Source: Pedobacter sp. KBW06 (GTDB taxonomy: Bacteria; Bacteroidota; Bacteroidia; Sphingobacteriales; Sphingobacteriaceae). Taken from it: a stretch of 64,000 bases of DNA. A model generated the notes under the pieces. That model did not search any database, was not told where the DNA came from, and was given only the letters and a program-made list of their open reading frames with translations. The stretch covers positions 1,749,268-1,813,267 of the forward strand of contig NZ_QAJL01000001.1 in NCBI RefSeq assembly GCF_003852525.1, in the 5' to 3' direction. The translations under genes were made by a program, and so were the position numbers. Shown in pieces: positions 1 through 64,000 of the stretch (the stretch's first letter is position 1; the number at the start of each line of letters is the position of its first letter).

Positions 1-347
1 ATGATAATGCCATCGGCACCTTCGGCCTGCGCTTTCCGTGCTTCATGGACATCATGAACCTGGTAAAACAGCTTTACCTGCTTCGACCTTGTCCTTTTCA
101 TGCCATAGGGCAAAATCACCATTGTTACCTGATCAGGCAAAATGATGTTGTTCAGCTCTTCCGAAACAAGGCAAACGCCAAATTCCATAGAGGATTGTTT
201 TGTTAACTGTTCAAGTGCTTCGCCAGCCCTGTCCTTATCTCTTCCGAGATGGAGTACAGGAAAAGCTTTCGCATTTGATAAAGAGAGTGCCAGATATACA
301 TCGGGCCTTTCAAATGGAGTTATTCCAATAATTAAGGGAGTTTTCAT
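1..347 (-). CDS. N-terminal fragment, nitronate-monooxygenase-like (NPD) domain, possibly of a type I polyketide synthase
   Basis: The reading frame opens at an ATG (345-347) and runs off the left edge without a stop, giving about 115 residues. It starts M-K-T-P-L-I-I-G-I-T-P-F and contains L-G-R-D and A-E-G-A-D-G-I-I, the pattern of the first strands of the flavin-binding TIM barrel of the 2-nitropropane dioxygenase/nitronate monooxygenase family. From memory, an I-G-I-T-P-F..L-G-R-D start is typical of NPD domains at the front of large iterative type I polyketide synthases rather than of stand-alone nitronate monooxygenases; this is the inference behind the call. Only the N-terminus is seen, so the rest of the architecture cannot be judged. 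About 1 kb of non-coding DNA lies upstream. Confidence 0.55.
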   Translation of the reverse strand, partial: MKTPLIIGITPFERPDVYLALSLSNAKAFPVLHLGRDKDRAGEALEQLTKQSSMEFGVCLVSEELNNIILPDQVTMVILPYGMKRTRSKQVKLFYQVHDVHEARKAQAEGADGII

Positions 348-985
348 ATAGGTTGAGGGGATGATTAGGGATTCAACTTTCGAGCTATTCCATAGGTATT
401 GAAAACAACAGCCTATAGAAACAGGATTTTTAATGAGAAAACACCTTGATTTTTATTCAAAGTAGCTCTATATCAAGAAAATCATTTGTTTTTGGGTATT
501 TTTTCAATAGGGATTCCAAAAACACAATGAAAAGCAATAATCCTACGCTTTTATAGGAACAAAATTACTACTATAATAACGGAGGACGATAAATCTGTCG
601 AAAATGAACAAAAAGAACAAGCTAAAAAAGATAAGGAACAGGGAAAATCGGCAATAATTTAATAAGTAATTAACGTAAAGCTTAAATAGGAGACGAGATT
701 CATTCAAAATGACCAAAAAAATATTCCTATTTGCTCTAAAAAAGTAAAAATCCTGCTGAAAAAAGAAGCATTACCACTCAAAGGCTGAAATCTTTCGGGC
801 TGAAGGAGCCCGAAATTTTCTAGGCCTTTTCCTGGAACGCATCTTTTTTTGAATAAAAACTACCAGAATAAAGTACCAGAGCAGGGATTTTTAGGAAAAA
901 TTAGCAGAATTTATACTACTTCCGAAATACATAGTGGTTTTCTGAACAGAATTTAGTGCAAAATTCTTTTTCCTTTTTCCGGCAT
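348..985. other. AT-rich intergenic region, no convincing gene
   Basis: No reading frame with a start codon and protein-like composition was found. A start-less open stretch on the + strand (about 530-662) encodes a Lys/Glu-rich tail ending in E-Q-G-K-S-A-I-I-stop and may be a relic of a decayed gene. A terminator-like hairpin follows at 793-819. Confidence 0.4.
793..819 (+). terminator. Rho-independent-type hairpin
   Basis: TTTCGGGCT (793-801) and AGCCCGAAA (807-815) form a perfect 9-bp stem with a 5-base loop GAAGG, followed by TTTT. There is no intact + strand gene upstream, so it may be left from a lost gene or end an unknown short RNA. Confidence 0.5.
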
Positions 986-1233
986 GATTCCATATGATGA
1001 TTGTATATAGGATTTTATATCAGATTGTAGGTAGAATTTCATGTGATCATCGCATGCAGGATTTCATATCAGGTTGTAGATAGAATTTCACGTGATCATC
1101 GCATGCAGGATTTCATATCAGATTGTAGATAAGAATTTCACGTGATAATTACATGCAGGATTTCAAATGATGATTGCATACAAGATTCCACGCGATAATT
1201 ACGTGCAGAATTTCAAGTGATGATTGCATGCAG
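986..1233. repeat. Ten-unit degenerate 25-bp tandem repeat
   Basis: Ten head-to-tail units of 24-25 bp start at 986, 1011, 1035, 1060, 1084, 1109, 1134, 1159, 1184 and 1209. Each begins (G/A)ATTtCA and many end GCATGCAG; the partial palindrome GCATGC recurs. The early units alternate between a ...TCAG(A/G)TTGTAGATA form and a ...TGATCATCGCATGCAG form, giving a roughly 49-bp higher-order period. A partial eleventh unit (GATTTCA) joins directly to the inverted repeat at 1241. No reading frame runs through it. Confidence 0.85.
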
Positions 1234-1240
1234 GATTTCA

Positions 1241-1321
1241 AAAAAACCGTTGTTACTTTGAAGACATTCGAATATTTGCCCTTCAGCAAAGATTCGGGGA
1301 TGAAAAGAACAACGGTTTTTT
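1241..1321. repeat. Long-loop inverted repeat abutting the tandem array
   Basis: AAAAAACCGTTGTT (1241-1254) is exactly complementary to AACAACGGTTTTTT (1308-1321), a 14-bp stem closing a 53-base loop. Either strand ends in a run of T, so it could terminate transcription of the PL14-like gene that stops at 1359. The loop also contains CTTTG (1256-1260) and CAAAG (1287-1291), which could form an inner stem. Confidence 0.7.
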
Positions 1322-1358
1322 AAAATTTCTTCACAGAGAAGAACGTTATTATTGAGTA

Positions 1359-2261
1359 TTAATTGATCTTATTCACGGATAAATTATCATAATAGATATA
1401 ATCCGTCGTGCTCGTTTTCCAGTAGTCCTGGCTTCCCCCCCTGAAAGTATGAAAGGTAAGGTTATTGATCAGCCTTTTGCTGTCGTTGGTAGTCCAGCGG
1501 ATATCCGTGTCAAGAATTGTCGTTCCGTTAATGATGATCTGCGCGCGACCGTTTGTGCTGGAACCGGTATTGCTCTTGATGTACATGTGAACATGATACC
1601 AGACTCCTTTCTGAAGTGCTCCAGAAGCCGGAAAACGCTGGGTATAGGTATCGCCATATTCTGTGGGCTGATCTTTATGGTACACATAGGGCTGAAAAAA
1701 CACCCGGTTTGGGTTGCTATCCGGAGAATACCACATTAGCCTTAAACTACCACCATTACCATCCCAGCCAGGGTCTCCTCCTGTATTGCCTTCACCAACG
1801 GAAAATCCGAATCCAATTTTCCCTCCTCTGCTAAAGTTAAACTGACTATGAAATTTCACATCGAAATCCAGTTCATAAGCGCTGCCATCAGTGATGTCTA
1901 CATTGGTAACCATACCACCGGCACCAGAAAGCTGATTAGGGAGCAAGGTAACCCTCAGTCCATTGGTTCCATCTTTGCCATTGGTGATAAAGGCACGGGA
2001 TTCCTGCCAGCCGGAAACATTCCCAAAGTCGGAAGAGGCTTGTGAAGAAGTATAGGTAGATCCATTGGTCCTGTTTTCCCAGTTCAGGTTAAGAGAAGGC
2101 GAAACTGCAGCAGCACTGATTGCTGAACTTTTCTGATTTACACTGACCTGTTCCTGATCTTCTGCTACCGCTTTAGTGTCCTTCTTACAGGAGGCAACAG
2201 CCAATACCGCCAGCAGTAAAATACCTGCAGTAAATTGTCTTTGTTTGGTTTGATTTTTCAT
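1359..2261 (-). CDS. Polysaccharide lyase family 14-like lipoprotein
   Basis: The protein is about 300 residues. It begins with a lipoprotein signal peptide (M-K-N-Q-T-K-Q-R.., hydrophobic core, V-A-S-C-K-K lipobox), which is why I start at the ATG at 2261 rather than the in-frame ATG at 2327, whose extra 22 residues would bury the signal. After a Ser/Ala-rich linker comes a jelly-roll-like domain with G-G-K-I-G-F-G-F, D-G-N-G-G-S-L-R-L-M-W and W-Y-H-V-H-M-Y segments, the layout of PL14-type alginate or glucuronan lyase-like proteins. The usual role would be cleavage of uronic-acid polymers at the cell surface; substrate is not determinable. It lies downstream of a GH43 gene on the same strand with a 245-bp gap, so it may have its own promoter. 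Confidence 0.65.
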   Translation of the reverse strand: MKNQTKQRQFTAGILLLAVLAVASCKKDTKAVAEDQEQVSVNQKSSAISAAAVSPSLNLNWENRTNGSTYTSSQASSDFGNVSGWQESRAFITNGKDGTNGLRVTLLPNQLSGAGGMVTNVDITDGSAYELDFDVKFHSQFNFSRGGKIGFGFSVGEGNTGGDPGWDGNGGSLRLMWYSPDSNPNRVFFQPYVYHKDQPTEYGDTYTQRFPASGALQKGVWYHVHMYIKSNTGSSTNGRAQIIINGTTILDTDIRWTTNDSKRLINNLTFHTFRGGSQDYWKTSTTDYIYYDNLSVNKIN

Positions 2262-2506
2262 TGCTTCGTTTTTAGGGTTTATGATTTGGGTGATGAATAA
2301 AAACATCTGGTTGAGTAAATTTAACATAGTTTTACGCTAAAAAACAAACACAAACAATTGAAAAACAATAAGTTACAAAACATACGATACGCTTTAACCA
2401 CGGGACCGTTTTTGTAAAAAACACCCTAAAGCAGTCACCTGGAAAGGGACAGTCCTGATTTAAAAATCAGGGCAATACGGTTACAGGACAAGAAATATTT
2501 TTTAAT

Positions 2507-3493
2507 TTATTTTATGGGGTTGGCTTTTACACCTTCAAAGGTGATTTTGACGGGCTTAATGTATCCATTGGCATCAAATTCCATCCGGTCAATACAAGTG
2601 ACGCGATGATTTCCATCTGTTTCCCCGAGCGGTCTTCTATGGTAAACCATATAATAATCATTTTTCTTAGGGTGTTTGATCACAGAATGATGTCCTGCAC
2701 CAGTAGCGATTTTAGCATCTTGCTGCAGTACTTTACCGATTCTTTTAAATGGCCCTAATGGGGAATCAGAAATGGCATAGGCAACAGAATAATCTGGCCC
2801 CGTCCAGCCTCCTTCAGACCACATAAAATAGTATTTGCCATTTCTCATAAACATGTAAGGACCCTCTACATAATTGTCCGGAGTAATTTCTTTAAAAACC
2901 GTTCCATCAGGGAAGGGAATAAATCCGGAGAAATCCGGGTTAAGTTTCGCGATGTTGCAATGCTTCCAGCCCCCGTAAATCAGGTAATGCTGTCCATCTT
3001 TATCCTTAAAAACAAACTGGTCAATAGGTTGGGCACCATTATAAAATTTATCAACCAATGGTTTACCCAGGTGATCTTTGAAAGGTCCTTCCGGCCGATC
3101 GGCAACGCCTACGCCAATTCCTCCAATTTCCTGATCGCTTTGAATGTCATTTGCCCCAAACAACAGGTAATACTTCTTGTCTTTTTTAATGATCGAAGGT
3201 GCCCAAACGGCTTTCTTTGCCCATTTAAACCCGGCAGTATCCAATATTCCAGGATGTTTCTTCCAGCTCAGCAAATCTTTCGAGGAAAAAGCATCCAGAA
3301 ACACCTGATTTTCATACCGGTCAGAGAAGGTTGGATAAATCCAGTAGGTCCGGTCAAATACCGCGCCCTCAGGATCAGCGTACCAACCTGGAAAAAGCGG
3401 ATTTCCGGAACTTACTGCCGGTTTTCCGGACTGCTGACTGTAAGCGGAAAAGGTCAAAAAAGACAGAATTGCAAGGATTAAAATTGAACGCAT
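2507..3493 (-). CDS. Glycoside hydrolase family 43 protein, secreted
   Basis: The 328-residue product has a cleavable signal peptide (M-R-S-I-L-I-L..F-S-A-Y-S-Q) and a five-bladed propeller layout typical of GH43. The three expected acidic residues are in place: Asp40 in W-Y-A-D-P-E-G (general base), Asp158 in P-I-D-Q-F-V-F (pKa modulator) and Glu210 in Y-V-E-G-P-Y-M-F (general acid). Family members remove arabinofuranose, xylose or galactose from plant glycans in the periplasm. It sits 96 bp downstream of the barrel gene at 3590 and upstream of a PL14-like lipoprotein, suggesting a small glycan-utilisation group without its own SusC/D. Exact substrate cannot be named. Confidence 0.85.
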   Translation of the reverse strand: MRSILILAILSFLTFSAYSQQSGKPAVSSGNPLFPGWYADPEGAVFDRTYWIYPTFSDRYENQVFLDAFSSKDLLSWKKHPGILDTAGFKWAKKAVWAPSIIKKDKKYYLLFGANDIQSDQEIGGIGVGVADRPEGPFKDHLGKPLVDKFYNGAQPIDQFVFKDKDGQHYLIYGGWKHCNIAKLNPDFSGFIPFPDGTVFKEITPDNYVEGPYMFMRNGKYYFMWSEGGWTGPDYSVAYAISDSPLGPFKRIGKVLQQDAKIATGAGHHSVIKHPKKNDYYMVYHRRPLGETDGNHRVTCIDRMEFDANGYIKPVKITFEGVKANPIK

Positions 3494-3589
3494 TGGAATG
3501 ATATTTTGATATCCTAAAATAGCAATTCTTTCTCGAAAACCATTGTGCTAAACCGTTTTTTATCAAAAGAATTCTTTTGATAACCTCAT

Positions 3590-6052
3590 TTACCTTCCGG
3601 ACTTCACACGTCTTCCTTCTGCTTCAGAACTACTGGAGCGCTGACGGGCAGCTTTAATATCTTTACTTCCAAAACGATAAGTACAGGTTAAGCGGAACAC
3701 CTGGCTCTCCCACCTTTCGTTAACGACATAGTTTTGTGAAGGGATGGCACTGGTAATCTGGCTTTTCTGTAATTTAAAGATGTCATTAGCGGCAAACTTT
3801 ATATTCAATTTACTGTCCATAAATGACTTACTTGCACCAAGATCTATCCCATACTGAGGCGCGATCAATAAAGTTCCATAAACCTGTTTCGATTGATAAT
3901 AACCCGACCATTCAAATTTGGTGGAAGAATTCAAAGTAATCGTCTGACTGGTATTCAGGTTAAATGAAGTTCTTCCGCTTTTATAAGGAAGCCCCAGCAA
4001 ATTAGGGGTCTGGAATTTATTATAATATACAGTCAGGTTATTATTGCTGCTCCACCATTTGGTAATCTGTACAGGATAACTCATGTTCATGTTATACGAG
4101 TCTTGTTTGGCCAGGTTCTGAACAGAAATAAAAATGGTTTTTTTAGCGGTATCTGTTAGCAAGACCTCCGTCATCACATCATTGGTATGGCTATACCCGA
4201 AAGTTACATTTAAGCTCTTTTTGAAGGAGTAAGAAAGCTCAAAGGAATTGGTATACTGAGGTTTCAGAAAAGGATTCCCCTGTCTGAAAGAGTACAAATC
4301 CACATAGTAGATAAAGGGATTTAAGGACCCGTAATCAGGGCGGTCAATCCTGCGACTGTAAGACAAGCCAACCTCATGATCTTTAGACAACTCCTGGTTG
4401 ACAAAAATGCTGGGAAACAGGTTAAGGTAATCTCTTTTTACCACTTTCTGATCCGTTACGGAATTGCCCCTGGAATTGGTCTGTTCCAATCTCAGCCCTA
4501 ATTGCACAGTCGTACTTTTAAACTTTTTATTCAGATTGGCATAGGCGGCATTGATGTTTTCATCGTACAGGAACTGGTTACTTTTGCCGGGATCACTGGC
4601 CCACTGGTTGTTGTTAAAGTTCTCAAACAGGAAATTATTGTCTGTACGCACAAAGCTTGTTTTCAGGCCCAGGTCCAATTTCATCTCTTTATTAACCGGT
4701 AAAGTATAGTCCACCTTTCCACCCCATATTTTTACGATGGAAGGGGAAGCATTCCTGAAAATATAGTCAGGCTTTAAAGGCTGACCTGAAGCATCTTTAT
4801 ACATGTTATTAAAAACGGTGTTCTGCTTTCCATAATAGCGGGAGTAATCAACATCTGCACTGATTTCCTGACCGAGGGTATCTAATGTTCCCTTGTAATT
4901 GAAGTTATAGGTAATCCCGGTATATTTCCGGGTATTGGTATTTGGTGCGATTACAGACGAATCCGTCTTTCCCGGCCGGTCTCCAATCAGGGTCAGAACA
5001 TCGGCAGCATCGTTCCCATTGGTATAATAGCCATTCAGAAAAAAGCCAAGCGTATGCTTATCATTAATAAAATAATCTATTCCCGCTTTATAATTCCGGT
5101 TGGTTCTTTTGCTTTCAGTATGGCTGGTTTGATCAAAATACGTCGGCTTTTTCGTCGTACCATTCACCCTGACAATATCTGTTTCATTAAAACGTCTGTG
5201 TAAGCCATAATCTACGTTCCCAAAAACATTGAACTTTTTCTCTCTGTGGTTCATGTTCAAACCACCATTTACTTTATAGTTGGAACCATAACCTGCTCCG
5301 GCAGAAGCAGTACCATTTGTTCCATAATTTCTGTTTTTCTTTAGTTTGATATTGATGATTCCGGAATTCCCTGCTGCATCATATTTAGCCGAAGGGTTGG
5401 TGATCAACTCGATAGACTGGATCGCATTTCCTTCTGTAGAACGGAGTAAATTGGCCAGCTGGTCTGCTGATAAATAGGTTGGTTTCCCATCCAGCATTAC
5501 ATTTACCCCTTGTTTTCCCCTCAGACTGATTTTGCCATCTTTATCGACTGTTACTCCCGGTGCTTTTTGCAAAATCTCCAGTGCCGAATTTCCGGCAGCC
5601 AGGACGCTGTTTTCAATATTCAACACCGTCTTATCAATCTGCCGGTCTATGAGTGGTTTCTGTTTTACGATCTCTACTCCCTTCAACAACTTTGCATCCG
5701 TTGCCAGTTGTACCTGGCCAACTTCATATAACCTGCGCTCGGCACCAATGGCATAAGGCCCTTTGAAGGTCTTTTTATAACCTACCACATAAATGGCAAC
5801 CAAATACTTACCCGCATTCAGGCCTTTAAATTCATAGGCTCCGTTATCTCCTGTAAGCGTACCTTTAACTGCGGTAGAATCCTTTGCATTTAGCAGGCTG
5901 ATGGTCGCGTAAGGAAAGGCTTTCTGATCTTCATCCAATACTTTACCGGATATTTCTCCTCTGATCTCTGCTGTCTGCGCATTTACCGATGTAAAAAACA
6001 GGAAAGCAAAACCTAGAGTGAGGAAGAAAGAAGTGTATATTTTCGTTTTCAT
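3590..6052 (-). CDS. TonB-dependent-receptor-like outer membrane beta-barrel protein
   Basis: About 820 residues. I start at the ATG at 6052, where a signal peptide (M-K-T-K-I-Y-T-S-F-F..S-V-N-A-Q) begins; an upstream in-frame ATG at 6073 adds seven residues. A carboxypeptidase-regulatory-like beta-sandwich (about 35-120) is followed by a plug domain (about 135-245; L-R-G-K-Q-G-V-N-V-M-L-D-G-K-P-T, S-I-E-L-I-T-N-P-S-A-K-Y-D-A-A-G) and a C-terminal 22-strand-type barrel ending in an aromatic-rich strand. This layout matches the outer membrane beta-barrel family (OMP_b-brl_3) widespread in Bacteroidota, distinct from SusC because no SusD partner follows. Ligand unknown. Confidence 0.85.
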   Translation of the reverse strand: MKTKIYTSFFLTLGFAFLFFTSVNAQTAEIRGEISGKVLDEDQKAFPYATISLLNAKDSTAVKGTLTGDNGAYEFKGLNAGKYLVAIYVVGYKKTFKGPYAIGAERRLYEVGQVQLATDAKLLKGVEIVKQKPLIDRQIDKTVLNIENSVLAAGNSALEILQKAPGVTVDKDGKISLRGKQGVNVMLDGKPTYLSADQLANLLRSTEGNAIQSIELITNPSAKYDAAGNSGIINIKLKKNRNYGTNGTASAGAGYGSNYKVNGGLNMNHREKKFNVFGNVDYGLHRRFNETDIVRVNGTTKKPTYFDQTSHTESKRTNRNYKAGIDYFINDKHTLGFFLNGYYTNGNDAADVLTLIGDRPGKTDSSVIAPNTNTRKYTGITYNFNYKGTLDTLGQEISADVDYSRYYGKQNTVFNNMYKDASGQPLKPDYIFRNASPSIVKIWGGKVDYTLPVNKEMKLDLGLKTSFVRTDNNFLFENFNNNQWASDPGKSNQFLYDENINAAYANLNKKFKSTTVQLGLRLEQTNSRGNSVTDQKVVKRDYLNLFPSIFVNQELSKDHEVGLSYSRRIDRPDYGSLNPFIYYVDLYSFRQGNPFLKPQYTNSFELSYSFKKSLNVTFGYSHTNDVMTEVLLTDTAKKTIFISVQNLAKQDSYNMNMSYPVQITKWWSSNNNLTVYYNKFQTPNLLGLPYKSGRTSFNLNTSQTITLNSSTKFEWSGYYQSKQVYGTLLIAPQYGIDLGASKSFMDSKLNIKFAANDIFKLQKSQITSAIPSQNYVVNERWESQVFRLTCTYRFGSKDIKAARQRSSSSEAEGRRVKSGR

Positions 6053-6213
6053 ATGGACATAATTTTTCCACATACGCTTTTAAGCATATCCTGAGCATAT
6101 GTGAATGGTTGTTGCTGATTAGGGGTTATCTATACATAAGACAGGCTCCTAAAGCAAAACGTTACACAAAAACTGAAAATATTTTGATTATTTTGTAAAA
6201 AAGCTGACAAAAG

Positions 6214-7086
6214 CTAGTTCAATGTTGTTTTCGCGATCCGGAATCCCTGGTTGCTAAACGATGAATGAGGATTCACCCTTCCAATGTCTACAGAGTTAAA
6301 AAATCCGCATGAATTCCTGCTGCACCACCAGGATCCTCCACGGGCATGGACTACTTTCCGCTTTTTCGGATCGCTCTTTAAACTGCCTTCACAGAACTCA
6401 AACACATTCCCATACATATCATATAAGCCAAAAGCATTGGCTTTAAAACTGGCCACCGGCGAAGTATACATATATCCATCCGAAACATCTGCGCTCAGGT
6501 GATCCCGGGCATTCCAGATATTGGCATACGTTCCGATTTGCTCATGACCTTCTCCCCAGAAATAGGTGCTTTTAGCACCTGCACGGGAAGCAACTTCCCA
6601 TTCATCCAAACCAGGTAACCTTACTTTTGCCCATTTACAATATGCTTCGGCATCCGCATAGCTGATGCTGGTTACCGGATGATTCATTTTATGCTCAATT
6701 CCTCCTCTTCCTGTTCCATTGGGAAAACGCCAAAAAGCAGTGCTGTCCCTAAGCCATTTGAATTCAGCCAGTCCCGGTTCAAAAACCATCGCATTTCCCA
6801 ATCGCTCTGCATCGGTCCTGTAGGCCGTAGCCCTGACAAATTCCTCAAACTGAAGGTTGGTAACTTCCGTCTTCGCAATGTAGAAAGTAGCGAGGCTGAT
6901 CTTTCTCAAAGGGTTAAGCTGATGGGTTTGTCCGCCGATAGAATAGGTTCCGGCAGGAATTTTCACTAAAGCACTATCCGGTTGCGCTTTCAGCTTAGAA
7001 AATGAAAGCATCACCAGCATACCACTTGCAAACAGAGATAAAAAGGCTCGTGACCGCAGCAGAACAATTGCTTTATTTGAGCCCAT
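6214..7086 (-). CDS. Formylglycine-generating enzyme (SUMF1/FGE) family protein, exported
   Basis: The 290-residue product has an N-terminal export signal (about 1-35) and a full FGE-sulfatase domain. Markers are P-A-G-T-Y-S-I-G-G, H-P-V-T-S-I-S-Y-A-D-A-E-A-Y-C-K-W, R-L-P-G-L-D-E-W-E-V-A-S-R, Y-D-M-Y-G-N-V-F-E-F-C and the C-terminal R-G-G-S-W-W-C-S-R-N-S-C. Cys255 and Cys260 occupy the positions of the copper-binding pair of aerobic FGE, so it may be catalytic rather than one of the many non-catalytic SUMF1-domain proteins. FGE oxidises the sulfatase Cys in C-x-P-x-R to formylglycine; two Cys-type sulfatases are encoded at 16.7 and 19.3 kb. Its start overlaps the end of the upstream gene (7073) by 14 bp, indicating translational coupling. 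A structural, non-catalytic role cannot be excluded. Confidence 0.75.
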   Translation of the reverse strand: MGSNKAIVLLRSRAFLSLFASGMLVMLSFSKLKAQPDSALVKIPAGTYSIGGQTHQLNPLRKISLATFYIAKTEVTNLQFEEFVRATAYRTDAERLGNAMVFEPGLAEFKWLRDSTAFWRFPNGTGRGGIEHKMNHPVTSISYADAEAYCKWAKVRLPGLDEWEVASRAGAKSTYFWGEGHEQIGTYANIWNARDHLSADVSDGYMYTSPVASFKANAFGLYDMYGNVFEFCEGSLKSDPKKRKVVHARGGSWWCSRNSCGFFNSVDIGRVNPHSSFSNQGFRIAKTTLN

Positions 7087-7846
7087 TATAAAATGCAGTT
7101 GCCCGGTTGATGATCAGCTCTTCATTGGCTTTGTTATAGTCGATAAAGCTAAGGTAAGTGCTTTTTGAACCATATAATTTGACAAATGAAGCGGAGGTCA
7201 TGAAGGGTTTATATTCTCCCTTTTTCATCAGTAACATCAATACGGTTAAAATATCATAGTCTTTCTGGTCACGCTTATAGGTTTCGATTAAGAAAGGAAT
7301 GAGTGCTCTTCCATTTACCTGGACGATTGCGGCCTTATAGTTTAAACCAACCCGATTTGTCCGGCTTACAGATGCTTTGATCAATGCGAGGACAGAATCT
7401 CTGTTGCTCTGCAGGAAATTCTCCTGTCTTTCGCTCCAGGCAGCTTCATCAAAGGCATCGGGAAGATTTCCGAATATTTTCTTATCCTCTTCGAGAATGG
7501 GTGGGCTCACATCACAATTCTGACTGGAAATTTCTGCATGAATCATGTGATAAGTAAACTTCTCCCTAAGCGAAAGTGCCATATAGGCCTTATTGCTCAA
7601 GCCAGAGATGCCATTGCTCCCATCATTTTCCAGGTATACGATTCCGTCAATCAGCTTTTTTATTTTCGCCAATCCATAAGGTGGAATTGTGCTTTTTTGC
7701 CGGTATTTATGGTAAGCCTGACTGCTTGCACTGGCTTCTTTCCAGGGAAGTTCCTCCTGCGAAAAAGCAAGAGCAGGAATCATTAAGACCGCAACAACGG
7801 CCATTAGAGAGATATTTATTATTTTATTAAAGTACAAGCTTGTCAT
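7073..7846 (-). CDS. Exported protein of unknown function, coupled to the FGE-like gene
   Basis: I do not recognise this 257-residue protein. It has a signal peptide (hydrophobic stretch about 10-29 ending A-L-A-F-S-Q) and a mostly helical, charged mature part with a single Cys and no catalytic motif that I can name. Its last 14 bp overlap the start of the FGE-like gene, so the two are probably translated from one message and may act together in the periplasm. Confidence 0.75.
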   Translation of the reverse strand: MTSLYFNKIINISLMAVVAVLMIPALAFSQEELPWKEASASSQAYHKYRQKSTIPPYGLAKIKKLIDGIVYLENDGSNGISGLSNKAYMALSLREKFTYHMIHAEISSQNCDVSPPILEEDKKIFGNLPDAFDEAAWSERQENFLQSNRDSVLALIKASVSRTNRVGLNYKAAIVQVNGRALIPFLIETYKRDQKDYDILTVLMLLMKKGEYKPFMTSASFVKLYGSKSTYLSFIDYNKANEELIINRATAFYNGLK

Positions 7847-7876
7847 ATTGCGTTAAATAGAAGCCTAAAGATATCC

Positions 7877-8413
7877 TTATTTTTCGGCATAATAAATAAA
7901 CGCAGGCGGAAGATTTAACAGGGTGAATTCGCAATGCACATGTTCAAACTTCCTTTTGATCAATGCCAGATCTGTTTTACAGTATTGAAACTGGATATAA
8001 CAACCTCCGGATTTTAACAATTGATAGCAGTCGTTCAGCAACCTGGCTTTTTTGAGCCCTCCCATATTGGCCAGTGGGAGGCCTGAAATGATATAGTCTA
8101 CGCTTCCTGCTTTAAAATACTGCGTGATGTTCATTACATCATCATGAATGGGAACAAAACGATAGTCCTCTTCTTTTTTCAATTCCTCAAAAAGTACTGC
8201 ATTCATTTCAAACCCCGACAATTTCGATTGGGGACTCATCCTGTCCAGCAAGTGTCCGGTGATGCTGCCCTTCCCTGCTCCCAGTTCTACCAGCTGAAGT
8301 GATTTTTCAAAATCAATAAACTGCATCATTTTCCGCGCAAGATAAGGGGAACTCTCAATGATAGAACCAGTTTGCAGGATATTCCGATACGCTTCTTTTA
8401 CAAATACAAACAT
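7877..8413 (-). CDS. Class I SAM-dependent methyltransferase, phospholipid N-methyltransferase/rRNA-adenine-methylase-like
   Basis: The 178-residue cytosolic protein has motif I V-E-L-G-A-G-K-G-S-I-T (about 43-53), an acidic end of strand 2 (G-F-E-M-N), H-D-D-V at motif III and S-G-L-P-L in place of the D/N-P-P-Y of true rRNA adenine methylases. The S-G-L-P-L variant with a N-terminal T-G-S-I-I-E-S-S-P-Y-L-A-R is characteristic of PmtA-like phospholipid N-methyltransferases, which make phosphatidylcholine or monomethyl-PE. Which acceptor is used here is inference. It is 30 bp downstream of the unknown exported protein's start region and on the same strand. Confidence 0.75.
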   Translation of the reverse strand: MFVFVKEAYRNILQTGSIIESSPYLARKMMQFIDFEKSLQLVELGAGKGSITGHLLDRMSPQSKLSGFEMNAVLFEELKKEEDYRFVPIHDDVMNITQYFKAGSVDYIISGLPLANMGGLKKARLLNDCYQLLKSGGCYIQFQYCKTDLALIKRKFEHVHCEFTLLNLPPAFIYYAEK

Positions 8414-8458
8414 GAATCACAGGTAAAGGTACGGCACCGGCGCAAGTACCATATTTTC

Positions 8459-8501
8459 AAAAAGCCGGATGATTTCAATTTACAAAATTATCCGGCTTTT
8501 T
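8459..8501 (-). terminator. Rho-independent terminator of the phosphodiesterase-like gene
   Basis: AAAAAGCCGGAT (8459-8470) pairs with ATCCGGCTTTTT (8490-8501), 12 bp, loop 19 bases. Read leftward it ends in a T tract just after the stop of the gene at 8513. Confidence 0.75.
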
Positions 8502-8512
8502 TGAAGTGTTCC

Positions 8513-10165
8513 TTAGAAGTTAATCAACGATTGTCCATCGTAGTTGGCAGGGATAACAACTCCTAAGAATTTAAGAATCGTTGCCGCAACGGAATATAAA
8601 TGCGGGGCACCTTTAAGATCTGTCGTTTTTTTAACAAAGACAGGCGCAGCAATATTCCCCCAGGTTGCTGTAAGGCCGTTATTTGTTTTGATCGTCAGCG
8701 CAGGGAGGCCAAGGCTTCCTACATAAACAGCCCCTGTACCATCATTCCCTTTCGCATAGATCAGCAAATCATTTTTGTTCGGATGATTTTCATTCAGGTC
8801 TGTAAAAGCATAGTTGCTGATGGCTGTTGCCCCAACCGCCGTTTTAAAAACACGGATTCCGGCGATGTTACCTGTAAAATTCGGATTATAAAGTCCTGTT
8901 CCATCCTGCCCAATCTTAAAAGCAGTACCACTTTGCAGGTCTCCAACCATGGAGATGTCCCCCTGAGCAACAGCCAATCCACCATCATACATCGTTACTT
9001 TTTGTAAAGTCCGGTTGACAACAATAGTTACATGATGCCAGTTCTGATCCCTAAGGTCAACACCGTCCACATCAAGCCTGTTCGTAGTCCCGTCTCCAAA
9101 GTTGGCCCTGATGGTTCCTCCATTATTTGAAATGATGATGCCTTTATTTCTTCCACTGGCCCAGTTTTTATTTCCGATGATGACAGGGTCACTGCTTACC
9201 GCCGTTGCCCGAACCCTGAATTCCAGGGTAAAGCTCCCGCCTGCACTGAGGTCAAGCCCGGATAATGCAGGCATTTCGGCATAAACATCCTTTTGGAAAT
9301 TCAGCGTATTTATGGTGTTGGGTTTGGTTTCGATGGTTATTTCTGGTTCTCCGGCAACCAGCTTTGGCGCAATCGCCTTATTGTTCAGGATAATAAAAGC
9401 ATTTTGCTCCTTATAGCTGCTTCCTCCATGGGAATTATCGCCTCCATGATCTGTGGCAACAACAATCAGCCAATCTTCATTTTTATAGTTAGCCCTTGCT
9501 TTAAGTGCTTTGATGATCCTTTCCACACGTTTATCTATCAAGGTAACTGCAGCAACATACTGCGGGGTTTCCGGTTTAAAGTTATAGGCATGACCGGCAT
9601 GGTCCACATCATCAAAATGGCTGAACAACACATCGGGATTATTCGTACCCAATTCATTGATGAGGCTTGCTTCGGTCTGGTTGTCGTCGGCTCCTTTTAT
9701 TTTGAAACTGACATCAGCAGTTGCAATAATTTTGTCGTTGATAGGTCCCCATGTAACAATTGATCCTGTTCTAGCTGTTGGAAGCGCCGTTTTTAAGGCA
9801 TGGAAAAATGAAGGATAGGTTCCAAAATCAGCATTTGCAAAAGAATTTTCATTTGCCTTGTGTTTGGCCACACCTGTTCCGGTTAATAAAGCAGCCCATC
9901 CGTTGGCACTCCAGGTTGGGATTTCTGCCAATGCGTTTGTACTCGTCCAGGAGCTATCCATTAAGGCTTTTAAAGTGGGTGCATTTGCTGCAGTAAGTGT
10001 TTTCCAGACCAGTCCGTCGATCCCGATGAACAATACTTTCCTTGGTTTAGGACTAACATCCATTCCCGGACTTTCGGTGGTGGTGTCCCGTTTACAACTG
10101 GAAATGGCTCCTGAAAAACAAAGGATGAGCAATAGAATAGTTTGAATTTGGTTTACCTTTCTCAT
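8513..10165 (-). CDS. Alkaline-phosphatase-superfamily lipoprotein (nucleotide pyrophosphatase/phosphodiesterase type) with inserted LamG-like domain
   Basis: 550 residues with a lipoprotein signal (lipobox I-S-S-C-K, Cys24). Metal and nucleophile motifs of the phosphodiesterase branch are present: G-I-D-G (Asp50), P-T-W-S-A-N-G-W-A-A-L-L-T-G with Ser86 at the nucleophile position, H-F-D-D-V-D-H-A-G-H and A-T-D-H-G-G. The catalytic fold is interrupted at about residues 290-450 by a concanavalin/LamG-like beta-sandwich (F-T-L-E-F-R-V-R-A..W-H-H-V-T-I-V-V-N), and resumes with the C-terminal S-V-A-A-T-I-L-K-F-L-G. It is expected at the outer membrane or periplasm hydrolysing phosphodiesters or phosphomonoesters; the insert probably binds a carbohydrate. 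Transcribed alone, with a terminator at 8459-8501. Confidence 0.8.
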   Translation of the reverse strand: MRKVNQIQTILLLILCFSGAISSCKRDTTTESPGMDVSPKPRKVLFIGIDGLVWKTLTAANAPTLKALMDSSWTSTNALAEIPTWSANGWAALLTGTGVAKHKANENSFANADFGTYPSFFHALKTALPTARTGSIVTWGPINDKIIATADVSFKIKGADDNQTEASLINELGTNNPDVLFSHFDDVDHAGHAYNFKPETPQYVAAVTLIDKRVERIIKALKARANYKNEDWLIVVATDHGGDNSHGGSSYKEQNAFIILNNKAIAPKLVAGEPEITIETKPNTINTLNFQKDVYAEMPALSGLDLSAGGSFTLEFRVRATAVSSDPVIIGNKNWASGRNKGIIISNNGGTIRANFGDGTTNRLDVDGVDLRDQNWHHVTIVVNRTLQKVTMYDGGLAVAQGDISMVGDLQSGTAFKIGQDGTGLYNPNFTGNIAGIRVFKTAVGATAISNYAFTDLNENHPNKNDLLIYAKGNDGTGAVYVGSLGLPALTIKTNNGLTATWGNIAAPVFVKKTTDLKGAPHLYSVAATILKFLGVVIPANYDGQSLINF

Positions 10166-10442
10166 AATTTTTTTGTGTTTATTTTGATTAAACAGCTCGT
10201 CTTTAATGGGATGATTAAAGAGATCAGTAGGTTAAAGATAAACATTTGTTTAGCAAAACTATACACATGTTTACAAACATTAACCGATTGATGATATTGG
10301 CTTCCCGTACTTAATATCCTGTTAACAATGGTAGTCCGGATCTTCTGAAAAAGGGTTTAAATCACGACCATCCTTTGTTAACCACAGCGAAATGTCATAT
10401 CTCATCCTTTCTTCCAAACCCTTATTTTCTCTTCGGTCGAAA
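10166..10442. other. Divergent promoter region
   Basis: This gap separates the leftward phosphodiesterase gene from the rightward gene at 10480. It is AT-rich and must hold two promoters, but no TTTG-N19-TAnnTTTG pair of full strength is evident. The right end carries the inverted repeat described at 10443-10478. Confidence 0.4.
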
Positions 10443-10478
10443 TGTTATCTTGTACTTAATATGAAAAACAAGATAACA
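10443..10478. promoter_or_regulatory. 11-bp perfect inverted repeat immediately before a start codon
   Basis: TGTTATCTTGT (10443-10453) and ACAAGATAACA (10468-10478) are exactly complementary, separated by 14 bases; the start codon begins at 10480. It could be an operator overlapping the core promoter, or a 5' UTR hairpin that hides the start. Confidence 0.6.
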
Positions 10479-10479
10479 C

Positions 10480-10968
10480 ATGGAAAAACATAAATTTTGG
10501 GGAGAAGTAGCGGAAGACTGGGCCGGTTTCTCTGCGGAAGAGACCTTCAGCATTCCACATTTCGAGCAGACAGTAACTGTATTTTTAGGAGAAGAGTTTG
10601 ATGAGGACGGAGAAGAGATCGATACGCCTCCGACCGCAGAAGAACTGAATGCTTATGAGCTAACCTTTTCCAGCTTTCTGGAACACCTGGATTCCATCAT
10701 CACTGAGGTCAAAGAACAAGCGTTCAACAGGTACCAGAAACTCTATGCGCATTACTTTGAGGATGAAGCAAAATCCGGAGAACCACCTTTAAACTTAAAT
10801 ACCCCGGGCAAACATTTTCAACATTTAAAAGAGATCAACTATATCCGGGTTCTCGGTGATCATACCCTGCAAATCGCAATCAGGTATGGCGTAGACACAG
10901 AACATGGATTGGAAATCAGGTTAGAAAACAACAAAATCGTTGCCATGGCAGGCATCGCTGAAACCTAA
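10480..10968 (+). CDS. Acidic cytosolic protein of unknown function (DUF6985/DUF2004-like?)
   Basis: I do not firmly recognise this 162-residue protein. It is strongly acidic (runs such as E-E-F-D-E-D-G-E-E-I-D) with no signal or membrane segment. The order beta-strand start, helical middle (F-L-E-H-L-D-S-I-I..Y-Q-K-L-Y-A-H-Y-F) and beta-rich C-terminus (L-Q-I-A-I-R-Y-G-V-D..G-L-E-I-R) recalls DUF6985/DUF2004 families of single-domain proteins; this is from memory and weak. No terminator separates it from the DapB-like gene 48 bp downstream, so they may be co-transcribed. A perfect 11-bp inverted repeat lies directly before the start. Confidence 0.6.
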   Translation: MEKHKFWGEVAEDWAGFSAEETFSIPHFEQTVTVFLGEEFDEDGEEIDTPPTAEELNAYELTFSSFLEHLDSIITEVKEQAFNRYQKLYAHYFEDEAKSGEPPLNLNTPGKHFQHLKEINYIRVLGDHTLQIAIRYGVDTEHGLEIRLENNKIVAMAGIAET

Positions 10969-11016
10969 GTATCGACCGTTATCAGCAACGAAAAATCAAA
11001 ATTTAATTTAGAACAG

Positions 11017-11829
11017 ATGGCAAATCAACCAAAGATAAAAGTATGTGTAGCCGGAGCAACCGGATGGGCAGGCTCAGAACTCGCCAAAGCAATTGCAGTT
11101 TCGGAAGAACTGGAGCTGGTGGCAGCAATTTCCCGCCAGCATGCCGGAAAAAGTTTAAATGAGGTATTGGATCTCTCAGGTAACAAAATCCCTGTTTTCG
11201 CGACGATAGAAGAGGCTTTAACCGTTCCCTGTGATGTTTTGGTGGAATACACCAAAGCCGGCATTGCAAAACATCATATCCTGACGGCCATTGCCAAAGG
11301 TGTAAATGTAGTAGTGGGAACCTCCGGCCTGACTGATGAAGATTATGAAGAAATAGGAATCAAAGCTGCAGCGCATCAGCAATCCGTACTTGCAGTCGGC
11401 AATTTTGCAATCAGTGTGGTACTGTTAAATAAGTTTGCAGAAATGGCAGCACGATACATGTCGAACTGGGAAATCATCGATTATGCCAGTGCCGGAAAAA
11501 TTGATGCTCCAAGTGGAAGTGCCAGAGAATTGGCGTACCGCTTATCGCAGGTTAAAAAACAGGAATTACAAGTTCCCGTTGAGCACACACAAGGTGTAAA
11601 AGAAACCAGGGGAGCAGACTTAAACGGCACCCGGGTTCATTCCCTGAGGCTTCCCGGATTTGTAATTTCGCTGGAGACCATATTTGGCATGCCTGATGAA
11701 AAACTGACTTTGAAACATGAGGCAGGCAACAGCGCTAAACCTTATGTAACAGGTGCTTTTCTGGCCATCAAAAAGGTCAGCTCCTTTACAGGACTGAAAA
11801 GAGGCCTGGATAGCGTAATGGATTTATAA
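11017..11829 (+). CDS. DapB-type dihydrodipicolinate-reductase homologue lacking the catalytic His pair
   Basis: The 270-residue protein has the N-terminal Rossmann fold (V-A-G-A-T-G-W-A-G, residues 11-19), V-G-T-S-G-L-T (100-106) and the substrate loop K-I-D-A-P-S-G-S (161-168) of 4-hydroxy-tetrahydrodipicolinate reductase. Canonical enzymes have E-A-H-H-R-H-K before D-A-P-S-G; here the string is D-Y-A-S-A-G-K, so His159 and His160 (E. coli numbering) become Ala157 and Ser158 while the Lys is kept. A reductase acting on another imine or cyclic substrate, rather than lysine biosynthesis, is therefore plausible. It sits away from other lysine genes, between an unknown acidic protein and an SDR. 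Confidence 0.75.
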   Translation: MANQPKIKVCVAGATGWAGSELAKAIAVSEELELVAAISRQHAGKSLNEVLDLSGNKIPVFATIEEALTVPCDVLVEYTKAGIAKHHILTAIAKGVNVVVGTSGLTDEDYEEIGIKAAAHQQSVLAVGNFAISVVLLNKFAEMAARYMSNWEIIDYASAGKIDAPSGSARELAYRLSQVKKQELQVPVEHTQGVKETRGADLNGTRVHSLRLPGFVISLETIFGMPDEKLTLKHEAGNSAKPYVTGAFLAIKKVSSFTGLKRGLDSVMDL

Positions 11830-11836
11830 CAAGAGC

Positions 11837-11903
11837 TGAGCTTTTCAACAAAATAGATTGAGCTTTTTAACAAAGCGCCGCCCTCCCATCCTGTATACCT
11901 TTG
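11837..11903 (+). promoter_or_regulatory. Promoter with AraC-type direct repeats for the SDR gene
   Basis: Two 16-bp direct repeats, TGAGCTTTTCAACAAA (11837-11852) and TGAGCTTTTTAACAAA (11859-11874), differ at one base and start exactly 22 bp apart, i.e. on the same helix face. They are followed 21 bp later by a Bacteroidota -7 box TACCTTTG (11896-11903), but no -33 TTTG is seen, which suggests an activator-dependent promoter. The AraC-family gene at 12907 is the obvious candidate regulator. Confidence 0.6.
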
Positions 11904-11942
11904 CTTTAACAAATTCAGAACCATTAAACAACAATATAACTG

Positions 11943-12830
11943 ATGAAAAAAGTTTGGTTTATTACAGGCAGTTCCAGGGGACTGGGACGGAGCCTTACAG
12001 CGGCGGTACTGGCAAATGGCGATTATGTTGCCGCAACAGCCAGGAAACCGGAACAATTAAATGAACTGGTTGAAAAATATCCGGATCAGATTTACCCTAT
12101 ACAGCTTGATGTTACAGAATACGATGAGGTCTATCAATCTGTAGTTGCTGCTGTGGCCCATTTCGGAAGAATTGATGTCCTGGTAAACAATGCCGGATTC
12201 GGTATTACCGGGGCCGCAGAAGCCTTTACCGATCAGCAAGTCCGCAGTCAGCTGGAAACCAATTTATATGCGCCTATAGAAATCACCCGTGCAGTATTGC
12301 CATACATGCGTCAACAAGGCTCCGGAAGAATCCTTCAAATCAGCTCTGTCGGCGGACGGGTTGGCGGACCAGGCCTGACTATATACCAGGCTGCAAAATT
12401 TGGATTGGGAGGTTTTTCAGAAGCATTGGCAAAAGAAGTTTCTCCTCTTGGCATTCATGTTACCTGTATAGAACCTGGCGGATTCCGCACAGACTGGGGA
12501 ACTGAATCGATGAGCTTTGCCCGCGAAATAGCAGGATATGAACCTACAGTTGGCCGCATGTCGGAATTTCTGAGCAGTGGCAATTATGTTCCAATGGGAG
12601 ATCCTGATAAAGCAGCAAAAGTGATGATCGACCTTGTGGATCACCCAAAACCACCCATACACCTGATTCTTGGCAGCGAGGCCATCTCTATTGTAAAAGG
12701 TGCTGAGGCAGCAAAAAAAGCAGAACTTGAACAATGGGAAAGCATCAGCATTTCTACCGATCACCAGCAAGCCGTAAATTTCCTGGAAAGCCCGGAGGGA
12801 AAATTAATATCCGAGCTAAAGAATTACTAA
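11943..12830 (+). CDS. Short-chain dehydrogenase/reductase, classical type
   Basis: 295 residues with the Rossmann motif T-G-S-S-R-G-L-G (8-15), N-N-A-G (about 88-91) and the catalytic Ser (I-S-S-V-G-G) and Y-Q-A-A-K pair; C-terminal extension of about 50 residues beyond the core. Family members oxidise or reduce alcohols and ketones with NAD(P); R at position 12 and A-R-K after strand 2 suggest NADPH. Substrate unknown. The promoter in front bears AraC-type direct repeats and an AraC-family gene follows after a terminator, a common inducible SDR arrangement in this phylum. Confidence 0.85.
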   Translation: MKKVWFITGSSRGLGRSLTAAVLANGDYVAATARKPEQLNELVEKYPDQIYPIQLDVTEYDEVYQSVVAAVAHFGRIDVLVNNAGFGITGAAEAFTDQQVRSQLETNLYAPIEITRAVLPYMRQQGSGRILQISSVGGRVGGPGLTIYQAAKFGLGGFSEALAKEVSPLGIHVTCIEPGGFRTDWGTESMSFAREIAGYEPTVGRMSEFLSSGNYVPMGDPDKAAKVMIDLVDHPKPPIHLILGSEAISIVKGAEAAKKAELEQWESISISTDHQQAVNFLESPEGKLISELKNY

Positions 12831-12839
12831 AAGCAAAAC

Positions 12840-12886
12840 CGGGCTATCTGAACTGACATTTTCAGGATAGCCCGATTCTGTTTACT
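12840..12886 (+). terminator. Terminator after the SDR gene
   Basis: CGGGCTATC-TGAA (12840-12852) pairs with TTCA-GGATAGCCCG (12861-12874) with one bulged base; an ATTCTGTTTACTTTT tract follows. Confidence 0.7.
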
Positions 12887-12906
12887 TTTATATAGGATTA
12901 ATTCAG

Positions 12907-13725
12907 ATGCCCCAGCAAGAAGAAAAAAAGAAATATCCGGATATTATGGTTTCCTGCTATATGCAGAAAAGCAGGTCAGGAGAACAGTTCGTTGCCGAGC
13001 ATAGCCTTGGCTATAATATCTCCGGAACAATGGAGGTCTTTATCGATGGAAAGACACAAATCTTTAAAGAAGGCGAACTCCGGTTTTTCAGAAGAAACCG
13101 TCTGGCCAGATTTTCAAAACAACCTCCTCCGGGAGGTATATTTCAATCGGTTACCATCTTTCTAGACCAGCAAATGTTACGTGGAATCAGTGCAGAGCAT
13201 CAACTCCAGGCCAAAGGACTGTATTGCGGAGACAATGCATTGCTCTTAAAACCAAATCCTTTGTTCAGGAATTATATGGATTCCCTGACCCCCTACCTGG
13301 ATGAAGCCAGGCCACTCAATAAAGCTTTGACAAGTTTGAAGGTAAAGGAAGCAGTCATGATTTTACTCGAAACCAATCCGGCACTGCAAGACGTTTTATT
13401 TGATTTCAATGAACCTGGAAAAATTGACCTGGAGGCTTATATGACTGAACATTACAAATTTAATGTCGACCTGAACCGCTATGCTTACCTCACAGGAAGA
13501 AGCCTCGCTACCTTTAAAAGAGATTTCGAAAAGATCTTTAATACCTCGCCCAACAAATGGCTTCAACAGCAACGTTTACAGGATGCCTACTTTTTAATCA
13601 AAGAAAAAGGTGTAAAGGTCTCCGACGTTTACCTGGATGTCGGTTTTAAAGACCTCTCTCATTTTTCCTTTGCTTTTAAGAAAACCTATGGCATTACCCC
13701 CTCTAAACTGAGTTTACAGGTTTGA
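12907..13725 (+). CDS. AraC-family transcriptional regulator
   Basis: 272 residues: an N-terminal cupin-like sensing domain (about 1-165; H-S-L-G-Y-N-I-S-G-T-M-E) and a C-terminal double helix-turn-helix (about 175-272). The second HTH has Y-L-D-V-G-F-K-D-L-S-H-F-S-F-A-F-K-K-T-Y-G-I-T-P, the AraC/XylS signature. The layout matches ExsA-like regulators common in Bacteroidota next to SDR genes. It most likely activates the upstream SDR promoter through the 22-bp-spaced direct repeats; the effector is unknown. Confidence 0.88.
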   Translation: MPQQEEKKKYPDIMVSCYMQKSRSGEQFVAEHSLGYNISGTMEVFIDGKTQIFKEGELRFFRRNRLARFSKQPPPGGIFQSVTIFLDQQMLRGISAEHQLQAKGLYCGDNALLLKPNPLFRNYMDSLTPYLDEARPLNKALTSLKVKEAVMILLETNPALQDVLFDFNEPGKIDLEAYMTEHYKFNVDLNRYAYLTGRSLATFKRDFEKIFNTSPNKWLQQQRLQDAYFLIKEKGVKVSDVYLDVGFKDLSHFSFAFKKTYGITPSKLSLQV

Positions 13726-13775
13726 TGCCCTGGCCTCCTTAAAACAATAAGCGAAATTTCCTGTTCCCATTATAT

Positions 13776-14864
13776 ATGCGCAAATTTCTACAAAGGCTGC
13801 TTACCGGGCCGATCATCAGACTGGCCAATAAATACTCCTCCAGACCGGATCAGCAACGGGTGCATGAAGCTTTAACAGCCTTGTTCAATAAGATCCAAAA
13901 AGAACCCGGCAAGCGTGGCCAGCTCATTGATTTCGACCAATCTGCCAGGCTCATCATCTTTTCCGATCAGCATAAAGGCAGCAGGAATTACAGTGATGAC
14001 TTTGCCCTTTCCGAAAAGAACTACCTTGCGGCACTCCAGTATTACAATGAACAAGATTACCTTTTTTGCAGTTTGGGCGACAGCGAAGAGCTTTGGAAAA
14101 ATACGCTTCTCGGTGTCATCAGGAACAACAAAGCGACCTTTGAACAGGAAAAGTTATTTCTAAAAAGAAATGCTTTCATTAAAATATTTGGCAACCATGA
14201 CCTGTATTGGGACAATGATCCCCTTGCAGGTTTTACCCTTGAAAAGGTTTATGGGCAAAAGATAAAAATCTATGAGGGTGTCATTTTGCGCATCCCCATT
14301 AAAGATCAATTGTTGTCGGTCTTTATGACCCACGGCCATCAGGGAGACCTGCAAAGCGATGGAAACTGGTTTAGCAAATGGTTTGTTTCCAATATCTGGG
14401 GTCCGCTCCAGGCCTACCTGCGCATTAATCCAAATACTCCGGCCTTCGACAATCAATTGAAATCTGCACACAATGCCATTATGTACGACTGGACGGCAAA
14501 GCAATCGGGACTTGCTCTGATTACCGGGCATACCCATCAGCCGGTATTCAATTCTTTAACTCACCTGGAACGGACTTATATCCGGCTGGAAGCCGCAAAG
14601 AAAAAAGGCGATGAGGCAGAAATCCAAAAGATAACCGCAGAACTGGCGGCGGGAAAAATCAGCGGAGACACTTCTCCGAGATTGGATTATTCTAAAAATA
14701 CCTATTTTAATACGGGTTGCTGCTGTTTTAACGATGGAGACATTACCGGAATAGAACTGGAGGGCGGAAAAATCAAACTCGTCAAATGGAAATTCAACCC
14801 CCAATCAGGTCCTGCACGCATTATTCTGGAAGAAACAGAATTAGCGCACTTATTAGATGCCTGA
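13776..14864 (+). CDS. Calcineurin-like metallophosphoesterase, cytosolic
   Basis: 362 residues without a signal peptide. The dimetal motifs appear in order: F-S-D-Q-H-K-G (Asp64, His66), L-G-D-S-E-E, F-G-N-H-D-L-Y, T-H-G-H-Q-G-D and G-H-T-H-Q-P. This is the phosphoesterase fold used on nucleotides, sugar phosphates or UDP-diacylglucosamine; the large insert between the third and fourth motifs does not let me choose. An unusual Cys-Cys-Cys triplet (T-G-C-C-C-F-N) lies near the C-terminus. Convergent with the AlkB-like gene, only 10 bp apart. Confidence 0.82.
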   Translation: MRKFLQRLLTGPIIRLANKYSSRPDQQRVHEALTALFNKIQKEPGKRGQLIDFDQSARLIIFSDQHKGSRNYSDDFALSEKNYLAALQYYNEQDYLFCSLGDSEELWKNTLLGVIRNNKATFEQEKLFLKRNAFIKIFGNHDLYWDNDPLAGFTLEKVYGQKIKIYEGVILRIPIKDQLLSVFMTHGHQGDLQSDGNWFSKWFVSNIWGPLQAYLRINPNTPAFDNQLKSAHNAIMYDWTAKQSGLALITGHTHQPVFNSLTHLERTYIRLEAAKKKGDEAEIQKITAELAAGKISGDTSPRLDYSKNTYFNTGCCCFNDGDITGIELEGGKIKLVKWKFNPQSGPARIILEETELAHLLDA

Positions 14865-14874
14865 TTGCAGCCTC

Positions 14875-15483
14875 CTAAATCACCACCCTAAAGGTGAGGT
14901 TCAGTCTTCCTTTCATTGGCTTGCCGGACTTCGCAATGCGATGGTCCCAGTTGGCCTGTAAATCACCTTTCATGATCAGTAATGAACCATGTTCCAGCCT
15001 TATGGAATACTTCAGACGATGGTCTGTCTTGTTACGAATGTCAAAATTACGGACTTGTCCGAAGCTGACTGATGCGATCACCGGATGAGTGCCCAGTGCT
15101 TTTTCATTGTCGCTATGCCAGGCCACCGAATCATTCCCATCCCTGTAATAATTCAGAAGTACACTGTTAAAAGAAATTCCGGCAATCAATTCCACTTTTC
15201 GCCGAATCATGAGCAGGTCTGCTGTCCAGGGTAAAGGAGCCGATTTCCCCAGTATGGTATAATTGTAGGCTTCCGGATCACCATACCATGCAGTTAATCT
15301 CGGCGTAATCACCTCTTTATCATACATTTTTACGATCCGATGTTTCCATTCCGAATCCCTGATCAACCGTTCCATCAGGTTTTCGCCCTCTTCCTCCTGA
15401 AATAGCTCCGGACGATAATCCAGTAACGAAACCGGTAATCCAGGTGTTTGTCCCTCTTCCTTAAAAAAGCTCAATTGCTCCAT
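14875..15483 (-). CDS. AlkB-like 2-oxoglutarate/Fe(II) dioxygenase
   Basis: 202 residues. The C-terminal half carries the iron ligands W-H-S-D-N-E (H-x-D) and W-D-H-R-I (distal His), and the 2-oxoglutarate Arg in R-L-N-L-T-F-R. Upstream L-N-Y-Y-R-D-G-N-D-S-V-A-W-H is the AlkB family N-Y-Y-x-D-G-x-D hallmark. Family members reverse N-alkyl damage in DNA or RNA bases; the short N-terminus resembles ALKBH2/3-type bacterial homologues. Stand-alone gene, upstream of a divergent regulator-like gene. Confidence 0.88.
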   Translation of the reverse strand: MEQLSFFKEEGQTPGLPVSLLDYRPELFQEEEGENLMERLIRDSEWKHRIVKMYDKEVITPRLTAWYGDPEAYNYTILGKSAPLPWTADLLMIRRKVELIAGISFNSVLLNYYRDGNDSVAWHSDNEKALGTHPVIASVSFGQVRNFDIRNKTDHRLKYSIRLEHGSLLIMKGDLQANWDHRIAKSGKPMKGRLNLTFRVVI

Positions 15484-15644
15484 TTTCTCCTTTTTTTGAA
15501 ATTCAGCTCCGCAATTTACTAAAAATATTAGTAAATAAAAATTACCTCCGGAATTGTCAAAATTCCCCCTCGCATTTGTCGCGTTTACACAGTTCGGTTT
15601 TTAGCTCCAATCACTAAGTTTGTATAGACCAACAGCAAGATATC

Positions 15645-16052
15645 ATGGAAAAATATAACTTAGACAAGGACCTTAAAATCTTTTACGTTACCGCATCCTC
15701 CTTTCCCCAGGGGATTCCTGCAGCCTACCAGGAGCTGGGAAAACGGGTTCCTTTGAACATAGGACGAACACTTTATGGCGTTTCAAGACCGGAAGGCGGA
15801 CCCATCATTTACCGGGCTGGAGTAGAAGAATCTTATGAAGGGGAGGCAGAAGAATATGGTTGTGATTCTTTAATTCTGAAAAAAGGCACTTATATCAGTT
15901 CTGTCATGAAAGATTACATGAAGGCACCGGAACTCATTGGCTGTGAATTCAAAGCACTACTGGACAGCCCTGGTCTGGACCCGCAGGGCTACTGCGTAGA
16001 AGTATACCTGAGCAATGTTGAAGTCCGGTGCATGATCAGAATGGAAGCTTAG
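15645..16052 (+). CDS. GyrI-like / effector-binding-domain protein
   Basis: 135 residues forming a single SHS2-like ligand-binding module: V-T-A-S-S-F-P-Q-G-I-P start, Y-G-V-S-R-P-E middle, L-K-K-G-T-Y-I-S and a terminal E-V-Y-L-S-N-V-E-V-R-C. This pattern matches stand-alone GyrI-like small-molecule-binding proteins, often labelled transcriptional regulators although no DNA-binding domain is present here. It is followed 38 bp downstream by an acetyltransferase gene. Confidence 0.65.
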   Translation: MEKYNLDKDLKIFYVTASSFPQGIPAAYQELGKRVPLNIGRTLYGVSRPEGGPIIYRAGVEESYEGEAEEYGCDSLILKKGTYISSVMKDYMKAPELIGCEFKALLDSPGLDPQGYCVEVYLSNVEVRCMIRMEA

Positions 16053-16090
16053 CTATTGCTGAGTTCATAAAATCGGCCTATCTTCATCAA

Positions 16091-16657
16091 ATGAGAACAG
16101 AGAAAGAGAAAATGATTGCAGGCGAGCCTTATATCGCCGGAGATGAAACATTGACACAGGAACGTTTGCATTGTAAACAGCTATTGTATGAACTCAATAT
16201 AAAAGAATACATCATGAGCGAAAAAGGAAAAGCCATTTTAGCCCGGCTGATCCCTAATGCGCCAAAAAGTTTGTACATCGAACCTCCTTTCTTTTGTGAT
16301 TACGGCTACAATATCTTTTGCGGAGAGAACGTGTACTTTAACGTGAACTGTGTGGTATTGGATGGCATGCCCGTTAAGATTGGCAGCAATGTGTTTTTTG
16401 CACCTGGTGTACAGCTCTATACCGCTTCTCATCCTTTAGATGCAGAACTGCGAAAAAGTGTGGAGTTTTCCAAACCCATTACCATTGGCGACGATTGCTG
16501 GATTGGCGGCGGGGCGATCATTTGTCCGGGTGTAACCATTGGAAACAGGTGTGTGATCGGGGCCGGTTCAGTAGTTACCAAAGACATTCCTGACGATTCC
16601 CTCGCTGTGGGAAATCCCGCACAGGTCAAAAGAAAGATCCTTCCTGAAGCTAAATAA
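16091..16657 (+). CDS. Maltose O-acetyltransferase-type sugar acetyltransferase
   Basis: 188 residues from the ATG at 16091; a longer frame starting from GTG at 16028 would overlap the preceding gene and adds nothing family-like. M-I-A-G-E-P-Y-I-A-G-D-E-T-L is the NodL/Maa/LacA N-terminal motif, followed by left-handed beta-helix hexapeptide repeats and the catalytic His in Y-T-A-S-H-P-L-D. It transfers acetyl from acetyl-CoA to a sugar hydroxyl. Probably the second gene of a two-gene unit with the GyrI-like gene. Confidence 0.88.
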   Translation: MRTEKEKMIAGEPYIAGDETLTQERLHCKQLLYELNIKEYIMSEKGKAILARLIPNAPKSLYIEPPFFCDYGYNIFCGENVYFNVNCVVLDGMPVKIGSNVFFAPGVQLYTASHPLDAELRKSVEFSKPITIGDDCWIGGGAIICPGVTIGNRCVIGAGSVVTKDIPDDSLAVGNPAQVKRKILPEAK

Positions 16658-16661
16658 AAAA

Positions 16662-16692
16662 GAGGCTGATCATAAATTTATGATACAGCCTC
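16662..16692 (-). terminator. Terminator at the end of the sulfatase operon (shared with the convergent acetyltransferase gene)
   Basis: GAGGCTG (16662-16668) and CAGCCTC (16686-16692) flank an inner AT palindrome ATCATAAATTTATGAT. Read leftward the hairpin ends in a T6 tract (16656-16661 in complement), suiting the sulfatase gene that stops at 16713. Confidence 0.75.
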
Positions 16693-16712
16693 CGTTCTTA
16701 GTTTAGGTAGTT

Positions 16713-18545
16713 TTAGTAGTTTTTATGAAGCCTGGTATTGTATACGTCGTCCCAGGTGATGTACGGATAGAGGTTAAACTTCTTTGCCTGAACTTCAAAC
16801 AATGCCTTTAGCTCTTCCAGCTTTGCCGGATTTTTCTTTGCCAGGTCAATGCGTTCATTAAAATCTTCATTCAGGTTATACAGTTCCCAAACATTCTCCA
16901 CATAATTTTTCGGAAGCCCTTCTTTGTTATTCGATAAATCCAGCAAATCCGGATGATAGGAAAGTGCAGCCTTCCAGCCATCTTTATAAATTGACCTTGC
17001 GCCAAAAATATAATAGTGTTGAATGCGGTGTTGTGAAGCTGCTTTTGCATCCTCAAAAGAGTAGACCAGAGAGGTTCCCTGTATGGAATCCTGTTTAATG
17101 CCTCTGATGTATTCAGGTGCTTTAATCCCGGTATATTCCAGCGTAGTTGGCAATAAATCGATGACGTGACCATATTGGGTCCGGATGCTGCCCTTATCTT
17201 TTATGCCTTTAGGATAATAAACGATCAATGGATTCCTCGTTCCTCCTTCGGAATTTGCGTCTTGTTTCCATTGCTTAAAAGGCGTATTCAAGGCCTGTGC
17301 CCATCCCAAAGGATAATTGCCCTGAATCGATCTGGGCGTACCGATCTCACCTGAAGCTTCCAGGTTATGTTTAATAATTTCCTGCTGACTCAGCTTATTG
17401 GTGGCCCCTCTTGGTAAATCTATTGTTCCGCTGAAGGTTCCTTCCTTACTCGCTCCATTGTCGCCGATGATCACAAAAACCAGGGTATTCTCCAATTGTT
17501 TAGTGGCTTTCAGGTAATTGATCACCCGTCCAACTTCATGATCCGTATAACTCAGATATCCCGCATAGACCTCCATAAAACGGGCATATAGTTTCCGTTC
17601 CTCCTCAGGAAGCTTATTCCAGGCTTTGATATTTGAATTGCGGCCGGGCAATACTGCATTGGCCGGAATAATTCCCAGTTGTTTTTGTCTTTTAAATACC
17701 TCATCTCTGAAAACATCCCAGCCTTTATCAAATTTACCTTTATAAAGGTCACTCCATTCTGTAGCCACCTGATGTGGGGAATGGGTGGCACCGGGTGCAT
17801 AATACAGGAAGAAAGGTTTTCCTGAATTGGCTTTTTGCTGTCTTTCAATAAAGTTGATTGCCTTATCGGTGATCTGCTCATTCAGGTGCCTGCCATCCGG
17901 TTGAACATGTGCGTTGTCTTCCACCAGATCGGGTTTATACTGATCCGTTGCAGAGCCGAGGAAGCCGAAGAAATGATCAAAACCTTTTCCGGTTGGCCAT
18001 CGGTCAAAAGGTCCGGCATCTGTAGCATCCTCATCAGGTGTCAATCCATATTTCCCTACTGCAAACGTATTATAGCCGCTTTCGCGCAGGATTTCGGCAA
18101 CTGTACCTTTATCCGAAGGGATGCGGCCATCATAACCTGGAAATCCGGCCGACATCGCCACATGCGCAAACCCGCCCATATGTACAGAATGACTGTTCCT
18201 GCCTGTCAGCAATGCGGACCTTGTAGGCGCACATATGGCTGTGGTATGAAAATTTGTATACGTTAATCCCTGATGTGCCAGGCTATCAAAGGTAGGGGTA
18301 CTGATCACTCCCCCCAATGTGCTGGTGGCCCCAAAGCCCACATCATCGAGTAAAATCCAGAGTACATTTGGTGCGCCTGCCGGTGCCTTAACCGGCTTTG
18401 TCCAGGATTCTCTGGAATCTGCCAGGGTCTTACCGATAACGCCCTGAAAAGCTTGTTGCTGCTGTGTGATATTTTGCGAATAGCCCTCAAGGTAGCTGAA
18501 CGCAGTGCCCAGGAGAATCCAGGCGGTGATGATTCTTTTTTTCAT
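16713..18545 (-). CDS. Cys-type arylsulfatase, exported (last gene of the sulfur-scavenging operon)
   Basis: 610 residues with a signal peptide (ending G-Y-S-Q). The sulfatase signature C-A-P-T-R-S-A-L-L-T-G-R holds Cys105, the residue converted to formylglycine by FGE, and Arg109. Metal ligands are in L-L-D-D-V-G-F-G (about 65-72) and I-I-G-D-N-G-A-S. Overall layout is the arylsulfatase A/AtsA type (S1_4-like). The product would hydrolyse sulfate esters in the periplasm and release sulfate. It lies 11 bp downstream of the rhodanese-thioredoxin gene. The native substrate cannot be read from sequence. Confidence 0.9.
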   Translation of the reverse strand: MKKRIITAWILLGTAFSYLEGYSQNITQQQQAFQGVIGKTLADSRESWTKPVKAPAGAPNVLWILLDDVGFGATSTLGGVISTPTFDSLAHQGLTYTNFHTTAICAPTRSALLTGRNSHSVHMGGFAHVAMSAGFPGYDGRIPSDKGTVAEILRESGYNTFAVGKYGLTPDEDATDAGPFDRWPTGKGFDHFFGFLGSATDQYKPDLVEDNAHVQPDGRHLNEQITDKAINFIERQQKANSGKPFFLYYAPGATHSPHQVATEWSDLYKGKFDKGWDVFRDEVFKRQKQLGIIPANAVLPGRNSNIKAWNKLPEEERKLYARFMEVYAGYLSYTDHEVGRVINYLKATKQLENTLVFVIIGDNGASKEGTFSGTIDLPRGATNKLSQQEIIKHNLEASGEIGTPRSIQGNYPLGWAQALNTPFKQWKQDANSEGGTRNPLIVYYPKGIKDKGSIRTQYGHVIDLLPTTLEYTGIKAPEYIRGIKQDSIQGTSLVYSFEDAKAASQHRIQHYYIFGARSIYKDGWKAALSYHPDLLDLSNNKEGLPKNYVENVWELYNLNEDFNERIDLAKKNPAKLEELKALFEVQAKKFNLYPYITWDDVYNTRLHKNY

Positions 18546-18556
18546 GGATTAATTTT

Positions 18557-19300
18557 CTAATTACTTTTTGCCGGTTTTGTTTGATGTTCTGCAACAGCGG
18601 CTTCAATTTCCGCTGAGGTCGATTGCCCTGCTCTCTTCCAGATCTCTTTTTTATGGTGATACAGGACCAGTGTGGGAAGCTGATTAATTTTCAATTCTTT
18701 GAGGAGCGCCGTCTGATCATAGGCTTCAATCCTTACTATTTTGGCAGAAAATCCTGCTTTCTTTTCCAGCGTGTCCAGCACAGGAACAAGCTTCTTACAG
18801 GCGCCACAATATTTGGAACCAAAGTCTACCAACACAAAATCTGAAGATGCATTTAGGGTCTGAAACTGAGCAAGGGATAGCGATACGCCTTTCTTCGCAT
18901 GGTTTACGATCGGGTATCCTGAACCGATCCAGTTGGCAATTCCACCGGGAAGCACAATCACTTCCCTGAATCCCCTTTCCCGGAGTTTTTTTGCCAATGC
19001 CACACTTCGGCCATTGGCAATGGAGTAAACAAAGGTGGGCTTCTCTTTAGACAAAGCCGCGATGTCCTTTTCGTGACTAGCTGAGGCGGGATCAATATTG
19101 ATCGCTCCTGCCAGGTGATTCTGTGCAAATTCTTCGCTCGTTCTGGCATCCAGAATCTGGGCGTCCGCAGCTTTTGCTTTTGTAGCCAATGCGGCGAGTG
19201 AAAGTGATCCTGCCTGAGTAGCGGATGAGGTTTCTTGTGCTTTTAAGCTGCCTGACGATAAGAGCAGCAAACTAAAAAAAACAGATTTTAAAGATTTCAT
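18557..19300 (-). CDS. Exported rhodanese-thioredoxin fusion with inactivated rhodanese site
   Basis: 247 residues from the ATG at 19300, which gives a signal peptide (M-K-S-L-K-S-V-F-F-S..L-K-A-Q); an upstream ATG at 19330 overlaps the previous gene. Residues about 30-130 form a rhodanese domain, but the active loop reads V-Y-S-I-A-N-G-R-S, with Ser93 where the sulfur-carrying Cys should be. Residues about 140-235 form a thioredoxin domain with C-G-A-C (Cys165, Cys168) and the cis-Pro in N-Q-L-P-T. The protein is therefore a periplasmic redox protein. Lying between two FGE-dependent sulfatases, it could supply thiols for sulfatase maturation or protect the active-site Cys; this is inference. 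Confidence 0.85.
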   Translation of the reverse strand: MKSLKSVFFSLLLLSSGSLKAQETSSATQAGSLSLAALATKAKAADAQILDARTSEEFAQNHLAGAINIDPASASHEKDIAALSKEKPTFVYSIANGRSVALAKKLRERGFREVIVLPGGIANWIGSGYPIVNHAKKGVSLSLAQFQTLNASSDFVLVDFGSKYCGACKKLVPVLDTLEKKAGFSAKIVRIEAYDQTALLKELKINQLPTLVLYHHKKEIWKRAGQSTSAEIEAAVAEHQTKPAKSN

Positions 19301-19326
19301 TTTTTGTCGGTTTAGGTGATCAATAA

Positions 19327-20928
19327 TCATTTGATTTTATTCCAGTCCTGAACCCCAACTTTAGCGGCCCATTCCAGGTATTTTTTTTCCAGTTCTTTTA
19401 CCTTCCCCGGATACTTCCGGGCAAGGTCATTTGTTTCTGTCCGGTCTGACTTCAGATTGTACAATTCCCAGGTTCCATTGAGTTCAGCAACGAGTTTCCA
19501 GTCCTGCTCCCGAACAGCCCTGCTTCCTTCATGCTCCCAAAACAACCTGGAATGCAGCGCTTCTTTCTTTCCTTTTAAAACCCTCAGCAGGCTATGTCCC
19601 GGCAATGCCGTTAAAGAATTTCCTTTAAAAGAATCCGGGTATTTTGCCCCGGTAAGCTCCAGGATACCGGGTAGGATATCGATGAGGTGTGCGGGCTGTT
19701 CATTTAAAGCCCCCGAAGGGATCAAACCAGGATACCAGGCAATAAAAGGACTGGAAATCCCTCCTTCATGGGTGTTTTTCTTGAACATACGAAACGGGGT
19801 ATTGCTCGCATTCCCCCAGGGGGCTTCATAACTGTCTATGGAATTTACACTTCCTGGAGTTCCGTTTTTTTGACTGACATAGTTCCAGTTTTTCACTTCA
19901 TCGGCACTGCCTCCATTATCAGAAAGAAAAATCACCAGTGTGTTTTTATCTCTTTTGATCTCTTTCAGTTTATTCAGGATCTCCCCTATTCCTGCATCCA
20001 TACGGTCAATCATGGCCGCATAAATCGCCATGCGGGTATCCCAGTTGTCTTTTTCTTCCGCAGACAAGGATTTCCAGGCTTTCACATTTTCGAACCTCGG
20101 CGATAATCGCCATTCTTTCCTGATCAAACCTGAAGCCCGAAGTTTCTGATAACGCTGCTTCCTCAGTTCATCCCAGCCAGACAGGTACCGGCCTTTATAT
20201 TTCGCAATGTCTTCCGGCAAAGCCTGAATTGGCCAGTGAGGCGCATTGTAAGCCACATAAAGAAAAAATGGATTGGGTTGATCTTTGATTTCGTCCAGAG
20301 ATTTGATTGCGAAATTGGTGATGGCTTGTGTGAGATACAACGAAGTATCCTGACGCTGAATTTCCTGTCCGTTCAACTGGAAAGTAACCGTTCTTCCATC
20401 GTTATACAGGGGCTTGGAATTAAAATAACTGCTGCCATTGTTTTGCAGCGTGAAAGATTTATCAAATCCACGGTTCAGCGCAAAAGCGGAAGGAACGAGG
20501 CCCACATGCCATTTCCCGGAAACTATGGTTTGGTATCCCTGCGGTTTCAGCAATTCAGCAATCGTTGCACTATGCTTACTCAAATACCCCTGGTAAGCTT
20601 CCGTTCCTTTGTTCTGAACCATATCACCAACTCCGGCCTGATGCGGATAAAGACCTGTCAGCAAAGAAGCGCGGGAAGGACAGCACCTTCCGGCATTGTA
20701 AAACTGGTTTAAGATCATTCCTTCTTTTGCCAGTTGATCTAATACAGGAGTATGGATCTCCGAACCAAATGCACCAATGTCAGAAAAGCCGAGATCATCA
20801 GCAAGAATGATCAGTACATTCGGCTTAGCCTTTAATTTTTCTTCCGGTCTTCCTAGTTGCGCAGAAGCCGAACAAATGTTTAATCCAAAAAAGATGGCCG
20901 TTAAAAAACTGATTCGTTGATTCATCAT
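19327..20928 (-). CDS. Cys-type arylsulfatase, exported
   Basis: 533 residues with a signal peptide (ending C-S-A-S-A-Q). The signature R-C-C-P-S-R-A-S-L-L-T-G places Cys82 as the formylglycine precursor, and I-L-A-D-D-L-G-F-S-D (about 41-50) and F-L-S-D-N-G-G-S supply calcium ligands. It is closest in layout to Pseudomonas AtsA-type arylsulfatases (S1_4), enzymes classically induced by sulfur starvation. It follows SusD by 21 bp, and precedes the rhodanese-thioredoxin gene, so it is in the middle of the operon. Confidence 0.9.
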   Translation of the reverse strand: MMNQRISFLTAIFFGLNICSASAQLGRPEEKLKAKPNVLIILADDLGFSDIGAFGSEIHTPVLDQLAKEGMILNQFYNAGRCCPSRASLLTGLYPHQAGVGDMVQNKGTEAYQGYLSKHSATIAELLKPQGYQTIVSGKWHVGLVPSAFALNRGFDKSFTLQNNGSSYFNSKPLYNDGRTVTFQLNGQEIQRQDTSLYLTQAITNFAIKSLDEIKDQPNPFFLYVAYNAPHWPIQALPEDIAKYKGRYLSGWDELRKQRYQKLRASGLIRKEWRLSPRFENVKAWKSLSAEEKDNWDTRMAIYAAMIDRMDAGIGEILNKLKEIKRDKNTLVIFLSDNGGSADEVKNWNYVSQKNGTPGSVNSIDSYEAPWGNASNTPFRMFKKNTHEGGISSPFIAWYPGLIPSGALNEQPAHLIDILPGILELTGAKYPDSFKGNSLTALPGHSLLRVLKGKKEALHSRLFWEHEGSRAVREQDWKLVAELNGTWELYNLKSDRTETNDLARKYPGKVKELEKKYLEWAAKVGVQDWNKIK

Positions 20929-20949
20929 GCTTGTTTCTTCATAAAAAGC

Positions 20950-22500
20950 TTACCATCCAGGATTCTGGATGAGTTTGGTATTCAAATCGATTTCCTGTTG
21001 AGGAATTGGAAAGAGCAGATGTTTGGGAACAGAAACATTGACCTTTCCTACTTTCCTTAATGCATCTTCCAGGATAATTTTTCCTGACGCATCTTTCTCC
21101 CTGATCAGGTCAAACCAGCGTTGATTTTCCCAGACCAGCTCCAGACGACGGTCGAGGTAGAGCGCTTCCCTGAATTGCGCTTTGTTTAAGCCAGCCAGTA
21201 GCGTTAAACCTGCCCTTTCCCGCACCCGGTTATAAGCTGCATACGCTTTTGCAGTAGGCCCGTTAGCTTCATTTTCGGCCTCTGCAAGATTGAGCAATAC
21301 TTCCGAATATCTGATCACAGGTACATTGGCAGCAGATTCACTGAGGTTCGAAGATTGATTCGGGTCCCAATATTTATTGAGATAAGGGATGGAATCTCCG
21401 GGAATAGATTTATCGTTTAAGTCCCCATACCACTTGCCATCAGTGCCCAGAAAGCGGGTCACAAAACTACCGTTCTTCTTTCTCTTATCATTGGCTTCAT
21501 AGAGCTTATAGATGCTGAAAAACTTATCCGTTCCCTGGGTATAAAACCGAACCTGATCCGTATAAGAACCGACCATTCCCGGAACACCTGAGCGCGCACC
21601 TCTTGGTGCCTGATTGTTTCCCTGGCTCAGGGAATTGGATTTAAACTGTGCAGAAAAGATATGTTCTTTCCCGTTTTTATAAGCAGGAAGAAAAACCTGT
21701 GCATAGTCTGCAAACAAATCATACCGATACGGACTGGATCCGGATGCATAAGGAAAAGCTCCCGTTACCTCTTCTGCTTTTGCCACTGCTTCAGTCCATT
21801 TTCCCTGTGTCAGGTATACCTTAGACAACAATGACTTCGCCGCGCCCGCCGTTGCCCTTCCAATGTCCACCCCGGTATAGCTATCCGGTAATGCCAATGC
21901 CGCCTCTGTAAAATCCTTTTCAATCTGTACATATACCTCAGCCACCGTATTCCGGGCGATCTGGAAATCCGAGATGGTCACTCCCGGCTGATCGTGCAGG
22001 ATCAGCGGTACCCCTCCGAACAAACGAACCAGGTTGAAATAATACAGGGCCCTGAGGAGTTTAGCCTCCCCGATCAGTCTTTTCTTAAGGGCATCGGTCA
22101 ATGCGGCATCTTCAATTTCCGGAACTTTATCTATGGCAACATTTGCCTTTTTTATTCCTGCATAATGTTGCTGCCATAACTGCAGTACCCTGAGCCCTGT
22201 GGAAGAATGATTGAGCACAGCCTGTGAACGCACATCCGCATTGGTCGCTCCGGGTCCCGGATCGATGTCGTCAGACATGAAGTCCATGCCCGTAGCAAAC
22301 AAAGTATTGTACGGTGTCTGAACCGAAGGTCCTCCTGAGTTTAAAAGAAAATAGGCAGCATTAACCGCATTTACGGCATCTGCTTTTGTCTTATAGTATT
22401 CTGCTGCAGTAATAAAAGCGCCGGGATCTTCTTTTAATTTAGCGCAGGAACTCAGCACTGCGAGGGCAATCAGTAATGAAAAATATTTGAGGATATTCAT
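20950..22500 (-). CDS. SusD/RagB-family outer membrane lipoprotein
   Basis: 516 residues; lipoprotein signal with V-L-S-S-C-A-K. The tetratricopeptide-rich SusD fold is shown by A-A-Y-F-L-L-N, E-A-K-L-L-R-A-L-Y-Y-F-N-L-V-R-L-F-G-G-V-P-L (about 143-163), P-V-I-R-Y-S-E-V-L-L-N-L-A-E-A and the C-terminal L-F-P-I-P-Q-Q-E-I. It caps the SusC transporter and captures ligand at the cell surface. It is 19 bp downstream of SusC. Given the sulfatases downstream, the ligand is likely a sulfate ester or sulfated glycan. Confidence 0.92.
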   Translation of the reverse strand: MNILKYFSLLIALAVLSSCAKLKEDPGAFITAAEYYKTKADAVNAVNAAYFLLNSGGPSVQTPYNTLFATGMDFMSDDIDPGPGATNADVRSQAVLNHSSTGLRVLQLWQQHYAGIKKANVAIDKVPEIEDAALTDALKKRLIGEAKLLRALYYFNLVRLFGGVPLILHDQPGVTISDFQIARNTVAEVYVQIEKDFTEAALALPDSYTGVDIGRATAGAAKSLLSKVYLTQGKWTEAVAKAEEVTGAFPYASGSSPYRYDLFADYAQVFLPAYKNGKEHIFSAQFKSNSLSQGNNQAPRGARSGVPGMVGSYTDQVRFYTQGTDKFFSIYKLYEANDKRKKNGSFVTRFLGTDGKWYGDLNDKSIPGDSIPYLNKYWDPNQSSNLSESAANVPVIRYSEVLLNLAEAENEANGPTAKAYAAYNRVRERAGLTLLAGLNKAQFREALYLDRRLELVWENQRWFDLIREKDASGKIILEDALRKVGKVNVSVPKHLLFPIPQQEIDLNTKLIQNPGW

Positions 22501-22519
22501 TTTCGTATTTTATATAGGA

Positions 22520-25500
22520 TTAAAAGGAAAGGGACGCACCAGCCATGATGGTCTTGCTATTGGGATAAACTCCGTTGTCTACACCCGAATTGATCGCCGA
22601 CTGTCCGTTAAAGTTCGCTTCAGGATCGTAACCTGTATAATTGGTCCAGGTCCAGAGGTTCTGTGCAGAAATGTACACCCGCAGGTTTCTCAATCTTGCT
22701 TTATTTAAGACCTTTTGAGGTAAAGTATAGCCCAGGGAAAGGTTTTTTAAACGCAGATAAGAAGCATTTTCAATAAAGCGGTCTGCAATGGTTACCGCCG
22801 GATCGGTATAGGCACTGTGTACATCTGTATTGGTATTTGATGCAGAATAGCGGTTCAGCAGGCTACGGGGCGCATTGGTATAACCGGTCCCCAGCTCTAA
22901 AGTACCCCTGTTCTGGTTGTAAAGCTTATTTCCGTAAGAGGTTTGAAAAAATACAGACAGGTCAAATCCCCGAAAGCTGAAATTATTTGTCAGCCCGCCG
23001 GTAAATAAAGGCTGGTTGGAGATGATGAACCTGTCGCCGGCCTGGGTAATGACCCCATCGCCGTTTTTATCTACATATTGTTGTCCGCCCGCAGCTTTAT
23101 TCGAAGAAGGGGTTAAAGCCTTTCCCGGAGGAGTTCCTGCGGGAATCAATCCGTTTGTTTTATAGACAATAAAAGAACCGATTGGATATCCCACTGCAGC
23201 AATAGAAGGTAAGGAGCTGTCCGGAATGATCTGGTTTACCTTATCCAGGCTCAGCACTTTATTCCTGTTGATGGCAAAAATCACATTGGTTCCCCACTTG
23301 AAATCCCCGACAAGGTTTTTAGTATTGAGGCCCAGTTCAAAACCTTTATTCTCTACTGCTCCGATATTTTGATAAATCTGACTTTGAAGGGTAGAAAAAT
23401 CCAGTAATCCACTTGTTGCGGGTACGGTAATGTTGTACAGCAGATCCCTTGTTTTCTTATAATAGACATCTGACACCAGGTTAATACGGCTGTTAAACAA
23501 AGACAGATCGATCCCCAGATTATACTGTGCGGTCTTTTCCCAGGTAAGGTTAGGATTGGCATTCGTACCCGGCGCAAAGCCAGAGACATTATTGCCATTG
23601 AAATTATAACGGTAAAAAGTTTCTCTTGCAAAAGATTGATAAGCGGGGATTTCCTGATTTCCGGTCAGTCCGGCACTAAAGCGGAGCTTTAGATTCGAAA
23701 TGGCCTGCTGGTCTTTCAGAAAACTTTCTTCACTTACATTCCAGGCAATGGCAGCCGAAGGAAAGGTTCCCCATTGGTGGCCATCGGAAAAACGGGAAGA
23801 GCCATCCGCCCGAAGGGTCAGGGTGAGGAGATATTTATTCCCGTAGCCATAATTTACCCTCGCCAGAAAGGAATTCAGTGCGGTAGCATAGGACGATGAA
23901 GAAGGTGTCTGAGAGGTAATCCCCGAAGAAAGGTCATTAAAGCTCGTTCCATCCGAAGCAAAGCCCGCCGCCGCAGCAATCGCCCCTTTGGTTACCGCAG
24001 CTTCCTGTGTGAAACCAATTAATGCATTAAGGTTATGGATTTCATTGATCTTCTTCGTATAGCTCAGCGTATTTTCATTGAGCCATCGGGTGGTAAACAA
24101 ACTTCCTACCTGTCCAAGCCCTGAAACACCTGTACCTTCATATACGGTAGAAGGCAGGTACCTGTTTTGCTTATTGTCCACGATCAAAATACCCGCAGAA
24201 ACTTTGGCTTGTAAACCTTCGATGATGCGGTAGTCTGCAGAAGCATTTCCCAGGACCAGATTGGTCCTGGTTTCATTCAACTGGTTGTATAAAGTATTGA
24301 TCGGATTTCCATAAGCCCCTTCAAAAGGACTCTTCAGGAAAAAAGAGCCATCAGGATTATAGAGGGGAACTGCAGGAGACATCAGCAATAAATTAGGCAC
24401 CACTGCCTGAGGAGCAATCTGTGCTTTGGAACTGCTCCCGGCAATGTAGGAAACGATTTTCAGGCGTTCGTTGTACTGATGCTCTACATTTAGCCGACCT
24501 GAATAGCGACTAAAATCTGTATTTTGCAAGACCCCTTCCTGTTTAAAATAATTTCCGGAAAGGGCAAACTTTGTTTTTTCAGAACCGGTTAACACGGAGA
24601 TATTATGACTCTGAACCGGGGCAGTACGAAAAGCAGCAGCCTGCCAGTCCGTACCCGTCCCCAGGGCATCAATCTGTGCCTGGGTATAATAAGGTGCTTT
24701 TCCCGCATTGATCAGCGCATCATTTCTTAGCGCTCCCCATTCAGCGGCGTTGAGTAATGGAAGAGTTTTTACTACTTTCTGCGAGCCATAATAGCTGTCG
24801 AAATTAATAGATGATTTCCCTGCAGTCCCCTTTTTTGTATTGATGATGATGACCCCGTTGGCCCCTCTGGAACCATATATAGCTGTAGAGGAAGCATCTT
24901 TCAACACATCAATCGACTCAATATCTCCGGGATTTATCGCAGAGAGCAGGTTAATTTTAGGCCCATTGCTCACTCCGGCATCTGCCAGTTTTTCATCGTT
25001 ATAAAAAGGAAAACCATCGATCACATAGAGCGGCTGCGAACCTGCAGTAAGCGAGGCAGAACCACGGACCTGCACACTTACCCCTCCTCCGGGCTGTCCG
25101 GTAGATTGCGTAACCTGAACTCCGGGAATGGACCCTTGCAGCAAACGCTCCGGAGAGCTCACCGGCTGTCCTCTTACTTCTTCCAGTTTCAGGGAAGAGA
25201 CAGATCCGGTCACATCTTTTCTGCGTTGTGTTCCATAACCAACCACAACTACATCATTCAGGTTATTGCTGATTTCTTTTAGCAAGACCTCGACCGGGCT
25301 TCCGGTGACATTCAGTTCGATCCTTTCATAACCGATATAGCTAATGATTAAGGTATATGGGAACTTCTGTCCCGTTTTAAAGTTGAAACGGCCCTTGTCG
25401 TCTGTGGCGACCTTATGTGTTGTTCCTTTAATCTGTATCAGCACGCCCGGAAGCACCTCTTTGGTTTTTGCATCGAGCACCTGTCCTACCAGCGTAGAAT

Positions 25501-25690
25501 TAATAATCGGCTGATTCTCCTGCGCTTTTAGCACAAGAGGAAACAAGAAAAGCAACTGCAGGCAAAAGATGATCAGCGCAACAGAGAAAATATATTTTGA
25601 CTTTTCCGTAAACGAAGTGGTAGTTGTCCAGACTCCCGGACGGGTTAAAGACAGGGCATAACGCTCCCTCTCCTTAGCAAGGTATTGCAT
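22520..25690 (-). CDS. SusC/RagA-family TonB-linked outer membrane transporter
   Basis: 1056 residues. A carboxypeptidase-D-like sandwich (about 65-145; G-Q-V-L-D-A-K-T-K-E-V-L-P-G-V) leads to a TonB-type box region V-V-V-V-G-Y-G-T-Q, then the plug domain with the SusC signature G-S-R-G-A-N-G-V-I-I-I-N-T-K-K-G, and the 22-strand barrel. The N-terminus is odd: 30 charged residues (M-Q-Y-L-A-K-E-R-E-R-Y..) precede the signal-peptide core, with no nearer ATG. The frame is open a further 19 codons upstream without a start. It imports the ligand captured by SusD using TonB energy. A 99-bp gap before it contains one copy of a diverged direct repeat. Confidence 0.93.
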   Translation of the reverse strand: MQYLAKERERYALSLTRPGVWTTTTSFTEKSKYIFSVALIIFCLQLLFLFPLVLKAQENQPIINSTLVGQVLDAKTKEVLPGVLIQIKGTTHKVATDDKGRFNFKTGQKFPYTLIISYIGYERIELNVTGSPVEVLLKEISNNLNDVVVVGYGTQRRKDVTGSVSSLKLEEVRGQPVSSPERLLQGSIPGVQVTQSTGQPGGGVSVQVRGSASLTAGSQPLYVIDGFPFYNDEKLADAGVSNGPKINLLSAINPGDIESIDVLKDASSTAIYGSRGANGVIIINTKKGTAGKSSINFDSYYGSQKVVKTLPLLNAAEWGALRNDALINAGKAPYYTQAQIDALGTGTDWQAAAFRTAPVQSHNISVLTGSEKTKFALSGNYFKQEGVLQNTDFSRYSGRLNVEHQYNERLKIVSYIAGSSSKAQIAPQAVVPNLLLMSPAVPLYNPDGSFFLKSPFEGAYGNPINTLYNQLNETRTNLVLGNASADYRIIEGLQAKVSAGILIVDNKQNRYLPSTVYEGTGVSGLGQVGSLFTTRWLNENTLSYTKKINEIHNLNALIGFTQEAAVTKGAIAAAAGFASDGTSFNDLSSGITSQTPSSSSYATALNSFLARVNYGYGNKYLLTLTLRADGSSRFSDGHQWGTFPSAAIAWNVSEESFLKDQQAISNLKLRFSAGLTGNQEIPAYQSFARETFYRYNFNGNNVSGFAPGTNANPNLTWEKTAQYNLGIDLSLFNSRINLVSDVYYKKTRDLLYNITVPATSGLLDFSTLQSQIYQNIGAVENKGFELGLNTKNLVGDFKWGTNVIFAINRNKVLSLDKVNQIIPDSSLPSIAAVGYPIGSFIVYKTNGLIPAGTPPGKALTPSSNKAAGGQQYVDKNGDGVITQAGDRFIISNQPLFTGGLTNNFSFRGFDLSVFFQTSYGNKLYNQNRGTLELGTGYTNAPRSLLNRYSASNTNTDVHSAYTDPAVTIADRFIENASYLRLKNLSLGYTLPQKVLNKARLRNLRVYISAQNLWTWTNYTGYDPEANFNGQSAINSGVDNGVYPNSKTIMAGASLSF

Positions 25691-25697
25691 ATTTGTA

Positions 25698-25772
25698 AGG
25701 TTTAAAATGACTTGATCTGAACAGGTCCAACGCCAATTGATTTCCTGTTCTTTATATTATTAATCGTTAGGG
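25698..25772. repeat. Copy 1 of a diverged ~75-bp direct repeat
   Basis: Shares with 27556-27627 the order AGGTTTAAA(A)TGAC, then an identical 15-mer CAGGTCCAACGCCAA (25722-25736), then TTATTAATC-TTAGGG. It lies in the gap before SusC. Confidence 0.6.
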
Positions 25773-25789
25773 ATGCGGAGTCTTTTTCT

Positions 25790-26755
25790 TTATCCCGCCG
25801 CGGCCGATACTTCTTTTAAGGCCAGTTCCCGTTCTCCATTGTTTTGATGAACTGCTCTGATCGTTAACAAATCTCTTTCTTCAATTGGAATGTCCTGCTT
25901 AACAATAGGTCCATCTGCTGCCAGCTCACTTCCCGCCACGTTGGATTTAAAGATCGGCCATAACAATTGTGCATACCATGGATCTCCTTCATAATGAGAA
26001 ATTCCATAAGCAGAAGGATACTGCCTGGAGATATGTGCTGTTCCAAAAATAACATCCCAGAGAAAAAACATGTTTCCGAAGTTGCCCTTATAATAACCTA
26101 CGCCATCATCTGTGGTTGCTGCATGGTGTGCATGATGCGTTGCAGGGGTAGAAATCAAACGCTCCAGAACCCAGGCAATCGGATGCAGCACTTTATATTT
26201 ATAAAAAGGTTTGTCCCATGGAATGCTGGAATGCGCCAGTGTGGTAATGGTACTTTTTATCGCTCCAACGATAATTCTTGGTGCGCCCAGTCCTAGATAA
26301 ACGAGAATCGTCGTCACGTAAGTTTGAGAAAAGAACAGGGTATACAATGCGTTCTGGCGACTGGCCATTGCCATCCCCATATAGGAAGCGGAGTGGTGGG
26401 TCCGGTGAAAGCGCCATAACCAGGGAATTTCATGGTGCAGACGGTGGTACCAATATTGGGTCAGGTCGTCGGCAATGGCGATAATGAGCAATCCCCAACC
26501 GAAAGAAACCCAGTCGAACTCGTTCCTTAGTGCAGGAATCACTGCGGGTAAAAATTTCAGCCCGAAGAAAGCGATGGCCGGTCTGATGACCAGTTTTGGT
26601 AAAACAAAGCAGGCAATGTCTACAAATTTTTCATTTTTGTTCCAGCGCTTTTTATACAAGCCGAAAGAGAATTCCAGGACCCCTAAAATGAGGACCAGTA
26701 CACTGAGTCCATAGCCATTCAGGTTATCGATAATTTGTTGGATAATTTTAATCAT
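25790..26755 (-). CDS. Sterol desaturase/fatty acid hydroxylase superfamily membrane protein
   Basis: 321 residues with several membrane segments in the first 160 and the di-iron histidine clusters of the superfamily: H-R-L-H-H, H-R-T-H-H-S and H-H-A-H-H. Such enzymes hydroxylate or desaturate lipids or small membrane substrates with O2. It is co-directional with, and 37 bp downstream of, two small membrane proteins and upstream of SusC, so it belongs to the sulfatase operon. A role in processing the sulfur-containing substrate, or in modifying sulfonolipids, is possible but unproven. Confidence 0.85.
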   Translation of the reverse strand: MIKIIQQIIDNLNGYGLSVLVLILGVLEFSFGLYKKRWNKNEKFVDIACFVLPKLVIRPAIAFFGLKFLPAVIPALRNEFDWVSFGWGLLIIAIADDLTQYWYHRLHHEIPWLWRFHRTHHSASYMGMAMASRQNALYTLFFSQTYVTTILVYLGLGAPRIIVGAIKSTITTLAHSSIPWDKPFYKYKVLHPIAWVLERLISTPATHHAHHAATTDDGVGYYKGNFGNMFFLWDVIFGTAHISRQYPSAYGISHYEGDPWYAQLLWPIFKSNVAGSELAADGPIVKQDIPIEERDLLTIRAVHQNNGERELALKEVSAAAG

Positions 26756-26792
26756 GTTATTGGTTTTTTGGGTAGTTTATTTGGTGGATTGT

Positions 26793-26957
26793 TTAGGGTT
26801 TAATCACTTGGCCGATTTTGGTGGTTTTCTTTAACCAGGGTCGCTGCCCGGTAAAATAAAAGGTAAAAAACATCAGCAGTATGGGCAGTGCATAGATAAA
26901 CAGGCTCAGGAAGATGTTCCTGATGATTCTTTTCTTTACTGATTCTTCAATTTTCAT
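26793..26957 (-). CDS. Small single-pass membrane protein (54 aa)
   Basis: Below usual length cut-offs but convincing: start at 26957 (alternative in-frame ATG at 26963), stop at 26793. It begins M-K-I-E-E-S-V-K-K-R-I-I-R-N, has one hydrophobic segment (about 15-36), then F-T-G-Q-R-P-W-L-K-K. The basic N-terminus before the segment suggests N-in topology. It sits 37 bp upstream of the desaturase gene and 53 bp downstream of another small membrane gene. I do not recognise the family; a subunit or electron-transfer scaffold for the desaturase is a guess. Confidence 0.65.
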   Translation of the reverse strand: MKIEESVKKRIIRNIFLSLFIYALPILLMFFTFYFTGQRPWLKKTTKIGQVIKP

Positions 26958-27010
26958 AAGCATGTTTTTTTGTGGTTTTAATGGATACGATCAGGAGGAT
27001 ATCCCCGATC

Positions 27011-27169
27011 TTATTTAAGGTTTAGGGTGCGGGTTGGGGAAGAAGGTGGATCCGTTAAGATTTTCTGGATCAGCCAAAGGCCTCCTAAAAGAATGACCAG
27101 CGGAACGGTAGCTACTACGATTCCCACTGCAATCTTCTTTCCGATCAGTTGTACGTCTGAAATGGTCAT
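27011..27169 (-). CDS. Small single-pass membrane protein (52 aa)
   Basis: Start at 27169, stop at 27011. The peptide starts M-T-I-S-D-V-Q-L-I-G-K-K, has one hydrophobic segment (about 13-36; I-V-V-A-T-V-P-L-V-I-L-L-G-G-L-W) and a polar tail rich in Pro and Thr. It is the first gene after the leader region, 10 nt beyond the stop of the second upstream ORF, which suggests translational coupling. Family unknown. Frames on either strand overlapping it give Arg/Ser-rich nonsense, supporting this frame. Confidence 0.65.
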   Translation of the reverse strand: MTISDVQLIGKKIAVGIVVATVPLVILLGGLWLIQKILTDPPSSPTRTLNLK

Positions 27170-27178
27170 ATATTGATT

Positions 27179-27235
27179 TTATGGTGTGACAGGAAACAGT
27201 AAGCCATGGCAATAGCCTTCAACATGAGATTTCAT
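27179..27235 (-). CDS. Upstream ORF 2 (18 aa) in the sulfatase-operon leader
   Basis: ATG at 27235, stop at 27179; peptide MKSHVEGYCHGLLFPVTP. The stop is 10 nt before the start of the first membrane protein, so its translation could gate or couple to that start. It contains one Cys and no hydrophobic segment. It may simply be a leader; no family is recognised. Confidence 0.45.
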   Translation of the reverse strand: MKSHVEGYCHGLLFPVTP

Positions 27236-27306
27236 GGTGTTTTTTGAACTCCTGCTCTTTTACTAAAAATTACGTGCTTATTTGGCTGTCGAAAGGATAC
27301 AGCAGA

Positions 27307-27348
27307 TTAACAGCAACAACAGCATCCTGCCTTAGAAAGGGAGGACAT
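27307..27348 (-). CDS. Poly-cysteine leader peptide (13 aa) of the sulfatase operon
   Basis: ATG at 27348, stop TAA at 27307; peptide MSSLSKAGCCCCC, five consecutive Cys codons (TGC TGT TGT TGC TGT) directly before the stop. It begins about 80 nt after the predicted transcription start and 138 nt before the first structural gene. Cys-rich uORFs that stall when cysteinyl-tRNA is scarce are known in mycobacteria and other bacteria upstream of sulfur genes. Here it precedes sulfatases, so a cysteine-sensing attenuator is the natural reading. The Cys run (GCTGT) can pair with ACAGC just downstream, and TCCTCC in the start region could pair with AGGAG near 27250, offering alternative structures. 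Confidence 0.7.
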   Translation of the reverse strand: MSSLSKAGCCCCC

Positions 27349-27428
27349 CAAATATTCATTTGCAATAATGAACTTTAAATCGGGATGTAGGTTTGAACTT
27401 AACATCGTTATACTGTGTGAGTTATATT

Positions 27429-27466
27429 GTTAATACAAATATAGAATTTGAATCCAACAATACAAA
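27429..27466 (-). promoter_or_regulatory. Bacteroidota primary promoter of the sulfatase operon
   Basis: On the minus strand TTTG (27466-27463) is followed by exactly 19 bases and TATATTTG (27443-27436), matching the TTTG-N19-TAnnTTTG consensus in full. Predicted start near 27429. Confidence 0.75.
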
Positions 27467-27495
27467 TTAATTCTACTAAATAAGTAGAATTAATT
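27465..27495. promoter_or_regulatory. Perfect 13-bp palindrome (operator candidate)
   Basis: AATTAATTCTACT (27465-27477), AAATA spacer, AGTAGAATTAATT (27483-27495). The promoter-proximal arm overlaps the -33 TTTG by two bases. A related TCTACTAA..GGAATTAAT element stands before the second SusC operon (33610-33633), which suggests one shared regulator. The dyad layout is compatible with an Rrf2- or MarR-type dimer, but the family is not determinable. Confidence 0.65.
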
Positions 27496-27555
27496 AAGAA
27501 ATCATGAGGAATTCAGTCATGATCATTTACAAAAATGAATTAATTAACTTTGATC

Positions 27556-27627
27556 AGGTTTAAATGACAAGATTGAATCAGGTCCAACGCCAAAATGAAC
27601 ACCCGGTTTAGTTATTAATCCTTAGGG
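27556..27627. repeat. Copy 2 of a diverged ~75-bp direct repeat
   Basis: Core 15-mer CAGGTCCAACGCCAA (27579-27593) is identical to 25722-25736; flanks AGGTTTAAATGAC and TTATTAATCCTTAGGG match with small gaps. The two copies bracket the leader, small membrane proteins and desaturase gene. Confidence 0.6.
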
Positions 27628-27646
27628 GAATACTTTGTATTCCCCT
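27624..27646 (-). terminator. Hairpin after the SDR gene
   Basis: AGGGGAATAC (27624-27633) and GTATTCCCCT (27637-27646), 10-bp stem with a TTT loop, 30 bp after the stop of the leftward SDR gene. No strong T run follows in that direction, so the strength is uncertain. Confidence 0.5.
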
Positions 27647-27676
27647 TTATGATAGTTAGCAAATCGTTGTTTTTCG

Positions 27677-28417
27677 TTAAGCCATACCGCCATTCGCCCC
27701 GATATTCTGTGCGGTGATCCAGCTGGCTTCATCACTGGCCAGAAACAGCACCACTTTGGCGATATCTTCAGGCTCGGCAATTCTGTTAAAAGCAGACAAG
27801 GCGGCCAAACGGTCGATCACTTCCTGAGGTTTGCCATTGGTAAACAATTCGGTATTTGTTGGCCCCGGAGAAACAGAGTTGACATTGATTCCCCTTGCTC
27901 CTACTTCTTTGGAGAATACCCGGCTAAGCTGTTCTACTGCAGCTTTCGTTGCTACATAGGTACTGTATCCGGGAAGCATGATGCGGTTTACAGAAGTAGA
28001 GAAATTGATGATGCTGCCATTGTCGGCCAGTCTGTCCGCAGCTTCACGCATGGTATTAAAGGTCCCTTTCACATTGATATCAAATTGTCTGCTGAAATCT
28101 TCATCAGTCGTATCTTTTAACAGTTTGGTGATCATGATTCCGGCATTATTTACCAGTACATCGATCTTTCCGTAATGAGCAATCGCCTCATCAAACAATC
28201 TTTTTACCTCAGCCGTTTTGCTGACATCTGCCTGTAGGGCAATCGCATCAGCACCGCTCTGTTTCAGTTCATTTACCGTTTGCTCTGCTGCAGCCCTGCT
28301 TCCTGCATAGTTGACAATAATTTTCGCTCCTGCTCCGGCCAGTTTATGCGCAATTGCTGCGCCTATACCTCTGGAAGCCCCGGTGATTAAAACGACTTTA
28401 TCTTTTAATATTTTCAT
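27677..28417 (-). CDS. Short-chain dehydrogenase/reductase (FabG-like fold)
   Basis: 246 residues, the usual classical SDR length. Motifs: T-G-A-S-R-G-I-G (about 13-20), N-N-A-G, Ser in N-F-S-T-S-V, Y-V-A-T-K catalytic pair, and P-G-P-T-N-T-E-L. Ends with the substrate-side N-G-G-M-A rather than a typical D-G-G. It lies between the terminator of the SusC/SusD unit B and the promoter of unit A and appears monocistronic. It is a generic NADPH-dependent ketone or quinone reductase; relation to sulfur uptake is unknown. Confidence 0.88.
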   Translation of the reverse strand: MKILKDKVVLITGASRGIGAAIAHKLAGAGAKIIVNYAGSRAAAEQTVNELKQSGADAIALQADVSKTAEVKRLFDEAIAHYGKIDVLVNNAGIMITKLLKDTTDEDFSRQFDINVKGTFNTMREAADRLADNGSIINFSTSVNRIMLPGYSTYVATKAAVEQLSRVFSKEVGARGINVNSVSPGPTNTELFTNGKPQEVIDRLAALSAFNRIAEPEDIAKVVLFLASDEASWITAQNIGANGGMA

Positions 28418-28507
28418 AATTCTTTCTTTTAATGACGTTACAAAGTTGGCACATTTGACAAGGCAAAAAGTACTGATATTAAAGCATTACATGCAAATTT
28501 CCAAGAT

Positions 28508-28548
28508 AAAAAAGAGCGGCCGTATCATCACAAATGATACGGCCGCTC
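28508..28548 (-). terminator. Strong terminator of SusC/SusD unit B
   Basis: GAGCGGCCGTATCAT (28514-28528) and ATGATACGGCCGCTC (28534-28548) form a perfect 15-bp stem with a 5-base loop. Read leftward it is followed by six T. Confidence 0.92.
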
Positions 28549-28575
28549 CGGTATTGAAAAGATCCCCCGATCGGT

Positions 28576-30015
28576 TTATTTAATATCGAACCAAAGGCGG
28601 GTCGTGAGTAAATCTGCACCTTGTCTGGCCACTGCCTGCTGGTAATTTTTTCCATTCAGGGATTGCTCCTGCCCCGGATAGATAAACCTGAGCGGCAGCT
28701 TTCCACCCAGCACACCTGCTACTGCAGGAACAAGCTCCGGATAATCCAGCCTGCGCCATTCGGCAAAGGCTTCTAATCCCTGTCCGAATAAAGCGATCCA
28801 CTTTTGATTGCCGATAGATTTCCTGAAATTAGCAGGCTCATACTGCACAGCGGCAGATTGAGTATAGCTTGCAATGGCGGCCGTTCCAATTCCATATTGT
28901 AACAGCGACGCTTCTATTGCTTGCTTGTACAATACTGCGGCATCCTCACTACTCCAGCCTCTTGCAGCTACCTCTGCCCGGTCGAACAATACTTCCGCAT
29001 AACTGATGATCACTGCCGGAGCGGTTGGGGCCAGGAAATAAGTCCCGGGTTTGGAAGTTTTACTCAGCCCATAATTACTGGCATCACCTGTAAGCAAACC
29101 ATTTGGAATGCCGATATAGGTTTCTGTCGTTACATCTTTTGTCGGGCTCGCAAAGACCGGAAGCCTTGGATCATTCAATGACCTCAACTTATCGACAATA
29201 GTTTTACTCATTCTGTAATCATCACGCGTATCAAATAAATTGCTTACCGGATTTTGATTGGGAGAGGTGGAATAGCTGAGTTGTGCATTTTCCAGATTGG
29301 ACGTAATCAGGCCCCCTCCTTCAGCCGTCAGCTCTGCCAGTACGGACTTTGATTTTTCCGGTTCCTTATCGGCGATACGCAGAGCGATGCGCAAACGCAG
29401 TGCATTGGCAAACTTTTTCCAAAGCTCAATTTTACCGTTGTAAATGATGTCTCCCAGGATTGGCTTTCCTGCAACATTCAAATCCGTCTGTGCAGATTTC
29501 AAATCGGCAAGCAATCCGTAATACACATCTTTCTGTGTATCATAAACGGGATTCACATAGGCATTAATCTGTACAGATTGCGAATAAGGAATATCGCCGT
29601 AAGCATCCGTCAGCAATAAAAACACCCATGATCTCAATACCTTGGCAACTCCTTTGTAATTGGTATTTCCCTGCTCATCGGCCAGGCTCAGCAGCTTATT
29701 CAGATTGGTTACTCCTTTGGTATAACCCGATACCCATAATTCCTGAAGGTCATTATTGGTAAAGATATACCTGTCCGGATCTGTATACTGGATTTTAGAC
29801 CAGTGTTGAATAAACAACAAACTGGAATTCATGTTATTGGTTACGCCCCAATACGTATCAGCCGTACTTTTAATCGCTCCGGTGAGCAGGTAATCCGGTT
29901 GTGGTATTTCAGCAGAATTTGGATTCTTATTCAGGTCTGCCAGCTGGTCCTTGCAGGAGCTGAAAGATAGGACAAGGAGGGTCGAAAATAGAATTGGAAT
30001 ATAGTTGAATTTCAT
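28576..30015 (-). CDS. SusD/RagB-family lipoprotein (SusD-like_2 type)
   Basis: 479 residues with lipobox F-S-S-C-K. The N-terminus L-A-D-L-N-K-N-P-N-S-A-E-I-P-Q-P-D-Y-L-L and the absence of the classic L-R-A-L-Y-Y-F-N block point to the SusD-like_2 branch. Further markers are R-S-W-V-F-L-L-L-T-D-A-Y-G-D-I-P-Y and W-K-K-F-A-N-A-L-R-L-R-I-A-L-R-I. This branch often goes with peptide or other non-glycan ligands, in line with SAM-riboswitch control, but the ligand cannot be read. It is 5 bp downstream of SusC. Confidence 0.9.
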   Translation of the reverse strand: MKFNYIPILFSTLLVLSFSSCKDQLADLNKNPNSAEIPQPDYLLTGAIKSTADTYWGVTNNMNSSLLFIQHWSKIQYTDPDRYIFTNNDLQELWVSGYTKGVTNLNKLLSLADEQGNTNYKGVAKVLRSWVFLLLTDAYGDIPYSQSVQINAYVNPVYDTQKDVYYGLLADLKSAQTDLNVAGKPILGDIIYNGKIELWKKFANALRLRIALRIADKEPEKSKSVLAELTAEGGGLITSNLENAQLSYSTSPNQNPVSNLFDTRDDYRMSKTIVDKLRSLNDPRLPVFASPTKDVTTETYIGIPNGLLTGDASNYGLSKTSKPGTYFLAPTAPAVIISYAEVLFDRAEVAARGWSSEDAAVLYKQAIEASLLQYGIGTAAIASYTQSAAVQYEPANFRKSIGNQKWIALFGQGLEAFAEWRRLDYPELVPAVAGVLGGKLPLRFIYPGQEQSLNGKNYQQAVARQGADLLTTRLWFDIK

Positions 30016-30020
30016 GATGT

Positions 30021-33000
30021 TTAGAATTTAAGGTTAAGGTTGAAACCGAATGATCTCGCTGTTGGAAGGCTCAGGTCTTCCAGTCCTTGTGCATTTCCGG
30101 TATTAAATGCAGTTTCCGGATCGATATTTGGCACATTTTTATGAATGATCCACAGGTTTCGTCCTACCAGTGAAAAGACTGCATTCTGAAAGCCTATTTT
30201 TTTAGTCCATTGTCCCGGCAAGCTATAGCTAAGTTTCACCTCTCTCAGTTTGATATAAGAAGCATCATAGATAAACTGCTCATCCACATTGGTAATGCCT
30301 TTATAATATTGCTGAGCAGGAACAATCCGGCTATTTTTTGTCCCATCGGCCAATACTCCGTCAAAGACCATCCCATCAGTATATACCACTTCTCCTCCCG
30401 GAGCCTGTGCGCCATTTGAAAGGCCAACCGCTGTTCCGGAATTCACATTGCCCGGGAAATAATAGCTCAGGCCACCGTTTTCTGTATTTCTTCCCTTCAA
30501 AGTACTTGCAAGAACACCGGTATAGGTTCCGGTACGGTTTGAATTCGAGTATACTTTACCACCGATTCTGGCATCCACCAGGAAGTTCAGGTTGATATTT
30601 TTATAAGTAAAGCTGTTGCTGATTCCACCAAGCCAGTTGGGTGTAAACTTCCCCAGGTATTGTTTTGCCGGATTGATCACTGGTGTCCCTCCCGCGCTGA
30701 TGAGAATCTGACCGGCAGCATTTCGCTGATAAGCAGTTCCGAAAAAGGTACCATAAGGCTTTCCAATTGTTGCCAACACATCAACCGTTCTGTTGCTCCC
30801 GATCGTATAACTGCTGATCAGTCCTTCTTTATCCAATTCCGTCACCTTACTGCGGTTCAGCGCATAGTTCAGGTTGATGTCCCAGCTAAAGTCCTGCGAT
30901 TTCACCGGGCTTAAGCCCAGTTGAACTTCCAATCCTTTATTATTGATGCTTCCGCCATTGATTAATTTCTGATTGTAACCTGTCGAAGAACTTACATTCA
31001 CTTTTAAAATCTGGTTGATACTATTGGTATTGTAAACACTCAGGTCCAGCTTTACGCGGTTGTCAAACAAACCAACTTCAATCCCCGCCTCGGCAGATTT
31101 GGTGATCTCGGGCAGCAGGTTTGGATTTAACTCCACCAAACTTGCTGCCTGCTGTGGATTTCCATTAAAGGGTGCGGTAAAACTATAGGTATTTACCAGC
31201 TGATAAGGTTCTGTCGCCTTACCTACTTTTGACCAGCCTCCTCTGATTTTGGCAAAACTCAGCACTTCGTTTTTCAGGTCAAAGGCTTCGGTAAGGATCA
31301 AACTTCCATTTACTGAAGGATAGAAATAAGAGAGGTTTGGCCTTGGCAAACTGGAGTCCCAATCGTTCCTCGAGGTTAAATTCAGGAAGGCATAATCTCT
31401 ATAACCAAGCTGTGCCGAACCAAAGGTACTATAGGTTCTTAGTTTGCTGTAAAAGTTCGACGATACCAGTGGATCCCTGGAATTGTTTAAGGTATATAAA
31501 CCATTTACCGCTAATTTAGTCGCCATCTGGTCATTCTGTTCCAGCGTATTGGTCCTTACATTCACACCTGCCAAAATGTTAAGGGAGAAATCGTTGTTTA
31601 GTTTTTTATTAAACTCTAACCTGCCCTCTGTATTGTTTTCATTTACGGTGTAGGCATCTTCCTGATAGGATCCGAAAGGAGTTCCGTTTGTACCGTAGGC
31701 AATTTTTATTTTTCTGCGATCGGTATAATAATCATTCCCCGTTCTGAAATTTGCAGACAATGCATCCGTAATTTTATAGTTCAACTCTGCACTTCCAATG
31801 ATGCGGTCGCGTTTCTGACTTACTGTATTTTCATAAGCAATGAAATAAGGATTGCTGTAATAGCTGTTGTTCCAGTTGAAGTTATTTCCGTTCCCGTCCT
31901 TATATTGCTTAAGCTGGCTCACATCAACCTGTCGTCCGAACCAGGTAAACTGAAGCATCGGTCCGGTAGCCCGTTTACCACCTGATGCAGGCAGGTTTGC
32001 AGCACTGCTTTTGACATAATTGACACTGGCATTCAGGGTCAGCTTTGGCGTAATACGGTAGCTGGTATTCAGAAGTAAAGAATTCTTATTTTGCGAAGAA
32101 TTGGGTAATATCCCGCCCTGTGTCAGGTTGTTATAAGAAAAACGAACATCTTGTTTTTCTCCAGATCCGGCGATGGCAACGCCGTTGCTCAGGGCATAAC
32201 CCGTTTCGAAAAAGTCTCTTACATTATTTGGATGTGCAATAAAAGGTTCCGGTTTGCCATTGGTATTGAACTGAGGAATCAAACGGCCATCCAGTGCAGG
32301 ACCCCAGCTTTCATCTACTCCATCATTCAGGCCTCCTCCTTTACCATCTACATAACTAAACTTACCATTTGAACCCTGGCCAAAAGCATTCTGATACTTT
32401 GGAAGCGTCAGCAAATTAGAGATCGTGGTGTTCGAGTTGATACTAATGCCCAATCCCTGCTGTCCTCTTCCTGTTTTTGTTTTAATCAGAATCACCCCGG
32501 CGGCAGCCCTGGAGCCATATAAAGCGGCTGCATTCGGCCCTTTCAGTACGCTGATGGATTCTATATCTTCAGAATTGATGTCGGATATCGTATTGGCAAA
32601 ATCCCTGGAACCACCACTCCCAAGGAATTGAGAATTGTCTACCGGAACACCATCTACCACAAATAAGGGTTGATTCTGACTGGAAATAGAGGTTTCTCCA
32701 CGGATGATGATCCTTGAAGAGCCCATGTCTCCCTGACTGTTGGTGGTTTGTACACCCGCAATCTTTCCTGCCAGTGAATTGATGAGGTTGGTTTCTTTAG
32801 CCGTAGAGATGTCTTTGGATTTCAGCTCCTGTGTGGCATAACCCAACGATTTCTTGGCCTTGGTGATCCCTAATGCGGTTACCACTACTTCATTCAAATC
32901 ATTTAAAGATGGCTCGAGGCTAATCTTCAAATGACCGGTTCCTGCGGTAATCCTGATTTCTTTATTGGCATATCCGAGATAACTAATGCGAATCACATCG

Positions 33001-33209
33001 TTCAGGTTTGCCTGGAGAGAGAAGCTGCCATTTGCATCTGTAACCGCAGCATTGTCTTTTCCTTTGATCGTTACCGAAGCTCCGGGAATCGCCTGTCCGT
33101 CGGCACTGTCGCTCACCACACCGGTCACTTTAACAGACTGTGCCTGGGCCGTCAGCAGGAAAAAAAAGGACAAAGCAATCCCTATAAAAATTTTGTATAT
33201 TTTTAACAT
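30021..33209 (-). CDS. SusC/RagA-family TonB-linked transporter under SAM-I riboswitch
   Basis: 1062 residues with a signal peptide (ending T-A-Q-A-Q), regulatory-like sandwich (about 27-105; G-V-V-S-D-S-A-D-G-Q-A-I-P-G-A-S), E-V-V-V-T-A-L-G TonB-box region, plug with G-S-R-A-A-A-G-V-I-L-I-K-T-K and a C-terminal barrel. It starts 43 nt after the stop of a Cys-rich leader ORF and about 250 nt after a SAM-I riboswitch, so expression should rise when SAM is low. I infer import of methionine, peptides or another sulfur compound. Confidence 0.93.
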   Translation of the reverse strand: MLKIYKIFIGIALSFFFLLTAQAQSVKVTGVVSDSADGQAIPGASVTIKGKDNAAVTDANGSFSLQANLNDVIRISYLGYANKEIRITAGTGHLKISLEPSLNDLNEVVVTALGITKAKKSLGYATQELKSKDISTAKETNLINSLAGKIAGVQTTNSQGDMGSSRIIIRGETSISSQNQPLFVVDGVPVDNSQFLGSGGSRDFANTISDINSEDIESISVLKGPNAAALYGSRAAAGVILIKTKTGRGQQGLGISINSNTTISNLLTLPKYQNAFGQGSNGKFSYVDGKGGGLNDGVDESWGPALDGRLIPQFNTNGKPEPFIAHPNNVRDFFETGYALSNGVAIAGSGEKQDVRFSYNNLTQGGILPNSSQNKNSLLLNTSYRITPKLTLNASVNYVKSSAANLPASGGKRATGPMLQFTWFGRQVDVSQLKQYKDGNGNNFNWNNSYYSNPYFIAYENTVSQKRDRIIGSAELNYKITDALSANFRTGNDYYTDRRKIKIAYGTNGTPFGSYQEDAYTVNENNTEGRLEFNKKLNNDFSLNILAGVNVRTNTLEQNDQMATKLAVNGLYTLNNSRDPLVSSNFYSKLRTYSTFGSAQLGYRDYAFLNLTSRNDWDSSLPRPNLSYFYPSVNGSLILTEAFDLKNEVLSFAKIRGGWSKVGKATEPYQLVNTYSFTAPFNGNPQQAASLVELNPNLLPEITKSAEAGIEVGLFDNRVKLDLSVYNTNSINQILKVNVSSSTGYNQKLINGGSINNKGLEVQLGLSPVKSQDFSWDINLNYALNRSKVTELDKEGLISSYTIGSNRTVDVLATIGKPYGTFFGTAYQRNAAGQILISAGGTPVINPAKQYLGKFTPNWLGGISNSFTYKNINLNFLVDARIGGKVYSNSNRTGTYTGVLASTLKGRNTENGGLSYYFPGNVNSGTAVGLSNGAQAPGGEVVYTDGMVFDGVLADGTKNSRIVPAQQYYKGITNVDEQFIYDASYIKLREVKLSYSLPGQWTKKIGFQNAVFSLVGRNLWIIHKNVPNIDPETAFNTGNAQGLEDLSLPTARSFGFNLNLKF

Positions 33210-33252
33210 ATTGGTTTTTAAATAAGTGTAAGAAATTTAGAATTTGGCAGGG

Positions 33253-33363
33253 CTAGATGCCGCAACAACACATGGGTATGGCCTTGCACATGTATTTTCC
33301 GGATACAGGAAGGTAAAAAGATTTAGCGCAATTGGTTTTGTCAGGAAGTAATTGTAGGTTCAT
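33253..33363 (-). CDS. Cys-rich leader ORF (36 aa) of SusC/SusD unit B
   Basis: ATG at 33363, stop TAG at 33253. The peptide ends in MCKAIPMCCCGI: three consecutive Cys codons plus an earlier Cys-Lys and two Met codons. A shorter in-frame version begins at the ATG at 33291 (12 residues). No signal peptide or hydrophobic segment. Its position between a SAM-I riboswitch and SusC and its resemblance to the poly-Cys leader of unit A suggest a cysteine/methionine-sensing leader rather than a functional protein; a small metal-binding or modified peptide is the alternative. Confidence 0.55.
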   Translation of the reverse strand: MNLQLLPDKTNCAKSFYLPVSGKYMCKAIPMCCCGI

Positions 33364-33367
33364 ATGC

Positions 33368-33397
33368 TCACATTTTAAGTTTAAGATGCGCCTGCAT
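33368..33397 (-). CDS. Nine-codon uORF with a good ribosome site (MQAHLKLKM)
   Basis: ATG at 33397 is preceded by AAGAAGGAA, one of the few purine-rich Shine-Dalgarno-like sites here. The stop TGA (33368-33370) lies 5 nt before the ATG of the 36-aa Cys-rich leader, so re-initiation or coupling is possible. Confidence 0.4.
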   Translation of the reverse strand: MQAHLKLKM

Positions 33398-33454
33398 TTC
33401 CTTCTTTTTCCTGATGAGGTATGGCTTGATGAGCAGCAGCTTTATAGCTGTGAA

Positions 33455-33570
33455 ACTGCTTATCTTATTCGCTGTTTGCGAATTGGAATTAGCACCTTTT
33501 ACCGGGTCAACAGGTAGAGGTTGCTAAGACATCACAGGGCCATTCCCTCAGTCTTTCTGGATAAGTCGGA
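33455..33570 (-). promoter_or_regulatory. SAM-I (S-box) riboswitch
   Basis: Read leftward the conserved strings occur in order: CTTATC, GAGGGA, TGGCCC, GCAACC, AGGTGCTAATTCC, GATAAG. P1 is CTTATC (33565-33560) with GATAAG (33464-33459). P2 contains AAGAC with GTCTT around the invariant GAGGGA/TGGCCC loop, P3 is CCT-ACC with GGT-AGG, and P4 is ATTCGC with GCGAAT. All four helices are Watson-Crick. It starts about 18 nt after the predicted transcription start. No U-rich terminator follows, so the readout may be through translation of the following leader ORFs; an alternative AGCAG/CTGCT stem overlaps the end of P1. Confidence 0.93.
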
Positions 33571-33587
33571 AGATTAAAGAAGCATCT

Positions 33588-33633
33588 TCGGCAGCAAATA
33601 TACAAATAATCTACTAATCCTATAGGAATTAAT
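33588..33633 (-). promoter_or_regulatory. Promoter and operator-like element of SusC/SusD unit B
   Basis: A -7 box TATATTTG (33602-33595 on the minus strand) lies 25 bp upstream of the riboswitch. In place of a -33 TTTG, the region 33610-33633 carries TCTACTAA, CCTATAGG and GGAATTAAT, an imperfect dyad that shares TCTACTAA and GAATTAAT-type arms with the palindrome before unit A. Confidence 0.55.
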
Positions 33634-33865
33634 AATAATTAATTATTTCTTTAAATCAATAACGCCAAATAAGGATAAAATCAGCCCTTAAACCAGGTTT
33701 GAGCTTTCTTCTGAGGCCTTCCCGCTTAGCATAAAATGTCAATCGCTGAGGAAACTATTGATATATTGTTTTCAATTATCCTGATTGTATAACGATTTTC
33801 AGTGGAGGTTGCCAGGGCCTTAACCGACCTGTAGCCTATTCAAAGCCTTACAGTATAAGCTTTAG

Positions 33866-34099
33866 AGTATCTATCTGGGAAACATAAATGGAACCGTAAA
33901 AAGTGTCGAAGAACAAGCAGCTCAGGAAAGATACATCATCTTAAAAACCAGGTTTGATAAGATTGAACCCAATTATCTAAGCCAGCAAAGAGACATTCAT
34001 ATGGCCCGGAAGGAAGAAGACAAAGCTTTTCGGAATCTGAAAGCAGAATACCTCTCTCTGAAGGAGCAATTAGCACATCTTCCCGGAGGTCCTGGTTAA
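33866..34099 (+). pseudogene. Start-less coiled-coil reading frame, probable gene remnant
   Basis: A 77-codon open frame follows an in-frame TAG (33863-33865) and has no ATG near its beginning. Its composition is protein-like: V-E-E-Q-A-A-Q-E-R-Y-I-I-L, then a charged helix A-R-K-E-E-D-K-A-F-R-N-L-K-A-E-Y-L-S-L-K-E-Q-L and a terminal P-G-G-P-G. It looks like the C-terminal helical tail of a lost gene; a start at the internal ATG would leave only 32 residues. Family unknown. It ends 6 bp before the convergent gene at 34105. Confidence 0.35.
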
Positions 34100-34104
34100 A
34101 GATC

Positions 34105-35124
34105 TTAGGGCTGATCCTGCATATACTTTGTAAAAACGGGCTGAAAAGCAGCTAAAGTCTTTGGTTCTTTCTTGCTCAGCTTACCTTTATTATAGATCTC
34201 ATAATAAGGGCTGGAACCTGCTGTCCAGTTAATTCCGGAAATGACCTTTCCCTGGGCATCGGTTTGCAAATAAGTTAAGACCTCCGCTGTTTCTTTAACG
34301 GCCCCGCTTTTATAAATCGCAAGGAGCGCCTCTTCTTTAGAAAAGAAATCCCCGAGATATTGAAAGACCAGATTCAGATCGGTTGTTTTTGGCAGGAATA
34401 AACTAAAAAAAAGCTTAGTGTTGATTTTATGTACATGTAAGGGCTCTACGGTCAGTTCTATGTTTTTACTTGCATTATAATAAGTAACACCGTCTTTTTT
34501 CATCCCCATAATCCTGCTGTTTGCCGGAAGCTTGTTCAAGTCAAAGGCGATCTGCTGATTGTAAAACAATGGTTTTCCCGAGGCCGACATTTCAGAGGTC
34601 AGGCGTTGGTCTTTATCATAGATTTTTATGTTGGATAGCGTATCTTCCAGATTGCGGATCAGAATCGTATCTGCCTTTTTTTCCAGGACAATCCGGTTGT
34701 AGTAATTCACCGCAAAAAGATCTACTGTAAAATGCTCCATTTTTCCCTGTTTCCAGTCTTTTACGGTTAATCCGCCTTCCAATTGAAAATATTCCGGCCC
34801 TTCCACGATTTTCCCGTCTTTATAAACTGACCTGGTATCCAGGAAATTCTTACCACCACCAATTCCTTCTTCCAGGCCGGATTTTGAATACTGATACCTG
34901 GCCTGGCCATTTTCATATTCATCCACGAGGTAAAGGTTTAATCCGGAGAGTACTGTTTTAAAAAAACCATTGAAAGGTTTCCCATCTTTATAAGTCCCGG
35001 AATACACTGCCGCCGGCTTACTGGTAATCACGAAGGAACTATCGGTTTCAGTTCTGTTTTCCTGATTTTGTGCATAAAGGAAGGAAGTCATCAGGCTTAG
35101 GATTAAGGTGAACGTTATTCTCAT
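34105..35124 (-). CDS. Exported protein of unknown function with MORN-like N-terminal strands
   Basis: 339 residues with a signal peptide (ending S-F-L-Y-A-Q). The N-terminal part has repeated Y-x-D/N-G-K-x-x-x-G strands (Y-S-G-T-Y-K-D-G-K-P-F-N-G, Y-K-D-G-K-I-V-E-G) reminiscent of MORN/toxin-antitoxin-type antirepeat proteins. The C-terminal 120 residues are helical. No catalytic motif is visible. Single gene, function unknown. Confidence 0.72.
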   Translation of the reverse strand: MRITFTLILSLMTSFLYAQNQENRTETDSSFVITSKPAAVYSGTYKDGKPFNGFFKTVLSGLNLYLVDEYENGQARYQYSKSGLEEGIGGGKNFLDTRSVYKDGKIVEGPEYFQLEGGLTVKDWKQGKMEHFTVDLFAVNYYNRIVLEKKADTILIRNLEDTLSNIKIYDKDQRLTSEMSASGKPLFYNQQIAFDLNKLPANSRIMGMKKDGVTYYNASKNIELTVEPLHVHKINTKLFFSLFLPKTTDLNLVFQYLGDFFSKEEALLAIYKSGAVKETAEVLTYLQTDAQGKVISGINWTAGSSPYYEIYNKGKLSKKEPKTLAAFQPVFTKYMQDQP

Positions 35125-35257
35125 TTTCTACAATTGGTTAATCAATATTACCAATTAATTTAAACGTCCCTACCGGCTTATTGTTTGCCTGCGGCTCATT
35201 TATATTTACTCCCCTGTTTTATGATTCGCAAACCACCGACTTTGTTAACTTTGCCGG

Positions 35258-35914
35258 ATGAATAAAGAAATTGCTGTGATTTTCGACATGGATGGCGTGA
35301 TTGTCCATACCAATCCATTCCACTCCCTTGCTTTTCGTGATTTTTTCGCAATAAGGAATCTTGCCCCTACTGAAGCTGAATTTGCTCAGCACATGTTCGG
35401 AAAAAGCAACAGTTATATTTTCAGTCACTTTTTTAAGCGCCCGGTTCAGGGAGAAGAATTCCTGGAAATGGAACGGGAAAAAGAAGGTTTATTCCGAAAA
35501 ATTTATGAGCCGCATGTTGAGCCAATTTCCGGTTTTCTTAAATTCATCTCGGACCTGGAAGCGCATCAGGTCAAACTTGGGGTCGCCACTTCTGCTCCTT
35601 CTGCGAATCTGGACCTGATCCTGAGCAAAATCGACCTTCGCGAAAAATTAGGCTCAATTCTGGCCAGTGAAGATGTGAAAAAACATAAGCCAGATCCGGA
35701 AGTTTACCTGAGTTCTGCACGCAACCTTGGTCTTTCGCCAGATCAATGCCTTGTTTTTGAAGATTCTTTTTCCGGAATATCTGCTGCCTTAAATGCAGGA
35801 ATGCGCGTAGTAGGTGTACTGAGTTCCCATACCATTGAAGAACTTCCCAAATGCGATTTATACATAGACAATTACAACGAACTCAGTTACGATAAAATCA
35901 TTGCATTATTTTAA
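35258..35914 (+). CDS. HAD-superfamily hydrolase, beta-phosphoglucomutase/phosphatase type
   Basis: 218 residues. HAD motif I F-D-M-D-G-V-I (9-15), helical cap about 17-90, motif II A-T-S-A-P-S, motif III K in H-K-P-D-P-E and motif IV F-E-D-S-F-S-G-I-S-A-A. This is the subfamily of beta-phosphoglucomutase and small sugar-phosphate phosphatases. Followed by a strong terminator. Confidence 0.88.
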   Translation: MNKEIAVIFDMDGVIVHTNPFHSLAFRDFFAIRNLAPTEAEFAQHMFGKSNSYIFSHFFKRPVQGEEFLEMEREKEGLFRKIYEPHVEPISGFLKFISDLEAHQVKLGVATSAPSANLDLILSKIDLREKLGSILASEDVKKHKPDPEVYLSSARNLGLSPDQCLVFEDSFSGISAALNAGMRVVGVLSSHTIEELPKCDLYIDNYNELSYDKIIALF

Positions 35915-35940
35915 AAGAAGGGAATAATCCCTTCTTTTTT
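35913..35940 (+). terminator. Rho-independent terminator of the HAD gene
   Basis: GAAGGGA (35917-35923), loop ATAA, TCCCTTC (35928-35934), then T6; an A tract on the left side makes it usable in both directions. Confidence 0.85.
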
Positions 35941-35969
35941 ATCTGTGTGGACTGGTGTTTTTGCTGTCT

Positions 35970-36416
35970 CTAGTTTGGAACATGTTCCACGTCTACCAGC
36001 TCCCCCTGAGGGTTGGTAATGCGGTAGGTAAAAAGACTTTTATTGAGCACCAGAACATCTACCACTCTTGAAAAAGAAGCTCCTGCGGCGGTCGTACCGA
36101 TCAGCATTCTCTTTTTACCATCGGCAGTCAATGCCCATTGGCCTGAGCTTCTCAAGGCTCCGTCAAATCCTTTAATTTCAAAATCACCATTCACATTGTA
36201 CTTTGCAATGCCCACATATCCGGCGTTCGCAGCCGTCACATCTTTCCCTGTCTGGTCCTTAACCGTAGTAGATTTCCAGGTCACCGAAGCTAAAATTTCT
36301 GAAGGGCTTGCCGCAGGTTGTTCGGGAGTTTTGTTCTCCTCTTTTTTACAGGAAGTGATGCCAAGCAAAAGCATGCAGCATACCATAAGTACCGGTTTTT
36401 TCATCATTAGGTTCAT
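35970..36416 (-). CDS. Small lipoprotein, DUF4822/lipocalin-like
   Basis: 148 residues; several in-frame ATGs crowd the start (36416, 36407, 36404), and the one at 36404 gives the most typical signal (M-K-K-P-V-L..I-T-S-C-K-K). The mature part is a small beta-sandwich: L-A-S-V-T-W-K-S-T-T-V, Y-N-V-N-G-D-F-E-I-K-G-F-D-G, S-S-G-Q-W-A-L-T-A-D-G-K. This pattern recalls DUF4822 lipoproteins. Function unknown. Confidence 0.7.
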   Translation of the reverse strand: MNLMMKKPVLMVCCMLLLGITSCKKEENKTPEQPAASPSEILASVTWKSTTVKDQTGKDVTAANAGYVGIAKYNVNGDFEIKGFDGALRSSGQWALTADGKKRMLIGTTAAGASFSRVVDVLVLNKSLFTYRITNPQGELVDVEHVPN

Positions 36417-36491
36417 AATTTGTTTTTTAGTACCACAAAACTATGTTCCAAAGAGATGATGCAGATAGGACTGGTTACTGCATTAACAGCG

Positions 36492-37094
36492 CTAATTATC
36501 CGGTTGCTCTATTTTATTTTGTCCGGAGATGTCATTCAAATGGGTTTTATTAAATCCTGTCTTTTCGAGAACAGCAATTATAAAATCGGTTTTTCCATCT
36601 ATATAACGATCGATATCATAAGGATATATTTCAGCAAGCGTAATCTTTAACCGGCCATATGCTGCTGCGCTTTCCGGATTTGCCCTCAGATAATCCCGGA
36701 ATATTAAATGATTTTTTAAACCTATACTATCCTGCAGACAAACATACAGGTGATGCGCCGGCCAGACACTATTTTCAGCATCCAAAGGGGTGTATTCAGA
36801 CGATCGTTTGAAGGCTTCTCTTCCGGGAATCCCCATTTCACCGACCTACAGGTATCCTCTTTTTTCGAGTATAGCTTTAATCTCTTCAAACCTGCTTTTA
36901 TCCTGAATGATCAGATCCAGGTCAATTATCGGCTTTGCAGGAAGTCCGGGAACAGCAGTACTTCCAACATGCTCAATACCAATAATCAGATCTTCCAAAT
37001 CCATTTTAAACAAACGGGCTAAGGCTTCGAAAGTTTGTGCCCAATTTTCTGTAAAGGGAACTACCTCAATCCGTTTTGGTTTAAAGTCAGTCAT
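36492..37094 (-). pseudogene. GrpB-family nucleotidyltransferase gene interrupted by an in-frame TAG
   Basis: Residues 1-82 (from 37094) carry the GrpB N-terminus: I-E-H-V-G-S-T-A-V-P-G-L-P-A-K-P-I-I-D-L-D. After K-R-G-Y-L the frame meets TAG (36848-36846) and continues without shift as V-G-E-M-G-I-P-G-R-E-A-F-K-R, H-H-L-Y-V-C and F-R-D-Y-L-R-A-N-P, which is the normal second half of GrpB. A single TAC/TAT to TAG change explains it. An ATG three codons after the stop could restart translation and give a 114-residue second half. Located directly downstream of an ECF sigma/anti-sigma pair. Confidence 0.82.
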
Positions 37095-37096
37095 TT

Positions 37097-37594
37097 TTAT
37101 TTGGTCCTTTTATTCTCCAGCTCTGTTTTCAGTTTTTCTATTTCTTCCTGGGTATGACGGTTTTCCAGATAATAGTAAATGGCAAAGGCAAGGAATATCT
37201 TTCCAAGCACAAAAACCGCAAGAAATACCCACCTCCATATTTTACGGATGCGCATATGTCCTGATTCGGCCTCTACTTCTATGAACTGTGCACTTTTCCC
37301 TGATTTGGAACCCCGGCTGTTTTCTTTAGGTTCATCACCTATCAAATATTCAAACTGAGGTGTTTTAACCAGTTCATTGATTCCGCCTTCAATTTTAGCC
37401 CAGGTATTTGGAGGTGGCGCAATGGCCATATGTTCTGCTATACGTTCCAGATCTGACTCCAGTTTAAAGATTGCGTCTTCAATCTGTGGATGTTGCGTTT
37501 TTAGGTACAGCAGCTCGTTCGCTTCCGCTTCAGAAGCAGAGCCTAATACATACGCTTCCAATATTCCGCTTTCTATGTATTCGTTAATTTTCAC
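37097..37594 (-). CDS. Anti-sigma factor, RskA-type single-pass membrane protein
   Basis: 165 residues: a cytosolic helical anti-sigma domain (about 1-75; E-Y-I-E-S-G-I-L-E-A-Y-V-L-G-S-A-S-E-A-E-A), a linker, one membrane segment (about 125-145; W-V-F-L-A-V-F-V-L-G-K-I-F-L-A) and a short C-terminal coiled tail. It lacks the usual periplasmic carbohydrate/RskA sensing domain, so it is truncated relative to the family. Its start overlaps the sigma gene by 11 bp, as expected for a sigma/anti-sigma pair. Confidence 0.8.
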   Translation of the reverse strand: MKINEYIESGILEAYVLGSASEAEANELLYLKTQHPQIEDAIFKLESDLERIAEHMAIAPPPNTWAKIEGGINELVKTPQFEYLIGDEPKENSRGSKSGKSAQFIEVEAESGHMRIRKIWRWVFLAVFVLGKIFLAFAIYYYLENRHTQEEIEKLKTELENKRTK

Positions 37595-38057
37595 TACCTT
37601 TTCTCATTATAGCGAAAGCCTCTTTTAAAGCCTTCCGGGTTAAATCTTCTGTTTTATTTAGCGTTCTTGAAATGTCTGCAATTGTTCTTCCCTTATAATA
37701 AATATCGCAAAATACCTGTCTCTGCTCCTCAGTTAACTGTCTCAGTGCGCTATTTGGGGAATCAGATATTTTTAATCCGGTATTCAGGTTTGTATATCCG
37801 GGGCTGCCCGGGAAAGACAGGAGCTTTTGCCTTGCAAATTTCTGCAGTTGAGGCCAGCCGCTGATTCCGGTCCGGTTAACATCGTTAAAGCGAACGGACA
37901 GGTCACAAAAAACTTTAACCAGGTATTCTTCGGCTAGTTTACGGTCTTTTACAACCTCAAAAATATAGCCCAGCAACATGCCTGCATGTCTGTCATACAG
38001 ACTCCGTATGCTTTCCGGCTGATGTTCTGTTAAGGTGTGAGGCGTAGTTTCGAGCAT
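37584..38057 (-). CDS. ECF-type RNA polymerase sigma factor
   Basis: 157 residues with region 2 (S-L-Y-D-R-H-A-G-M-L-L-G-Y-I-F-E-V-V-K-D-R-K-L-A-E-E) and region 4 (L-T-E-E-Q-R-Q-V-F-C-D-I-Y-Y-K-G-R-T-I-A-D-I-S-R-T-L-N). It is co-translated with the membrane anti-sigma factor. Targets are unknown. Confidence 0.82.
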   Translation of the reverse strand: MLETTPHTLTEHQPESIRSLYDRHAGMLLGYIFEVVKDRKLAEEYLVKVFCDLSVRFNDVNRTGISGWPQLQKFARQKLLSFPGSPGYTNLNTGLKISDSPNSALRQLTEEQRQVFCDIYYKGRTIADISRTLNKTEDLTRKALKEAFAIMRKGSEN

Positions 38058-38164
38058 AGTATTACATCTTCTTCAAATGCGCCATTTGTTTTCAACAGAT
38101 CCTTCGGGAAGGAAGGCGCTTTTTATAAAAATAAACAAAGTTCACAACATTCAGGAATAAATTT

Positions 38165-38299
38165 TCACAAAAAGCAGACGAACATTCCAATTGCGATTGA
38201 ATTTTGCAATAAGGTCCCTGTGAGATGTCCGGCCCGGCTCAGCTTTATTCCGCTCAGTATTAATACGGTAATACAAAGGATCCGGAAAACTTTTTCCAT
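38165..38299 (-). CDS. Possible small membrane protein (44 aa)
   Basis: ATG at 38299, stop at 38165; begins M-E-K-V-F-R-I-L-C-I-T-V-L-I-L-S-G and contains two hydrophobic stretches separated by K-L-S-R-A-G-H. A frame opening at 38356 adds 19 less plausible residues. The rest of the 38058-38380 gap shows only promoter-like AT-rich sequence. Moderate-to-low support. Confidence 0.4.
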   Translation of the reverse strand: MEKVFRILCITVLILSGIKLSRAGHLTGTLLQNSIAIGMFVCFL

Positions 38300-38380
38300 A
38301 TTTATCTGGTTATCATAAAACCCGTGGTCAGCTAAATTAGCCAATAAATAAAACACGCATCAAATCTAACATTACTCAAC

Positions 38381-39043
38381 ATGAAGACAGTAAAAGCCAT
38401 TATTACAGGAACCACAGGAATGGTAGGCGAAGGCGTATTACACGAATGTTTAATCAATGATGCAGTCGAAGCCGTGTTGGTCATCAACAGGAAAGCCTGT
38501 GGCGTTCAGCATACCAAATTAAAAGAAATCATTCATGCAGATTTCTTCGATTTATCAGCTATTGAGGATCAGCTGGGCGGTTACAATGCTTGCTTTTTCT
38601 GCCTTGGTGTCTCCTCTGTAGGAATTAATGCGGAAGATTATTACCGCCTTACTTATACTTTAACGATGCATGTTGCAGAAACACTGTCCCGGTTAAATCC
38701 GGAGATGACTTTTAACTACATTTCAGGTGCAGGAACGGATAGTACAGAAAAGGGGCGCTCCAACTGGGCCAGAGTGAAAGGGAAAACAGAAAATGACCTG
38801 ATGAAACTTCCTTTCGGAAAGGTTTTCGCCTTTCGTCCGGGGTTTATCAAACCTACAAAGGGCTTAAAGTACATACAACCTTACTATAAATATATCGGCT
38901 GGCTTTACCCGATAGGACGCAGCCTGTATCCAAACGGTTTTTGCACTCTCAGAGAAATAGGACTGGCCATGATCCATACGGTAACAAAGGGATCGGCTAA
39001 AAAGATCCTCGAGGGAAAAGACATCATTCAGCTTGCCCGCTAA
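38381..39043 (+). CDS. NAD(P)-binding atypical SDR (HTATIP2-like)
   Basis: 220 residues. Rossmann start I-T-G-T-T-G-M-V-G-E-G-V (about 8-19), then F-F-C-L-G-V-S-S-V-G, N-Y-I-S-G-A-G-T-D-S and W-A-R-V-K-G-K-T-E-N, the Y/K-less oxidoreductase arrangement of HTATIP2/CC3-like SDRs. Likely a redox or epimerase-like protein of unknown substrate. Monocistronic. Confidence 0.82.
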   Translation: MKTVKAIITGTTGMVGEGVLHECLINDAVEAVLVINRKACGVQHTKLKEIIHADFFDLSAIEDQLGGYNACFFCLGVSSVGINAEDYYRLTYTLTMHVAETLSRLNPEMTFNYISGAGTDSTEKGRSNWARVKGKTENDLMKLPFGKVFAFRPGFIKPTKGLKYIQPYYKYIGWLYPIGRSLYPNGFCTLREIGLAMIHTVTKGSAKKILEGKDIIQLAR

Positions 39044-39106
39044 GGCGAAGCCTCTCCTCCTGCAATCCGGCCTCCAGGTTCAGGGCCCGGAAAAACTGAT
39101 ATTTAT

Positions 39107-39150
39107 AAAAAAACCTGCAATAAATTCAACAATTGAATTCATTGCAGGTT
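39107..39150 (-). terminator. Terminator of the FKBP gene
   Basis: AACCTGCAAT (39112-39121) and ATTGCAGGTT (39141-39150) with an inner ATTCA/TTGAAT pairing; leftward it ends in about seven T. Confidence 0.82.
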
Positions 39151-39178
39151 CCGCTATATTAAGATTCGATGCGTCTCT

Positions 39179-39700
39179 TTAGTTTACATTGGTCAGGCTG
39201 ATGGTAAAATCAAGATTTGCATTCGCAGGAACTGGCCCTACTGCTGCTGTTCCGTAGCAAAAAACAGAAGGAATCAAAAGTCTGATTTTTCCTCCTTTTT
39301 GAATTTTAGGAACACCAACCATCCAGCCCGGAATTAAGTCACCCAGCCGAAAGGTTCTTACCCCTCCTTTTGTGCTGTCGAAAATCGTACCGTCCAACAA
39401 TTTACCTTCGTAATCGATGGTAATGTTTGAACATAAGGTAAAATGATACGTACCGGTACCGGGTGCTAAAATCTGATAAAACACACCATTTTCATCCTTT
39501 TTCACATTAGGAATGTTGTTGTCAACTACAAATTTACGAATTGCAGTAGTGTCCAGCTGAAACTGGGCCATTGCACTCGCAGACAGTGGGAATTTTGGTA
39601 TTTCACCAGAACATTCAACCGCTTTGTCTTTCGAACAGGCTGCAAAGCATCCGGCTATGCAAACCAATAATAAAAGGTGTTTTAATTTAGTCATGTTCAC
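39179..39700 (-). CDS. FKBP-type peptidyl-prolyl cis-trans isomerase, lipoprotein
   Basis: 173 residues; lipobox C-F-A-A-C-S. FKBP core from about residue 85: V-F-Y-Q-I-L-A-P-G-T-G, I-D-Y-E-G-K-L-L-D-G-T-I-F-D-S, L-I-P-G-W-M-V-G-V, G-G-K-I-R-L-L-I-P-S. The helical N-terminal part may be a dimerisation arm. Acts on prolyl bonds of periplasmic or outer membrane clients. Confidence 0.9.
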   Translation of the reverse strand: MNMTKLKHLLLLVCIAGCFAACSKDKAVECSGEIPKFPLSASAMAQFQLDTTAIRKFVVDNNIPNVKKDENGVFYQILAPGTGTYHFTLCSNITIDYEGKLLDGTIFDSTKGGVRTFRLGDLIPGWMVGVPKIQKGGKIRLLIPSVFCYGTAAVGPVPANANLDFTISLTNVN

Positions 39701-39728
39701 AAATATATCATATATATTGTTTTTTTCA

Positions 39729-40712
39729 TCAATCTACCGGATAAGGCCCTTCAGAAAATGATTGCGCATGATATCCTTTTGACCCGACCAACTTCGCCAG
39801 CGGACTTTGCAAGTCATTTCCCTGCTTCAGCAGCTCCAGAAGATGGCTGAAATCATATTTTGGTTCCCAGCCCAAGGCTGCCCTCGCTTTTTCGTTCACA
39901 TATACCCGATCAATTTCGGCCAGCATTTCCCAGTTTTGGCCTTCATATACTTTCTGAAAATCAGGAAAATATTTGCTGACCACCTGCCTTGCATTCGTTC
40001 TTAGCGCGGCTAAATCTTCCGGTAAAAACGGAGAAGTGGCAGAGATGATGTATTTACCAAAGCCCAGATCCTGTGCCTTTTCCGCTGCAAGAAGCTGTGC
40101 CTGAACCACATCCTCCAGTTCCACCCGGCGAAAGAGAAATTCATTTGTTTTGAGGTTTTCCCCGGAAAAAGCAGTTCTCTTTCCTTTTTCATCATCGTCT
40201 TCCGGAAAAAACCGGGATGTCCGCAGCACGATACAAGGCAAAGCATACTTTCTGTAAAACAACTGACACAGCTCTTCTGCTGCCAGTTTTGTAATGCCAT
40301 AGATGTTTTTAGGGACCGGGACCAATGCTTCCGTTACCCAGACGGCCGGACTCCCTGCAGGAGCAGACATGGCCTCCCCAAATACGCTGGTGGTACTGGT
40401 AAAAATAAAACGCTTTACCCCTGCGGCCAGCGATTCCTGAAGCAGGTTTAAAGTTCCGCTGATATTGGTGTCAATAAATTGCTGCAGGTCGTGGGTAGCC
40501 ACATGTGGTTTATGTAAGGTAGCGGTATGAAAAACAGTCTCTACCCCTTCCATGCAATCCTTCACAAAAGAGCGGTCGGTGATCGAGCCAACATGACTGG
40601 TAAAAGGAGATTTGGTCAGGTCTAAACCAATTACCTCATGGTTCAATTCTTTTAATCTCCTCGCCATTGCTTCCCCAAGATGTCCGGAACTTCCGGTTAC
40701 TAAAACTTTCAT
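39729..40712 (-). CDS. NAD-dependent epimerase/dehydratase (extended SDR)
   Basis: 327 residues. T-G-S-S-G-H-L-G (6-13), catalytic Thr/Ser region F-T-S-T-T-S-V-F-G and Y-G-I-T-K define the extended SDR fold of UDP-sugar epimerases and related enzymes. Unlike typical UDP-glucose epimerases the substrate-side motifs are divergent, so the substrate is open. Confidence 0.86.
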   Translation of the reverse strand: MKVLVTGSSGHLGEAMARRLKELNHEVIGLDLTKSPFTSHVGSITDRSFVKDCMEGVETVFHTATLHKPHVATHDLQQFIDTNISGTLNLLQESLAAGVKRFIFTSTTSVFGEAMSAPAGSPAVWVTEALVPVPKNIYGITKLAAEELCQLFYRKYALPCIVLRTSRFFPEDDDEKGKRTAFSGENLKTNEFLFRRVELEDVVQAQLLAAEKAQDLGFGKYIISATSPFLPEDLAALRTNARQVVSKYFPDFQKVYEGQNWEMLAEIDRVYVNEKARAALGWEPKYDFSHLLELLKQGNDLQSPLAKLVGSKGYHAQSFSEGPYPVD

Positions 40713-40815
40713 ATCATTCTGTTTAAAATATCTCCTGAACTACTACAAATTTACAACCTTCCGCTCAGGTAAAATTTCCTACTTTTATAAAAGACTTAAC
40801 ACTTATTCATAAAAA

Positions 40816-42840
40816 ATGAAACGAATATCTTACTTACCAATAATGGCTTTACTTGCAATAACCAGTGCCTGTAACCAGCCGAAATCCTCCTCCGGGGGAA
40901 CAGAGGAAAGCATCTCTCCTTCCAATCCATTTTTAAACGCCAGTAAACTTCCATTCCAGGCACCGGCTTTTGACCAGATCAAAGACAGTGATTTTAAACC
41001 TGCTATTGAAGAAGGAATGAAACAGCAACAGGCTGAAATATCGAAAATTACGGATCAGACGGAGCCTGCCACCTTCGAAAACACCATATTGGCGATTGAA
41101 AAGAGCGGGCAATTACTGGGCCGTGTAAACCGCGTCTTTGGTTTGCTTACCGGTGCCAATACCAATCCGGACCTCCAGAAAGTACAGGAAGAAGAAGCAC
41201 CGAAACTGACGGCAAACAATGATGCCATTTACCTGAACACCAAACTCTTCAAACGGGTAGAAAGCGTTTATCAGGAGCGTGCTAAATTAAAATTAGATCC
41301 GGAATCGCTCCGTTTGGTAGAATATTATTATCAGAAATTTGAATTGGCGGGCGCCAAGTTATCCGAAGGCGATAAGGAAAAACTGAAAGAACTGAATAAG
41401 GAAGAATCTTCGCTTTCCACCAAATTCAGCACTCAGTTACTGGCGGCAGGTAAGGACCTGGTCAATACGACACAGCAGCCTGCCCTTCAGGGTATGGAAA
41501 ACCGCCCTGCCCGCCAGGAGCTTTTTCATGCTTCCTGGAACCGTGCAGAAAAAGGTGATGCCAATGATACCCGAAAGGTGATTTCCAGAATTGCACAAAT
41601 CCGTGCAGCGCAGGCGCAACTGTTAGGATTTAAGAACTATGCCGCCTGGAAACTTCAGGATCAGATGGCTAAAACTCCGGAAGCTGTTGAAGCTTTCTTC
41701 CAGCAACTTGTGCCGGCAGCAACGGCGAAAGCAAGAGCCGAAGCCAAGGACATTCAAGCCCTGATCGACGAGCGAAGCGGAGGATTTAAACTAATGCCGT
41801 GGGACTGGACCTTTTATGCAGAGCAGGTTAGAAAAGCAAAATACGACCTCGATGAGAATCAGGTAAAACCTTATTTTGAGCTCAATAAAGTATTGGAAAA
41901 CGGGGTATTCTATGCAGCTACGCAATTGTATGGCATTACTTTCAAAGAGCGGAAAGATCTTCCGGTCTATCAGAAAGATGTACGCGTATTTGATGTGATG
42001 GACAAGGATGGCAGTCAGATTGGATTGTTCTATGGTGATTATTTCAAAAGAGACAACAAAAATGGTGGCGCATGGATGGACAATATGGTTCCTCAATCCA
42101 AGCTGATGGGTACAAAACCGGTCATTTATAATGTATGTAACTTTACCAAGCCTGCTGCCGGACAACCTGCACTGATCAGTTTTGATGATGTGATTACCAT
42201 GTTTCATGAATTCGGACATGGCCTGCATGGCCTCTTTGCCAATCAGCAATATGTAAGCCTTTCGGGCACCAATGTTGCACGCGATTATGTGGAATTCCCT
42301 TCTCAGTTCAATGAACACTGGGCTTCAGATCCTAAGATCCTGAAGAACTACGCAGTCCATTATAAAACAGGGGAAGCGATGCCACTGTCACTCTTAGATA
42401 AAATCAAGAAAGCAAGTTCATTTAACCAGGGCTATGAATTTACAGAAGCCCTTGCGGCCGCAGCTCTGGATATGCAATGGCATACCCTTCCCGCAAGCGC
42501 GCCCTTACAGGACGTAGATAAATTTGAAACGGATGCCTTAAGGAAAACCCACCTGAACCTATCGGAAGTTCCTCCGCGTTACCGCTCCAGCTATTTTTTA
42601 CACATCTGGAGTAACGGATATGCTGCTGGTTATTATGCTTACAGCTGGACCTCTATGCTGGAAAACGATGCTTTCTCCTGGTTTCAGGAAAACGGTGGGT
42701 TATCAAGGGTCAACGGACAACGTTTCCGCGATATGATCTTATCCAAAGGAAACACAGAAGACCTTGGAAAGATGTTTTTTAATTTCCGCGGTCATCAACC
42801 GGATATTAAGCCAATGCTGGTTAAACGTGGATTGCTTTAA
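40816..42840 (+). CDS. dcp: M3-family metallopeptidase, peptidyl-dipeptidase Dcp-like lipoprotein
   Basis: 674 residues, lipoprotein signal with T-S-A-C-N. Zinc motif F-H-E-F-G-H-G-L-H (His464, Glu465, His468) and the downstream Glu in the E-F-P-S-Q-F-N-E-H helix are intact. Length and the N-terminal helical half match oligopeptidase A/Dcp of family M3. It cleaves dipeptides or small fragments from peptides, here probably in the periplasm. Followed by a clear terminator. Confidence 0.92.
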   Translation: MKRISYLPIMALLAITSACNQPKSSSGGTEESISPSNPFLNASKLPFQAPAFDQIKDSDFKPAIEEGMKQQQAEISKITDQTEPATFENTILAIEKSGQLLGRVNRVFGLLTGANTNPDLQKVQEEEAPKLTANNDAIYLNTKLFKRVESVYQERAKLKLDPESLRLVEYYYQKFELAGAKLSEGDKEKLKELNKEESSLSTKFSTQLLAAGKDLVNTTQQPALQGMENRPARQELFHASWNRAEKGDANDTRKVISRIAQIRAAQAQLLGFKNYAAWKLQDQMAKTPEAVEAFFQQLVPAATAKARAEAKDIQALIDERSGGFKLMPWDWTFYAEQVRKAKYDLDENQVKPYFELNKVLENGVFYAATQLYGITFKERKDLPVYQKDVRVFDVMDKDGSQIGLFYGDYFKRDNKNGGAWMDNMVPQSKLMGTKPVIYNVCNFTKPAAGQPALISFDDVITMFHEFGHGLHGLFANQQYVSLSGTNVARDYVEFPSQFNEHWASDPKILKNYAVHYKTGEAMPLSLLDKIKKASSFNQGYEFTEALAAAALDMQWHTLPASAPLQDVDKFETDALRKTHLNLSEVPPRYRSSYFLHIWSNGYAAGYYAYSWTSMLENDAFSWFQENGGLSRVNGQRFRDMILSKGNTEDLGKMFFNFRGHQPDIKPMLVKRGLL

Positions 42841-42886
42841 TCCATTTTTCCGGGAATAAAACAGGATCTCCCGGCCAAGAAAATAC

Positions 42887-42924
42887 AATGCCCCAAAATT
42901 CAAACAATTTTGGGGCATTTTTGT
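42887..42924 (+). terminator. Rho-independent terminator of the M3 peptidase gene
   Basis: AATGCCCCAAAATT (42887-42900), loop CAAAC, AATTTTGGGGCATT (42906-42919), then T-rich tail; perfect 14-bp stem. Confidence 0.9.
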
Positions 42925-42968
42925 GAATAGAAAACATAGTATGAAATTAAAAAAACAGCAACACAGGC

Positions 42969-45338
42969 TTAACTCAAAGGCCTGATCTGCAATTGAATTC
43001 CGGCCGCTGCCAATGCCTTTTTAACATCAATCATTGCCGCAGAGCGAACCCCACCTCCAACTGCCAGGTCTCCAACCCATAACAGGATCCTTACGCTGAT
43101 CGCATATTCTCCAAAATCCTGCACAATCACCACAGGTTCGGGAGCAGGCAGGACGTTCTCATTTTTTTTCAGTGTCTCTTTGATCAGCAGGATGACCGAA
43201 TCCAGGTCACTGCTATAAGGCACTCCAATGATAAATTCTACCCTTTTACTTCTGTCCTGCATGGTCCAGTTGATCAGGTGTTGTGAAAGCAAATCTCCAT
43301 TGGGAACGATAATATCTGCCCCTTCTGCATTGTGGATCTTGCTGGAACGGACACCAATCTCTTTAACCACACCGGATTTATTTCCAATTTCGATCTGATC
43401 CCCAATTTGTATAGGGCGTTCAAAAGCCAGGATAATCCCCGAAACCAGGTTGTTCACGATATTCTGCAAGCCAAAACCGATCCCCACACCAAGGGCACCA
43501 AGCATGATGGAAAGCCGGTCTATCGGGATTCCTGCGGCAGCTACCGCGATGAGAAAACCAACCGTCCATATGGCCAGGCGGATGAGCAGCATCATTGAAT
43601 TTAAGCCGCTTCTTTTACCTCCTGCTGTTGCCTTTTCGTGTCCAAAGAAGAAACTGATAAAACTGGAAATGAGTGAAGAGAACCAGATGATACAAAAGAA
43701 AATTCCTATACTGGCAAAAGTAAACTGGTAACGCCCAATGCTTCTGGACTCCTGAAGGAAATCTGCCGAAAGGCGGAGCATCAGGTCGTAAAGCGTTAGG
43801 TTTCTGATCAGTCCGATCGTCCAGATGATGCTGGCCAGAATCCACAGGGTTCGCTGAAAGCGATGCTGTAACTCCCTGAAATTGATAAAATCTGAAAAAC
43901 GACTGGACTGGTAAGCCTCGGTTTGAAGGTAAATTGCTTCCAGCACCATGGTACAAAAGACTTTTAAGGAAATCCCAAGCATCAGGCATTGGATCGCACT
44001 CACTCCGAAAATTTTAGCAAGAGACAATCGCCCCGACAAGTTAAACAAGATCGAAAGCGCGACCTGAGCCAGCGTAAAAATGATCAGCGCTTTGGTAACC
44101 GGAGATTCTTCAATTTTCACAAAGAAAGCGGTTCTCCTCCGAATCATATCCACGCAGAGCAGGAACAGCAGAACCCCGGCAATAAACAGTCCCCAGCGCT
44201 CACCAAAAGAGCTGTCCAGGAGGATGTCGTCGATCGCATAGAAGAACCAGATCAGCACCAGGCCAATCCATAGATATTTGGATGATCCGTTTAAAAAAGG
44301 AAACAGTAAAAAGCAGATGGCAATGATCCGAAAGGCCTCAATGGCATGTAATAAGGACATTGTTGGATTGCCAAATAGTAAAGGAGCATAAGTGAGCAAA
44401 CCCATTACCGAACCGATGATCACACTCCGTTTCAGAAAGTTAACCTGCAGCAACACACTTTCTACTTCCTCCTGCTTTTTGATTCTTCGCATATTGGACA
44501 TCAGCCAGGCAGTGATAAAAATAAAGATCAGCAAGGCAAGGGTGGTCAGGTGACCTTTGCCGGCAAGGTAAATGGAAATGATCTTTCCGGAACGCTCAAA
44601 GGCATTCAGAATCGTCTCTCCAAAAGACTGTTTGTACTTTTCGGCTTTGAGCTTAAATAAGGGGGCCTCCTCTCTGGAGAACATACTTATCTTTTTAGAG
44701 ATCGACAAATAGTTCATATTTGAGGAAAGGTCGTTCAGCTGCAACAGATTAATTGACAACCTGTTTCTTAATAAATTAACACGGGACAGCATCCTCCGCT
44801 GCAAGGTATCCAGGCTCCTCCCGTCTTTGACCATACTGTTCAGCTGCTCATTCAGAACAGAATCAGGAATAATTACATTCAGATCCGGATCCGCAAGTAT
44901 TTTCCTGACTTCAATATTGCTCTTACTGAGCTGGTCTCCATAAGAAACGAGTATTTTTTTATAGTTCAGTAAATTGTCGGATTGCTCTTTCAAAAGAATC
45001 ACCGCGCTGTTTAAGCTCCGCAGGTTCATCTTCTGTCCCTGGGTTTCAAACCTCTTTTTAAAGGTTTTCAATTTCGTTTCTATTTCTGCCAGCGGCGTTT
45101 CGATCACACTGAAATCAAAGCCGATCCTGATGATGAAATTATTCTTATCAATAGCCAGGGTATAGGTCTCCACTTTATTGACCAGCAAAGGAATTTCAGA
45201 TTCCGTAACCACATGTTTTGGCTTTTTCTGCGCAGTTTGTTGTTTATTCTGGGCAAAAGAAAACTGAAAACCAGCCAATAAACAAAGGAATATCAAAAAT
45301 ATCCGGAAATTCTTGCCGTAAGAACGCGTTAAAACCAT
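42969..45338 (-). CDS. MscS-family mechanosensitive channel, large form
   Basis: About 789 residues from the ATG at 45338 (a TTG three codons upstream is less likely). Signal peptide, a periplasmic coiled-coil region (about 30-230), then around ten membrane helices and a C-terminal MscS core. The pore helix and beta domain are recognisable: G-A-L-G-V-G-I-G-F-G-L-Q-N-I-V-N-N, G-I-I-L-A-F-E-R-P-I-Q-I-G-D-Q-I-E-I, V-P-N-G-D-L-L-S. It is a MscK/MscM-like osmotic safety valve in the inner membrane. Confidence 0.92.
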   Translation of the reverse strand: MVLTRSYGKNFRIFLIFLCLLAGFQFSFAQNKQQTAQKKPKHVVTESEIPLLVNKVETYTLAIDKNNFIIRIGFDFSVIETPLAEIETKLKTFKKRFETQGQKMNLRSLNSAVILLKEQSDNLLNYKKILVSYGDQLSKSNIEVRKILADPDLNVIIPDSVLNEQLNSMVKDGRSLDTLQRRMLSRVNLLRNRLSINLLQLNDLSSNMNYLSISKKISMFSREEAPLFKLKAEKYKQSFGETILNAFERSGKIISIYLAGKGHLTTLALLIFIFITAWLMSNMRRIKKQEEVESVLLQVNFLKRSVIIGSVMGLLTYAPLLFGNPTMSLLHAIEAFRIIAICFLLFPFLNGSSKYLWIGLVLIWFFYAIDDILLDSSFGERWGLFIAGVLLFLLCVDMIRRRTAFFVKIEESPVTKALIIFTLAQVALSILFNLSGRLSLAKIFGVSAIQCLMLGISLKVFCTMVLEAIYLQTEAYQSSRFSDFINFRELQHRFQRTLWILASIIWTIGLIRNLTLYDLMLRLSADFLQESRSIGRYQFTFASIGIFFCIIWFSSLISSFISFFFGHEKATAGGKRSGLNSMMLLIRLAIWTVGFLIAVAAAGIPIDRLSIMLGALGVGIGFGLQNIVNNLVSGIILAFERPIQIGDQIEIGNKSGVVKEIGVRSSKIHNAEGADIIVPNGDLLSQHLINWTMQDRSKRVEFIIGVPYSSDLDSVILLIKETLKKNENVLPAPEPVVIVQDFGEYAISVRILLWVGDLAVGGGVRSAAMIDVKKALAAAGIQLQIRPLS

Positions 45339-45496
45339 ATGATTCAATCAATTTAGATCAGAGAAAATACCTTTAGCAGTATTTATGCCAAGTATTAAGT
45401 ACAGGATCAGCTCAGGTCATTTCCTGCTTCAGGATTTCAGATACAAGATATGATTTGGATTCGAATGCGCTGTAGAAATTTTAAACATAGCACAGA

Positions 45497-45973
45497 TCAG
45501 GGTTTTTCAGGACCGGTATATTTTACGATATCAATGGCGATTCCATTTGGATCTGTAATCGCAAAATGGCGGTCGCCCCAGGGTTCATTCCGGATCTCGA
45601 CCTTGATCTCCACTTTTTTCTTTTTCAGCTCCTCATAGATCAGGTCCACATCTTCCACTTCAATCGTGAGGTACATCCCCTGCCCCTGAAAAACCGGCTG
45701 GAATAATGGCTGCTGAGAGGCATGTCCGGGAAGTAAAAAACTCAGCTCCGCTTGTTTCCCCGGCGTATGAAGAAGGAGGTAAAAATCATTCTCAAAGCTG
45801 ACTCCAAATCCGAGAATGTCGGTGTAAAATGTTTTTGTTTCGGCGAGTTTACTGGTAACAATTCCTGCGTTTAATTTCATTTTCTGTTGTTTTTTAAGCT
45901 GTTGTGCACTAGATAATCCTGGCTGAAAGCAGCAACACAGGAGCATAACAAATGGGATCAATACTCTTTTCAT
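45497..45973 (-). CDS. VOC-family (glyoxalase/bleomycin-resistance-like) protein, exported
   Basis: 158 residues from the ATG at 45973, which provides a signal peptide with C-C-C in its core and ends S-S-A-Q; a start at M-K-L-N-A-G-I would give a cytosolic 127-residue protein, the usual VOC size. The paired beta-alpha-beta-beta-beta units are visible (K-T-F-Y-T-D-I-L-G-F-G-V, D-P-N-G-I-A-I-D-I-V). Function unknown. It lies just downstream of an AraC-type gene. Confidence 0.78.
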   Translation of the reverse strand: MKRVLIPFVMLLCCCFQPGLSSAQQLKKQQKMKLNAGIVTSKLAETKTFYTDILGFGVSFENDFYLLLHTPGKQAELSFLLPGHASQQPLFQPVFQGQGMYLTIEVEDVDLIYEELKKKKVEIKVEIRNEPWGDRHFAITDPNGIAIDIVKYTGPEKP

Positions 45974-46038
45974 AATGGCTGATATTGACCACAAATCTAA
46001 TCCCCTGAAGAAAACAAAAATTGTAAAAAACCGACAAC

Positions 46039-46854
46039 TTAACCCGAAAACGCCTTAAAAGGAGTAGTTCCATAAAGCTTTTTAAACTCCTTAATAAAAT
46101 GGGCCTGATCATAATATCCCACATCGAGATAGTGCGGCTCCGGACTTCCGGATTTGCTCTGCTTTCGGATGTAATTCTGAAAACGGACGATTTTACTAAA
46201 GGTCTTCACCGTATCTCCGGTATAGTATTCAAAAAGCCGGCTCAGCTGCCTCGGACTGAGGCCTACATCCAAATCCTTTTCTACATTCAAAACGCCGGCA
46301 CGCTGCAGGATAATTTCCATCGCATGCGCAATCCGGCTATCATCTTTCAGACTGGAATGTTGTAAAAGATTCAAAAAATAGCCGTCCAGCAATTTAACAA
46401 TTTCGCCTGCGCCCATTTCTGCGGAAAAGTGATCCCTGATAAAGAAAGAAGTTTCAGGGAGCACCTGATCCATGGGTTCGCAAAGATCCGTAAGCGCGGC
46501 GGCACTGATTCCATAGAGCTGGGTAAATTTTGTCGGAAGAAACCGGACCCCAATGTAATTAAAGCTATCGTTCAGCTGAAATTCAGTATAACAACTGCTC
46601 AGGCCCATCAGGTAATTTTCAGCAGGATTATCCAGTTCAAAGAAGAGGTCAATACAACCATCCGCCACTACCCGGTAAGGGTAAGGATCGGCGAGATGCA
46701 GCGTTGACTTCAGTTGCCAATAGCAGTAAATAAAATCCTGCAGCCCGATATCCGGCAAAAACTCCCGGTAGCTCAGCGGTCCGGTCCCAATTCCCGCTGT
46801 GGGTTGAACCGGATGAAACAAATTCCTGATCTTATAGATATTACTCAAAGCCAT
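46039..46854 (-). CDS. AraC-family transcriptional regulator (DUF6597-type N-terminus)
   Basis: 271 residues: N-terminal sensing domain with Y-P-Y-R-V-V-A-D-G-C-I-D-L-F-F-E (about 60-75), C-terminal HTH with L-S-P-R-Q-L-S-R-L-F-E-Y-Y-T-G and H-Y-L-D-V-G-Y-Y-D-Q-A-H-F-I-K-E-F-K-K-L-Y-G-T-T-P. It precedes a VOC gene on the same strand by 66 bp and may control it. Confidence 0.88.
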   Translation of the reverse strand: MALSNIYKIRNLFHPVQPTAGIGTGPLSYREFLPDIGLQDFIYCYWQLKSTLHLADPYPYRVVADGCIDLFFELDNPAENYLMGLSSCYTEFQLNDSFNYIGVRFLPTKFTQLYGISAAALTDLCEPMDQVLPETSFFIRDHFSAEMGAGEIVKLLDGYFLNLLQHSSLKDDSRIAHAMEIILQRAGVLNVEKDLDVGLSPRQLSRLFEYYTGDTVKTFSKIVRFQNYIRKQSKSGSPEPHYLDVGYYDQAHFIKEFKKLYGTTPFKAFSG

Positions 46855-46905
46855 AACTGGGGATAGTCTATACTAAGATAGGCTTTTCCTGAGTTTATTG
46901 CTTTC

Positions 46906-48144
46906 CTATGCGGCAGCTTCTGCTGCCCCTGCATTGTCTTTTTTGTTCATTTTAAAGATCATAAACATCACGATGATCGACAATAAGATCAGGATCAGAT
47001 AGCTATAGCTCAGGTTTCTCTCATCTTTAGCAGGAACGATATTGACGATGCCATAGCTTAAAAAAGAAACAATGACATAGGTGATTCCTCCGGTAAGTCC
47101 ACCTGCAATACCTGCATTTTTTGGGAATTTACCCAAACAGAAAGTAAAGTAATTATTGAAGGTATAACCCGCACCAATATGAATGATGAAAGCAAAAAAG
47201 ATCAGGGAATATAAATTGGTGATAAATTGAAGGCTGAAGATCATTAAAGCAACAAACACGAGCTGCATGCCCACGTTTACGACCAGCCTTCTGAAAAAGG
47301 GTTTATTGATGGTTGCCTTTCCGATAAAGCCACCCACCATCCAGGCAAATCCCAGAACCAGGGAGCTGTATCCCGCAATAACGGGCGAAAGTTCCAAATG
47401 ATGCTCAATGATAAAGGGGCCGGTCATGTTATACACCATGACCATACAATAAGCCAGTCCTAACATCACAATACCAAGTGTAAAGCTGGCCGTCTTGATC
47501 ATGTTGATATAGATATCTACAATCTTACGGAAACGGAACTCCGTAAAATGAACCAATGTCTCCCCGCTATAGATCAATTCCAAAATGGCAAATACCAATG
47601 CAAATCCTGCTAAAAAGTAAAAGTTAGACTCCCAGCCAAAGACCGTTTGCAGATATCCCCCAACAAATGGAGCAACAATGGGTCCTGTAGACCATATGAT
47701 CGAAAACAAACTTAAATAATGTTTCAGCTTATCTCCGCTAAACAAATCTACAAAGTACGCACGCTTGGCCACCACAATGGCACCTACAGTAAGGCCATGG
47801 ATGACACGCATGACATAAATAAGGTAGATATTATGCGTCACCGCAATCACCATGCTGGCAGCGGCAAAGATCAGCAGAGAAACCAGGCATACTTTATACC
47901 GCCCAAAGCTGTCCAGCACACTTCCTATAAATAACTGGGAAACGCCATAGCTGATCAGAAAAATACTCAGGGTAAGCTGGACCTGGATACTGCTCACCTG
48001 CATCTCTCCCGCCATCGTAGGTAAAGAGGGAATATAAATATCGGTAGCAAAGCCGGATAAAGGCAGCAATGCGAAAGCCAAAAGCGTGGCAATAGCCTGG
48101 TGGCCTTCTTTTATTTCTTTTGTTTTGGATGTAATCGTAATCAT
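46906..48144 (-). CDS. MFS drug/metabolite exporter (Bcr/CflA-like)
   Basis: 412 residues from the ATG at 48144; a longer frame to 48258 adds a stretch unlike the family. Twelve membrane segments; signature L-L-P-L-S-G-F-A-T-D-I-Y-I-P-S-L-P-T-M-A at the first helix and G-S-V-L-D-S-F-G-R-Y-K in loop 2-3 place it in the Bcr/CflA (DHA1) group. Proton-driven efflux; substrate unknown. Confidence 0.87.
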   Translation of the reverse strand: MITITSKTKEIKEGHQAIATLLAFALLPLSGFATDIYIPSLPTMAGEMQVSSIQVQLTLSIFLISYGVSQLFIGSVLDSFGRYKVCLVSLLIFAAASMVIAVTHNIYLIYVMRVIHGLTVGAIVVAKRAYFVDLFSGDKLKHYLSLFSIIWSTGPIVAPFVGGYLQTVFGWESNFYFLAGFALVFAILELIYSGETLVHFTEFRFRKIVDIYINMIKTASFTLGIVMLGLAYCMVMVYNMTGPFIIEHHLELSPVIAGYSSLVLGFAWMVGGFIGKATINKPFFRRLVVNVGMQLVFVALMIFSLQFITNLYSLIFFAFIIHIGAGYTFNNYFTFCLGKFPKNAGIAGGLTGGITYVIVSFLSYGIVNIVPAKDERNLSYSYLILILLSIIVMFMIFKMNKKDNAGAAEAAA

Positions 48145-48507
48145 AGACGCCACAAAATTAACAATTTCCCATGAGCCCAAATTATGATATTCAAACATAT
48201 ACTTACGAAAATCAATGAAAACACATTCCTGCAACCGACACAAAAGAACGAATATCACTTAAAACAACTCAAAACAGCTTTTTAAGGGTTTTATAAAATT
48301 ACACAATTCAAACAATCCAATTTGAAAAGCCTCATGCCCGAAGAAGCGGCTTTTCCCGAAAATTCCTGCGGCTGGAAAAAATATAAAAATAACGGAGAAA
48401 GCATTTCAATGACCGTTAAAAAATAAAAACATACCGTTTACGAAATTAAAAAACAAATTTAACGGAGATTACAGTAGCTTAATGAAACTAACTTAACCAT
48501 CCCAAAC

Positions 48508-48783
48508 ATGAAACAACTAATGATCATTGGTATGCTCAGCCTTGGCTTTGCAGCAACCGCAACACCCGGAACCGCTCCTGTAAAACCAGCCACTACGCTT
48601 GCCTGTACCATGACTGCTTATGTAGCTTACAATGCAGGAAACACCATTTATTTCTCCACTGCTGCTTTAAGAAACTGGTACCTGACTGCACACCCCGGCT
48701 CATTAAATGGCGGCATAGCCTATAATGTTCCCTGTAACAAAGTGCTCCAGCCGGCAAACCCGGGTCTCGAAACCAATTTCTAG
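48508..48783 (+). CDS. Small exported protein of unknown function
   Basis: 91 residues: signal peptide (M-K-Q-L-M-I-I-G-M-L-S-L-G-F-A-A-T-A) and a short mature part with two Cys (L-A-C-T-M-T-A-Y and V-P-C-N-K) that could form a disulfide, rich in Asn, Tyr and Ala. A terminator follows, supporting it as a real gene. No family recognised. Confidence 0.65.
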   Translation: MKQLMIIGMLSLGFAATATPGTAPVKPATTLACTMTAYVAYNAGNTIYFSTAALRNWYLTAHPGSLNGGIAYNVPCNKVLQPANPGLETNF

Positions 48784-48790
48784 TCATCCG

Positions 48791-48820
48791 GCAAAAGCCC
48801 CGGTCAGGGGCTTTTGCTCT
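48791..48820 (+). terminator. Terminator of the small exported protein gene
   Basis: GCAAAAGCCCC (48791-48801) and GGGGCTTTTGC (48807-48817), 11-bp stem, loop GGTCA. Confidence 0.75.
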
Positions 48821-48900
48821 ATTCAAACCTAAAAATCTTAATGTATTCATAATACAGCCGCTGCTAAAAGGGAAAAAGAACTGTCTTATTTTTGCCCTTC

Positions 48901-49809
48901 ATGAACAGAAGATCAGCACTCAAAAATTTAGGCATTGGCGGGATCCTCCTCTCTCCTTTCAGCGGCTTTAGCAAAAGCCCTGCAGCAGGCACCCCCGTTT
49001 TAAGAATCGCACACCTCACTGATGTGCATTTAAAAAATGACTTCGATGCCCCTGCAAAATATGCGAAATGCCTGCATCATGTTCAGCAGCAATCCCCAAA
49101 GGTGGAGCTCATTCTGAATGGCGGAGACATCGTCTTTGACATGAATAAAGAACAGATCAATGCCATCGATGCACAATGGAAATTAACCCATGACCTCTTG
49201 AAAGAAGAATGCAGCATCCCCGTTCAATACTGTCTTGGAAACCATGACATCTGGTGGGCTGAAGACAATAAAGGGCAGAGCATCTATGGCAAAAAGTATG
49301 CGATGGACCAGCTGCAGCTTTCCAAACCCTATTACAGCTTTATGAAAAGCGGCTGGAAATTTATTGTGCTCGACAGTGTTCACCTGGATATCGATCAGAC
49401 CTGGTACATTGGCAAGCTTGGGGAAGAACAGTTTCACTGGCTTGAAAATGAGCTCCGGGAAACCAAAGCAAATACCCCGGTACTGGTCATGTCGCACATT
49501 CCAATCCTCACTGCGACCTTAATGATTGAAGACGATATAGTCAATAAATGGGAAATGCTCGGCGGGGATATGCATACCGATACCGCAAAAATAATCAGCT
49601 TGTTTCATCAGCATCCAAACGTTAAACTATGCCTGAGCGGACACATCCACCTCAGAGATAAGGTAACCTACAACGAGGTCACGTATATCTGCAACGGCGC
49701 AGTAAGCGGTGCCTGGTGGAAAGGCAACAAAAGAGAGACCGCTCCCGGCTATGGTCTGATTGATTTATACGCAGATGGTAAATTTGAAGAGCGTTATGTA
49801 AACTATTAG
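48901..49809 (+). CDS. Calcineurin-like metallophosphoesterase with Tat-like signal
   Basis: 302 residues from the ATG at 48901 (an in-frame TTG at 48892 is less likely). N-terminal M-N-R-R-S-A-L-K-N-L-G-I-G-G resembles a twin-arginine signal. Motifs: L-T-D-V-H-L, N-G-G-D-I-V, L-G-N-H-D-I-W, M-S-H-I-P, S-G-H-I-H-L. It resembles the cAMP phosphodiesterase/3',5'-cyclic-nucleotide branch of exported phosphoesterases. Its last 4 bp overlap the convergent MFS gene. Confidence 0.85.
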   Translation: MNRRSALKNLGIGGILLSPFSGFSKSPAAGTPVLRIAHLTDVHLKNDFDAPAKYAKCLHHVQQQSPKVELILNGGDIVFDMNKEQINAIDAQWKLTHDLLKEECSIPVQYCLGNHDIWWAEDNKGQSIYGKKYAMDQLQLSKPYYSFMKSGWKFIVLDSVHLDIDQTWYIGKLGEEQFHWLENELRETKANTPVLVMSHIPILTATLMIEDDIVNKWEMLGGDMHTDTAKIISLFHQHPNVKLCLSGHIHLRDKVTYNEVTYICNGAVSGAWWKGNKRETAPGYGLIDLYADGKFEERYVNY

Positions 49810-50939
49810 AGTTTCGCCCTGGTAGACAAAAGCACCACACTGGCGCCCATCAATGCAATAAACATAAAGGAGACTTTTAAACTGAAGGCCCCTGCAAGGA
49901 AACCAATTACTGGTGGCCCGATCAGGAAGCCCACAAAACTGATGGTGGAAACTGCGGCAATTGCTGCTCCCGGCGACATAGTTGTTGATTTCCCCGCGGC
50001 ACTATATACCATCGGCACCACCGAAGATACCCCTGCACCAACAAGCATAAATCCGATAATTGCCGTTGTCAGTGTGGGAAAGATCACGGCAATCAGCAAA
50101 CCGATCGTGGTCAGTATTCCGCTGACCTGTAAGGTCCTTTTCAATCCAAAACGCGCCGCAAAGCGATCTGCTACAAAACGTCCCATCGCCATCGTACACA
50201 TAAAAGCGGTATATCCTGCGGCCATCCAGGCCTTTTCTGCAAGCACGATCTTCTTAAAATAAATGACGCTCCAATCAAACATTGCCCCCTCGCAAACCAT
50301 GGAACAGAAAGCAATCAGGCCCAATGTGAGCAGCGCTTTATCCGGAATGGCAAAGGCAGCGCCCGTTTTTACCGGATTCTTATCATTGTGGAGGTAAGAC
50401 CAGCAAAATATAACGGAAAGGATCGTAATCGCAGCGATGAGCATAAAATGTGGCATCGGGTTGATGTTCTGGCCGATCATAAATGTTCCGATCCCCGCTC
50501 CGATAAAGCCCGCCATGCTCCATAATCCATGAAAGGAAGCCATAATGGGTTTCTTATACAAAGCTTCTGTAGCAACAGCCTGCGTATTCACAGAAATATT
50601 CGTGGCATTGCTTGCCAAGCCAAAAAGAACCAGACAAATCACGAGCTGGTAAACTTCCGTAGCTGCTCCAAGTGTAATCAGCATCAGGCCATAAGTGATC
50701 AGGGCTGCTGCAAGTAACCGGCGGCTCCCGATTTTAGTCACTGCCCAACCCGATAATGGCAGGGACAACATCAGACCAACGGGCAACGCAAACAATACAC
50801 CGCCCAATTCTGCATCTGACAGCGAAAGCTTTTGTTGTATCGTCGCAATACGCGATGCCCAGCTGGAAAAGCAGAGGCCAGTCATAAAAAACATAGCAGC
50901 CACTGCTGCACGTATCACTTTTGTAGAATGTTGTTTCAT
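49806..50939 (-). CDS. MFS transporter (YbjJ-like)
   Basis: 377 residues from the ATG at 50939; the 38 residues of the longer frame to 51053 look non-family. Twelve membrane helices with G-L-C-F-S-S-W-A-S-R-I-A-T-I and G-S-R-R-L-L-A-A-A in the first half. Similar to the YbjJ group of sugar/unknown MFS proteins. Substrate unknown. Confidence 0.85.
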   Translation of the reverse strand: MKQHSTKVIRAAVAAMFFMTGLCFSSWASRIATIQQKLSLSDAELGGVLFALPVGLMLSLPLSGWAVTKIGSRRLLAAALITYGLMLITLGAATEVYQLVICLVLFGLASNATNISVNTQAVATEALYKKPIMASFHGLWSMAGFIGAGIGTFMIGQNINPMPHFMLIAAITILSVIFCWSYLHNDKNPVKTGAAFAIPDKALLTLGLIAFCSMVCEGAMFDWSVIYFKKIVLAEKAWMAAGYTAFMCTMAMGRFVADRFAARFGLKRTLQVSGILTTIGLLIAVIFPTLTTAIIGFMLVGAGVSSVVPMVYSAAGKSTTMSPGAAIAAVSTISFVGFLIGPPVIGFLAGAFSLKVSFMFIALMGASVVLLSTRAKL

Positions 50940-51208
50940 TGAAATATTTTGGACCTGATCAATCAGGATTATCTGATGCAAATATATGCAATAAAAAACC
51001 AAACAAATTGCAATATTTTGCAATTTAATGAGTCGGTTTGCAAAAAACAACACCTAATGAGCTGATAACCAGAAAACCGATCTTTTTAAGATTCCTTATT
51101 TTAAAACATTATTGACCCAAAAGCTAAAATCAACGAAAACCTTTCGTATTTTCAACCTGTCCCCTTTTCTGTAATGAAGAGGCAGCGCTCTGTTTTAAGA
51201 AAAAAATC

Positions 51209-51691
51209 ATGACAAATACGATTAAACACATAGAGAAGCTTGCCGGAAGGGTAGATTCCGGGGAACTCGCCAAACTGGAAGCCGGAGCGAGGTTATATTT
51301 ACGGCATTCCAATATTTCTTTCCAGGTACTTTCTTCAGATGCCAATGGAATAATGATCAGGACCAAACAGGACAAACACCTTTCCGGAAATTATGCGGAT
51401 GAAATCAAGCTGATCGAGCTGACCAGAAATCTGTTTGGTGTATTGCCGGGAAAACCGGTCATCGCTGTCCAGCCATTGATTTATACCCCGGTTTTAGTAG
51501 ATGTGGTAGACGCGAAATGGATTCAGGAAAGAATGGAAAAACACCGCATCCAGATTGAAGACATCGTGGCAGATACAGGTATAGAAAAAGGCAGTCTTTC
51601 TGCCTGGATTAAAGGAACGAGGCTCATGACCCAGCCGGTAAAGGCCATGTTCTATTTTCTCTTTACAGATCATGAAAGCAGGAGGAAATAA
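51209..51691 (+). CDS. Unknown protein with C-terminal XRE-like helix-turn-helix
   Basis: 160 residues. The C-terminal third (I-Q-I-E-D-I-V-A-D-T-G-I-E-K-G-S-L-S-A-W-I-K-G) reads as a helix-turn-helix of the XRE/phage-repressor type; the N-terminal 100 residues are a mixed alpha/beta domain I do not recognise. Could be a regulator with a sensory domain. Its stop abuts the convergent sigma gene. Confidence 0.65.
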   Translation: MTNTIKHIEKLAGRVDSGELAKLEAGARLYLRHSNISFQVLSSDANGIMIRTKQDKHLSGNYADEIKLIELTRNLFGVLPGKPVIAVQPLIYTPVLVDVVDAKWIQERMEKHRIQIEDIVADTGIEKGSLSAWIKGTRLMTQPVKAMFYFLFTDHESRRK

Positions 51692-52924
51692 CTATTTCCC
51701 AAGCTGATCAATTCTCTGCTGAATGGTCTGCCGGTCTGCATTTGTTTTGGCCAGTGAATGGGCTTTCAAAAAATTATCCAGTGCTTTTTCCCTGTCAATA
51801 TCCGAATACAATACCCCCAGCAATAGGTAATAGAAATGATTATCTGCTAATTTCAGCGCTTCGGCTGCTGTAATTGCATGGGCATTGCCTTTTACTTTTG
51901 CAAGCGCATAAGTTCTGTTGAGCGCTGCAACCGGAGTATATTCGACCCGCAGCAATTGATTGTATAATTGTAAAATCTGCGTCCATTTTTCTATCGTATC
52001 GGCTTTACTGGTATGCCACCAGGCGATACTTGCTTCTATATGGTATCTGGAAATCCGGTCCCCTTTCGTGGCCTCATGAAGGTACCATGCCCCTTTAGCG
52101 ATCAGTTCCTCATCCCAAAGGGCTTCATTCTGGTCCTGATATAAAATGACTGCTCCGTTCGCACTTTTTCTTGCCTCAAAACGGGAAGCATGAAAACACA
52201 TCAGGGACAACAAGGCATTTACCGAAGGTAAATTGGTGGGCTCATAAGCAAGGAGCATATGGACCAGCCTCATCGCTTCCAGACAGAGCTCCTGACGGAG
52301 GATTCCATCTTTGCTTTCGGAATAGTACCCTTCGTTAAACAAGAGGTATAAGGTAATTAAAACTGCATCCAGCCGGCTGCCGATCTCCTTTCCGGAAGGA
52401 AATTCAATTTTTACTTTCTCTTCCCGCAGTTTTTCCTTTGCCCTGAAAAGCCGTTTATTGATCGTTTCTTTATTCGTTAAGAAAGCATTTGCAATTTCAT
52501 CGATCCCAAAACCACATAAAATACGAAGCGAGAGTCCGATCTGAGCTTCCAGGGGTATAGAAGGCTGACAAATCGCGAATAACATTTGCAGCTGACTGTC
52601 GGCAATATTCTTTTCTGAAAGGTCTATTTCTACTTCCTCCGAAGCCGCCGGGGAAGATTGAAGCTTCAGGGAAATTTTCTCAGCGAAAAGATGATCCCTG
52701 TGAATTTGGTTTCTGGCTTTATTCTTTGCCACGGAATAAAGCCAGGCAACCGGATTTTCAGGAATCCCTTTAAAAGTCCAGGTTTCCAGTGCCAGCAGAA
52801 ACGTTTCGCTGGTAATATCTTCTGCAACTTCCAGATGAGCAATACCCAATAATTTACCCAGCACGGTCGTGATCTTACTAAACTCCGTCCTGAACAAATG
52901 CGGTATGAGTTCCTGTCTTTCCAT
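51692..52924 (-). CDS. ECF42-type sigma factor with C-terminal helical (TPR-like) extension
   Basis: About 410 residues from the ATG at 52924; the frame to 52957 would overlap the upstream gene. Region 2 (A-E-D-I-T-S-E-T-F-L-L-A-L-E-T-W), region 4 (F-G-I-D-E-I-A-N-A-F-L-T-N-K-E-T-I-N-K-R) and a long DUF6596/TPR C-terminus (L-L-F-N-E-G-Y-Y, P-V-A-A-L-N-R-T-Y-A) define ECF42. In this group no anti-sigma factor is used; the C-terminus controls activity and the gene pairs with a DGPF/YCII protein, as here. Confidence 0.9.
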   Translation of the reverse strand: MERQELIPHLFRTEFSKITTVLGKLLGIAHLEVAEDITSETFLLALETWTFKGIPENPVAWLYSVAKNKARNQIHRDHLFAEKISLKLQSSPAASEEVEIDLSEKNIADSQLQMLFAICQPSIPLEAQIGLSLRILCGFGIDEIANAFLTNKETINKRLFRAKEKLREEKVKIEFPSGKEIGSRLDAVLITLYLLFNEGYYSESKDGILRQELCLEAMRLVHMLLAYEPTNLPSVNALLSLMCFHASRFEARKSANGAVILYQDQNEALWDEELIAKGAWYLHEATKGDRISRYHIEASIAWWHTSKADTIEKWTQILQLYNQLLRVEYTPVAALNRTYALAKVKGNAHAITAAEALKLADNHFYYLLLGVLYSDIDREKALDNFLKAHSLAKTNADRQTIQQRIDQLGK

Positions 52925-52931
52925 CGGAGGT

Positions 52932-53285
52932 TTAATGAATGCCGTCTCCTTTAGCAATTTTACGAACCTCTACGCTATTTCCTTCGCCCTGCAACACCGG
53001 ACATCCTTTTGCAAACTCCACCGCCTCTTCTACCGATGCGGCTTTAACAATCACATATCCGCCAATTGTTTCTTTGATCTCGCCAAAAGGACCATTCGTC
53101 ACCACATGGTTAGCCCTGACTACCCTGGCATCGTCAAAAGGTAAACCATTGCCTCCACTGAATTGGTTCCGGGCAGCTATTCCGCCGATCCAATCCATGG
53201 TTTCTTTCATCCAAACCTGAATCTGCTCAGGAGAAGCGACTTTATTGCCGTCTTCGTGCCTGAAAATTAACATGAACTCTTCCAT
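52932..53285 (-). CDS. YCII/DGPF-domain protein
   Basis: 117 residues. M-L-I-F-R-H-E-D start, G-P-F-G-E-I-K-E-T-I-G-G-Y-V-I-V and A-F/V-E-F-A-K-G-C-P-V are the YCII/PhnB-like DGPF family marks. It lies 7 bp upstream of the ECF42 sigma gene and is the classic partner and target of such sigma factors. Confidence 0.88.
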   Translation of the reverse strand: MEEFMLIFRHEDGNKVASPEQIQVWMKETMDWIGGIAARNQFSGGNGLPFDDARVVRANHVVTNGPFGEIKETIGGYVIVKAASVEEAVEFAKGCPVLQGEGNSVEVRKIAKGDGIH

Positions 53286-53374
53286 TTTTTTAAATTTTAA
53301 TTTGTTAAGCTATTTACCTCTATAACAAATGACATTTTTGAAATTGGACAAACCCTGCTGCTCAAGCTGCCTTT

Positions 53375-55252
53375 TTACAGGCCGTTTTTCAATGAAATGT
53401 AAAAGGTAGTCCCTTGTTCCGGCTGGCTGGTCAGGGAGATCTTTGCATTCATAATCATCGCCATTTCATAGGAGATGCTCAAGGCAAGCCCTGCGCCATT
53501 ATTTTCATTTTGTTCCTGATCTCCTGATCCGGCACTAAAAAGCTGATCGATCTGTTTCTGGTTCATTCCAGGCCCCTGATCCTGAATTGCAATGAGTAAA
53601 TTTCCGTTATCTACGCTGGAATCTATGGCAATGGTTCCATCCATGGGCGAAAATTTGGTGGCATTATTCAGGATATTCCGCAGGATGAAAAGCAGCATCT
53701 GTTTATGTGCCAGCACAGTGGTCTGCTCCGAGATATTCCCGGTCAGCTTTATATTTTTCTTTTCCTGGGCAATCTTAAAGAAAGTATTCGCCTCAATGAT
53801 CAGTTCTTTGATCTGCAGTTTTTCCGGCTGGTATTCAAAACCCGTTTTCTTGGATTTGATCCATTCCAGCAGTCCATCCATAAAAGAAAGACTTTTTTGA
53901 GAGGTCTCGGCCAGCTCTTTCATGATCCCCAGTTTCTCTTCTTCTGTGAGCAGGTCTACATCATCATTAAAAACACTGGAGAGCATCACAATGGTACTGA
54001 AGGGTTGCCTTACATCATGTGCAATCACTGAGATCAGCATGGTATTGAAATGATTCGTTTTCTGTAACACTGCATTTTGCTGCAGGGTGACTTCATTTAG
54101 CCGCTGCTGGGTTTTCACATGTTCTCTTTTGCTTCTCAATGACCGGTATACAAAGAACAGCAGGGCGACACTAAATGCAAACAAACAACTCAAGAGCGCG
54201 ATGGTTTTTCTTCTGGAATCTGCATTCTCTTTAAGTTCCCTGTTTTCATTTTCACGCAGGGCATAATTCAGGTAATTGTATCCGGATTTGTCTGCCGCGG
54301 CTGCAATCCTGTTTTGTTTGGCGAGCAGAAGAGAAATGTAATAATAAGCTTTCTGAGGTTGATTATGCCCGCTGTAATGCCGGTATAATTTTTCCGCAAA
54401 GCCGATGTAGTGTTCTGCATAACCAAATTTCTCGGCCTCTTCAATCCCTTTTTTCAGGTAATCCATACCTTCGTCATGCCTGCCCTGATCCAGCAGCATG
54501 TCACTGATAGGGCCGTACAACCAGACTTTCACATTTTCAAATCCCAGCCGATCTGCTTTGTCCAGGGATTGCAGCAACATGGCCATGCCTTTCTCCTTCG
54601 CACCATCCTGATAAACCTGCTGCGCTTCACTGGCTTCGTAATAAAGGACCATCCGGTGATCCTTATGTTTTTCAGCAATGCGCTTACCTTCTTTAAACAA
54701 GGCATGAAAGCGCGCTTCGTTCATTCCGGTATCAATGTCCAGCAGGTTACTGATCACAATGGACCGGATGGAATCATTCTTTAGCGATTTACTCTTCTCA
54801 AAAGCCTGATTCAGGTAATCCAGTCCTCGGTCTTCATTTTTACTTACAGAGATCAGGACCCCGATATTCATCAGTACCTGACAAACATTTTCCTCATCAT
54901 TCAAGGATTTATAAAGCTGCAGTGCATCATTAAAATATTTCGCAGACAGGTAATTGTTGAGTGAGACATGGTAAATGGCCTCGCAATTCTTGGCATCGGC
55001 AATGCCTTTGCTGTAATTGAGCCTGATGGAGATCTGCTTCGCTTTCTGCGCATAATAAAGACAGGAATCCCGGTATCGGAGATGAGAGAGCATCGCGATC
55101 CGGTTCAGCGCATTTACATACCTGATGCTGTCCTTAATCAAAGGAAGATTGGCCTCCAGCTTACTGAGTTCGGCAATCTGGGAAAATCCCCTGCCTGCAT
55201 CCAGAAGGAAGACCGCTGTGAACAGCAAGAAGAGCATAACACGTTTAAACAT
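53375..55252 (-). CDS. Sensor histidine kinase with periplasmic TPR domain
   Basis: 625 residues from the ATG at 55252, where a signal peptide begins. A TPR array (about 40-335), one membrane helix (about 355-375), a coiled coil, then HisKA with the phospho-acceptor in V-I-A-H-D-V-R-Q-P-F and HATPase with N-I-L-N-N-A-T-K-F-S (N box), D-Q-G-P-G-M (G1) and N-N-G-A-G-L-A-L (G2). There is no response-regulator gene next to it, so it is an orphan kinase; signal unknown. Confidence 0.9.
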   Translation of the reverse strand: MFKRVMLFLLFTAVFLLDAGRGFSQIAELSKLEANLPLIKDSIRYVNALNRIAMLSHLRYRDSCLYYAQKAKQISIRLNYSKGIADAKNCEAIYHVSLNNYLSAKYFNDALQLYKSLNDEENVCQVLMNIGVLISVSKNEDRGLDYLNQAFEKSKSLKNDSIRSIVISNLLDIDTGMNEARFHALFKEGKRIAEKHKDHRMVLYYEASEAQQVYQDGAKEKGMAMLLQSLDKADRLGFENVKVWLYGPISDMLLDQGRHDEGMDYLKKGIEEAEKFGYAEHYIGFAEKLYRHYSGHNQPQKAYYYISLLLAKQNRIAAAADKSGYNYLNYALRENENRELKENADSRRKTIALLSCLFAFSVALLFFVYRSLRSKREHVKTQQRLNEVTLQQNAVLQKTNHFNTMLISVIAHDVRQPFSTIVMLSSVFNDDVDLLTEEEKLGIMKELAETSQKSLSFMDGLLEWIKSKKTGFEYQPEKLQIKELIIEANTFFKIAQEKKNIKLTGNISEQTTVLAHKQMLLFILRNILNNATKFSPMDGTIAIDSSVDNGNLLIAIQDQGPGMNQKQIDQLFSAGSGDQEQNENNGAGLALSISYEMAMIMNAKISLTSQPEQGTTFYISLKNGL

Positions 55253-55359
55253 AGAACAATTGGATGGATCATGTGAAATTACTATTAATTGCATTCATTT
55301 GGTAAAAAAACACAAGGTTCAGTTACATGATCACGAAATTAGCGCAAATACCTGAGGCG

Positions 55360-55938
55360 CTAATGGTTTGCTTTTATGTTTTTAGCAGCCAGTTCTACGG
55401 TTAACACAATTCTTTTTTCCCTTGTTTCCTCTTTTTTAGCTTTGGTAATCCATTCCAGAATCATCCGCCTGGAAGAAGGAGAAAAGCGTTGAAAATTCTC
55501 GAATGCAAGGGCATTCTTGTCGAACATTTTTTGCAGGTCCCATGGAATGATGGCATTCTGTGCATCTGCAAGGATTTCCCAGCTGCCATTGGCTTTTGCC
55601 AGATCGATCATCGCCTGTCCGGCTGGCCTCATTAATCCCTGCACGGTCATTCTCTCCACCCTTTCCTTGTTTACATTACTCCAGTTGCTCTTTGATTTCC
55701 TTGGGGTAAATTGCAAATAACTGCTTTCTTCGTCCCGTTTATTTGCTTTACTGTCGATCCATCCGAAACACAGGGCCTGTTCAATAGACTCCTTGTAATC
55801 AATACAGGGAGTTTTGCTTTTCTTATGGTAAAGAATCAGGCAAACCGCCTTCTCCCTGGCTCCGTTTTCTTCCAGCCAGTTGCGCCATTCTTCGTTTGTA
55901 CTGGCGTAAAAAGCAGGGATTCCATTGTTCGTTTCCAT
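55360..55938 (-). CDS. YdeI/OmdA-type protein (bacteriocin-protection family)
   Basis: 192 residues from the ATG at 55938. N-terminal W-R-N-W-L-E-E-N-G-A-R-E-K-A-V-C-L-I-L-Y-H-K-K and L-C-F-G-W-I-D-S-K, then T-P-R-K-S-K-S-N-W-S-N-V-N and C-terminal W-I-T-K-A-K-K-E-E-T-R. This is the full YdeI/OmpD-associated family pattern; function in stress or antimicrobial-peptide tolerance is suggested from homologues only. Confidence 0.87.
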   Translation of the reverse strand: METNNGIPAFYASTNEEWRNWLEENGAREKAVCLILYHKKSKTPCIDYKESIEQALCFGWIDSKANKRDEESSYLQFTPRKSKSNWSNVNKERVERMTVQGLMRPAGQAMIDLAKANGSWEILADAQNAIIPWDLQKMFDKNALAFENFQRFSPSSRRMILEWITKAKKEETREKRIVLTVELAAKNIKANH

Positions 55939-55948
55939 AGTGTTCAAT

Positions 55949-56368
55949 TTAGGCAGGGATATTTTTGGCTTTCAGCACCTCCAGGTAGTGCACATTATAC
56001 ATGATGCCCAGCGTATTTCCGAAAGGATCAATTACCGAAGCCGTAACAAAGCCGGGACCACGTTCTGTAACCGGCTCATGCAATTTCGCACCCAGAGAGA
56101 GCAGCTTTTCCAGGCTTTCGCCGATCTCATCTACATGCCAGTAGGTGATGGCAGAGGGAGCTCCCGGTTTCCATCCTTCAGGTGCATAGCGGCCGTCAAT
56201 CAATCCCAGTTCATGCTGATAATCCCCGATCCTGAATTCCGCATATCCCGGACGTTCAAAATATGGGGGAACACCGAGTAAATCACTGTACCATTTCTTT
56301 GCAGCCTCATGATCGGTTGCATAATAACAAATTGTAGATAGTCCTCTTAATGTTTGTGAATGAGCCAT
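55949..56368 (-). CDS. VOC-family protein, cytosolic
   Basis: 139 residues, one VOC unit: A-A-K-K-W-Y-S-D-L-L-G-V-P-P-Y, H-E-L-G-L-I-D, Y-W-H-V-D-E-I, D-P-F-G-N-T-L-G-I-M-Y. The His and Glu positions suggest possible metal binding. Located 10 bp upstream of the YdeI-type gene, likely co-transcribed. Confidence 0.86.
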   Translation of the reverse strand: MAHSQTLRGLSTICYYATDHEAAKKWYSDLLGVPPYFERPGYAEFRIGDYQHELGLIDGRYAPEGWKPGAPSAITYWHVDEIGESLEKLLSLGAKLHEPVTERGPGFVTASVIDPFGNTLGIMYNVHYLEVLKAKNIPA

Positions 56369-56559
56369 TTTTATGTCTTTTTAATTGAAATTTGATTTCT
56401 TTTTATAAAAGTAAGCAGGGCTTGTGACAGCCCTGTGTCAAGGGTCAAATTTTCTGTAGCTGATCCTGCTTTCCGATCGAACTTTCTTAAAAATAAGCAA
56501 TAATATTCCTAATAAAATATTTATGTATCTTCAAATATATTTGTTGTTAAACGACCATT

Positions 56560-57774
56560 ATGAAAAGAAAAAACGCTCCTCTCCATCCCTCAGTATTCCT
56601 GCTGATCCTGATCTGTGCCTGCTGTGGCACTTTAAGTACAATTGCCCAAACACAGGCTAAAATGGCCTGGAAATTCGCTACCGGTGCTGCTATCCATTCC
56701 TCGCCCTTAAGCAATGGTAAAATGGTCTATTTTGGCAGTGGCGATCATCATTTATATGCCTTAGACAAGCAGTCGGGGAAAATGAAATGGAAATTTAAAG
56801 CCAATGGCGAGGTTCATTCTTCGCCGGTGATCAATGCGCAGCGGCTGATCTTTTCAAGTGGCGACGGATCTGTTTATGCGCTCGATAAAATCAGCGGTGA
56901 GCTGATCTGGAAATTCAAAACCAATGGAGAGAAAAAGTACGATACCTGGGACTATTACCTTTCCTCTCCTCTAGTGGATGAACAATTTGTTTACATCGGC
57001 AGCGGCGACAGCAGCGTTTATGCCCTGGATATTAGTTCCGGAAAAAAGCAATGGGCTTATAAAACCGGTGGCAGTGTCCATGCAGATCCTGTAGTTAAAG
57101 ATAAAACAGTATTCATCGGCAGCTATGATGGTTTCTTTTATGCACTGGATTCGAGATCAGGCAGGCTGAAATGGAAATTTAAAACGGTTGGTGATCAGTA
57201 TTTTCCGAAAGGAGAAGTACAAAAAGCCGCAACCATTCAGGACAGCACCGTCTTTTTCGGGAGCCGGGATTTCAATATCTACGCACTCGACCTGAAAACA
57301 GGGACCGGAAAATGGAACTTCAAGGAAATTGGAAGCTGGATCACTGCCAGTCCGCTTTTCCATAAGGGCAATATCTATGTCGGAACCTCCGATACCCATC
57401 GCTTTTATGCCATGAACGCAAATTCCGGCACGATAAAGTGGACCTTACCGCTCAACATGCGTGTCTATGGAACGGCCATCATGATGGGCAATGAACTCGT
57501 GTTTGGCTGCTTTAATGGCAAAGTTTATTTTGTTGATCCGGAAACCGGAAAAGTCAATTCCACTTTTCAGACGGAGGAGAGTAAAAGCAGATATGCCACC
57601 ATCTATGATGAGACAGATCATTTCAGGAAGGACATTTCCCTGTATGGCGACAATTATTTAGAAGTAGAAAAAAAGATCCTGGCTTTGGGATCCATATTAT
57701 CGACTCCCCTTGCAGATGAAGGGATGCTTTATTTTGGAGACTCCAATGGCTTCTTCTATGCTTTATACAAGTAG
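56560..57774 (+). CDS. Exported PQQ-like beta-propeller protein (BamB-like repeats)
   Basis: 404 residues with a signal peptide and about seven propeller blades, each with the A-L-D-x-x-S/T-G-x-x-x-W-x-F/Y tryptophan-docking signature (for example Y-A-L-D-K-Q-S-G-K-M-K-W-K-F, Y-A-L-D-S-R-S-G-R-L-K-W-K-F). It resembles BamB-type scaffolds rather than quinoprotein dehydrogenases, since no PQQ-binding catalytic residues stand out. A -7 box TATATTTG (56536-56543) is 16 bp before the ATG, implying a very short leader. Confidence 0.85.
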   Translation: MKRKNAPLHPSVFLLILICACCGTLSTIAQTQAKMAWKFATGAAIHSSPLSNGKMVYFGSGDHHLYALDKQSGKMKWKFKANGEVHSSPVINAQRLIFSSGDGSVYALDKISGELIWKFKTNGEKKYDTWDYYLSSPLVDEQFVYIGSGDSSVYALDISSGKKQWAYKTGGSVHADPVVKDKTVFIGSYDGFFYALDSRSGRLKWKFKTVGDQYFPKGEVQKAATIQDSTVFFGSRDFNIYALDLKTGTGKWNFKEIGSWITASPLFHKGNIYVGTSDTHRFYAMNANSGTIKWTLPLNMRVYGTAIMMGNELVFGCFNGKVYFVDPETGKVNSTFQTEESKSRYATIYDETDHFRKDISLYGDNYLEVEKKILALGSILSTPLADEGMLYFGDSNGFFYALYK

Positions 57775-57776
57775 TC

Positions 57777-58175
57777 TTAATGGCCCTGGGGATCAAACCA
57801 GGCAGTGATGCTGAGTGCATTTGTCCTCAGCCGGGCTGCCTTTTCAAAATACTTCAGGGCCTCCGCTTTCTTTCCAGCAGGTTTGTTCATCAATACAATT
57901 CCGATGTTTTCAAATAGATGACGGTCCCCGCTGCCCAGCTTCTCTGCGCTTTTCAAATGATGTAAAGCTTCATCATACAGGCCGCGATCGCATAAAACTG
58001 CCCCAAGGCTCGTCAGGACGATGGTATTGTCCGGATCAGCCAGCAATAGGGTTTGCAGGATCTCTTCTGCCTTGTTCATATTTTCTTCTGCCCGGTCGGG
58101 ATATCCCCATAAACCCTGATTCAGCAGGATCACCTCCTCCAGCTTTTCCAGGGTGCTGTTGTCAATTGCTTCCAT
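57777..58175 (-). CDS. TPR-repeat protein
   Basis: 132 residues from the ATG at 58175 (a longer TTG-started frame overlaps the antiporter gene end). About three tetratricopeptide units (A-E-E-I-L-Q-T-L-L-L-A-D-P-D-N, A-L-H-H-L-K-S-A-E-K-L, A-L-K-Y-F-E-K-A-A-R-L). Probable protein-protein adaptor; convergent with the propeller gene, 2 bp apart. Confidence 0.78.
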   Translation of the reverse strand: MEAIDNSTLEKLEEVILLNQGLWGYPDRAEENMNKAEEILQTLLLADPDNTIVLTSLGAVLCDRGLYDEALHHLKSAEKLGSGDRHLFENIGIVLMNKPAGKKAEALKYFEKAARLRTNALSITAWFDPQGH

Positions 58176-58210
58176 TGTCAGTAAAACTAATCTTTTTTGA
58201 ACTGCAATGG

Positions 58211-59824
58211 TCAAAACAGGTTTCCGTTACTGCTCAGTTCTTCTAAATCCAGTCGTTTTTCTTCCTCCCTCAGGATATCATCGTCGTAATTCCGGTCCTT
58301 TTTCAGGAGGTGTAATTCATGCCGTTGAATGTGAATCAAGTCGACCATCATTTCCTTATATACTTTGAGTTCCTCAAGGTCAACCTTTCCTTCCCGCATG
58401 GCCTGTACTGCATTTTTCTTGTCGACCAGCGATCTTTCCAGCTCGGCTTTGAAATTAACCACCAGTTCATTGTGGATACATTGAGACTGATAATTTTGCT
58501 GCATTCTTTCCAGAGAACGGTCAATGAGCCTAAGCCGGATCTGAGAACTTTGCTCCTCTTCCGACAGCTTATAGGTGTTTTCCGGTATTTTCAATAACCG
58601 GATGATATAAGGCAGGGAAAGGCCCTGAAACACGAGGGTAACCAGGATCACCACAAAGGTGATGAACAAGATCAGGTTCCTTAAAGGAAAGGCCGTCTGA
58701 TCTGTGAGCAGCAGGGGAACAGACAATGCGGCAGCGAGTGAAACCACACCACGCATGCCTGCCCAGACAATGACTACGGAAGAATGCCAGGTCATGCCCT
58801 GATAGCGAACCCTGGTCTTCTTATTGACCAGCCGGGTTAACCTGCTCGTGGTAAACAGCCAGACAAACCGAACCACCAGGGTCAGCAAGCTGATGCCAAT
58901 GCCATAGCCTATCGCCGTTTTCAACGGATAATCTGAACCCAGGCCAGCCACAATATCCGGCAATGCCAGTCCGATCAGGATAAAAACAACGCCATTCATC
59001 ATAAATGTGATTGCAGACCATACCGCATTTACTTTAACCCTGGAATTGGGTGTTAAAATGACGTGCGACTGGCTACAGAGAAAAAGCCCGCCGGAAACCA
59101 CAGCCATCACTCCGGAGACCTTAAAGTACTCTGCAACGATGTACATAAAATAAGGTGTCAAGAGGGTTAAAGCCGTATCTATATTTTCATTGGTAGGTAA
59201 CCAGCGGTGGATCGCATAAAATATACCTCCGATTCCAAGACCTGTTAAGATCCCGAAACCTGCTACAACAACAAAATCCAGGGCCGCGTCCTGGAACACA
59301 AAATTCCCTGTAATCACCGCCGCAAGCGCAAACTTAAATACGATTAAACTGGAGGCATCATTGATCAGGCTCTCTCCTTCCAGTAAAGAATTGATGGTTT
59401 TAGGAATCTTTACCCCTTTTAACACCGTTGAGGCGGCAATCGCATCCGGTGGAGAAACAATCCCCCCCAGCAAAAAACCAAGCGCTAAAGTAAAACCAGG
59501 AATAAATGCAACAGCTGCATAGGCTACCGCGACAGAGGTGATTAAAACCAGTCCCACAGCCATTAAAAAGATGGCACCTTTGTATTCCCAGAAGTCTTTC
59601 CAGGACGTGGTCCAGGCAGCTTCATAAAGTAAAGGAGGTAGAAAAAGCAGGAATATGATGTCCGGGTCTACAAAAATATGCGGAATACCTGGAACGAAGC
59701 CGATGATCAGCCCCGATAGGACTAAAAATATCGGATAGGAAACTTTCAGTTTATGCCCAATCATCACGAGAATGGTAACACCTAAAAGCAGGACAAGAAT
59801 GAGGATAAGGTTGTCGTGAAGCAT
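58211..59824 (-). CDS. CPA1-family Na+(K+)/H+ antiporter (NhaP-like)
   Basis: 537 residues: about 12 membrane helices with G-G-I-V-S-P-P-D-A-I-A-A (ion-binding Asp) and E-G-E-S-L-I-N-D-A-S-S-L-I, and a charged cytosolic C-terminal tail of about 120 residues rich in E, R and L. It exchanges protons for sodium or potassium at the inner membrane. Confidence 0.92.
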   Translation of the reverse strand: MLHDNLILILVLLLGVTILVMIGHKLKVSYPIFLVLSGLIIGFVPGIPHIFVDPDIIFLLFLPPLLYEAAWTTSWKDFWEYKGAIFLMAVGLVLITSVAVAYAAVAFIPGFTLALGFLLGGIVSPPDAIAASTVLKGVKIPKTINSLLEGESLINDASSLIVFKFALAAVITGNFVFQDAALDFVVVAGFGILTGLGIGGIFYAIHRWLPTNENIDTALTLLTPYFMYIVAEYFKVSGVMAVVSGGLFLCSQSHVILTPNSRVKVNAVWSAITFMMNGVVFILIGLALPDIVAGLGSDYPLKTAIGYGIGISLLTLVVRFVWLFTTSRLTRLVNKKTRVRYQGMTWHSSVVIVWAGMRGVVSLAAALSVPLLLTDQTAFPLRNLILFITFVVILVTLVFQGLSLPYIIRLLKIPENTYKLSEEEQSSQIRLRLIDRSLERMQQNYQSQCIHNELVVNFKAELERSLVDKKNAVQAMREGKVDLEELKVYKEMMVDLIHIQRHELHLLKKDRNYDDDILREEEKRLDLEELSSNGNLF

Positions 59825-60156
59825 TATTAAAAGGATAAGGTTGAATGTTTCTGCTGATTTACAACCAATATCGTTAAAAAAACGATCTGTTTTAGCTGCC
59901 GGCCAGCGCGTTGCAAAACCTGTACCAAAACCCGGAAACCGGCTTTCCGGAGAAACCTCAGTAAAAAACCTCCCCTCGCTATGGGCACTACGCTCCTAAG
60001 CCCCTTATAAGAAACCCAGCTGTGTAAACGACATTTCCGGGAACCAGGCTCCCGGAAATTAAATCTAGGGAGCCAGGCACTGGGCAATTGTCCCTGCAGC
60101 TCAGGAAACCAGCTCCATATACAACAGAGCGCAGCTGAAGCAGATCTGCATCAAAA
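59825..60156. other. Non-coding gap with nested GC-rich palindromes
   Basis: ATCGTT/AACGAT near 59871-59887 is a small dyad at the antiporter promoter. Two hairpins share a TTTCCGG core: CCGGAAA/TTTCCGG (59932-59950) and ATTTCCGGGA/TCCCGGAAAT (60033-60059). GGCTCCC and GGGAGCC (near 60048 and 60067) and the repeated CAGGC add further pairing. A long Arg-rich leftward frame over it has no protein-like features. REP-like or decayed sequence. Confidence 0.5.
59932..60059. repeat. Pair of TTTCCGG hairpins (REP-like)
   Basis: Hairpin 1: CCGGAAA, loop CCGGC, TTTCCGG. Hairpin 2: ATTTCCGGGA, loop ACCAGGC, TCCCGGAAAT. They are 82 bp apart, in a region that is more GC-rich than other gaps here. Confidence 0.55.
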
Positions 60157-60597
60157 TCAAGGCTGTTCCGCCAGCTCTTTTCCTTTCTGCAGCGCCAATG
60201 GCCAGGTTTTATTCATGTAATCCTCATACGCTTCGGCAGTATCCATTTCTACCTTCCATTCTGTTTTACCCCCAACATCACTGAGCCGGTATTCTTCCAT
60301 TGCGCCTGCCCACTTTTTGGTCTCCTCACTATCCAGATCTTCCACACCATTCATGATGGTTCCCAAATGCCGGATGGATAGAAACTCATTGGGAATATTT
60401 TCTGCAATTTCAGCAACCATACCGTTACCATCTCCGGCCGAAAATACCGCCCGGCTTCCTTTCTTCCAATCTGTTTCCACAGAAGAGCCTTCTGCAAAGG
60501 GGGCAGTCCATTGAGGGTAAGTATCCTTTCCAATGATCACATCCCATACTTTTTCACGTGGGGCATCGATCAAAATTTTAAATTCCTGCTTTTTCAT
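60157..60597 (-). CDS. SRPBCC-domain protein (START/AHSA1 type)
   Basis: 146 residues, one helix-grip domain: I-D-A-P-R-E-K-V-W-D-V-I-I-G near the start, Y-P-Q-W-T-A-P-F, and a long C-terminal helix (W-P-L-A-L-Q-K-G-K-E-L). Family proteins bind hydrophobic ligands; none is indicated here. Confidence 0.86.
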   Translation of the reverse strand: MKKQEFKILIDAPREKVWDVIIGKDTYPQWTAPFAEGSSVETDWKKGSRAVFSAGDGNGMVAEIAENIPNEFLSIRHLGTIMNGVEDLDSEETKKWAGAMEEYRLSDVGGKTEWKVEMDTAEAYEDYMNKTWPLALQKGKELAEQP

Positions 60598-60933
60598 AAG
60601 TATATATTTTAAACAACAACATTAACCTTTTATTCATCAGGGCTATCCCGGACAGGTTAAAGTTAAGACAACACACTGATTTACAAGGAGGCAGATCACG
60701 ACATTTTTAGGGGCTATTTGAGACATCCGGATAAAAAAACGCTTTAAACTTCATCTCAGGGAATCAAAAAGAGAAAACCTGATTAATAAAAACACACAAA
60801 ATGAACAAAAATTATTCATTACACACTTAAATTCATTCATTATTTATTCAGTATATTTACTTAAAAATAAATGCTTATCTTCATTAAACAAACACAATTT
60901 TATGTAATTTATTAATCATCTCAAACCAACATC
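60598..60933. other. AT-rich promoter region of the tyrosinase cluster
   Basis: The 120 bp before the cluster are extremely AT-rich with repeated ATTCATT words (60820-60860) and a near-consensus -7 TATATTTA (about 60852-60859). No clear -33 element and no gene. Confidence 0.4.
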
Positions 60934-61356
60934 ATGACTAACGCAATCTCAAAAACAAGCATCTGGACTTACAGAAGCTTAAAAAACACGCTCGACATCG
61001 CAACAGATTTCCATGCCCTTGAAGAAGGCAGGGCGGTCCTGCAAATCAACATCGCCGACGACAACAGCATTTCAGGAACAATAGGCGGCAGCACCTGGAG
61101 CCTGGATTTGAAAGGGTCTATCCAGTATGGAAACCCGGCCACCTTGTGGTTCCAGGGTTTTGGTAAAGTAGGCGATGATCCATGGATTTATAGCTATCTG
61201 TGCTATCAGGTCCCGGTGATTCCCAATGGAATTGACCAGTTACCCGTGCTGGTGGGCAGTGTCACCAGGGTAATCCCGCATCCCGGCGACAATAATACAA
61301 CAAGTCCGGCCGGAGCAGTCTATTCCTTTTATGCGATACTGCAAACGCAGGCTTAA
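60934..61356 (+). CDS. Unknown beta-rich protein, first gene of the tyrosinase cluster
   Basis: 140 residues, no signal peptide, no Cys-x-x-Cys. It is beta-strand-rich with alternating hydrophobics (G-R-A-V-L-Q-I-N-I-A, G-T-I-G-G-S-T-W-S-L-D-L, I-Y-S-Y-L-C-Y-Q-V-P-V-I). I do not recognise a family. It is 37 bp upstream of a membrane protein and then tyrosinase, so a helper role (caddie-like, or substrate related) is possible by position only. Confidence 0.7.
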   Translation: MTNAISKTSIWTYRSLKNTLDIATDFHALEEGRAVLQINIADDNSISGTIGGSTWSLDLKGSIQYGNPATLWFQGFGKVGDDPWIYSYLCYQVPVIPNGIDQLPVLVGSVTRVIPHPGDNNTTSPAGAVYSFYAILQTQA

Positions 61357-61393
61357 AGCCCCTTTCTTCTAACCCTCTCAAAACCTATTTCTA

Positions 61394-61873
61394 ATGAGCA
61401 ACTCTAAAGAAATGAGTTCCTGCAATTGTCATCACAATTCGCAGGACGAAAGCATGGGCGAATCATTTTCCGGCGTCAAAAAAACAGGACGTGTGCTGCC
61501 TTCCGTATTGATGAGCATTCTGATCGCTTTTTTCCCAAAATGTCCCTTCTGCTGGGCGATCTACATGAGCATGTTCGGAAGCATCGGACTTGCAAGGCTG
61601 CCTTATATGCCCTGGCTGTTTCCTGTCTTAATGGCTTTCCTGGCTTTTCACCTGGTGATGCTGGGGAGAAAAATCCCTCAAAAAGGATACCTCCCTTTCC
61701 TGATCAGTCTGGCAGGAGCTGCGGTCATTTTATCGGGCAAAGTATTTTTCCCGCTGGAACAATGGCTTTCTGTAGCAGGTATGATCCTGATCATCTCAGG
61801 TTCACTGCTCAACAACTTTTCCAATATCAGAATACCCCTAACTAATTTTAAACGAGTACAACTTAAAGATTAA
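61394..61873 (+). CDS. Four-helix membrane protein with N-terminal Cys/His cluster, MerC-like
   Basis: 159 residues. The cytosolic N-terminus contains S-C-N-C-H-H, and the first helix carries F-P-K-C-P-F-C-W. Three further membrane helices follow (about 68-84, 96-112, 120-138). The double Cys sites recall MerC/MerT-type metal uptake proteins. Located 4 bp before a copper enzyme, it is a good candidate for supplying copper; metal identity is inference. Confidence 0.7.
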   Translation: MSNSKEMSSCNCHHNSQDESMGESFSGVKKTGRVLPSVLMSILIAFFPKCPFCWAIYMSMFGSIGLARLPYMPWLFPVLMAFLAFHLVMLGRKIPQKGYLPFLISLAGAAVILSGKVFFPLEQWLSVAGMILIISGSLLNNFSNIRIPLTNFKRVQLKD

Positions 61874-61877
61874 CGCT

Positions 61878-63512
61878 ATGACAACTCAAAAATTAAAAAT
61901 CAGACGTTCTTTAATAGACCTTCAAATTGATTACACAAACGGGAATACAGAACCTCTGGAAACCTTAATGAGAGCCTGGAAAGGCATCAAAGACCTCGAC
62001 TATAACGATGACAATTCCTTTTTTAAGATCGGAGGATATCATGGAGAGCCATTCAGAGGTGGTGGATGGGGCAATGCCAATTACTGGGGTGGCTACTGTA
62101 ACCACGGAAATATACTCTTTCCAACCTGGCACCGCGTTTACCTGTACAGACTGGAGCAGGCTTTACAAAGTATCCCGGGCTGTCAGGATGTGGTTTTACC
62201 ATACTGGGATGAAACCGACGAAAGCAGCATTCTCTATGGAATTCCATCTTGCCTGACCGATGAATATTTCGTTCTTGACGGCAACAAGATCGATAATCCA
62301 TTACGTTCCTATGTCTTTCCAAGGAACATTACCGACAACATCAGTCCGGATCCCCAGGCAGATTATTCCAAACCTAAAAACTACGAAACCAAACGTTATC
62401 CGCTATCTGGTCTGATGGGACCGCAGGATATTGCAGCCACGCTTGCACACAATGCGAAGTTCCCAAATTATGACGACAATGTTAAAACACTCAATAACAA
62501 CATCAAAGACTGGCTGAATTCTCATATCGTAGTGAACAACGTGACCATTCCGACCAATCTGGTTCAGAAGTTCAAAGATTGCCTGGATGCACCCAACTAC
62601 ACCGTCTTCTCAAATACCAGCTCTGCTGCCGAATGGAATGAGGAACGCCAGACGATAGATCCGCTCACCGGCAAACCAATCGCTAACGATCCCAACTTTA
62701 AGCCTGTTGTTCCTCTGGAATCACCACATAACAGCATCCATCTCGCTGTTGGAGGCTGTGACATCCCGGTGTATAACCAGTCGCCCATTCAGGGGGCTAA
62801 CGGGGATATGGGCGAAAACGATACCGCCGCTCTTGATCCGATCTTTTATTTTCACCATTGCAATATTGACCGCGTGTTCTGGCTATGGCAGAAAAAACAC
62901 GGCGCTACAGATGCGCTGGAGATCATCCCGGAATATCCCGGAACAAACACCATTGACAATCAGGGGCCTACACCAGGGTTTGCACCAAATACCTGGTTAA
63001 CACTGGACAGTCCGCTGGAGCCTTTTAAAAAGAACCCAACAGATTACTACAACTCAAATGATTGCGTCAATATTGAAACACAATTAGGCTATACCTATAG
63101 TCAGGGTTCCATGGATGACCATGCAAACCTCTTTATGGCAGAAAAGAAAGACGACTTCCCGAGCAAAGTCATCAAAGTCAGCAAAATCAATAAAGCACCG
63201 ATCAGGGGCTCCTTTACCGTATCAGCATTCATGAATGTGAACGGAGAAAAGCTTCACCTGGGAACAGAGGCCATACTAAGCCGCTGGAATTCACAGTTCT
63301 GTGCCAATTGTCAGACACACCTGGAAGTAAAAGCATTCTTTAAACTTCCGGTAATAGAAAACAAACTGTTTTCCGCACTGAACGAGAACCCTTACGAACA
63401 TGTGGAAATTGAAATACATGGAAGAGATGGATTCATCAACGGCACCAATAAAAACAAGCTGTTAAATACCATGGAAAAACCAGTTACCGGATTCAATCTG
63501 GAAATTATTTAA
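61878..63512 (+). CDS. Tyrosinase-family type-3 copper protein
   Basis: 544 residues without signal peptide. CuA ligands: His55 (G-G-Y-H-G-E-P), His76 and His85 (C-N-H-G-N-I-L-F-P-T-W-H-R). CuB ligands: His284 and His288 (S-P-H-N-S-I-H-L-A-V-G-G) and His326 or 327 (F-Y-F-H-H-C-N-I-D-R). Cys74 two residues before His76 matches the Cys-x-His that forms a thioether bridge in fungal tyrosinases. A beta-rich C-terminal domain (about 400-544) could act as a lid. It would oxidise phenols or catechols to quinones; substrate and any melanin output are unknown. Confidence 0.9.
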   Translation: MTTQKLKIRRSLIDLQIDYTNGNTEPLETLMRAWKGIKDLDYNDDNSFFKIGGYHGEPFRGGGWGNANYWGGYCNHGNILFPTWHRVYLYRLEQALQSIPGCQDVVLPYWDETDESSILYGIPSCLTDEYFVLDGNKIDNPLRSYVFPRNITDNISPDPQADYSKPKNYETKRYPLSGLMGPQDIAATLAHNAKFPNYDDNVKTLNNNIKDWLNSHIVVNNVTIPTNLVQKFKDCLDAPNYTVFSNTSSAAEWNEERQTIDPLTGKPIANDPNFKPVVPLESPHNSIHLAVGGCDIPVYNQSPIQGANGDMGENDTAALDPIFYFHHCNIDRVFWLWQKKHGATDALEIIPEYPGTNTIDNQGPTPGFAPNTWLTLDSPLEPFKKNPTDYYNSNDCVNIETQLGYTYSQGSMDDHANLFMAEKKDDFPSKVIKVSKINKAPIRGSFTVSAFMNVNGEKLHLGTEAILSRWNSQFCANCQTHLEVKAFFKLPVIENKLFSALNENPYEHVEIEIHGRDGFINGTNKNKLLNTMEKPVTGFNLEII

Positions 63513-63550
63513 TCCGGATTTAGCCCGCAGTGCCGGCTACAGAATTCATG

Positions 63551-63580
63551 GAAGGCAGCATTATTGCTGCCTTCTTCATT
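63551..63580 (+). terminator. Terminator of the tyrosinase cluster
   Basis: GAAGGCAGCA (63551-63560), loop TTAT, TGCTGCCTTC (63565-63574), then TTCATTT; 39 bp after the tyrosinase stop. Confidence 0.8.
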
Positions 63581-63890
63581 TGGCTTCTGCTGAAGCCTGG
63601 TGAAAGTGTTGATATTTCAAAAGCGACAAGAAATGAGCCCAACAAAAAAAGCAGCCGAAGGAACTCCGGCTGCGACGTTGAGCGCGTCATATATGTAAGA
63701 TTTGATAACTACCGTTTTCGATGTCCAGACAAAAAGCTCCCCCCAGCGCTTTTGCCTTTGACGACACTAAATACCGCAAAATAAAATGAAGCCGCAACCG
63801 GTTATGGTTTCAAAAACCGAATATGAAACAAGATAGAAACTGGAAATACTCCAAAAAAGAGTGAGAAAAAATTAAATAAAAATATGACTA
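63581..63890. other. Gap between convergent tyrosinase and AraC genes
   Basis: Holds a leftward terminator (63644-63673) for the AraC gene at the right edge; otherwise AT-rich with no supported gene. Confidence 0.5.
63644..63673 (-). terminator. Leftward terminator downstream of the right-edge AraC gene
   Basis: GCAGCCG (63651-63657) and CGGCTGC (63667-63673) with loop AAGGAACTC; leftward it ends in T7. Confidence 0.75.
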
Positions 63891-64000
63891 TCAGACTGTT
63901 AAATACCTTTTCAGATATTCACTCGGACTCACCCCCTCTTTCTTCTTAAACACATTGAAAAATGTTATCCTTGAGTTAAATCCCGCCATATTTGCCAGGC
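63891..64000 (-). CDS. AraC-family regulator, C-terminal fragment
   Basis: The frame enters from the right edge and stops at TGA (63891-63893). It reads A-G-F-N-S-R-I-T-F-F-N-V-F-K-K-K-E-G-V-S-P-S-E-Y, the second helix-turn-helix and C-terminal signature of AraC proteins (R-x-T-F-x-x-x-F-K-K-x-x-G-x-S-P-x-x-Y). The rest lies outside the window. Confidence 0.85.
   Translation of the reverse strand, partial: LANMAGFNSRITFFNVFKKKEGVSPSEYLKRYLTV

Follow-up and report, generated by a model that had tools for sequence, protein, structure and literature searches.

A conserved cysteine-codon leader peptide as a candidate attenuator of a Pedobacter SusCD-sulfatase operon, with related leaders behind SAM riboswitches

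Leader peptides with cysteine codons were predicted in 2005 before the cys operons of Mycobacterium and Propionibacterium acnes and before cbs of Bifidobacterium longum (PMC1262725), and leaderless polycysteine short ORFs are known from mycobacteria (Canestrari et al. 2020, as described in PMC9031893 and PMC13236596). An upstream ORF (uORF) motif termed uORFC-8-2 was predicted in 2021 before cysS of Rhodobacterales (PMC8632094). Riboswitch-controlled uORFs are reported from M. tuberculosis, involving Mbox and pe20 (PMC12810186) and B12 with ppe2 and metE (PMC11260477), and in Bordetella the uORF product CruR acts through ribosome stalling (PMC9426467). Two Bacteroidota transcriptome papers mention leader peptides in general terms.

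The leader described here lies in a 64,000-nucleotide stretch of Pedobacter sp. KBW06 DNA (the window) and has what amino-acid leader attenuators have in general, a short leader ORF in which codons for the amino acid that the regulated pathway supplies stand in a row. With the leaders predicted in 2005 it shares a Cys run near the stop, sulfur genes as targets and the lack of a conserved terminator hairpin, and the authors of that work proposed Rho; it differs in phylum, and the published description of those leaders, so far as it goes, has no SAM riboswitch and names biosynthesis targets rather than a SusCD-sulfatase operon. The mycobacterial ORFs likewise have contiguous Cys codons, and elongation speed on Cys is described as regulating the genes downstream. 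However, those ORFs are leaderless whereas a 5' UTR of about 26 nt is predicted for the ORF of the window, and an output through uORF/SD pairing of the mycobacterial type finds no support in window-type leaders. The uORFC-8-2 motif also places tandem Cys codons in a uORF ahead of a cysteine-related gene, but as described it has two such codons, a conserved structure and an intrinsic terminator, whereas window-type leaders have no terminator and a divergent peptide. In the M. tuberculosis systems a riboswitch precedes a uORF, as in some of the leaders below, and in the case of pe20 the uORF is under the control of a translational platform and Rho is involved; the ligands are different, however, and no run of amino-acid codons in the uORF is mentioned in the abstracts. 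CruR is similar in that a ribosome stalled on the uORF blocks Rho and in the long spacer before the main gene, but it is described as a longer protein that senses copper via CXXC with a RAPP arrest motif. Among the matches listed in the open-licence literature there was no cysteine leader from Bacteroidota, no arrangement that puts a SAM riboswitch and an amino-acid leader in series and, in agreement with the original prediction, no example of such a leader on a Sus-type locus. Within the literature searched, the principle is known from Actinobacteria, and the phylum, the target operons and the pairing with a SAM riboswitch appear to be new.

The 13-codon ORF that had been proposed as a poly-cysteine leader is present on the minus strand, running from 27348 down to 27307 as ATG TCC TCC CTT TCT AAG GCA GGA TGC TGT TGT TGC TGT TAA and encoding MSSLSKAGCCCCC. 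Its proposed start has to be moved, as the open frame extends upstream to an ATG at 27405 and the conserved ORF has 32 codons (MLSSNLHPDLKFIIANEYLMSSLSKAGCCCCC, 27307..27405, minus strand), with the Cys codons TGC TGT TGT TGC TGT and the stop TAA at 27307..27324. A promoter ahead of the leader had also been proposed, and we too read one from the sequence: the predicted element is of the Bacteroidota type, TTTG-N19-TATATTTG (27436..27466, minus strand), with TTTG at 27466-27463, a 19-nt spacer and TATATTTG at 27443-27436. Because the TAnnTTTG box is reported at -12 to -5 in Flavobacterium (PMC9723704), we place the predicted +1 near 27431, about 26 nt upstream of the first ATG. Behind the leader stop is a spacer at 27170..27306 (minus strand), which from its sequence, folding and comparison is presumed to be the attenuation region. 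From the leader stop to the next small gene, the ORF at 27011-27169, the gap is 137 nt. The leader at 27307 has no RF00162 match, the sole Rfam match in the window being at 33457-33567, and ARAGORN finds no tRNA in the window. The 8.1-Mb genome has four copies of the pattern TGYTGYTGYTGYTAR, of which the three outside the leader are out of frame inside genes, and the run in the leader looks like more than chance.

On the same strand the leader is followed by two small hydrophobic ORFs, a fatty acid hydroxylase, SusC, SusD, a sulfatase, a rhodanese-thioredoxin fusion and a second sulfatase, and we predict that this is a sulfate-ester scavenging operon. The first conserved gene after the leader encodes 52 aa (27011..27169) and the next 56 aa (26793..26963), both without a Pfam match; the two are also present in related operons of two other genomes (G023 and G013). 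The fatty acid hydroxylase family protein (25790..26755, PF04116) precedes the SusC-like outer membrane transporter (22520..25690, named from sequence and neighbours) and the SusD-like lipoprotein (20950..22500, PF07980 and PF14322), and then come the sulfatase (19327..20928, PF00884), the rhodanese-thioredoxin fusion (18557..19330, PF00581 and PF00085) and the second sulfatase (16713..18545, PF00884).

Comparison of five homologous leaders, from the window, P. steynii (L055), P. caeni (L054), P. cryoconitis (L053) and a further genome (L016, G013), provides insight into what is conserved. The ATG equivalent to 27405, the frame and the terminal Cys run are kept in all five, with tails GCCCCC in the window and P. 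steynii, GRCCCR in P. caeni, GYCCCC in P. cryoconitis and GSYCCCC in L016. The internal start of the 13-codon ORF is ATG in three of the five and is replaced by ACG in P. caeni and by GTG in L016, and therefore the 32-codon ORF is the conserved unit. Between the window and P. steynii, whose SusC proteins are 96% identical in the best segment, the ORF has three differences, all of them synonymous (Lys, Ala and one Cys codon). Among the window, P. caeni, P. cryoconitis and L016, pN is below pS in five of six pairwise comparisons, the exception being window and P. caeni (pN 0.18, pS 0.10). Much of the peptide outside the Cys run is altered between relatives, and the spacer behind the ORF has gained and lost pieces. 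The alignment suggested originally as a check on conservation thus comes out in favour of the leader, with Cys codons kept at the codon level in all five and synonymous change inside the run. Regulatory codons kept through synonymous change are seen both in the window/P. steynii Cys codon and in the metY leaders described below, which use TGT 52 times and TGC 56 times.

The association of such leaders with sulfatase operons was examined using the window SusC as query, which gave 78 loci from named genomes, six of which were dropped as they had too little upstream DNA. A locus was scored as positive if an ATG ORF of 5-50 codons with at least 3/5 Cys near its end lay within 2 kb upstream of SusC. 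Among SusC genes that share a gene run with a sulfatase, 7 of 10 have such a uORF ahead of them, versus 1 of 62 others (L128); the Fisher p = 6.3e-7 is optimistic because three of the Pedobacter loci represent a single operon in close relatives. The proposed tie between the leader and the SusCD-sulfatase operon class is borne out by these counts. When the other 19 amino acids are put through the same test nothing comparable is seen, the best being Gly (p = 0.049) and Ala (0.09). The positive loci come from Pedobacter (four), Rhinopithecimicrobium, Flavobacterium taihuense and Chitinophaga sp. CF118, and sulfatase SusC loci without a Cys tail in the leader are L064, L070 and L104, and also L319 and L320.

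A second set of regions, overlapping the first (L015 = L053, L322 = L057), divides by the kind of sulfatase. Where the sulfatase scores >200 bits against either window sulfatase, the script finds the uORF in 7 of 12 SusC rows and a separate scan finds it in two more (L017, L019), the misses being L305 at 3590, L319 and L320. With weaker sulfatases the uORF is present in 2 of 8 rows (L221, L227), and with no sulfatase in the gene run in 3 of 15 (L018, L206 and L305 at 17737, whose class is limited by the end of the region at that point). These sequence counts suggest that the type of sulfatase matters for the presence of the uORF. No Cys leader is seen in eight other sulfatase regions taken from the genome of the window. 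In G209 and G244, from another family, the uORF would begin with TTG or GTG, as (M)KTTESISYSILSKKKTYNTSCCCMCFCC and two relatives, and in these two genomes and F. taihuense a second Cys mini ORF (MKKRMCCR, MKKMHNHCCK, MKKMYSNC, MKTMQTCCFK) lies directly before a hairpin. In the sulfatase operon at L018 (G009) SusC (5298-8497) is broken into two frames, of 745 and 409 aa, that overlap.

Beyond the leader originally proposed, the window contains a second Cys leader, which is preceded by a SAM riboswitch. The RF00162 aptamer (33457..33567, minus strand) scores 78.4 bits against a gathering score of 44.4, and the leader ORF MNLQLLPDKTNCAKSFYLPVSGKYMCKAIPMCCCGI (33253..33363, minus strand) lies 93 nt behind it and 43 nt before a second SusC (30021..33209, minus strand), which is followed by SusD (28576..30015, minus strand, PF12771). 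A search for orthologues of this SusC in 144 genomes of the genus gave 79 places, in 78 of the genomes, and the best 30 of these places were taken as loci. RF00162 is found at 27 of these 30, in L372 far upstream; an ATG uORF whose last ten residues include at least two Cys is present at 20 of the 30, in 19 cases along with the aptamer, and 10 of the 30 have no Cys-tail uORF.

The genome of the window has four SAM riboswitches, one of which precedes a PF01053 enzyme, which we take to be MetY-like, with the uORF MRTVKITSDSFNYCCPQHTICMCCCIR between them. Two more (L191, L194) have no Cys uORF in the scan, and the genes behind them look to us like cysteine desulfurase and MetH. A search for metY in 61 genomes of the family gave a match in 40, at 41 places, of which the best 30 were taken, and 24 of these 30 have RF00162 ahead of metY. 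At 22 of the 24 there is a uORF with at least two Cys in its last nine residues and an ATG 6-11 nt behind the aptamer (at L287 counted from the second ATG). Of the other two, L291 has a uORF without a Cys tail, while at L282 there is no uORF and the metY start itself follows 10 nt behind the end of the aptamer. Cys accounts for 93/198 (47%) of the residues in the last nine positions of the 22 uORFs versus 15/614 (2.4%) of those before, and Met for 27/198 versus 9/614; the peptide bodies vary widely and Cys and Met codons persist at the very end. At the six metY loci that lack an aptamer no such uORF stands in the corresponding position, although there are small scan matches at L267, L268 and L270. 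Under a common rule in which the uORF stop is 10-200 nt before the gene (by which L267 counts as positive), Cys tails are found at 23/30 metY, 19/30 second-SusC and 11/261 control genes, and Met tails at 7/30, 4/30 and 17/261, the 261-gene control leaving out loci already known to have a Cys leader. The tight coupling of aptamer and uORF is a feature of metY, as the gap at the second leader of the window is 93 nt.

Taking together the anatomy and conservation seen in these sequences (the ORF with its frame and start, the synonymous Cys codons, the operon association and the parallel at metY and the neighbouring SusCD locus), we think it likely that the window leader is a cysteine-codon attenuator of the SusCD-sulfatase operon, which senses a shortage of cysteinyl-tRNA and acts probably via Rho. 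In this model the leader ORF would be translated and the signal, as the natural inference, would be the charging of tRNA-Cys. When charged cysteinyl-tRNA is scarce, translation would stall at the Cys codons and the operon is predicted to stay on, so that stalling would be the event that switches it on. When cysteinyl-tRNA is ample the peptide would be finished fast, the spacer would be exposed, and the operon would be turned off, probably through Rho. At metY, bound SAM would likely block translation of the leader, because the aptamer ends 6-11 nt before its start codon. The metY pair would then be a two-input gate that opens when SAM and cysteine are both scarce, which is the simplest logic given that the aptamer abuts the leader start and that L282 is a natural variant with the aptamer on metY.

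How such a leader would act on its operon is where the alternatives diverge. The same Cys leader might have a classical output, with pairing of the Cys codons, a terminator/antiterminator switch or the uncovering of a start, and translational attenuation has been described for M. smegmatis (PMC9031893). The original prediction had pointed to a switch between GCTGT in the Cys run and ACAGC downstream. The complementarity is indeed there in the window, and also in P. steynii, but as a switch it does not hold up, since the window pairs like shuffled spacers (z = 0.05) and P. caeni has TCAGC instead of ACAGC. The same comparison, of the last eight codons and stop with the spacer against dinucleotide shuffles, was extended to 41 leaders (22 metY, 19 SusC-type), and pairing of the Cys tail as a general mechanism is rejected, with a mean z of -0.20 for the metY and -0.09 for the SusC-type leaders. 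The second Cys mini ORF of G209/G244 and F. taihuense, directly before a strong hairpin, would suit a classical output, but terminator-like sites occur in just 3 of the 41 leaders, and the intrinsic terminator with alternative pairing of the codon run that defines a trp-type attenuator is not found. Nor is masking of the downstream start supported as the output, as simulated stalling in 31 of the 41 leaders (spacers <=200 nt) gives no consistent change in the accessibility of the next start (metY means 0.63 free and 0.64 stalled, p = 0.13); the mycobacterial mode, in which stalling uncovers the downstream ribosome binding region, is thus not seen in silico in these 31. We therefore regard a classical output as unlikely. 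With three other modes of output unsupported, Rho-dependent attenuation is favoured by elimination and with low certainty, and shut-off by Rho is the weakest step of the model. Rho sites are expected to have C-rich, G-poor spacers. The proportion of C over G is 0.66 in metY spacers versus 0.54 in 398 control regions (p = 2e-6, a value that is optimistic, as are the others for the metY and SusC sets, because the sets hold related species); SusC-type spacers have a mean of 0.63, and the window spacer, at 0.53, is hardly C-rich.

It is also conceivable that the Cys-rich peptide acts itself, either by metal or redox sensing during its synthesis or as a small functional protein. CruR provides a precedent, as a uORF with a Cys motif that uses stalling and Rho (PMC9426467). 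However, the peptide bodies diverge widely while the terminal Cys and Met codons remain, no CXXC spacing is kept, Met is enriched as well as Cys (27/198 vs 9/614), and the targets are sulfur genes with none recognised as a metal gene, so we consider a function of the peptide itself quite improbable. To the idea that the Cys runs are a coincidence, with TGY runs arising from base composition or from out-of-frame reading of genes, we give almost no credence. It is true that the bare pattern TGYTGYTGYTGYTAR is matched in 128 of the 145 genus genomes and that, in the loci read, most matches lie within genes; genome-wide Cys patterns were abandoned as a sole detector, being too unspecific. But frame, start and stop are conserved with synonymous change, TGT and TGC are equally used, and Cys tails at metY and second-SusC loci far exceed those at control genes (23/30 and 19/30 vs 11/261); coincidence is already contradicted by these three observations.

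Returning to attenuation by Cys codons, the original prediction is right in substance, its start codon and pairing switch apart, and the finding reaches further than it: the leader of the window would belong to a regulon-like group of sulfur leaders, some of them wired to SAM riboswitches. The broader proposal is of a post-transcriptional sulfur regulon in Bacteroidota, made up of Cys/Met leader peptides ahead of metY, SusCD-sulfatase operons and further genes, with a SAM riboswitch in series at metY (there coupled directly to the leader's start codon) and at a SusCD locus, a two-input gate for SAM and cysteinyl-tRNA, and Rho as executor; it has in our estimation an even chance of being right. 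Bacteroidota play a major part in the degradation of sulfated organic matter, and to our knowledge their post-transcriptional control is little charted. If the model is correct, the cell's own cysteine charging would gate sulfate-ester scavenging, in place of the substrate or in addition to it, and one two-input device would combine a SAM riboswitch with an amino-acid leader. The Cys-codon pattern may also separate sulfur-supply from carbon-supply sulfatase operons, with 0/8 of the other sulfatase regions of the genome having it.

Wider scans touch on other possible targets. Among 30 genus loci that were read, two have intergenic ATG uORFs with a Cys tail, and both are ahead of PhyH-family genes (L039 in G024, where the gene is confirmed as PF05721, and L045 in G059), so these PhyH-like dioxygenases may have a role in sulfur supply; L028 has an intergenic Cys pattern without an ATG. 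In 60 loci read from the genome of the window (30 of 40 and 30 of 160 places) the window ORF is the only intergenic one with an ATG, and L147 is an intergenic Cys-tail ORF with a TTG start. A class-wide scan of the best 29 SAM riboswitch loci, many of which presumably precede metH, for ATG uORFs with 2 Cys in 4 codons gave matches at L256 (metY, CC) and L241 (CRC, 6 nt behind the aptamer). In L262 the Cys-rich ORF is inside the aptamer, and L238 and L246 are unrelated ORFs.

Several Cys-leader promoters have an operator-like palindrome nearby (ATTCTACT-N5-AGTAGAAT; CCTATAGGATTAGTAGA; TTCTATAGGATTTATAGAA), in the window at 27470-27490 and 33610-33626 and elsewhere at L017, L018, L039, L206 and L304-L306, which is perhaps the site of a sulfur regulator. 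As a shared operator it was discarded, since its consensus occurs near chance in the genome of the window (36 matches versus 29 in a reversed control), and in 30 palindrome loci that were read, seven of them intergenic, only the window's own site precedes a recognised sulfur gene. A hairpin with the loop CTGCGGNAACAG is present in the SusC leader of L059, L304, L305 (as a variant), L306 and L115, and in the first four it stands immediately after the second Cys-codon mini ORF. Finally, a TTGGCGTTGG-type element, often TCAATTGGCGTTGG, stands a short distance upstream of several SusC starts and recurs, in some relatives, within the Cys-leader spacer; it is found in the window at 27585-27593 and 25728-25736 (minus strand) and at L015, L016, L053-L057, L221 and L227.
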